From a virus: 21,837 nucleotides of DNA. The DNA is taken from positions 1-21,837 of the IMG/VR virus record IMGVR_UViG_3300031673_000547; one strand, 5' to 3'. Shown piece after piece: positions 1 to 21,837 of this stretch. Numbering within the stretch: position 1 is the stretch's first letter; each line of letters opens with the position of its first letter. The position numbers were made by a program, and so were the translations under genes. Below the pieces are notes generated by a model, which was given only the letters and a program-made list of their open reading frames with translations, was not told the DNA's origin and did not search any database.

Positions 1-225
1 GGAGAGAATCCGCTGCTCTTTGTCAGCGACCTGCTCCTTTAGTTTGTACTTGTCGACTTCCTCTTCGAGCTTTTTCTTGTCTTCCTTCAACTGAGTTACC
101 TCAGTATTCAGGTTCTCGATGGTCTTTGCCTCTTCGAGTTCACCCTTGACCTGCTCGGCGAGTTCTTTTACCAGGTCCGGTCGTTGCTCTCTGAGGTCTT
201 TGAGATTCAAATTCGTATATTCCAT
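1..225 (-). CDS. Nested scaffold protein from internal start (partial)
   Basis: Inside the protease gene, in the same frame, codon 323 is ATG. A near-ideal SD (AAGGAG, complement of 231-236) lies five bases upstream of it. It would release the coiled-coil part alone, beginning MEYTNLNLKDLREQ, rich in Glu and Lys with heptad-like spacing (LEEAKTIENLNTEV). This matches the lambda C/Nu3 arrangement, where scaffold is made from an internal in-frame start of the protease gene. The SD and ATG are seen; separate translation is inferred. The C-terminus is outside the window. Confidence 0.55.
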   Translation of the reverse strand, partial: MEYTNLNLKDLREQRPDLVKELAEQVKGELEEAKTIENLNTEVTQLKEDKKKLEEEVDKYKLKEQVADKEQRILS

Positions 226-1191
226 TTGATCTCCTTCTTCAATTTCTTCCTCTTCTTCCTCGATCTCTTCCTGTGCCTCATATAGATTCGATGTCGAACC
301 TGGCTCAGTAACGAGATCGACCGAGGCTAGCATCCGTATGTCCTCGACCGCCTCCATCATGTCAGACTTGTCGAGGTGTGTTTCTCCGTAGGCATGGATG
401 CTGTTACCTACCTTATCGGCCATCTGCTCCACGATTGGCTCGAACCACTCGGCATGGCTGGAAAGGTACTCCAGGTCGCCCCGGACCGTACCCTTGTCAT
501 CCACTCTGCCGTTTTCGAGAAAACCGAGCACGTCACGCATCGAGCGGACGCCGCGCCGCTCCTTCATCTCGTTATCCGTGGGATGGTCTATGTATACCTT
601 TGCTCCGTTTACCAACCGTGCGACGCTCTCAAGAGCTTTAGGGAGGTACTTCCGTCCCTTCGCATCCCGGAAGGTACGATTGGGGCTTGTCGATCTCAAG
701 ATGGCGACGCCGTGTACCTTGTGCGTTTCCTTATCAATACGAACGTCGGTGAGGCCGCCGTCCATCATCGATTCAATGATTTCTCGACCCATGTTCTTCT
801 CCGGTTTCTGTTCGGCAAACTTGCCGATCTTGTATTGCTTAAGCAGTCGGTTGATCTTGGTCTTTACCGGACCCGGAACAGACATTGGCTTCCCGGTTCT
901 CGATCCGCCCACTGCTTGAGCGATAGCCCGTAGTGCGTTTAGGTTGACTTGTCCGGCGGTTGCATACATGCCTGTTGCCGGATTGATGGAGCCAGCACCC
1001 TCTTTGTAGGGAAGGTGCCACGTCGACTTTTTCTTCGGATCTTCTATCCACAGGAAACAAGCGGCCGGGAGCTTGCTCTTGTCGACAGCACTCCACGGCC
1101 TGTTACTCGCTTCTGCTTCGAGGATTCGGAAAACTTCTGCTTCAAGTTCCTCTACGAACTTGGCGTTTTCTTGGACTTGTTCGATGGTCAA
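1..1191 (-). CDS. Prohead protease fused to scaffold domain (3' end beyond window)
   Basis: At least 397 residues; the C-terminus lies past position 1. Residues 30-125 form a small domain (RPWSAVDKSKLP, YKEGAG, LNALRAIAQAVGG) resembling domains found at the N-terminus of other phage head proteases. Residues 135-305 look like a capsid maturation protease of the S78/herpesvirus-assemblin-like type: VYIDHP (His203), GNSIHAYGE (Ser264, His266) and the typical end VDLVTEPGS (292-299). After residue 305 comes a Glu-rich linker and a charged coiled coil typical of scaffold or delta domains. The start is taken as TTG at 1191, preceded by GAGATGG eight bases upstream; an in-frame TGA lies immediately before it, so no longer start exists. 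Known role of the family: it cleaves scaffold and capsid during head maturation. Protease-scaffold fusion is sure; the exact catalytic set is inferred. Confidence 0.85.
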   Translation of the reverse strand, partial: MTIEQVQENAKFVEELEAEVFRILEAEASNRPWSAVDKSKLPAACFLWIEDPKKKSTWHLPYKEGAGSINPATGMYATAGQVNLNALRAIAQAVGGSRTGKPMSVPGPVKTKINRLLKQYKIGKFAEQKPEKNMGREIIESMMDGGLTDVRIDKETHKVHGVAILRSTSPNRTFRDAKGRKYLPKALESVARLVNGAKVYIDHPTDNEMKERRGVRSMRDVLGFLENGRVDDKGTVRGDLEYLSSHAEWFEPIVEQMADKVGNSIHAYGETHLDKSDMMEAVEDIRMLASVDLVTEPGSTSNLYEAQEEIEEEEEEIEEGDQMEYTNLNLKDLREQRPDLVKELAEQVKGELEEAKTIENLNTEVTQLKEDKKKLEEEVDKYKLKEQVADKEQRILS

Positions 1192-1219
1192 TCATACGTC
1201 CATCTCACTGTAGTAGGTC

Positions 1220-1253
1220 GAGTGTGCTGAGAATTGGGAAACCCAACACACTC
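1220..1253 (-). promoter_or_regulatory. Bulged hairpin in the leader of the protease gene
   Basis: GAGTGTG (1220-1226) pairs with CACACTC (1247-1253), and TTGGG (1234-1238) pairs with CCCAA (1242-1246) around an AAA loop. This gives a 12-bp stem with one seven-base bulge. It lies between a terminator-like hairpin and the TTG start of the protease gene, about 30 bases before that start. It could be an RNA-stability or processing element, or an operator. No U-run follows it, so it is not a simple terminator. Confidence 0.45.
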
Positions 1254-1257
1254 TATT

Positions 1258-1283
1258 AAAAACTGGTTATCGTGTAACCAGTT
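1258..1283 (-). terminator. Rho-independent terminator after the small membrane gene
   Basis: Perfect nine-base inverted repeat AACTGGTTA (1261-1269) / TAACCAGTT (1275-1283) with a five-base loop. Read on the minus strand it is followed by a T-run (TTTTTAAT). The stop codon of the upstream membrane gene (1282-1284) overlaps the first arm. It would reduce transcription from the upstream genes into the protease gene, which implies partial read-through or a separate promoter for the protease and capsid genes. I could not pick out a convincing promoter in the 60 bases between. Confidence 0.65.
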
Positions 1284-1608
1284 AAGCTGGCACCTGGCTG
1301 ATGAAGTACTGGGCAATCGCCGTCACCAGCGGGGCGACCACGACCCAGAACTGACTACCGGGAATGTACTGATCTATGATCAGTTGCGCGACCGCTACCA
1401 GGAGCAGCAGCCCCTTGCCCGCGATACCCTGCCAGGCTTCTCCCGGCAATAAGCCGAGAACGAACTGCGCGACCCACGTCAACCCTGGCATCAGGATCGC
1501 CCAAAGCGGTATCGGCGCACCGAGTATGTCTGCCGCAGCCGCGCCGAAGGCTACCGCCAACAACAGAAATTTTCCAACCCATTTCTGCCATGTCCAATCT
1601 TTGAACAT
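1282..1608 (-). CDS. Small integral membrane protein, holin-like
   Basis: 108 residues, mostly hydrophobic, with three or four probable membrane segments: about 11-27, 34-54, 66-82 and 86-104. The N-terminus (MFKDWTWQKWVGK) is short, basic and aromatic. SD AGGAGGG lies four bases before ATG. Size and topology would suit a holin or another small phage membrane protein, but it sits in the head-gene region rather than beside the M23 peptidase, and no family motif is recognisable. Its stop codon is embedded in a terminator hairpin, so it ends a transcription unit. Membrane location is well supported; the holin role is only a guess. Confidence 0.75.
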   Translation of the reverse strand: MFKDWTWQKWVGKFLLLAVAFGAAAADILGAPIPLWAILMPGLTWVAQFVLGLLPGEAWQGIAGKGLLLLVAVAQLIIDQYIPGSQFWVVVAPLVTAIAQYFISQVPA

Positions 1609-1627
1609 AATTCCCTCCTACTGTATT

Positions 1628-1861
1628 TTATACCGGCTCAAGTATCAACCGGTACCGTTGCCCGATCTTGAAGAATCCAGCAGCTTTCTCGTCGACGAAT
1701 ACGATAGACATGGTGTCGGGGTAGTTCGAGATCCGGGAATCCCGCTCAAATGCCAGCCTCACCTGTATCGTCTTCTGCTCGGGCGGTGCCGGGACGCTGT
1801 TGTCCGGTAGTCGCTCGATCTTCTCGTATGCCCAGACTGGTAACTCGATCCTCGCTGCCAT
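1628..1861 (-). CDS. Hypothetical 77-residue protein in the head-gene region
   Basis: A small soluble protein beginning MAARIELPVWAYEKIERLP. The C-terminal half alternates hydrophobic and charged residues (IQVRLAFERD, MSIVFVDEKA, YRLILEPV), suggesting a compact beta-rich domain. SD AGGAG is eight bases upstream of ATG. It lies 24 bases after the preceding gene and 19 bases before the membrane gene, in the same direction, so it is probably co-transcribed with head genes. I do not recognise a family. A small accessory head protein is possible but unproven. Confidence 0.7.
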   Translation of the reverse strand: MAARIELPVWAYEKIERLPDNSVPAPPEQKTIQVRLAFERDSRISNYPDTMSIVFVDEKAAGFFKIGQRYRLILEPV

Positions 1862-1885
1862 ATTCCTGTCTCCTGTATTCGACCT

Positions 1886-2353
1886 CTACCACTTATAGCG
1901 GTAGTGTCCATTCGGCGTGACCTCGATCCGGTCTCCCACGCCCTTCAGTTCCCCACCGGCGGACCGGACTTCCTTGCCTTGCTTCTTCACCCAATCGAAG
2001 AACTTCTGCGTCCAGATCCCGTTCCGCTCGCGTCGTTTATCGCGTTTCATCTTCCCCTCGGGATCTTCCTTCAACAGCACGACGGCCGCTCCGGCCTCAG
2101 CAGGCGACGTGCCACCTGTGAGCTTCATTCGCCGCTCGAATATCTCCTCCGGGGACACGGCCCTCACCCCTGCCGCATGTGCGGAAGCTTTTATCTTGTT
2201 CCGCTCGATGACGTCCTCTATCGTCTCGCCGACGATCTCTTCCTCTGCTTCGGGAACGTAGACCTCGACGTCATCTTCGAGGGAACTTGCCCTTTGCGGC
2301 TTTGTCTCTACGCCGATTGTATCTTCGGCCACTTTCACGTTCTTGTCACTCAC
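1886..2353 (-). CDS. Hypothetical acidic protein following the MuF gene
   Basis: 155 residues with a GTG start supported by a strong SD (GGAGGTG, five bases upstream). The first 50 residues are very acidic and probably disordered (VEVYVPEAEEEIVGETIEDV). The middle has AVSPEEIFERRMKL. The C-terminal third is basic (KRDKRRERNG, FFDWVKKQGKEVRS) and ends in RIEVTPNGHYRYKW. This acidic-then-basic layout is common in scaffold-like or head-accessory proteins, but I recognise no domain. It lies 28 bases after the MuF-like gene, so it is likely part of the same head operon. Function unknown. Confidence 0.7.
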   Translation of the reverse strand: MSDKNVKVAEDTIGVETKPQRASSLEDDVEVYVPEAEEEIVGETIEDVIERNKIKASAHAAGVRAVSPEEIFERRMKLTGGTSPAEAGAAVVLLKEDPEGKMKRDKRRERNGIWTQKFFDWVKKQGKEVRSAGGELKGVGDRIEVTPNGHYRYKW

Positions 2354-2381
2354 TCTGTCACCTCCATACTGATATTATCGG

Positions 2382-3317
2382 TTATACCACAACCGCTGTG
2401 GGTGTTTCAAGCCAGCTCTTGAACGGTACAGCAACCCAAAAGCAAATACATTGGGCATGCGGGATATCCGGGAACGCATCTGGTGTATAGACTCCGGGGC
2501 CGTATCCCACGTCCGACGAGGCGAGATCATCGCAGATGTCCATTTCCGGATGTGCATCCGATAGCATCCACTGCATCCCTTCGGCCCACGGCATCTGCTT
2601 CACGTACTGCACGGCTGCGTTCCGATACGCCCGGTGTAGCTCAGTTCGTAGTACTCGCTGCGCGTTCTTCGCCGCACTCTTATATACGCCCCTTCCTGGA
2701 GGGTTCTGCTTGAAGAACGCTCGCCACTTCTTCGTCCTCATGTCCACTGCCGGTAGGTGCATGAAGGCCCTGATCTCCTGACTGATCTCAGCAGCGGACT
2801 TGCCTTCCAACATCGCATCTGCGAGATAGGTCTTCATCGAAAGGAGCTGGATACGGTTAAGTTCCCAGATCCTCGCACTCAGCTCCACGCCATCGACCGA
2901 GGTCCGCATCGCGTTGATCGCCTCGAAGTTCATCGACGTGAACATAGGTGAGTCAGGAGCCAGGAGGGTGAGGTCGTATCCTTTCAGTGCCGTGCCGAAC
3001 AGATACCGGCCAGCGGCTATCTGGTCGTTGATCGACTGCCCGACCACCATCTCCACCGAGTCGCTGATCTTCTTGGTCACGATCTGGTTAAGCCGCACGA
3101 CCTCTTTCTGGATCTCATTCCCGATATATACAGCACCGAACAGCTCGGCACTTGACCCGAGCCCTGATACCTTGGAGCCGATACGTGCCGCTGCTTGCTG
3201 GTAACTCTTGATGATAGATGCTTCAGTCTGTGCCTCGATCTCCAGCATCATGTTGCGCCCACGACGGACGAGCAGCTGCATCGCCTTTTGTATTTCGGGA
3301 TCTAGGGGATTAGGCAT
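2382..3317 (-). CDS. MuF-type minor head protein
   Basis: 311 residues. The C-terminal 100 residues carry the signature of the phage Mu gpF / SPP1 gp7-like head morphogenesis family: a helix RVLRTELHRAYRNAAVQYV (about 223-241), then WMLSDAHPEMDICDD and IPHAQCICFW. The Cys and His residues probably bind metal. The first 200 residues are helical. Family members sit between portal and scaffold genes, bind the portal and enter the capsid with DNA. The order here, portal then three small genes then this gene then protease, agrees. Start ATG with GAGGAT upstream. Its first residues, MPNPLDPE, nearly repeat those of the gene just upstream. Confidence 0.88.
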   Translation of the reverse strand: MPNPLDPEIQKAMQLLVRRGRNMMLEIEAQTEASIIKSYQQAAARIGSKVSGLGSSAELFGAVYIGNEIQKEVVRLNQIVTKKISDSVEMVVGQSINDQIAAGRYLFGTALKGYDLTLLAPDSPMFTSMNFEAINAMRTSVDGVELSARIWELNRIQLLSMKTYLADAMLEGKSAAEISQEIRAFMHLPAVDMRTKKWRAFFKQNPPGRGVYKSAAKNAQRVLRTELHRAYRNAAVQYVKQMPWAEGMQWMLSDAHPEMDICDDLASSDVGYGPGVYTPDAFPDIPHAQCICFWVAVPFKSWLETPTAVVV

Positions 3318-3326
3318 CTTCTATCC

Positions 3327-3650
3327 TCATTTTATGATGATTCCCATATCTGCGGCCATTTTCCTACCTTGTTCGATTCCGCAATCGTTCAGATCCCATA
3401 TTTCACTAAGCCGTTTTCTATCTTTATCGGGCAGTTTGAAAGGAACGGGACGCCCGACACAACTCAACATCGTCACCCTGTTTCCAATCCCGTATGTCCT
3501 ACGTTGCAAAACATAATAGTAATCGTCGTCATCGTACTGATCGGTCCATCCCAATAGCCGAACAAGGTCAAAATCAGCATGCATGATTTCATTCCGATGT
3601 TTATCAACAAACCTCTGGATGCTCGGTTCAGGATCAAGCGGACTAGGCAA
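3327..3650 (-). CDS. Hypothetical protein with MPSPLDPE N-terminus, TTG start
   Basis: 107 residues, unknown function. The only suitable start is TTG at 3650, giving MPSPLDPEPSIQRFVDKH. This choice is backed by the near-identical N-terminus of the next gene (MPNPLDPE). SD is weak (AAAGGAAT about nine bases upstream). A very acidic and aromatic stretch (DQYDDDDYYYVLQRR) occurs near residues 38-52, followed by YGIGNRVTMLSCVGRPVPFKLPDKDRKR given here only as landmarks: YGIGNRV and LPDKDRKRLSE. It overlaps the upstream gene by eight bases and lies nine bases before the MuF gene, so translation is probably coupled. Confidence 0.65.
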   Translation of the reverse strand: MPSPLDPEPSIQRFVDKHRNEIMHADFDLVRLLGWTDQYDDDDYYYVLQRRTYGIGNRVTMLSCVGRPVPFKLPDKDRKRLSEIWDLNDCGIEQGRKMAADMGIIIK

Positions 3651-3921
3651 TTCTTTTTATTCCTTTTGCGAACATGTCATTATCAGACATCTCTTTTGTC
3701 ACAACAAAATCCCGGCCATACATATCCATGTATGCTCCGGGCTGTATTCTTGTCTCTTCCTTGTGGTTCCCGTTGATCATCCGGTATGCGACGTGCCGGG
3801 CATAGATCGTCGGAAAATGCGACTTCAACCACGGCGGCAAGTTCGTAGCACCGAGTGGTATGCGCCTAGCTGTGCGTCTCATCCTGTGCATCAGCCGCTT
3901 GCGGTCACCCCTCTTTCCCAT
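3643..3921 (-). CDS. Hypothetical basic protein between portal and MuF genes
   Basis: 92 residues. The N-terminus is strongly basic (MGKRGDRKRLMHRMRRTARR), followed by LPPWLKSHFPTIYARHVAYR and a C-terminal half with GAYMDMYGRDFVVTKEM. The basic start suggests nucleic-acid binding or contact with an acidic partner. It overlaps both neighbours: its ATG lies inside the end of the preceding 60-residue gene and its stop lies inside the start of the next. This compact packing is typical of phage head operons. I recognise no family. Confidence 0.65.
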   Translation of the reverse strand: MGKRGDRKRLMHRMRRTARRIPLGATNLPPWLKSHFPTIYARHVAYRMINGNHKEETRIQPGAYMDMYGRDFVVTKEMSDNDMFAKGIKRIA

Positions 3922-4087
3922 CGTACACCTTCACCGCCTCGATCTCGTAAATATCGTAACATGTCGCAGGGCGTATCTTGTTCTGTTGCTGTGCCTCAAA
4001 TATCGCATCTTCTTTGTAGTAGCAAATACGATAGATTTCACAATTATCCGTTCCGGCAATTTCTGATAAAACAAAATATAATTTCAT
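3905..4087 (-). CDS. Hypothetical 60-residue protein coupled to portal
   Basis: Starts at an ATG that overlaps the portal stop codon (ATGA, 4084-4087), with a purine-rich SD (GGAGAAGG) encoded in the portal C-terminus. Translation is therefore almost certainly coupled to portal. Sequence: KLYFVLSEIAG, then two Cys (CEIYRICYYKE), then CYDIYEIEAVKVYDGKEG. The beta-rich pattern suggests a small compact domain. Three Cys could be structural, but no paired zinc knuckle is present. Function unknown. Confidence 0.65.
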   Translation of the reverse strand: MKLYFVLSEIAGTDNCEIYRICYYKEDAIFEAQQQNKIRPATCYDIYEIEAVKVYDGKEG

Positions 4088-5619
4088 TCTGCCTTCTCCG
4101 TCTCCGGGTCCTCTTCGTCCTCAGGGGTCTGCTGTGCCTTCGACCGCGCTTTCAGATACTCCTCGTCTCCTCTTTCCTCGTCGCTATCGCCTTCTTGCTC
4201 GGTCGCCATCTCTTCCTCTTCCTGCTTCAGCTGCTCCATCTCGTAGTCGTAGTCGAGGTCGAGCCGAGACGCTGCCGTGCGGTTACTTATCCACCGCTGG
4301 TTCGACTGGAGCACGTATGCCTTGGTTTCCTTCTCGATCTCGCGGTGTATCAGTTCCGGGAACGTGATCTCGACTTCCGTGGAAGTCTCCTCAAACGCCT
4401 GCACCTCTACGGGACGCCGTTCACCCGTCTCCGGATCCTCGGCCTCCAGCTCTATCGTGATCTCCTCTTTCGCCGGGATCTCTCCCGCCTTTATCCCTGC
4501 GGTGATGACCTTGGCGAGGATCTCCTTGAAGTGCACGCTGAAGAAATCCTGCCAGTCCATGAACTCGCGTACCCCTGGGGCTTCTGCCACTAAGGTGCTC
4601 GCGTAGTTACTATTCGAGCTATCTGAAGTCACCATGAACTCCGGTAACCCCGCACCAGCGCTTATGGCCAGTAATATACTGCGCCCGTCTTCCTGCACGT
4701 CGGCGGCCTGGAGATTCGGGGACAGCATCTTGTAGTCCACTCCCTTGCTGGTGGTGAGCACAGACACGCCCTCTGGGGCCTTCGCGTACTCCGTGTTGTC
4801 CGACGCCTTTCGCTTCAGCGTCTTCTGCGCGTTTACCAGCGAGGCGATCTGGTCGCCCGTGCCGGTTATCTGCTTCACCAACGCTATCGTGGCCCGCACT
4901 TTATTGAGCTTCATCCGATCCCGCAGCCAATCCTTGTACATCTTCAGGTCCGGCAACATCGCCTCAAGATAAGAGCGCCCGCGCTTCACGTCGGAGTCGA
5001 CCATGATCTTGATGTGCTGCACGTCCTCGGCCGGCACACGCTCCTCCTTGTACCAGTACGCCAGGACATCTTCCACGTCGTCGGGATTCGTCTCGATCCC
5101 ATAGGTGACGTTATTTTTCGCCTTCTTGTCCTTCGGTTCCGTGACCTTTCCAGCGTCCATGAACCGCGTGAGCAACATCCCGGTCTGGTCTGGAAAGAAA
5201 CGGATGAACGCCTCGCCGTCACGCATCGTCCGCCGCACGACCTCCTTCTTCCGTAGGTCCATCCGGTTGACTCGCCAGAACGTGTCGAGCCATCGCTTCA
5301 CCATCGGATTCTGTGATATCGGCTGAACGTCGAACCCGCGCCCCACGATATACTTCTCCATGAGCCGCAGGATGTTCCTCGCGTGCGAGTTCCGATAGAA
5401 GAACTCCATAGCGACTTCCCGGAGCTCCCCGGCCTCCGAGGCATCCAGTTCCTTCGGCGACGTACCGAGTATCGTCCAGTCGCTCTCGTCGATATCCTCA
5501 AGCGTCTTGCGCTGCGCTCTGTTGGGTGATAGCAGCCGTTCGTAAATCTTCTGCAACAGTACGGCCTGCCGTGCCTCGGTCAGTGCTATCTGCCTCTTAG
5601 CTTTCAGTAATTCAAACAT
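4084..5619 (-). CDS. Phage portal protein
   Basis: 511 residues, normal for a portal. Recognisable pieces are SHARNILRLMEKYIVGRGFD (about 78-97), DGEAFIRFFPD (about 134-144), RGRSYLEAMLPDLKMYKDWL (about 213-232), which is the characteristic core helix of portals, and LPEFMVTSDSSNSNYAST (about 326-343), the family Ser/Asn-rich loop. The last 50 residues are extremely acidic. The portal forms the dodecameric ring at one capsid vertex through which the terminase pumps DNA. SD AGGAG lies three bases before ATG; the start overlaps the radical SAM stop by eight bases. The unusual point is that the terminase gene is 4.5 kb away, separated by accessory genes. Confidence 0.93.
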   Translation of the reverse strand: MFELLKAKRQIALTEARQAVLLQKIYERLLSPNRAQRKTLEDIDESDWTILGTSPKELDASEAGELREVAMEFFYRNSHARNILRLMEKYIVGRGFDVQPISQNPMVKRWLDTFWRVNRMDLRKKEVVRRTMRDGEAFIRFFPDQTGMLLTRFMDAGKVTEPKDKKAKNNVTYGIETNPDDVEDVLAYWYKEERVPAEDVQHIKIMVDSDVKRGRSYLEAMLPDLKMYKDWLRDRMKLNKVRATIALVKQITGTGDQIASLVNAQKTLKRKASDNTEYAKAPEGVSVLTTSKGVDYKMLSPNLQAADVQEDGRSILLAISAGAGLPEFMVTSDSSNSNYASTLVAEAPGVREFMDWQDFFSVHFKEILAKVITAGIKAGEIPAKEEITIELEAEDPETGERRPVEVQAFEETSTEVEITFPELIHREIEKETKAYVLQSNQRWISNRTAASRLDLDYDYEMEQLKQEEEEMATEQEGDSDEERGDEEYLKARSKAQQTPEDEEDPETEKAE

Positions 5620-6832
5620 TCTCTCCTGCCCTTCGCCGGAGTGCCAGCTCCCGGTCTTTCCTCCGTAATTCCTCGACCTGTTCCGGACCCCACTGTTTCG
5701 TTTTAATCAGCCCCGTCGTGTATCGTAGGTCTCTGTATAGTTTCGCTCCGTCTTCAGTAAGGTATCTCTTGCTCTTGCAATAATTGTACAGCTCTGTGCC
5801 TGGATAAGGTGTGGCAATATAGATATGCCTGTCCGTCAGCGGGAGCGAGTTCGCATAGTCGACGGTCTCCTGCATCTGTTTAAGGCTTTCCCCCGGCCAC
5901 CCGATGATGAAGAACCCACAGACCTCGATCCCATTCTTCATCAACCAATCGGCTATCACTCTCGCTTCCTTCGGCTTGATCCACTTGTCGAGGATGTTCA
6001 TGCGCTTGGCGGTCTCTTCCACCCCGGTCTCAAACGCCAGAGACACTCGCCAGCATCCGCTGTCTGCGATCTCGGCAAGACACTTGGAGAGACCTCGAAT
6101 CTCAATCCCGTTGGGTGTAGACCAGTGGACGTTGTATCGATTGAAAAGGCTGATAATTTGTTTGAGCCGTTCAGGCTGTAAGGCGATATTGTCATCTTCG
6201 ATAAAAAGTTCATGTATCCCTTTCCCCTCGAGGTACTTCAGGTAACGGTCGATCCACGATACCGAGAATGAAACATACTTCTCCCATACGTTCTGTACAC
6301 CACAGAAAGCACACTGTCGCACGCAGCCTCTAGAGGTCTCGAACGGGATCCACCGCTTCGTCATGCTTCGAAGATCGTGCGGCTTGTCCTCTTCCCAATA
6401 TCGGTTTAGCTCCGTGAGTGCGAAAATAGGATGATGGATCTCGCCCTTGATTTGAAATTTCAAGTGTTCGGCTATCGCGTGCTCGCCCCAGCCTTTCGCC
6501 ACGAACGTAACGCCTTTCGGAGGTTGGACAACCTGTGCATGAAAACCACCGGCGATCACTGTACCGCATACCGCGCGTGCTTTCTTCGCTACCTTCATGT
6601 AGTCGTCATGCTGGATACTGAACTGTACCGATATACCGATCACATCCCACTTATTCATCCGCAGGGTTTCGGTGAGATCATCCCCGGCGTGCATATCGCA
6701 AACGTGAACCCAGTTGTCGGTATTCTCCACGATGTTCGTTCGCATGGACCACAGGCCGAGCGGCGGCATCACGCACCGCTTCTGGGTCTCGGCCGCGGGC
6801 TCAGGTAGCTTGATTAACAGAACTCGTTGCAC
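5612..6832 (-). CDS. Radical SAM enzyme with B12-binding-like N-terminal domain
   Basis: 406 residues from a GTG start (VQRVLLIKLPEP). The 4Fe-4S motif SRGCVRQCAFCGV is clear, with C170, C174 and C177. The N-terminal 150 residues follow the class B layout: MPPLGLWSM, DVIGISVQFS and GTVIAGGFHA, a Rossmann-like fold usually binding cobalamin. TIM-barrel landmarks follow: ELFIEDDNIAL, RVSLAFETGVEETAKRMNI and CGFFIIGWPGES. Known class B members methylate or rearrange unactivated carbons. A longer frame to 6907 adds an Arg/Ser/Pro-rich N-terminus translated through the upstream gene, so I prefer 6832. It overlaps the portal start by eight bases, which is a strange partner for an oxidoreductase. 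The substrate is unknown; it may modify a base, a sugar or a virion protein. Confidence 0.88.
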   Translation of the reverse strand: MQRVLLIKLPEPAAETQKRCVMPPLGLWSMRTNIVENTDNWVHVCDMHAGDDLTETLRMNKWDVIGISVQFSIQHDDYMKVAKKARAVCGTVIAGGFHAQVVQPPKGVTFVAKGWGEHAIAEHLKFQIKGEIHHPIFALTELNRYWEEDKPHDLRSMTKRWIPFETSRGCVRQCAFCGVQNVWEKYVSFSVSWIDRYLKYLEGKGIHELFIEDDNIALQPERLKQIISLFNRYNVHWSTPNGIEIRGLSKCLAEIADSGCWRVSLAFETGVEETAKRMNILDKWIKPKEARVIADWLMKNGIEVCGFFIIGWPGESLKQMQETVDYANSLPLTDRHIYIATPYPGTELYNYCKSKRYLTEDGAKLYRDLRYTTGLIKTKQWGPEQVEELRRKDRELALRRRAGENV

Positions 6833-7172
6833 TCGGTGTCCCCGATCCCTGCACCTGCTCGCTCGGCATGGGCTCCCCGGATATCTGGTAGGCGATGTTC
6901 TTCGCAACGGGCGATTCGTAGCCCCGCTGCTTCAGGACGTCGATATTGTGGTTGATGATCTCCTTGGAGTGACCGAAGTAGATGATCCCTGTCTCGTCCG
7001 CTTCCGTCACCCCGCTGGCCATACGGATAGCCTTGCCCTCGCAGGAAGACTGGGAGCCCCCCTTCTTCAGGCAGGCGGCAAGGGCACTGTTGGCTACGTC
7101 AACCCACTGGCGCTTACCCTTCGCTGAGAGCCCTTTCTTGTGGCTATCTACATCCGCGATTGCCCACGGCAT
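6801..7172 (-). CDS. Small head-region protein with CEGKAIR-type motif
   Basis: 123 residues. The N-terminal half has a pattern I know from proteins encoded beside phage capsid and protease genes: MPWAIADVDSHKKGL, WVDVANSALAACLKKGG and CEGKAIRMASGV. The C-terminal half carries GYESPVAKNIAYQISGE, another helix-type motif common in phage head neighbourhoods, and ends in a Ser/Thr-rich tail. SD AAAGGAG lies seven bases before ATG. Its last 32 bases overlap the preferred start of the radical SAM gene. Two Cys (CLKK, CEGK) may pair. The exact role is unknown; a small virion or assembly factor is likely. Confidence 0.7.
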   Translation of the reverse strand: MPWAIADVDSHKKGLSAKGKRQWVDVANSALAACLKKGGSQSSCEGKAIRMASGVTEADETGIIYFGHSKEIINHNIDVLKQRGYESPVAKNIAYQISGEPMPSEQVQGSGTPSATSSVNQAT

Positions 7173-7190
7173 AATCAGGCTCCTTTCCCC

Positions 7191-7358
7191 TTATTTCGCT
7201 CGCCCTGTTCCTTTTCCGCTCCCACCGCCTTTGCCGTATCCTGGACCACTTTTCGTTCCGGGCCCAGTGTTACGTCCCCCGCGCTGACCTCCCGACATAC
7301 CCTTGCCACGCCCCCGACCATCTTGCGGCCTGTTTTGTCCTCTTGGATTCTTTGCCAT
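7191..7358 (-). CDS. Gly/Arg-rich 55-residue miniprotein
   Basis: A short gene with a good SD (AAGGAG, six bases before ATG). The product is almost entirely Gly, Arg, Lys, Ser, Pro and Asn: it starts MAKNPRGQNRPQDGRGRGKG, contains SGGQRGGRNTGPGTKSG and ends GGGSGKGTGRAK. It has no hydrophobic core and one Tyr, so it must be disordered. RGG-like composition suggests binding to nucleic acid or an acidic surface. It lies 18 bases before the small head-region gene and 19 bases after the Lar-like gene. The clean SD, correct spacing and a stop placed just before the next SD argue that it is translated. Confidence 0.6.
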   Translation of the reverse strand: MAKNPRGQNRPQDGRGRGKGMSGGQRGGRNTGPGTKSGPGYGKGGGSGKGTGRAK

Positions 7359-7377
7359 TTCTTACTCCTTGTTCCTA

Positions 7378-7728
7378 TTATCGGTTTTTTATGCCCAGGA
7401 TGGCGTCTGCGGCTGTCTGGCGGTCGCGGTCATTCCACTTGCTCTCAGGAACCATCGTCCCGCAGGCTTGGCACTCGATCATCGCCTCGTTCATTCTATA
7501 ATATAGATGCTTACATCCACAGAAAGGGCAAGGGCGGTACTTGGTATTATCGGCTACTATCTTTTCTGGAAACGTCATAGCAGACGGACATAGAATCGTG
7601 GCTGACGGCATCCCTGTTTCTATTTTATTTGTACTATCAGTTGTCCACGCTGTCCCAGGAATATCAATCGATGATGATGCTCCAGGAAATAAAGGTTGAG
7701 CATTAGTCATCCCCGTAATTCCACTCAC
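7378..7728 (-). CDS. Lar-like zinc protein (second of tandem pair)
   Basis: 116 residues from a GTG start that overlaps the previous stop (GTGA). SD GAGGG lies seven bases upstream, which is why I reject a longer frame starting at 7887. The C-terminal 50 residues carry a zinc ribbon (RPCPFCGCKHLYY, then IECQACGTMVPE) followed by SKWNDRDRQTAADAILGI. The CPFCG...C..CG...WN.R pattern is that of Lar-type restriction-alleviation proteins. The first 65 residues are low-complexity Ser/Thr/Pro. Its tail WNDRDRQTAADAILGI matches the neighbour's WNTRDKESAAATLMGI, so the two are duplicates. The anti-restriction role is inferred from family resemblance only. Confidence 0.7.
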   Translation of the reverse strand: MSGITGMTNAQPLFPGASSSIDIPGTAWTTDSTNKIETGMPSATILCPSAMTFPEKIVADNTKYRPCPFCGCKHLYYRMNEAMIECQACGTMVPESKWNDRDRQTAADAILGIKNR

Positions 7729-7982
7729 TTCTTCACCCTCGCCAGTTCCTTTATTCCCATCAGGGTAGCGGCCGCACTCTCCTTGTCTCGGGTGTTCCAC
7801 GCTTCCGCGAGCTTGTTTAGCGTGTCTACTTCTCCAAAAGCCGGGCCAATTCCCATCCCCATCTTTATCCCGCAGCCAAGGCAGCATATCTCCATATTTA
7901 TTATATCAAATTCGGCTGGATATCCACAAACGGGACATTCTCGCAACGTTACCGATGCTTTGATCTGTTCCTTATAATTCAT
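7725..7982 (-). CDS. Lar-like zinc protein (first of tandem pair)
   Basis: 85 residues beginning MNYKEQIKASV. Two Cys pairs (RECPVCGYPAEF and EICCLGCGIKMG) form a zinc ribbon, followed by KLAEAWNTRDKESAAATLMG. The AWNTR ending is the hallmark of Lar-type restriction-alleviation proteins. I choose the ATG at 7982 because GAGG lies six bases upstream; the in-frame ATG at 8006 has no SD. Start of the next gene overlaps its stop (GTGA). It follows structured spacer element A. Known Lar proteins modulate type I restriction enzymes; here that is inference. Confidence 0.72.
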   Translation of the reverse strand: MNYKEQIKASVTLRECPVCGYPAEFDIINMEICCLGCGIKMGMGIGPAFGEVDTLNKLAEAWNTRDKESAAATLMGIKELARVKK

Positions 7983-8009
7983 CTTTGCCCTCACATAGCT
8001 AAGCATTAG

Positions 8010-8142
8010 AATACCGGAGGGGTGCCGGTCGGCCTTCCGGCACGTGAAACCCCAAACTTGTAAAGGAGGATGATCTATGAAACGAAGAAGTGGAATCCCA
8101 TGAGACTTTTTCTTGGCCTATCACGCGGTCCCTCCGGTTATT
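8010..8142 (-). promoter_or_regulatory. Structured intergenic RNA element A
   Basis: The 133-base spacer is closed by a helix: CCCTCCGGTTATT (8130-8142) against AATACCGGAGGG (8010-8021), 12 bp with one bulged base. The first arm begins directly after the stop codon of the upstream zinc gene. Just inside the last arm is a perfect seven-bp hairpin GTGCCGG/CCGGCAC (8022-8028, 8037-8043) with loop sequence AAGGCCGA on the minus strand. The element ends 27 bases before the ATG of the Lar-like gene. Same plan as elements B, C and D. The interior also contains a sequence complementary to a Shine-Dalgarno site (8061-8070). Confidence 0.55.
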
Positions 8143-8445
8143 TTATTCCTTCTCCAAAGCCAGCGCGTAAATGGGAAGCATCTCTTTCCCGGCGCATATC
8201 TCGCAGACCGTTATTTCTCGCTCTTCCCCAACACGCTCGGCCATGTCCTCGTCTGCTCCCATGACCTGAGCAAGTTCGGCGTGGCCCCCTAGAAACGTCG
8301 CAAGCCCATCCTGCCGTGCAACGGCCTTGTAGTCTATCCCCCATCTCTGGAACTTCACTGTCCAGAACAGAGGAAGACCACTCGTGTCTATTTTTCTATG
8401 ACAGATATCGCACATAACATGATCTCTAAATTCTTTCTCTTTCAT
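8143..8445 (-). CDS. Small zinc-knuckle protein
   Basis: 100 residues. Two widely spaced Cys pairs, VMCDICHRKI (about 11-20) and TVCEICAGKE (about 80-89), could join to bind one zinc ion. Between them lie FWTVKFQRWGIDY and a helical, acidic segment GGHAELAQVMGADEDMAERV. SD AGGAGG sits six bases before ATG and directly against the last arm of structured element B. The split-knuckle arrangement with a helical insert resembles many small phage proteins of unknown function. No enzymatic motif is visible. Its stop codon is directly followed by the first arm of element A. Confidence 0.7.
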   Translation of the reverse strand: MKEKEFRDHVMCDICHRKIDTSGLPLFWTVKFQRWGIDYKAVARQDGLATFLGGHAELAQVMGADEDMAERVGEEREITVCEICAGKEMLPIYALALEKE

Positions 8446-8458
8446 CCATTCCTCCTAA

Positions 8459-8542
8459 AAAGGCGCTGCCTGGTATGACCCAGGATAGACTCTGCGGATG
8501 GACAGGGCGCCTTAAAGTCTTCTCCGCGCTCACAGCGCCTCT
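8459..8542 (-). promoter_or_regulatory. Structured intergenic RNA element B
   Basis: The 84-base spacer is closed by AGAGGCGCTG (minus strand, 8533-8542) paired with CAGCGCCTTT (8459-8468), ten bp with one G-U pair. A hairpin CCTGG/CCAGG (8469-8473, 8480-8484) lies directly inside the last arm. Two interior pairings cross each other: GCGGA/TCCGC (8523-8527 with 8494-8498) and AGACT/AGTCT (8516-8520 with 8487-8491), as in an H-type pseudoknot. The last arm is followed by a short T-run and then the SD AGGAGG of the next gene. An internal AAGGCGC (8507-8513) can compete for the same arm. Confidence 0.55.
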
Positions 8543-8544
8543 AT

Positions 8545-8757
8545 TTATCTAAATCCTAATTGTTGCCGTGCCATATTCCGCATCATTGGTGCCATGCGGT
8601 ATACATACCAGCCACAATTCGTTGTTGAAACTTTTCCACATCCTGAAATTAAATCATCTAAATCATCATCAGAAAGTGCGCGAATGTGGTCATACATGGC
8701 ATCGGCAACTTTATCCATGATGTCTTTCTCTCGACGCAGAATTTTTATCTTTTCCAT
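8545..8757 (-). CDS. Hypothetical 70-residue helical protein
   Basis: Begins MEKIKILRREKDIMDKVADAM and continues with DHIRALSDDDLDDLISGCGK, a helical charged stretch; the C-terminal part is CGWYVYRMAPMMRNMARQQLG. Two Cys (GCGK and NCGW) may form a pair. SD AGGAGG lies six bases before ATG and immediately after the last arm of structured element C. The product is probably soluble. I do not recognise a family. The strong SD and conserved spacer layout support it as a real gene. Confidence 0.7.
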   Translation of the reverse strand: MEKIKILRREKDIMDKVADAMYDHIRALSDDDLDDLISGCGKVSTTNCGWYVYRMAPMMRNMARQQLGFR

Positions 8758-8768
8758 TTTTCCCTCCT

Positions 8769-8924
8769 AAAATAAACCAGCGGCAGGGCGGCTTCCTTAC
8801 CCTGCGGTACGTTCGACTTTAGGTCTCAAGCTCCCGGAAGTAACCGTACTTTCCTCAAACTCCATATCGTCCCCTAAATGAAGTGGCCTTCTTCATTCTG
8901 CCTTGGGCCACGCTGGTTTATTTT
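8769..8924 (-). promoter_or_regulatory. Structured intergenic RNA element C
   Basis: The largest closing helix of the set: AAAATAAACCAGCG (8911-8924 on minus) pairs perfectly over 14 bp with 8769-8782. Inside the last arm lies hairpin GCAGGG/CCCTGC (8783-8788, 8800-8805). Two crossing pairings occur: CCTAA/TTAGG (8873-8877 with 8819-8823) and CGTAC/GTACG (8845-8849 with 8807-8811). Hairpin ATGAAG/CTTCAT (8878-8883, 8891-8896) has a loop (8884-8888, TGGCC) complementary to GGCCA at 8906-8910, a second pseudoknot-like contact. The first arm includes the stop codon of the upstream gene, and the last arm abuts the SD of the next gene. Confidence 0.6.
8797..8865 (-). CDS. Possible 22-residue peptide inside element C
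   Basis: ATG at 8865 has GGGG five bases upstream and opens 22 codons (MEFEESTVTSGSLRPKVERT and two more residues) to a TAA. It could be a leader peptide whose translation opens or closes the surrounding RNA structure, or a chance frame. The arguments for it are the SD spacing and a protein-like composition. The argument against it is that strong RNA pairing explains the same bases. Confidence 0.3.
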   Translation of the reverse strand: MEFEESTVTSGSLRPKVERTAG

Positions 8925-9460
8925 TCTACCCATCCTCTCAAATCCGACTGCACGTTGTTCTCGTGATGTATGATCGACATGGTTGGCCGTAACTTCCGTA
9001 TTATATCACATATCTGCCCTCTCCACCAGTCGGCACTTACGCAGGGCCTCTGTGTCCCATCGGTCCAATAGCCGCCATAAAGATCCCCTCCACCGAAGTC
9101 GAACCCGTATAGGTCGATTCTGTCGTACCCCTCAACGATGGCCTGGTACAGTAACATAGGCCCGGTCGACACGGGCTTCATCCCGACGAACCTCACCGTG
9201 CCGTCGATGTGCGGTTTGTAGGCAGGGAACAGCACCCGCCACTTCTTGACGTGGACGTACCCGTCCTGCTTGGCGAACCACTTCTGGATATTTATGGCCA
9301 AGGCCGCTACCTCTCGATGAACGGTCCCTATGGTATGGATCGGAGGCAGAATGGCGAACTCCATGAAGGCGTAGTTGCAGACCCAGATATCCCCCGCATA
9401 GTCCATCGGCCGGTTGTTCCGTCGTGACTGGCCATTACCGAGGATCGTTACGCTTTTCAT
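8918..9460 (-). CDS. Putative sialyltransferase-fold glycosyltransferase (GT42/GT29-like)
   Basis: 180 residues. The N-terminus SVTILGNGQS, then DIWVCNYAF, fits the nucleotide-binding start of sialyltransferase-like folds (usually GNGPS...N). The segment STGPMLLYQAIVEGYDRIDL followed by YGFDF (98-122) closely follows the family pattern of a Ser/Thr-Gly loop, helix, GY.(E/D)I.L.GFDF. It is shorter than bacterial GT42 enzymes (about 250-290), so it may be a minimal version. Its ATG overlaps the preceding stop (ATGA). The fold class is moderately sure; donor and acceptor are unknown. A role in decorating phage DNA, virion or host surface is possible. Its stop codon is part of the first arm of element C. 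Confidence 0.6.
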   Translation of the reverse strand: MKSVTILGNGQSRRNNRPMDYAGDIWVCNYAFMEFAILPPIHTIGTVHREVAALAINIQKWFAKQDGYVHVKKWRVLFPAYKPHIDGTVRFVGMKPVSTGPMLLYQAIVEGYDRIDLYGFDFGGGDLYGGYWTDGTQRPCVSADWWRGQICDIIRKLRPTMSIIHHENNVQSDLRGWVEK

Positions 9461-9675
9461 GCTTCCCGCACCCTCATTCTTCGTCTCTGTTTCTTGGTAA
9501 TTTTGACCTTCGGGTCCTTCCGCCTCCAGCCGTCGCGTCGCTCCTTGTACTCGTTCGAGATTATCTCCCCCCGTATCCAGGCAGCCTTATCGTTGCAGTC
9601 ACATCGCTCAGGTTTTCGTTCGGTCGTGACCAATATCTTTCCACACTTGTTGCACTTGAACCTTCTGACCTTCAT
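9457..9675 (-). CDS. Small basic zinc-ribbon protein
   Basis: 72 residues from the second of two adjacent ATGs, which has better spacing (five bases) from the SD GGGGG. Cys positions KCNKCGKIL and PERCDCND give a four-Cys ribbon. The rest is strongly basic: YKERRDGWRRKDPK and VKITKKQRRRMRVREA. A basic tail after a zinc ribbon suggests nucleic-acid binding. It overlaps the glycosyltransferase start by four bases and is preceded by structured element D. No specific family recognised. Confidence 0.7.
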   Translation of the reverse strand: MKVRRFKCNKCGKILVTTERKPERCDCNDKAAWIRGEIISNEYKERRDGWRRKDPKVKITKKQRRRMRVREA

Positions 9676-9693
9676 CATATCCCCCTTTTAAAA

Positions 9694-9849
9694 TTGCCAG
9701 CGCGGGGCCTTGCGGCGCTTGTTTTTTATTATGTGAAATATACCGGCCCGATTGTCTATATAAATATCTATTAGGATTTTTAAATATGATAATCAGTTTT
9801 CCACCCTCGCCCTTCCGAGCCGTCTTTTCACCGTGGGTCACGCTGGCAA
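9694..9849 (-). promoter_or_regulatory. Structured intergenic RNA element D
   Basis: Closing helix TTGCCAGCG / CGCTGGCAA (9841-9849 with 9694-9702), nine perfect bp plus one G-U. The first arm lies in the last codons of the upstream zinc gene. Its first side reads GCCAGCGTGACCCACGG on the minus strand, nearly the same as element C (ACCAGCGTGGCCCAAGG). Further pairings on the minus strand are CTCG/CGAG and GTGAAA/TTTCAC. Near the last arm is GCC-GCAA-GGC, a GNRA-capped mini-hairpin. The middle is AT-rich. After the last arm come TTTT and AAAA runs and the SD GGGGG. Confidence 0.5.
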
Positions 9850-10101
9850 CAGTTCTCCTCTCTCCATGGTCTCGTACCCGTATCGCTCGTATATCTTCAT
9901 CCCACATACCGAGTGGTATACGCTTCCCCTGAACCCGACCGCGAGCTTGACCGAGAGTTTCTTCCCGCACTTCTCGCACCGCACACGGTGAACACCCATC
10001 CGCTTGATCGCCTCGATGAGGTCCATATCAAACTCTTCAGATCGCTGCGCTGCCTTGTAAGCCTGCCAGGTATGGAGGTACCGACGGTCGTGCTTAGTCA
10101 C
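9838..10101 (-). CDS. Small zinc-binding protein coupled to terminase
   Basis: 87 residues from a GTG start overlapping the terminase stop (GTGA), with GGAGGAG encoded eight bases upstream. It begins VTKHDRRYLHTWQAYKAAQR. The zinc site is RVRCEKCGKKL plus VYHSVCGMK, a CxxC...HxxC pattern. The helix at residues 10-35 contains several acidic residues (SEEFDMDLIEAIKRMG). The family is not identified; small zinc proteins of this type often regulate or bind nucleic acid. Its last codons form the first arm of element D. Confidence 0.7.
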   Translation of the reverse strand: MTKHDRRYLHTWQAYKAAQRSEEFDMDLIEAIKRMGVHRVRCEKCGKKLSVKLAVGFRGSVYHSVCGMKIYERYGYETMERGELLPA

Positions 10102-11594
10102 TCCGCCCACTCCTCCATCACGAACTCCTTCTGCACCTGCGCCAGGCAGTACACGAAGGCGTCGCCCTTATCCGGGCTTCTCCCGAACTCCTTCTTGAAC
10201 TCGTCCTTGGGCTGCACGATGAGCCGCCCGTCGCTCTTGGTTCCGTACTTCATCCCGGTGAGGTCCTCGATCAGCTCGTCGTCGTCCGGTATGCTCATCA
10301 CCCCGCTTTCCTTGAAGTTACGCTCGAACAGCTCTCGTGCCTGCCACCACATCTCGGCACGACGATTGAAGAACTTGCGCTCGTTATCCGCCTTGCGTGC
10401 CGAGTCGATCCCGTATACCGTGTTGAGCTTCAGCTGCCCGTTTAGAAGCAACTCGGCCAGGCGGTCGTACACCCCGGCTCCCACGCCGTTCGCGTCGACC
10501 TTCAGCACCTGCGCTGGCATAGCGTTGACTATGTTTGTTACGATCCCGCAGGTCTCCATCGTGTTCGTCTTCCCCCATACCTTCACGACCTCGAACTGGT
10601 ATCCGCTACGGCGAAACAGCACCGACCGGTCGTCCCCCATCCGTGCAACGTCGAGTCCGTACTCGATCTCCCCGTTGGTGTATATCGCCTTGACATCAGC
10701 TCCACGAGCTCGCTCTGCCCATGACAGCGGGATCACGGCGTTCCCACCCTTGTCGCTGAACTCACCGAGTATCTTCGTCTCCCACAAATAGGGGTTGGTT
10801 TCTTTCCACTGCCAGCGGTCGAGGATCCAGTCCATATCGGCTATCGGGATATCTGCCACCGCCTCCGCGGGCCACTCGCTTCCCGTTCGCGGCTTTCCCC
10901 AATCGTAGAGCTGGTTGTTGATCGACTGCTTGTACTCCTTCGGCACATCCTCGACGGAGACAAGCGGGCTGTCCCATACGCTGAACTTGAACGACTTCCA
11001 GTTCCGGCGCTCGGTGCTGTGGTGCTTGCGGAACGGACACTGCTGGTCCGCCCCATCCGTAGTACTGATCTCCAGCATGTGACAGTCACCGATCATGGAC
11101 CCTTCCAGGGCGTTGTACGTGTCCTCCGGTATCCCCTTCGCCTCGTCTATGATGAACAGGATATGTTGTGCGTGCCAGCCCTCGATGTTCGTCGTCTGGT
11201 CCGTGGAGAACCCGATCATGTACCAGCCCGCCTCGATCTTCACGTCTACGGTCTGGCAGTCTCCCTTCAGCCGGCCGGGGAACTTCTGGTACAGGGTGCG
11301 GATCTCCTTCCACAACAGTTTCGCTACCTGCCTGTGGGTGGGTGCCGTGGTAACTACCACCGAGTTCTCGTATAGGTTTAGGAACGCCACGGCTACCGCT
11401 CCCGCCACGGTGGTTTTGCTGATACCGTGACAGCCACGTACCGATGTGCGCTTGTTGTTGAACACGCTTTCCGTGACCATCTTCATGCCGGACCACATCC
11501 GCATCTCCATGACGTCCTCGATGAACAGCCACGGATACCTGCGGTACCAGTCGAGTAGTTCGCCCTTACTTCTTGGCGTTTTTACCGTTCCCAT
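10098..11594 (-). CDS. terL: Terminase large subunit
   Basis: 498 residues, full length. ATPase domain: Walker A variant GCHGISKT (54-61), the motif VVVTTAPTHRQV (79-90), then Walker B LFIIDEA (146-152), with the catalytic Glu at 151. Nuclease domain of RNase H type: acidic residues at YGLDVARMGDD (D315), LKVDANGVG (D367) and KGDAFVY (D478). It pumps DNA through the portal and cuts concatemers. The start ATG has GGAG six bases upstream and overlaps the small-terminase candidate by 29 bases. It is GC-richer than the ParB and glycosyltransferase genes just before it, by eye. Confidence 0.95.
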   Translation of the reverse strand: MGTVKTPRSKGELLDWYRRYPWLFIEDVMEMRMWSGMKMVTESVFNNKRTSVRGCHGISKTTVAGAVAVAFLNLYENSVVVTTAPTHRQVAKLLWKEIRTLYQKFPGRLKGDCQTVDVKIEAGWYMIGFSTDQTTNIEGWHAQHILFIIDEAKGIPEDTYNALEGSMIGDCHMLEISTTDGADQQCPFRKHHSTERRNWKSFKFSVWDSPLVSVEDVPKEYKQSINNQLYDWGKPRTGSEWPAEAVADIPIADMDWILDRWQWKETNPYLWETKILGEFSDKGGNAVIPLSWAERARGADVKAIYTNGEIEYGLDVARMGDDRSVLFRRSGYQFEVVKVWGKTNTMETCGIVTNIVNAMPAQVLKVDANGVGAGVYDRLAELLLNGQLKLNTVYGIDSARKADNERKFFNRRAEMWWQARELFERNFKESGVMSIPDDDELIEDLTGMKYGTKSDGRLIVQPKDEFKKEFGRSPDKGDAFVYCLAQVQKEFVMEEWAE

Positions 11595-11943
11595 ATCCTT
11601 CTCCCTTGTGTTTCTTCGCCCGGTCGTAAAGCTCGTCTATGATGCTCATGCTCCCCTCGATCTCGTGCTTCGCAGTTGGGAACCCATGGAATTGCTCTAT
11701 AATTGTTTTGAAATAGCGATGATCTTTTAGCGCTCGGGCTGCGGCGCTTTTCGCTATTGCCTCTTCCATCGTCATCGTTTGTCTTTTACCGTCAATTTGT
11801 ATTCTTGTCGGTTTCTTCAATTCTTCTTCTAGCGCTTTCAACAAATTGACTTTACCAGAGCCCTTCGGTCGCCCCTTCGGATTACGTACCTCTCCCTTCT
11901 TCGCCGGTTTGAGGTTTTCTGGTACACCGCCTTTGCGTGGCAT
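11566..11943 (-). CDS. Probable terminase small subunit (DUF5681-like)
   Basis: 125 residues from ATG 11943 (MPRKGGVPENLKP). The signature GEVRNPKGRPKGSGK near residues 18-32 is the N-terminal motif of the DUF5681 family, which is often encoded directly upstream of the large terminase. The central part is helical (NLLKALEEELKK, TMEEAIAKSAAARALKDHRY). The C-terminus is highly basic (KKHKGEGYGNGKNAKK). A small terminase would recognise viral DNA. An alternative in-frame ATG at 12006 exists; neither start has a clear SD, and I prefer the shorter because the conserved motif usually begins near the N-terminus. Position next to terL is the main support for the role. Confidence 0.65.
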   Translation of the reverse strand: MPRKGGVPENLKPAKKGEVRNPKGRPKGSGKVNLLKALEEELKKPTRIQIDGKRQTMTMEEAIAKSAAARALKDHRYFKTIIEQFHGFPTAKHEIEGSMSIIDELYDRAKKHKGEGYGNGKNAKK

Positions 11944-11983
11944 ATTTCTTTGTTCTTTCTTATTTCTCAGGTTTTCCCATCTT

Positions 11984-12754
11984 TCACACTCCCGATATCG
12001 GTACATGCAAAATCGGGTTTATCTGGATCACCTTATCATGTTTCCGTGTTTTGGCGATATGAGATCGATCTGATGTCTTTACGATCTCCGATCCCCATTT
12101 TTTCTGCAAGAGTTTCAACTGATTCTTTTCGTTTTGAACAGACCGATACGTGGAACACCCTCCTCTCTGCTCCACCTGCCGCACGGAGTAATAGGCCTTA
12201 TTCACCCGCAAAATTTTCCGATACATTTTGATCTGTTGAAGTGTCATGTCATAATCTTCTTTAAGGGAGAACCGTTCATCATACCTCAATGAACATCCAT
12301 GCAAAAACACCCCGAACGGGCTTCCCACATAGGAAAGAAAGCTGAACGGAGTTCGTTCTCGGTAACACTGTGCATCAGTATTGACATTAACCCCCCACAT
12401 TCCAACCTTGAGTTCTTTCGCCACAAGGGAATATTTCTCGACAAAGCAATAGAATTCTTTTCCTTCTATCTTATTTGATTTTTTCCCTTCCCAGATAAAA
12501 AGTCCTTGAAAATCATCATCGACAATCAACACGGCATCGTACATCGGAAGGAGTGAATCGAGAATGTAATTCCTAACCCGGCAAATATTCCCCTGGATCC
12601 CATCCGGGCAAATTTCCAATTTTGCGTTTGGGTTTCTTTCTTGATATTTCTGGGTCTCGGTTGAATCAACAAACACACGAATGTCTGGCAAAACATTTGG
12701 AGTCTCTAGTCTATCGGGTCTCCCATAAGAAGGACAGGCAATCGCTATTTTCAC
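11984..12754 (-). CDS. Glycosyltransferase, TET-associated type (TAGT-like)
   Basis: 256 residues, GT-A fold. Features: KIAIACPSYGRPDRLETPN at the N-terminus, NICRVRNYIL, then the metal-binding VLIVDDDF (DDD 79-81), HGCSLRYDERFSLKEDYDMT (EDYD 166-169) and a C-terminal GGCSTYRS (198-205) with KKWGSEIV. This series fits the TET-associated glycosyltransferases of phages, which add sugars to hydroxymethylated bases in DNA. GTG start with SD AAGGTGAG and a GTGA overlap with the ParB-like gene. The gene is AT-richer than the terminase. No TET/JBP oxygenase lies inside the window, so DNA as acceptor is inference. Glycosyltransferase assignment is strong; the sub-family is moderate. Confidence 0.75.
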   Translation of the reverse strand: MKIAIACPSYGRPDRLETPNVLPDIRVFVDSTETQKYQERNPNAKLEICPDGIQGNICRVRNYILDSLLPMYDAVLIVDDDFQGLFIWEGKKSNKIEGKEFYCFVEKYSLVAKELKVGMWGVNVNTDAQCYRERTPFSFLSYVGSPFGVFLHGCSLRYDERFSLKEDYDMTLQQIKMYRKILRVNKAYYSVRQVEQRGGCSTYRSVQNEKNQLKLLQKKWGSEIVKTSDRSHIAKTRKHDKVIQINPILHVPISGV

Positions 12755-13419
12755 TTTCTCACCTTCATTAGTTTTTGAATTGCCTCCGGTCCCGGCAATA
12801 CGCGACCCATTCCCACCTGTTTAAGTTTATGATGAAGCGATCTCACGGCCTTCAATTCAAACAAAGTCTGTGCTTGAAGCCAATCTATGTCATTATCGAA
12901 ATACAACACGATATAATTATGGCTTTCCATCAATTCCGCTGATAATTCCACTTCAGGTTCATCGTCGAAAATTTGAATCTTAAGTTCGGGAATATGAATC
13001 GAGTCACTGAGAGAATCGAAGTCTAACCCAATAAAAAAATCTCGTGCTCCCCTATTCGATATCTTTCCGAATTGACTGACAATTGCAAGTAGTTTCTCTT
13101 TCGCTTCTTTCTTGCTTTTTGCTTTGATATAATCCACCGGTAGTTTTTCTGGTATCTTATACCCGTCTTCTTTCAAGCTGGCAAGTGCCTTAATTCTCTG
13201 GTGTCCGTCTATAATATATGCCTTACTTTTCTGGGTTCGTTGCCATACGAAAATAGGAGCCGACCAACCACGCTTGACGATACTATTTTTCAATTTCTTC
13301 AATCGTTCTTTCGTAAGTGATTTCAATTCCCCCTGAAATTCTATCAATTCTTCGACCGGTCTCTCATCTGCCCCTCGACACTCTATGGTGATAGTTTTCT
13401 CTTCTTTCCTTTTCGCCAT
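12751..13419 (-). CDS. ParB-like protein
   Basis: 222 residues from ATG 13419 with SD GGAGGAG six bases upstream. The ParB/sulfiredoxin fold is seen in LIEFQGELKSLTKERLKKLK (25-44), GWSAPIFVWQ and KAYIIDGHQRIKALASL, where DGHQR (71-75) is the nucleotide-binding motif. The first residues are basic (MAKRKEEKTIT). The C-terminal half carries HNYIVLYFDNDIDWLQAQT, typical of phage ParB-like proteins near modification and packaging genes. It overlaps the glycosyltransferase by four bases. ParB-like phage proteins are common partners of DNA-modification glycosyltransferases. The role may be DNA recognition or regulation of modification. Confidence 0.8.
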   Translation of the reverse strand: MAKRKEEKTITIECRGADERPVEELIEFQGELKSLTKERLKKLKNSIVKRGWSAPIFVWQRTQKSKAYIIDGHQRIKALASLKEDGYKIPEKLPVDYIKAKSKKEAKEKLLAIVSQFGKISNRGARDFFIGLDFDSLSDSIHIPELKIQIFDDEPEVELSAELMESHNYIVLYFDNDIDWLQAQTLFELKAVRSLHHKLKQVGMGRVLPGPEAIQKLMKVRK

Positions 13420-13420
13420 T

Positions 13421-13711
13421 CTACTCCTCCGGTTTCGGCACATATTCCCCCGACTGCACGAGTCGATGTATCTTCTGTACCACGGCATTTTTCGGCAAGT
13501 TTAGTTGCTCGGCGATCTGAGCTCCGCTGAGTCCCTGGTCAAGCATCGACACGAGGTCCGCATCGTATAGGTACCACGGTATCGTCATATTTGAAGGTTT
13601 TTGTCCTTGCGGCGTGGCGAAGGTATTGGTATTCGTCTTCTTCGGCATATCAGTTATCCGCATCCAGATCGGGCAGTCCGGGAATGCCGGGTTGTGTAGC
13701 GGGTCACTCAT
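13421..13711 (-). CDS. Small helix-turn-helix DNA-binding protein
   Basis: 96 residues from an ATG overlapping the stop of the upstream membrane gene by eight bases. The C-terminal half forms an HTH: YDADLVSMLDQGLSGAQIAE followed by QLNLPKNAVVQKIHRLVQSG. The N-terminal half is unusual: Pro-rich with SDPLHNPAFPDCPIW. A longer start at 13741 only adds an Arg-rich translation of the overlap (MRRLRRWWTK) and is not preferred. It lies one base before the ParB start. It may be a transcription regulator or a small-terminase-like DNA binder. Confidence 0.7.
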   Translation of the reverse strand: MSDPLHNPAFPDCPIWMRITDMPKKTNTNTFATPQGQKPSNMTIPWYLYDADLVSMLDQGLSGAQIAEQLNLPKNAVVQKIHRLVQSGEYVPKPEE

Positions 13712-13904
13712 CTTTGTCCACCATCTTCTCAATCTTCTCAAATTTTTCTACTGCGTTATTGAACTGCTGTGCTACCTTCTCTATGTCTCGTATCGCTTTC
13801 GTGTGTAGGAGCACATCATGAATAAACCACCCGAGGAAAAAGCCAGCCCCGATCCAAATGACTCCAAACAAGAGCAACCATAGCTTTGCGTCTATCTCAC
13901 TCAT
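13704..13904 (-). CDS. Small single-pass membrane protein with coiled coil
   Basis: 66 residues. A transmembrane segment lies at about 8-30 (LWLLLFGVIWIGAGFFLGWF). The rest is a charged amphipathic helix with IEKVAQQFNNAVEKFEKIEK. SD GGGAGG lies seven bases upstream. It could be a spanin-like, holin-like or lysis-regulating protein because it is encoded near the M23 peptidase. There is no lipobox or other decisive motif. Membrane topology is well supported; function is not. Confidence 0.7.
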   Translation of the reverse strand: MSEIDAKLWLLLFGVIWIGAGFFLGWFIHDVLLHTKAIRDIEKVAQQFNNAVEKFEKIEKMVDKDE

Positions 13905-13908
13905 CCGA

Positions 13909-14169
13909 TTACCTCCCTATTATCAGAGCGTTCACGTGGTTCCTCACGGCAACGATGGTATCAGCCCGGCCCTGGTCCGTCAGTGCCTCGACCTGATTGA
14001 CGAGTACCTTCCTCGACTTTTCCATCGTGCCGTCTGGGTTTTCCATCACGAAGCTTAAATATATCGTGTCGATCCCGAGCGTCTTCGCGTAGTCTATTAT
14101 TTTCTGCGCCATCTCGTCATAGTACCTCAGCGTGTCTTCCGCTATAAACGCATCGGATAAGTTTTTCAT
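13909..14169 (-). CDS. Hypothetical 86-residue protein after the M23 peptidase
   Basis: Starts MKNLSDAFIAEDTLRYYDEM and overlaps the peptidase stop by four bases (ATGA). The middle has IDYAKTLGIDTIYLSFVMEN, and the C-terminal part is KVLVNQVEALTDQGRADTIV. An alternating helix/strand pattern suggests a compact soluble domain. Translation is coupled to the peptidase gene. No family recognised. It could be a lysis accessory or an unrelated small regulator. Confidence 0.65.
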   Translation of the reverse strand: MKNLSDAFIAEDTLRYYDEMAQKIIDYAKTLGIDTIYLSFVMENPDGTMEKSRKVLVNQVEALTDQGRADTIVAVRNHVNALIIGR

Positions 14170-14768
14170 TCTGACCTTCTTCGTATTCCCATCTCAAGCG
14201 CGAGTATCGGGTCATAGATGACCTCGAAGTGTAGATGATCCCCGACCGACATCCCCGTCGATCCCTGTATCCCAATCGGTTGCCCCCTCTTTACGTAATC
14301 CCCTTCTTTCACCAGTAGCTTGCTCATGTGACCGTAGAGGGTAGACACCCCTCCGCCGTGGTCGATCACTACCTTTCCGCCGTATACCGGATCGCCTTGA
14401 TAATATCCGTCAGGCGCCGACCAAGCCTCGACGACCGTTCCTATCGCAGCAGCCTCTACGGTAGCGTCTTCTGGCCCGACTATATCGATACCCTTGTGTA
14501 CCTTCTCCGTTCCGCCACCCATCGGATCTTTCCTGATCCCGCACTCGGATGTCAAAACGTAGACGCGCATGGGTGGCGTAAGTGTCAGTGTCTCTTCCTG
14601 TAACTTCGTGATCCTTTCCGCCTCCATGATGTAGAGTTCTTCTATGTGTTCTTCTAGTTGAGCGATCTCCACCTTTTTTTTCTCGATCCTGTTCTCGTTC
14701 AATCCTTGTATGCTCACCATCAAAATAACCGTCACCGAAACCGCAATTATCCAGAGGTTCGTTTTCAC
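14166..14768 (-). CDS. M23 family peptidase (LytM-like) with membrane anchor
   Basis: 200 residues. N-terminal hydrophobic segment (5-20) followed by a coiled coil (IEKKKVEIAQLEEHIEELYI), then the M23 domain: HKGIDI (H91, D95), TLYGHMSKL (H147) and GDHLHFEV (H178, H180), the expected zinc and catalytic residues. These enzymes cut peptide cross-links in the cell wall. GTG start with SD AAGGAGG five bases upstream. Membrane-anchored M23 enzymes of phages serve as lysins or entry tools. This one sits between metabolic genes and a small membrane gene, which suits lysis, but a virion role is not excluded. The overlap with the next gene suggests coupling. Confidence 0.85.
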   Translation of the reverse strand: MKTNLWIIAVSVTVILMVSIQGLNENRIEKKKVEIAQLEEHIEELYIMEAERITKLQEETLTLTPPMRVYVLTSECGIRKDPMGGGTEKVHKGIDIVGPEDATVEAAAIGTVVEAWSAPDGYYQGDPVYGGKVVIDHGGGVSTLYGHMSKLLVKEGDYVKRGQPIGIQGSTGMSVGDHLHFEVIYDPILALEMGIRRRSE

Positions 14769-14783
14769 GACAGCCTCCTTCGA

Positions 14784-15470
14784 TTAAAGTTTGGCGACCA
14801 TCTCCGGCGTGTTCTCCCAGATTACCTTGCCCTTATACCAGAGGTGTCCGCCTTGTCCTTTCGTGATTGGCAGTTTCTTCATTTTTCCTACCAACTCACA
14901 GTTTATGAAACTGGCTCCCATCTCCAGAATGTCGTCTATGATCTCCGATATGTCGCCGTCAGAGTGAAAAATGATCTCGCATCCGTAGCTCTTTGCCAAT
15001 TTAAACAGCTGACCGATCTGCGGCTTGACGTATTCCCTCCAGTCATCAGGCCGCATGAGTAGGCCGGTATTGTATCCGTAGTCATCCCCGATCATAAAAT
15101 ATGTTAACGGGTATCCAGTTTCCCTGTTCCACGTCTCCAGCAGGCGGTCATTCCACTCGAGGTACGTCTGCGTTATAGCGGAGAGGTCTGGATGGTCCAT
15201 CAGGAGTTCCAAGTATCCCATGAACCGGGCAGCGGTCGTGAAGATACTCTTGAAATTCCGGGTACCGAACCCGTGACTTTTCGAGAACCAACCTTGCCAC
15301 TCCTTGGGGGGAAGTTCTATCTCAAATGCTCGCCAGTCGTACTTCTGCAAGAGCGGCGGCATTCTTATCTCGCCGGGATGTTTTACCACCTCCGGCCCCC
15401 ATTCCGTCATCTTGTTTTCCCACCCCCAATTTATGGGTTTTATTTGTTTGGGTTTTACGTTTAGAAACAT
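14784..15470 (-). CDS. Uroporphyrinogen decarboxylase-like (UroD/MtaA fold) short protein
   Basis: 228 residues from ATG 15470 (GGGAGGA nine bases upstream) or 208 from ATG 15410. The C-terminal half contains the family pattern GDDYGYNTGLLMRPDDWREY and then FHSDGDISEIIDDILEMGAS, with ASFINCEL. This is typical of the UroD superfamily, including corrinoid-dependent methyltransferase components. The family usually has 330-360 residues, so the N-terminal half of the barrel is absent or replaced. It overlaps the zinc-ribbon/HTH gene by 89-149 bases, which is unusual for this compact genome. It is not a normal haem gene; a methyl-transfer or other small-molecule function is possible. Confidence 0.65.
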   Translation of the reverse strand: MFLNVKPKQIKPINWGWENKMTEWGPEVVKHPGEIRMPPLLQKYDWRAFEIELPPKEWQGWFSKSHGFGTRNFKSIFTTAARFMGYLELLMDHPDLSAITQTYLEWNDRLLETWNRETGYPLTYFMIGDDYGYNTGLLMRPDDWREYVKPQIGQLFKLAKSYGCEIIFHSDGDISEIIDDILEMGASFINCELVGKMKKLPITKGQGGHLWYKGKVIWENTPEMVAKL

Positions 15471-15966
15471 TCTTCCAGGTCCTCCCGTACCAGATATCTT
15501 CTATGGTTTTCGGACTCACTTCGTATATGGCCCCGATTACTTTGGCCGGATGTTTGCCGCGCAATCCGAGGATCTGCCAGACTTCCGTCTCGTTCAGTCG
15601 TGCACCTGAGTATGTCTTCTCTCTCAGTGGGATAATTTGTCCCTTTTGTCCCTCGTATGTGCCATATATGAAATATTGTTCTAGCGGTGTTCCGTTGTTT
15701 GATTTGTTGACGGTATAAATCTTGAACATTTCTCCCTTTTTTCTCTTGTATCTCATCGTGATCTTCCATCCGCAGAGACCACAAACGAAACCGCAGATAT
15801 GGTTTGAATATCTTATAACCTCTAGACTTGAATTCGGTTGACTGCAATAAGGACACAGAAGATGCGTGTCTTGACGGTAATGCAGCTTCCGTTTCCTGAC
15901 CCTGAGTAGATTGAATATCTCTTGGTTCGTCCAACTCCAGTTTCCCCAGCCTAAATTGAGTAAGAT
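15322..15966 (-). CDS. Zinc-ribbon plus helix-turn-helix protein, apparent ATC start
   Basis: The frame carries a clear zinc ribbon (HLLCPYCSQPN, then VCGLCGWKI) upstream of the first ATG (15756), so coding must begin further back. From the preceding in-frame TGA (about 16035) to 15756 there is no ATG, GTG or TTG. An ATC at 15964-15966 sits behind GGAGGAG with four to six bases of spacing and overlaps the dehydrogenase stop by 16 bases. This gives 214 residues. Downstream parts are FKIYTVNKSNNGTPLEQYF, then an HTH (LNETEVWQILGLRGKHPAKV, YEVSPKTIEDIWYGRTWKNV) and a Lys-rich tail. It is probably a DNA-binding regulator. A frameshift or sequencing error could also explain the lack of a start. 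Confidence 0.6.
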   Translation of the reverse strand: MLLNLGWGNWSWTNQEIFNLLRVRKRKLHYRQDTHLLCPYCSQPNSSLEVIRYSNHICGFVCGLCGWKITMRYKRKKGEMFKIYTVNKSNNGTPLEQYFIYGTYEGQKGQIIPLREKTYSGARLNETEVWQILGLRGKHPAKVIGAIYEVSPKTIEDIWYGRTWKNVSKRKTQTNKTHKLGVGKQDDGMGAGGGKTSRRDKNAAALAEVRLASI

Positions 15967-18371
15967 CGCGCTCCTCCGCCCAGCCGTATGATGTTTACAC
16001 CCTCCTGCTCGGGTATGTAGCGAAACGGATCAATGACGAGCGACCCTTGTGGCCATTTAATGGTTGTCCATTTCTCGTGATCGCACGTAATAACAAATAT
16101 CGCCGGATCAATATTCTCTGGAAGATCGTTCTGCTCAAACATTCGGATCACCAGGTGTCCTCGTTTCATGAGAATATCAGCGAGCAACAACGCCGAACTT
16201 CCGTCCAGAAGATTAGTCTCCGACTTGAACTCCATCCCGCAAAGCACGATTGGCTTGTTGTGTTCGTTTAGTTTCTTCGCGCAGATGACGTCGGCCAACC
16301 ATTCGGTCTGCCGTTCCCGGCAAAGCATGTTCATCTTCCACCAGTTGAAACTTAGATTATATCGGTCGGCCAGATAAGCGAGCGCGAGGTTTTCCTTCGG
16401 GTGACAATTGTGAACTGCTCCGGCAACGGTTACATAGGATGGTTCGCCGTCTACTTCCAGGTTGTATACATCTATATTCCTGGCGGTCTGAACTTCAACC
16501 TTTCGTATTTTGTGGTAGAAAAATCCCTCCTTCTCAAAGATATGATTGTATCTTTTCGCTTGCATTTTGTGTCGATTGGGCATCTCGACTATTTTTTGCA
16601 TGGCCTCTAAATCTCTCGCGTTCGTTACGGCAACGTCCCAATTCTTTTTATGCCAAATTCCATTAAAGCGTCTCGGGTGTTCTTTGATCCACGACGAAAT
16701 ACCAAGGCGCTTCAAAAGCAAATGCGCACCATAGGCTAAATTCACAGAAGTGGTTGAGTATGTATATCCATATTGAAATGCCGCGCCGTCTCCCCGGTAT
16801 AGTCCCCGCAAGATGTTTCTTGCGGTTTCCTCACTACCATTCAATACCCAATCTGGTAACCTTTTTGTGGCCGCTCCATGTCCGAAGTCGTTATCCAGCT
16901 TGTTTGCTAAATACGTATCGTTGAATCTAATTGTCGCACAATTTTTTTTCTGCGTCTTGGATGGAGTTGATTTGTCATTGAAACAGAAAAGTAATTTGCT
17001 TACTTCTTTATGGTATTCAACTTCTTTCTGATGAAAATGAAAAGAAATCCGCCCGTTGTTATCTCGGCCCCTCGGCCATTCTATTGACCCTTCTGATAGA
17101 TAATAACCTGCCAGAATTTCATATACTTCATAGCTCTTGGCTTCCGTTGTCTTCGGTCTTGGGAATAAAATATAATGATCTCGTGTAATATCTGATGCTG
17201 GCAAATAATATGGTTCTCCAACGCATTGGGGTATTTTTTGGGCACCGTCTCGCTTTTCTTTTCCCTGCCAATAATAAACTTTACGGAGATCGTCAGCTAC
17301 GAGAACTGGATGTTCTTCTGTCACCGTAACGGGTTGCAGTCCTCTTGGATATAGCATATACAATTCGCCGTTATATCGCCTTTTATATTTTTCGGTTACT
17401 TCATGATATGTTCCATCTGCCGTCAGCACTTGGCTCCCAGGGCCAAGTTCATTTATTGGTTGCATCCCATCTATCGTATAAATTAATTCACCCGCGGGCA
17501 AACATCCCCCTCCATCTCCCATCCCTCCATAAGTATACCGCTTCCCGTTCCACAAACGCTTCGTGGCAGCGGCGAGAGTTCCTGTTACCTTGTCTACGTC
17601 AACAGTAGCTTGCACCTTGTAGGCCAGTTCCATCATGGCATTCGCATAATCTATCTTTGAGGTGATCCAGCCGTTGTAGCAAGTCTTCACCATGCAGGCC
17701 TCGTCGACTCCGAGGACGTACTGGTCGGTATCTGTGACCGTGGAATAGAACTCACATACCCTGCTCAGGTAATCGTCAAGCGGGTTCCCGTCATACCCGA
17801 GTACTACGAACTCCGGGTCGTAGAGATCTGGTATCACGGTTCCCATAGCGCAGAACTGTGGGTTGTGGACGAACGCGATGTGATCGGACAGCTTCCATTT
17901 CTTCTGCGAGCGCAAGCTGTGTTCAGTTTCAAGCTGCGCTAGCATCGGTAGGAACGTTCCGGGTAGCACAGTTGATATGACGCAGAGGATGATCTTCTTC
18001 TCTATCTTCCGCAAGAATAACTCGTGCGCTATCTCGTCAAGGCATCTCCTCAGTGGGTACAGATTATAGTCCATGAACACTCGCGGTATGGGGACCGTTC
18101 CGTCGTATCCGGTCTGGTTCGGCGTCTCTACGGCAACGAAGGTGATGTCGCATTCGAGCACGTCTTTCAATTCCCCGTACTCCACCAAACCGTCCTTCAG
18201 TAGATCGGCAACGCTTTTCTTCGGGTCTGGCGATGCTTCTTTCTCCTTAAACCACTGCCAGCCCATTCGTTTTTCGTCTTTGTCGTACCCGATAACTTTG
18301 TGTTGTCTGTACGCAAATCCAAGAGCCATCGGTAATCCCAACTTCCCCAGGCCAATTATGCCGATTTTCAA
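15951..18371 (-). CDS. UDP-glucose/GDP-mannose 6-dehydrogenase with intein
   Basis: 806-residue precursor; after splicing 440 residues, typical of the family. N-terminal Rossmann: MKIGIIGLGKLGLPMALGFA. Middle: FVAVETPNQ, VISTVLPGT, FVHNPQF and DEACMVKTCYNGWITSKIDY. The catalytic motif, usually GGxCFPKD, is formed only after splicing: GGMGDGGG joined to CHPKENLALAYL. The spliced active Cys is residue 656 of the precursor (290 after splicing). The C-terminal domain has VLCGMEFKSETN and FVITCDHEKWTTI. It oxidises a sugar nucleotide to the uronate using NAD. TTG start with SD AGGAGG five bases upstream. Products could feed the glycosyltransferases here. The donor (UDP-glucose or GDP-mannose) cannot be decided. 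Confidence 0.9.
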   Translation of the reverse strand: MKIGIIGLGKLGLPMALGFAYRQHKVIGYDKDEKRMGWQWFKEKEASPDPKKSVADLLKDGLVEYGELKDVLECDITFVAVETPNQTGYDGTVPIPRVFMDYNLYPLRRCLDEIAHELFLRKIEKKIILCVISTVLPGTFLPMLAQLETEHSLRSQKKWKLSDHIAFVHNPQFCAMGTVIPDLYDPEFVVLGYDGNPLDDYLSRVCEFYSTVTDTDQYVLGVDEACMVKTCYNGWITSKIDYANAMMELAYKVQATVDVDKVTGTLAAATKRLWNGKRYTYGGMGDGGGCLPAGELIYTIDGMQPINELGPGSQVLTADGTYHEVTEKYKRRYNGELYMLYPRGLQPVTVTEEHPVLVADDLRKVYYWQGKEKRDGAQKIPQCVGEPYYLPASDITRDHYILFPRPKTTEAKSYEVYEILAGYYLSEGSIEWPRGRDNNGRISFHFHQKEVEYHKEVSKLLFCFNDKSTPSKTQKKNCATIRFNDTYLANKLDNDFGHGAATKRLPDWVLNGSEETARNILRGLYRGDGAAFQYGYTYSTTSVNLAYGAHLLLKRLGISSWIKEHPRRFNGIWHKKNWDVAVTNARDLEAMQKIVEMPNRHKMQAKRYNHIFEKEGFFYHKIRKVEVQTARNIDVYNLEVDGEPSYVTVAGAVHNCHPKENLALAYLADRYNLSFNWWKMNMLCRERQTEWLADVICAKKLNEHNKPIVLCGMEFKSETNLLDGSSALLLADILMKRGHLVIRMFEQNDLPENIDPAIFVITCDHEKWTTIKWPQGSLVIDPFRYIPEQEGVNIIRLGGGARSYSI
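16407..17504 (-). mobile_element. LAGLIDADG intein in the dehydrogenase active site
   Basis: 366 residues (precursor 290-655). N-terminal splice block CLPAGELIYT with Cys1; block B VTVTEEHPVLV; homing-endonuclease motifs ILAGYYLSEGSIE (419-431) and ILRGLYRGDGAAF (520-532), two DOD repeats; C-terminal block NIDVYNLEVDG, then SYVTVAGAVHN with the terminal His-Asn, followed by +1 Cys, the catalytic Cys of the host enzyme. All residues needed for splicing are present, so it is probably active. It is a bifunctional self-splicing and homing element. By eye its coding sequence is AT-richer than the flanking dehydrogenase exteins, which suggests recent entry. Confidence 0.9.
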
Positions 18372-18610
18372 TTCGTCCTCCTGTTTTTAAATAGCGGCGG
18401 GTCTATCCCATCAAGACCGTTCAAAGGGAAAGCTACTTTCAAAACATCCTCTTCGTTCGATCTACACGCCAACGACGTGTTGCCTCTTTGGATAGGCCCG
18501 CCTACAATATATTGTGATACGGTAGTTCGGGTTCTAGGCAGTCTCCTTGAAGGGCTGAGTCCACGATAACCGTGAAACTCAAACATGAGAGATAGGCACG
18601 AATGCCTCAT
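18368..18610 (-). CDS. Hypothetical 80-residue protein coupled to both neighbours
   Basis: The ATG overlaps the aminotransferase stop (ATGA), with GAGGTGA upstream. The last bases overlap the TTG start of the dehydrogenase and encode its SD (KNRRTN). Sequence: MRHSCLSLMFEFHGYRGLSP, RLPRTRTTVSQYIVGGPIQR, GNTSLACRSNEEDVLKVAF. There is no known motif and it is rich in Arg, Ser and Leu. The tight stop/start coupling on both sides argues that it is translated; the composition is unusual compared with neighbours. It may be a small accessory protein of the sugar pathway, but no function can be read from it. Confidence 0.5.
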   Translation of the reverse strand: MRHSCLSLMFEFHGYRGLSPSRRLPRTRTTVSQYIVGGPIQRGNTSLACRSNEEDVLKVAFPLNGLDGIDPPLFKNRRTN

Positions 18611-19695
18611 CGGTTCACCTCGACATCTTCCGATGCCGTCTGAGGAATCACCGTTTCACCAGAGACCTTCCCTGGTTTGTCTTTTATCTCCACGTATTTA
18701 TAGCAGAAACGCTCCATATCCATCCCGCTTCCGACGCTCACCCTGAGATATCCAGGCCAGTTGCTAAAAGTTCTAGTAAGTATCCTGTAGCGATTATCAA
18801 GTTCTGCTTGTACTTCTGTGGCATGATCATCAGCTATGAGAATAAAATTCGTATGTGTGTCGATTGCCTGGAATCCGTTGTGTTGTAGAATTCCGAGAGC
18901 GTTCTCTTTCGTGATACGGGCAAATCTTATCTGCTCTTTCACGTAGTCGTAATTATCAAGTGCTGTCTCGACCGCAATTTGCGTAAAGGTGGGGATTAGT
19001 CGACAGTCAAAGGTGTTTTTGTACTTCTCGATCAACTCCGGGTTGGCAAACATCAACCCTACTCGCATTCCGGCAAGCGCGAATGCCTTTGAAAACCCGC
19101 GCAATACGATCAGGTGGGAATTTTTCGGAATCATATGGGCACAACTCTGATCCGTTTCTGCCCAATCCATATAACTCTCATCCACGATCATGTGCTTACC
19201 CCTGTTGAGATACCAGATGATCTCCTCCCTGTCGAATAGTACACCTGTCGGATTGTTCGGGTTCGCCACGTAAGTGAAGTCACTCTCAAAATGAAAATAT
19301 CCGAGATGAGGATCGAACGGCTTCTGTGGTATTCCGATGAGATTAACGCCATATCGGTCTGCCTGGTCTATAAACCCACTATAGGTTATAAGGTGGTGTT
19401 CAACAAAGGCTTTATTCTGACTCGCTAGCCACATCAACCAGTTCAACGCGTGGTCTACGCCAGCAGTTACGGCGATACAGGTAGATGGCACCCCGTAGAA
19501 TTCGGAAGCCCTCTCGATCAACTGAACTTCCCGATACTCCGGGTACTCCCGCATCCAACCTTTCGACAGAGCTTCCATCACTGCTGCCCTGACCTTCGGC
19601 GCTGGCTCGTAGGGGCAGTTGTTCCCGTCAAGGCATACAAACGCAGAACGTGCCGGAACCGGCAGTCTCAAACTCAATCCAGGTTGATAGGTCAT
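18607..19695 (-). CDS. Class I/II PLP aminotransferase, histidinol-phosphate type
   Basis: 362 residues from the ATG at 19695, which overlaps the upstream stop (ATGA) and has AGGATGG five bases before it; longer upstream frames only translate neighbouring genes. Fold-type I PLP motifs: AVTAGVDHALNW (75-86), VANPNNPTGVLF (143-154), VDESYMDWAE (171-180, Asp172), RGFSKAFALAGMRVG (199-213, the PLP Lys203) and YLRVSVGSG (316-324, carboxylate-binding Arg). The length suits HisC-like enzymes. In a phage it probably aminates a sugar or a modified base or side chain rather than making histidine. It is in the same operon as the sugar dehydrogenase, which supports a role in a decorated sugar, but the substrate is unknown. 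Confidence 0.9.
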   Translation of the reverse strand: MTYQPGLSLRLPVPARSAFVCLDGNNCPYEPAPKVRAAVMEALSKGWMREYPEYREVQLIERASEFYGVPSTCIAVTAGVDHALNWLMWLASQNKAFVEHHLITYSGFIDQADRYGVNLIGIPQKPFDPHLGYFHFESDFTYVANPNNPTGVLFDREEIIWYLNRGKHMIVDESYMDWAETDQSCAHMIPKNSHLIVLRGFSKAFALAGMRVGLMFANPELIEKYKNTFDCRLIPTFTQIAVETALDNYDYVKEQIRFARITKENALGILQHNGFQAIDTHTNFILIADDHATEVQAELDNRYRILTRTFSNWPGYLRVSVGSGMDMERFCYKYVEIKDKPGKVSGETVIPQTASEDVEVNR

Positions 19696-19886
19696 TTGTT
19701 CCATCCTATCGCGTCTTCTATTTCTCTCAATACTTTTTTCGGGTCTATCTTTCGTTCGGCTCGTATCTGCATGATTATAGAAATGACTCCGGCAAGAACG
19801 AGTCCGATAAAAAGGAACGGCATTAAAATGGCCACGGTCCCTACAATTAACGGGATTCCGAAAAGCAAAGTCACGAACATCTTCAT
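19692..19886 (-). CDS. Small two-helix membrane protein
   Basis: 64 residues. The hydrophobic N-terminal stretch (MFVTLLFGIPLIVGTVAILM, then FIGLVLAGVISIIM) makes two membrane helices; a basic, soluble tail follows (RAERKIDPKKVLREIEDAIG). SD AGGAGG lies five bases upstream of ATG. It overlaps the HAD gene before it and the aminotransferase after it by four bases each. Possible roles include anchoring an enzyme complex or altering the host membrane. No family recognised. Confidence 0.7.
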   Translation of the reverse strand: MKMFVTLLFGIPLIVGTVAILMPFLFIGLVLAGVISIIMQIRAERKIDPKKVLREIEDAIGWNK

Positions 19887-20317
19887 TTATTCCTCCTGTT
19901 CCACGGCAAAAAAGTATCAATTTTCGGCATGATCGTATCCCAGTTACCCTTGAACTGGATGGCGCGGTCATCAATTATGAGTCTCGTCGGTATTTTTTCA
20001 GATACAATGTCATCGACCTTGATGTCGTTTTCATACAACCATCTGCGGATAGCCTTGATTCCAGTAGCGGTCCTCGCCCTGGTTGAAAAGATGATCACCT
20101 TGTATTTTTTGCGAAGTTTCTGTAGTGCTATTCTAGTACCGAGAACCGGAGGATCCGGAATATCGCCACCCGAGGATGGCGTCCGATACTGATGGATAGT
20201 CCCGTCAAAGTCAATCAGTATCGATTCTTTGTCTGCCACGCTGCCCCCCTGCGTCGTGAAGTAGGCTACGCTGTATATTATAGCCAGCACAAGAATCAAA
20301 TACAAGGGCCAGTACAT
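19883..20317 (-). CDS. HAD-superfamily phosphatase with N-terminal membrane anchor
   Basis: 144 residues. Hydrophobic segment at 3-20 (WPLYLILVLAIIYSVAYF), probably a signal anchor. HAD motifs: ILIDFDGTIHQYR (motif I, D36 and D38), VIIFSTRAR (motif II, Ser78) and RLIIDDRAI (motif IV, D116 and D117). The enzyme is small, without a large cap, like phage-encoded HAD hydrolases acting on phosphate or polynucleotide ends. A membrane anchor on such a phage HAD is unusual. It starts on a TAATG overlap after the Cys-rich gene, with SD GGAGAAG. The substrate might be a sugar phosphate of the nearby pathway; that is inference. Confidence 0.85.
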   Translation of the reverse strand: MYWPLYLILVLAIIYSVAYFTTQGGSVADKESILIDFDGTIHQYRTPSSGGDIPDPPVLGTRIALQKLRKKYKVIIFSTRARTATGIKAIRRWLYENDIKVDDIVSEKIPTRLIIDDRAIQFKGNWDTIMPKIDTFLPWNRRNK

Positions 20318-20532
20318 TACTTCTTCTCCTGCTTGAAACGATCACAAACACCATAAGGTGCTATATCTCCCACATACCATTCATTCTGTCCGCCCTCTGC
20401 CAGCCGACAGGAATATTCGCCTTCATAGTGAGCTTCCGAGAATTGACAATACGCACAACAGCGATCAACATGATGATAATTATTTTTGACAAAAAACCTC
20501 TCTGCTGCTTTTTGAGCGGTTTCAAGTTTCAT
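20317..20532 (-). CDS. Small Cys-rich protein
   Basis: 71 residues: MKLETAQKAAERFFVKNNYH, DRCCAYCQFS, EYSCRLAEGG and PYGVCDRFKQ. The CC..C...C...C pattern is common in small phage proteins that bind zinc or iron-sulfur. It overlaps the previous gene by four bases (ATGA) and the HAD gene by one base, so translation is coupled. The C-terminal KQEKK codons double as the SD of the HAD gene. The function is unknown. Confidence 0.7.
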   Translation of the reverse strand: MKLETAQKAAERFFVKNNYHHVDRCCAYCQFSEAHYEGEYSCRLAEGGQNEWYVGDIAPYGVCDRFKQEKK

Positions 20533-20699
20533 CCCTTCTTCTCCTGTTCAGCGATTAACTCTCCTCGCTGCTCCTCTATAGAACACGGATTATCTTTTCT
20601 CTCTTCAAGCAAGTCTTGGTAATGTTCCGCTTGACTCTTACTTGGATTTAATCTCATTCGAACATAAGCATCAGCCCAACATTTTTCACATGCACTCAT
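20529..20699 (-). CDS. Small two-cysteine-motif protein (56 residues)
   Basis: Begins MSACEKCWADAYVRMRLNPS and continues as a charged helix (AEHYQDLLEERKDNPCS), ending IAEQEKKG. CEKC plus a later Cys may bind a metal with a partner molecule. ATG start with a weak purine-rich SD (GGATGTAGAGAG). Its stop overlaps the next ATG (ATGA). This gene is short but fits the operon spacing perfectly and shares the Glu/Lys-rich ending of its neighbours, which encodes the next SD. Confidence 0.6.
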   Translation of the reverse strand: MSACEKCWADAYVRMRLNPSKSQAEHYQDLLEERKDNPCSIEEQRGELIAEQEKKG

Positions 20700-20716
20700 C
20701 TCTCTACATCCTTGCT

Positions 20717-20893
20717 CTATTCTCGAACCAGCCGTATATTCTGCCAGATTTTAAACGGTCTCAAATACAACCGGAACATAATCGATTTGAGACATGGCAG
20801 ATATTTTAGGGAAAATCCGATAGCGAATTGATACGGATAAATCTGCAATCCACCACCAAGAAAAGGGTGTTCTATGACTTTATTCCAATTCAC
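20717..20893 (-). CDS. Small hydrophobic/aromatic protein (58 residues)
   Basis: A GTG start overlaps the upstream stop (GTGA), and the SD GGAGGTAGAGG lies just before it. The sequence is VNWNKVIEHPFLGGGLQIYP, then YQFAIGFSLKYLPCLK, then a basic aromatic end (FRLYLRPFKIWQN). It may associate with membrane peripherally but has no clean transmembrane helix. No family recognised. The strong SD and coupling suggest it is real. The next gene starts 18 bases downstream. Confidence 0.6.
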   Translation of the reverse strand: MNWNKVIEHPFLGGGLQIYPYQFAIGFSLKYLPCLKSIMFRLYLRPFKIWQNIRLVRE

Positions 20894-21492
20894 CCCTCTA
20901 CCTCCTTACTCTGCTCCTGGGCTTGCAGGGCTTGCAAACGATGATGTCTTTCGGCGCAGGGATGCACGGACGGACTGTAGTAATTCTGCCCGTTGTAGCC
21001 ACAAACAAAACATGGTGCCTTCTTCATCTCGCCATACTTAAATAGCTTCTCTTCCATCTCTCTCACCCGTTCTTTACAGGCGGATAGTTCGGCCTCGGCT
21101 TCTTCAAGCTTGCCTTGCGTTTCATGTTGTTCACGGAATAATTTCTTGTTGCTTTTAGACAACTTCTTAACAAGTTTTGTCATTCTTCCATCAAACTTTT
21201 CCTGGTTCATTTCGATTTGGTTAGTTAGAGCGGCCTCTATCTGATCGGCATATACCTTCCAGCGTTCTTCGTTCTTGAAGTATCTATCTTTTTCTTCTGC
21301 AAGCGCCGCCTCGACTTGTCGCATGGGATGTTCTTGACAAGTCCGAATATGCGTGGTTATCTGTTCTCCCGCATCAAGATCAAATGCTGTACCGCAATAG
21401 GCACAATAAGTATAACCTTTCCACTTTGCAAGTTCGGCTTCTAAGGTAAGTATTCTTGTTTTACAATCACTAAAGTTATCCGGCATGCTCAT
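20890..21492 (-). CDS. Coiled-coil protein flanked by zinc motifs
   Basis: 200 residues. N-terminal zinc finger: TYCAYCGTAFD then HIRTCQEHP (C-C...H...C). The long central coiled coil is about 60-155 (KKLSKSNKKLFREQHETQGK, EEAEAELSACKERVREMEEK). A second C-terminal zinc site is APCFVCGYNGQ plus HPCAERHH. It ends ALQAQEQSKEVEG. The ATG overlaps the upstream stop (ATGA). A coiled coil between two zinc sites suggests a dimer bridging two partners or nucleic acids. A segment of its sequence (ACKERV...E and LQAQEQ) repeats in the partial gene at the window end. Confidence 0.75.
   Translation of the reverse strand: MSMPDNFSDCKTRILTLEAELAKWKGYTYCAYCGTAFDLDAGEQITTHIRTCQEHPMRQVEAALAEEKDRYFKNEERWKVYADQIEAALTNQIEMNQEKFDGRMTKLVKKLSKSNKKLFREQHETQGKLEEAEAELSACKERVREMEEKLFKYGEMKKAPCFVCGYNGQNYYSPSVHPCAERHHRLQALQAQEQSKEVEG
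20909..20933. repeat. 25-base near-repeat, copy 1 (C-terminal tail module)
   Basis: Nearly identical to 21706-21730 (two or three differences in 25 bases), encoding LQAQEQ at the end of the coiled-coil protein. Together with the 19-base repeat it marks a shared C-terminal module. Confidence 0.7.
21064..21082. repeat. 19-base direct repeat, copy 1
   Basis: The sequence CACCCGTTCTTTACAGGCG is found here and again at 21819-21837. It encodes the ACKERV piece of the coiled-coil protein on the minus strand. The second copy runs to the window end, so the true repeat may be longer. It shows that the two genes share a duplicated or exchanged segment. Confidence 0.8.
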
Positions 21493-21692
21493 TCTTTCTC
21501 CTCCCCCTGCTCTATTCTGCGATCCTGATACCAGTGATCACATTTCATACATAGTTTTATTTCATAAGGAGGATCTGGAGTCTGGGCCATCCCATACAAA
21601 CGAATATACTTCTCGCCGCGCTCAATTTTATTTCTACATTCCTCACATTGGTGTTCTTTTCGCGCAGTTCTGATCGTTCTTGAAATTGTCAT
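21489..21692 (-). CDS. Small zinc-finger protein
   Basis: 67 residues. The motif HQCEECRNKIERGEKYIRL followed by LCMKCDHWYQ is a familiar small phage zinc domain (CxxC...CxxC) with GEKY between. It begins MTISRTIRTARKE. The start codon directly follows the previous stop. The last codons (EQGEEKE) also encode the SD of the next gene. The exact function is unknown; similar domains occur in phage regulators. Confidence 0.75.
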   Translation of the reverse strand: MTISRTIRTARKEHQCEECRNKIERGEKYIRLYGMAQTPDPPYEIKLCMKCDHWYQDRRIEQGEEKE

Positions 21693-21837
21693 TCACTCCC
21701 CCTCCCTCTGTTCCTGGGCTTGCAAGGCTTTGTTCAAAGTCTCTACTGCTATTCTGTCTAATATTTCCGGTGACTCAAGCAAACCCAGTGCCGCAATTAT
21801 CGCCTCTTCCAACTCCCCCACCCGTTCTTTACAGGCG
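21693..21837 (-). CDS. C-terminal end of a Glu-rich protein (5' end beyond window)
   Basis: 48 complete codons including the stop are visible. It starts in the middle with CKERVGELEEAIIAALGLLE, then SPEILDRIAVETLNKALQAQ and EQREGE. This is helical and acidic. It shares CKERV and ALQAQEQ with the coiled-coil protein downstream. The gene ends at the ATG of the zinc-finger gene (TGA then ATG). It is probably a member of the same family of small coiled-coil zinc proteins, but the N-terminus is not seen. Confidence 0.6.
   Translation of the reverse strand, partial: ACKERVGELEEAIIAALGLLESPEILDRIAVETLNKALQAQEQREGE
21706..21730. repeat. 25-base near-repeat, copy 2
   Basis: Nearly identical to 20909-20933. 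It encodes ALQAQEQ at the end of the partial Glu-rich protein. Confidence 0.7.
21819..21837. repeat. 19-base direct repeat, copy 2 (window edge)
   Basis: Identical to 21064-21082 and lies in the partial Glu-rich gene. It is cut by the window end. Confidence 0.8.

Follow-up and report, generated by a model that had tools for sequence, protein, structure and literature searches.

Gene Organization of the Accessory Slot

All convincing genes of this 21.8-kb virus record, analysed in full as a window of 21,837 nt, lie on the minus strand; they include terL, portal, an M23 peptidase gene, and others. Adjacent genes overlap or lie within ~30 nt of each other almost throughout the window. Four long same-strand spacers of 99–160 nt are found between positions 7982 and 9838, in the block between terL and portal, and hold the RNA elements designated A to D (Table 1). 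According to the original prediction, all other junctions measure 0–30 nt; this was not borne out, because a further long spacer of 90 nt occurs at 1192–1281. An apparent gap of 194 nt at 15756–15951 reads as coding sequence that shares its frame with the next gene below.

Table 1. Genes and RNA elements of the terL–portal block, in minus-strand order
Feature	Position (strand)	Description	Closing helix	Inner hairpin	Following motif	Fold z
terL	10098–11594 (-)	Upstream border of the accessory slot
Gene	9838–10110 (-)	90 aa, small CxxC zinc-ribbon-like protein; upstream gene of D; overlaps the end of terL
Element D	9693–9850 (-)		12 bp, 9850–9839/9704–9693; overlaps the upstream stop codon	GCAA mini-hairpin, 9716–9707	AGGGGG	-2.6
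Gene	9457–9678 (-)	73 aa, small zinc-ribbon-like protein; after D
Gene	8918–9460 (-)	180 aa, no family match; before C
Element C	8769–8924 (-)		14 bp, 8924–8911/8782–8769; includes the upstream stop codon	8805–8783	AGGAGG	-3.2
Gene	8545–8757 (-)	70 aa; between C and B
Element B	8459–8542 (-)		10–11 bp, 8542–8532/8469–8459	8484–8469	UUAGGAGG	-2.3
Gene	8143–8445 (-)	100 aa, two CxxC pairs; between B and A
Element A	8013–8138 (-)		9 bp, 8138–8130/8021–8013	8043–8022, abuts last arm		-1.1
Gene	7725–8006 (-)	Lar-like restriction alleviation protein; after A; likely start 7982 behind GUGAGGG
portal	4084–5619 (-)	Downstream border of the accessory slot

Terminase alignment yielded five phages with 47–51% identity, and portal alignment yielded ~40 loci, most near 50% identity. 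The block is absent from the ~45 phages with a half-identical terminase or portal, and the genes around the four spacers have no match at the terL–portal junction of relatives. In relatives whose contig carries both genes, the distance between them ranges from 27 to 4296 nt, and unrelated small genes fill the long cases; the junction is therefore a variable accessory slot. Its gene content in the relatives compared (L008–L012 and L149–L189) differs from that of the window, where the junction with its bordering genes lies at 4084–11594. No homologue was found in named phages for the three flanking proteins tested, nor in genome contigs for the 180-aa protein. The block genes may have separate origins, in line with the GC3 of 0.34 in gene 8545–8757 against 0.56–0.81 in terL, portal, and the other block genes.

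Two neighbouring reading frames at 7378–8006 encode Lar-like zinc ribbons and may specify restriction alleviation proteins. Elsewhere in the window, a UDP-glucose dehydrogenase-like gene (15951–18371) carries an in-frame intein with a LAGLIDADG domain, and genes for a TET-associated glycosyltransferase, a ParB-like protein, a radical SAM protein with a B12-binding domain, a URO-D-like protein, and an aminotransferase (5612–6907, 11984–13488, 14784–15470, and 18607–19689) hint at DNA hypermodification. The spacer at 1192–1281 has two hairpins: a canonical intrinsic terminator (AACTGGTTA-CACGA-TAACCAGTTTTT) placed directly at the stop codon, and another of 36 nt (GAGTGTG...CACACTC). The terminator suggests that ordinary terminators are in use, and the host is thus probably bacterial; a prophage search for the host gave no match.

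Closing Helices and Internal Structure of the Elements

The spacers were chosen by length and not by helix. In each, the stop region was paired with the 46 nt before and at the next start, the uninterrupted helix of greatest stability was taken, and positions at the same spacing on either strand of the window served as the null. The common plan that had been claimed for all four, a closing helix of 9–14 bp, was confirmed. In minus-strand RNA, the uninterrupted helices have energies of -22.1 (A), -23.1 (B), -22.6 (C), and -25.0 kcal/mol (D), values equalled or bettered at fractions of 0.0029, 0.0023, 0.0032, and 0.0003 of the equally spaced positions, respectively (joint Fisher p ~2e-8). When every 5' end was paired with every 3' end, the own partner was best in four of four cases (-22 to -25); the strongest cross pairing was that of C with D (-20.4), and the rest reached -16.7 or weaker. 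An earlier test that tolerated bulges was less sharp, with shuffle p values of 0.007–0.085 using the better A window and 0.16 using the other. The fifth spacer, at 1192–1281, is off this plan, its best helix being -7.8. The first arm was also correctly placed at or within the end of the upstream gene: it overlaps the stop codon in C and D and lies 2 nt past it in B and 4 nt past it in A.

Comparable spacers of relatives, in comparisons for which genes were called by a simple script and not by curated annotation, lack such helices. None of 70 spacers (70–260 nt) from phages with a ~50% identical portal or terL contains a helix of -16. Among 217 spacers from all loci compared, including B and C of the window, only two others reach -22. 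These two, in L047 and L059, were rejected as instances of the same element, since they are iteron arrays with a palindrome. Such intergenic arrays (L047:4280–4415, L039:2729–2864, L031:4150–4267, L059:750–874, and L081:3615–3786) comprise repeats of a short iteron and a long terminal palindrome, with a TATA-like core at its centre and the iteron inside its arms. They lie ~1.5–2 kb upstream of terL, and the iteron varies among phages while the plan is kept; possibly, they constitute an origin or partition site.

The fold z-scores of the elements (Table 1) compare with a mean of -0.2 (sd 1.25) in coding controls, and fold energy does not differ clearly between strands. With 150-nt flanks, the closing helices of B, C, and D keep mean probabilities of 0.82, 0.96, and 0.90, respectively, whereas that of A drops to 0.00; the A helix forms with a probability of ~0.97 when folded alone and ~0.01 with 60 nt of flank. 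Because its closing helix is lost once flanks are co-folded and its z-score is so modest, A is the weakest of the four. End-to-end pairing is thus real for B, C, and D and probable for A.

The hairpin expected just inside the last arm is present, at a distance of 0 nt in A, B, and C and 2 nt in D. This adjacency is only modestly non-random (joint p 0.007); singly, the abutting hairpin is notable in A (p 0.025) and C (p 0.04) and ordinary in B and D. The U run that was said to precede the SD in B, C, and D does exist, although it is short (U4–U5), lies after or within the last arm, and in C falls inside the helix; A has none. The 13-mer reported as common to C and D was found, and their similarity extends over ~30 nt in all at the 5' end (p 0.008, uncorrected, six pairs tested). 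A and B have no sequence in common with the other elements, and the interiors are unlike, that of A containing CCUCC. By sequence, C and D are the only pair that look related. What had been described as covariation is four unlike pairs of arms, each of which does pair; the comparison is of four different spacers rather than of homologues and does not amount to evolutionary covariation.

Searches for Related Elements

The same DNA was found only in IMGVR_UViG_3300031578_000512, with 99.99% identity over 12.2 kb and no difference within the block. This near-identity argues against an assembly error and adds no comparative signal. The notion of one covarying RNA family is conjectural, with only C and D alike and no homologue in the collections searched: blastn of the elements against phages gave none, and covariance models of B, C, and D (R1–R3) gave only chance-level matches over 0.92 Mb of relatives from 87 sources. 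The C/D motif matched 58 stretches among the 2.9 million viral contigs of IMG/VR, with the same context only in the sister record. With filters off, the best other minus-strand places for the C model were D and then A, at the element borders (6.4 and 4.4 bits), a ranking that is suggestive of kinship, not proof of it. No Rfam 15 family matched in the region at the gathering threshold or at E values up to 5, and ARAGORN detected no tRNA or tmRNA.

Comparison with Known Systems

Structured intercistronic RNA in phage operons is a broad, known kind of feature; the present anatomy, in which every long accessory junction holds one large closed domain, is unusual. The early genes of T7 have RNase III processing hairpins between them, which are short and simple. 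The elements resemble these in that structured RNA separates successive genes of a transcript and lies immediately before the SD, but differ in being large domains closed by 9–14 bp. Integron cassettes are serial small ORFs, each followed by a structured site of 60–150 nt near the stop codon in which pairing is kept over sequence; here, too, small ORFs occur in series, most of them with a structured site after them. The attC boxes R'' (RYYYAAC) and R' (GTTRRRY) are absent from the window, with no complementary pair, and the attC reading was rejected on this ground. The mobile promoter–stem-loop cassettes of T4-type phages, reportedly described by Arbiol et al. in 2010 (cited in PMC6563267), are spacer modules between variable small genes. 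In the present case, by contrast, no promoter-like site lies between structure and SD, and the modules share no sequence, C and D excepted.

In cluster K mycobacteriophages, a conserved 13-mer, the SAS, is located at start sites, and the ESAS comprise 17-bp repeats with spacers of 4–13 bp and a common consensus (PMC3203893). The likeness consists in a repeated phage spacer feature before the starts of a subset of genes, with inverted repeats just upstream. The loops here, however, measure 62–134 nt, and the arms differ between elements. The 13-bp SAS GGGATAGGAGCCC has five matches in the window at up to three mismatches, against 6.1 expected, and none in the four spacers; without enrichment of the 13-mer, identity with SAS/ESAS was ruled out, as the original prediction had anticipated. 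Com–mom translational control in phage Mu (PMC6483171) is similar in that small zinc-finger proteins are encoded beside structured RNA, but the proteins here are not of the Com family and the SD is unmasked in B, C, and D. A Mu Com operator was rejected, as no match to the Com-family zinc ribbon (PF10122) was found beside the RNA. An ordinary intrinsic terminator was likewise rejected, since a scan for a GC-rich short-loop hairpin with a U run after it gave no minus-strand hit at the elements.

Possible Function and Alternative Explanations

A promoter scan found no promoter excess in the region, and a terminator scan found no minus-strand terminator at the four elements. The last arm and the SD lie too close together in B, C, and D for a promoter to fit between them; the downstream genes must thus be translated from read-through mRNA. 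In a thermodynamic model of single sequences that leaves out the ribosome, the SD of B is predicted to be unpaired at 0.63–0.90 when free, 0.81–0.93 with the helix closed, and 0.07–0.16 with the 5' arm held open; the values are 0.80–0.91 against 0.59–0.62 in C, 0.54–0.88 (free), 0.63–0.93 (closed), and 0.44 (open) in D, and 0–0.09 (free) and 0.40–0.50 (closed) in A. The SD is thus predicted to be open with a closed helix and more masked without it, most strongly in B and more weakly in C and D. Both SD and AUG of A are masked when the fold is unconstrained, and the closed helix would partly free them.

We tentatively favour the possibility that the spacers are self-contained intercistronic RNA domains whose closing helix joins stop and SD and keeps the SD open. 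The domains would belong to the polycistronic transcript of an accessory block that varies horizontally. There, the helix would fold each stretch of 84–158 nt into one closed unit and bring the stop codon and the next SD spatially to within a few nucleotides of each other at the base of that unit. Such a clamp would leave the SD open, prevent the interior from base-pairing with it or with coding sequence, and shield RNA that would otherwise be exposed by its lack of translation from Rho and nucleases; small acquired genes that lack their own promoters could therefore still be expressed as part of the operon. The own-end pairing, the z-scores of B, C, and D, their helix probabilities of 0.82–0.96, and the variable slot are consistent with this proposal, to which A is a poor fit because of its masked SD. 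Against it, a ribosome at the upstream stop codon would disturb the 5' arm, and the same model then closes the SD of B. Moreover, structure just 3' of a stop codon is reported to correlate with weaker coupling (PMC12548453). A short spacer would also serve more simply, and the clamp therefore leaves the existence of the elements unexplained.

The joined ends may instead be those of small structured non-coding RNAs that are excised by an enzyme such as RNase III or RNase P and act in trans. A closed domain with an inner hairpin stacked beside the 3' strand, a layout found in many excised RNAs, and one outline shared by four different sequences would suit such genes; the failure to match Rfam even at an E value of 5, the lack of a tRNA or homologue, and the D arm, which encodes the last residues of the upstream protein, make this explanation unlikely. 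The U4–U5 runs of B, C, and D, and the disruption of the 5' arm to be expected from ribosomes translating the upstream gene, recall attenuators or conditional terminators, in which closing helix and U run would halt the polymerase ahead of the SD except when translation or a factor intervenes. We consider this quite unlikely: A lacks the U run, that of C is within the helix, the loops are 62–134 nt long, the scan found no minus-strand terminator here, and an ordinary terminator occurs elsewhere in this genome, at ~1283–1255.

The structures might also act as DNA, marking the borders of shuffled gene cassettes in the manner of attC-like sites or the mobile spacers of T4-type cassettes. The small unrelated ORFs (GC3 0.34–0.72), mostly with an element after them, the hypervariable slot, and the ~30 nt common to C and D at the same end point in this direction, yet the missing R'' and R' boxes, the arms that only C and D share, and a C/D motif that does not recur in context among 2.9 million viral contigs render it similarly improbable. 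Translational operators for the adjacent-encoded zinc-ribbon proteins, as with Com on mom mRNA, would explain the short CxxC proteins encoded at 9838–10110, 9457–9678, and 8143–8445 and the ability of A to mask its own SD; with no Com family match, 10–14 residues alike around one CxxC, and the SD open in B, C, and D, this is very unlikely. Neutral relics of inserted sequence, with helices under weak or no selection, would account for elements that no relative keeps, a marginal A, and interiors without common sequence, but hardly for helices in four of four spacers (joint p 2e-8) or for a genome that is tightly packed elsewhere, and we regard them as highly improbable.

Implications

The four elements are a real, modest curiosity. 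Phage operons are tightly packed, and four successive long structured gaps in an accessory slot therefore need a reason. It is doubtful, though conceivable, that they represent a new modular RNA domain travelling with single phage accessory genes, in which a variable interior and an end-to-end clamp would allow any gene to be inserted in an operon with stop and SD side by side. If the elements are excised RNAs, several phage non-coding RNAs would be encoded together, next to genes with a possible anti-restriction role. Should stop and SD really be bridged by a clamp, it would indicate how phages add promoterless genes together with untranslated RNA while keeping expression, and it would offer a portable part for operon design.
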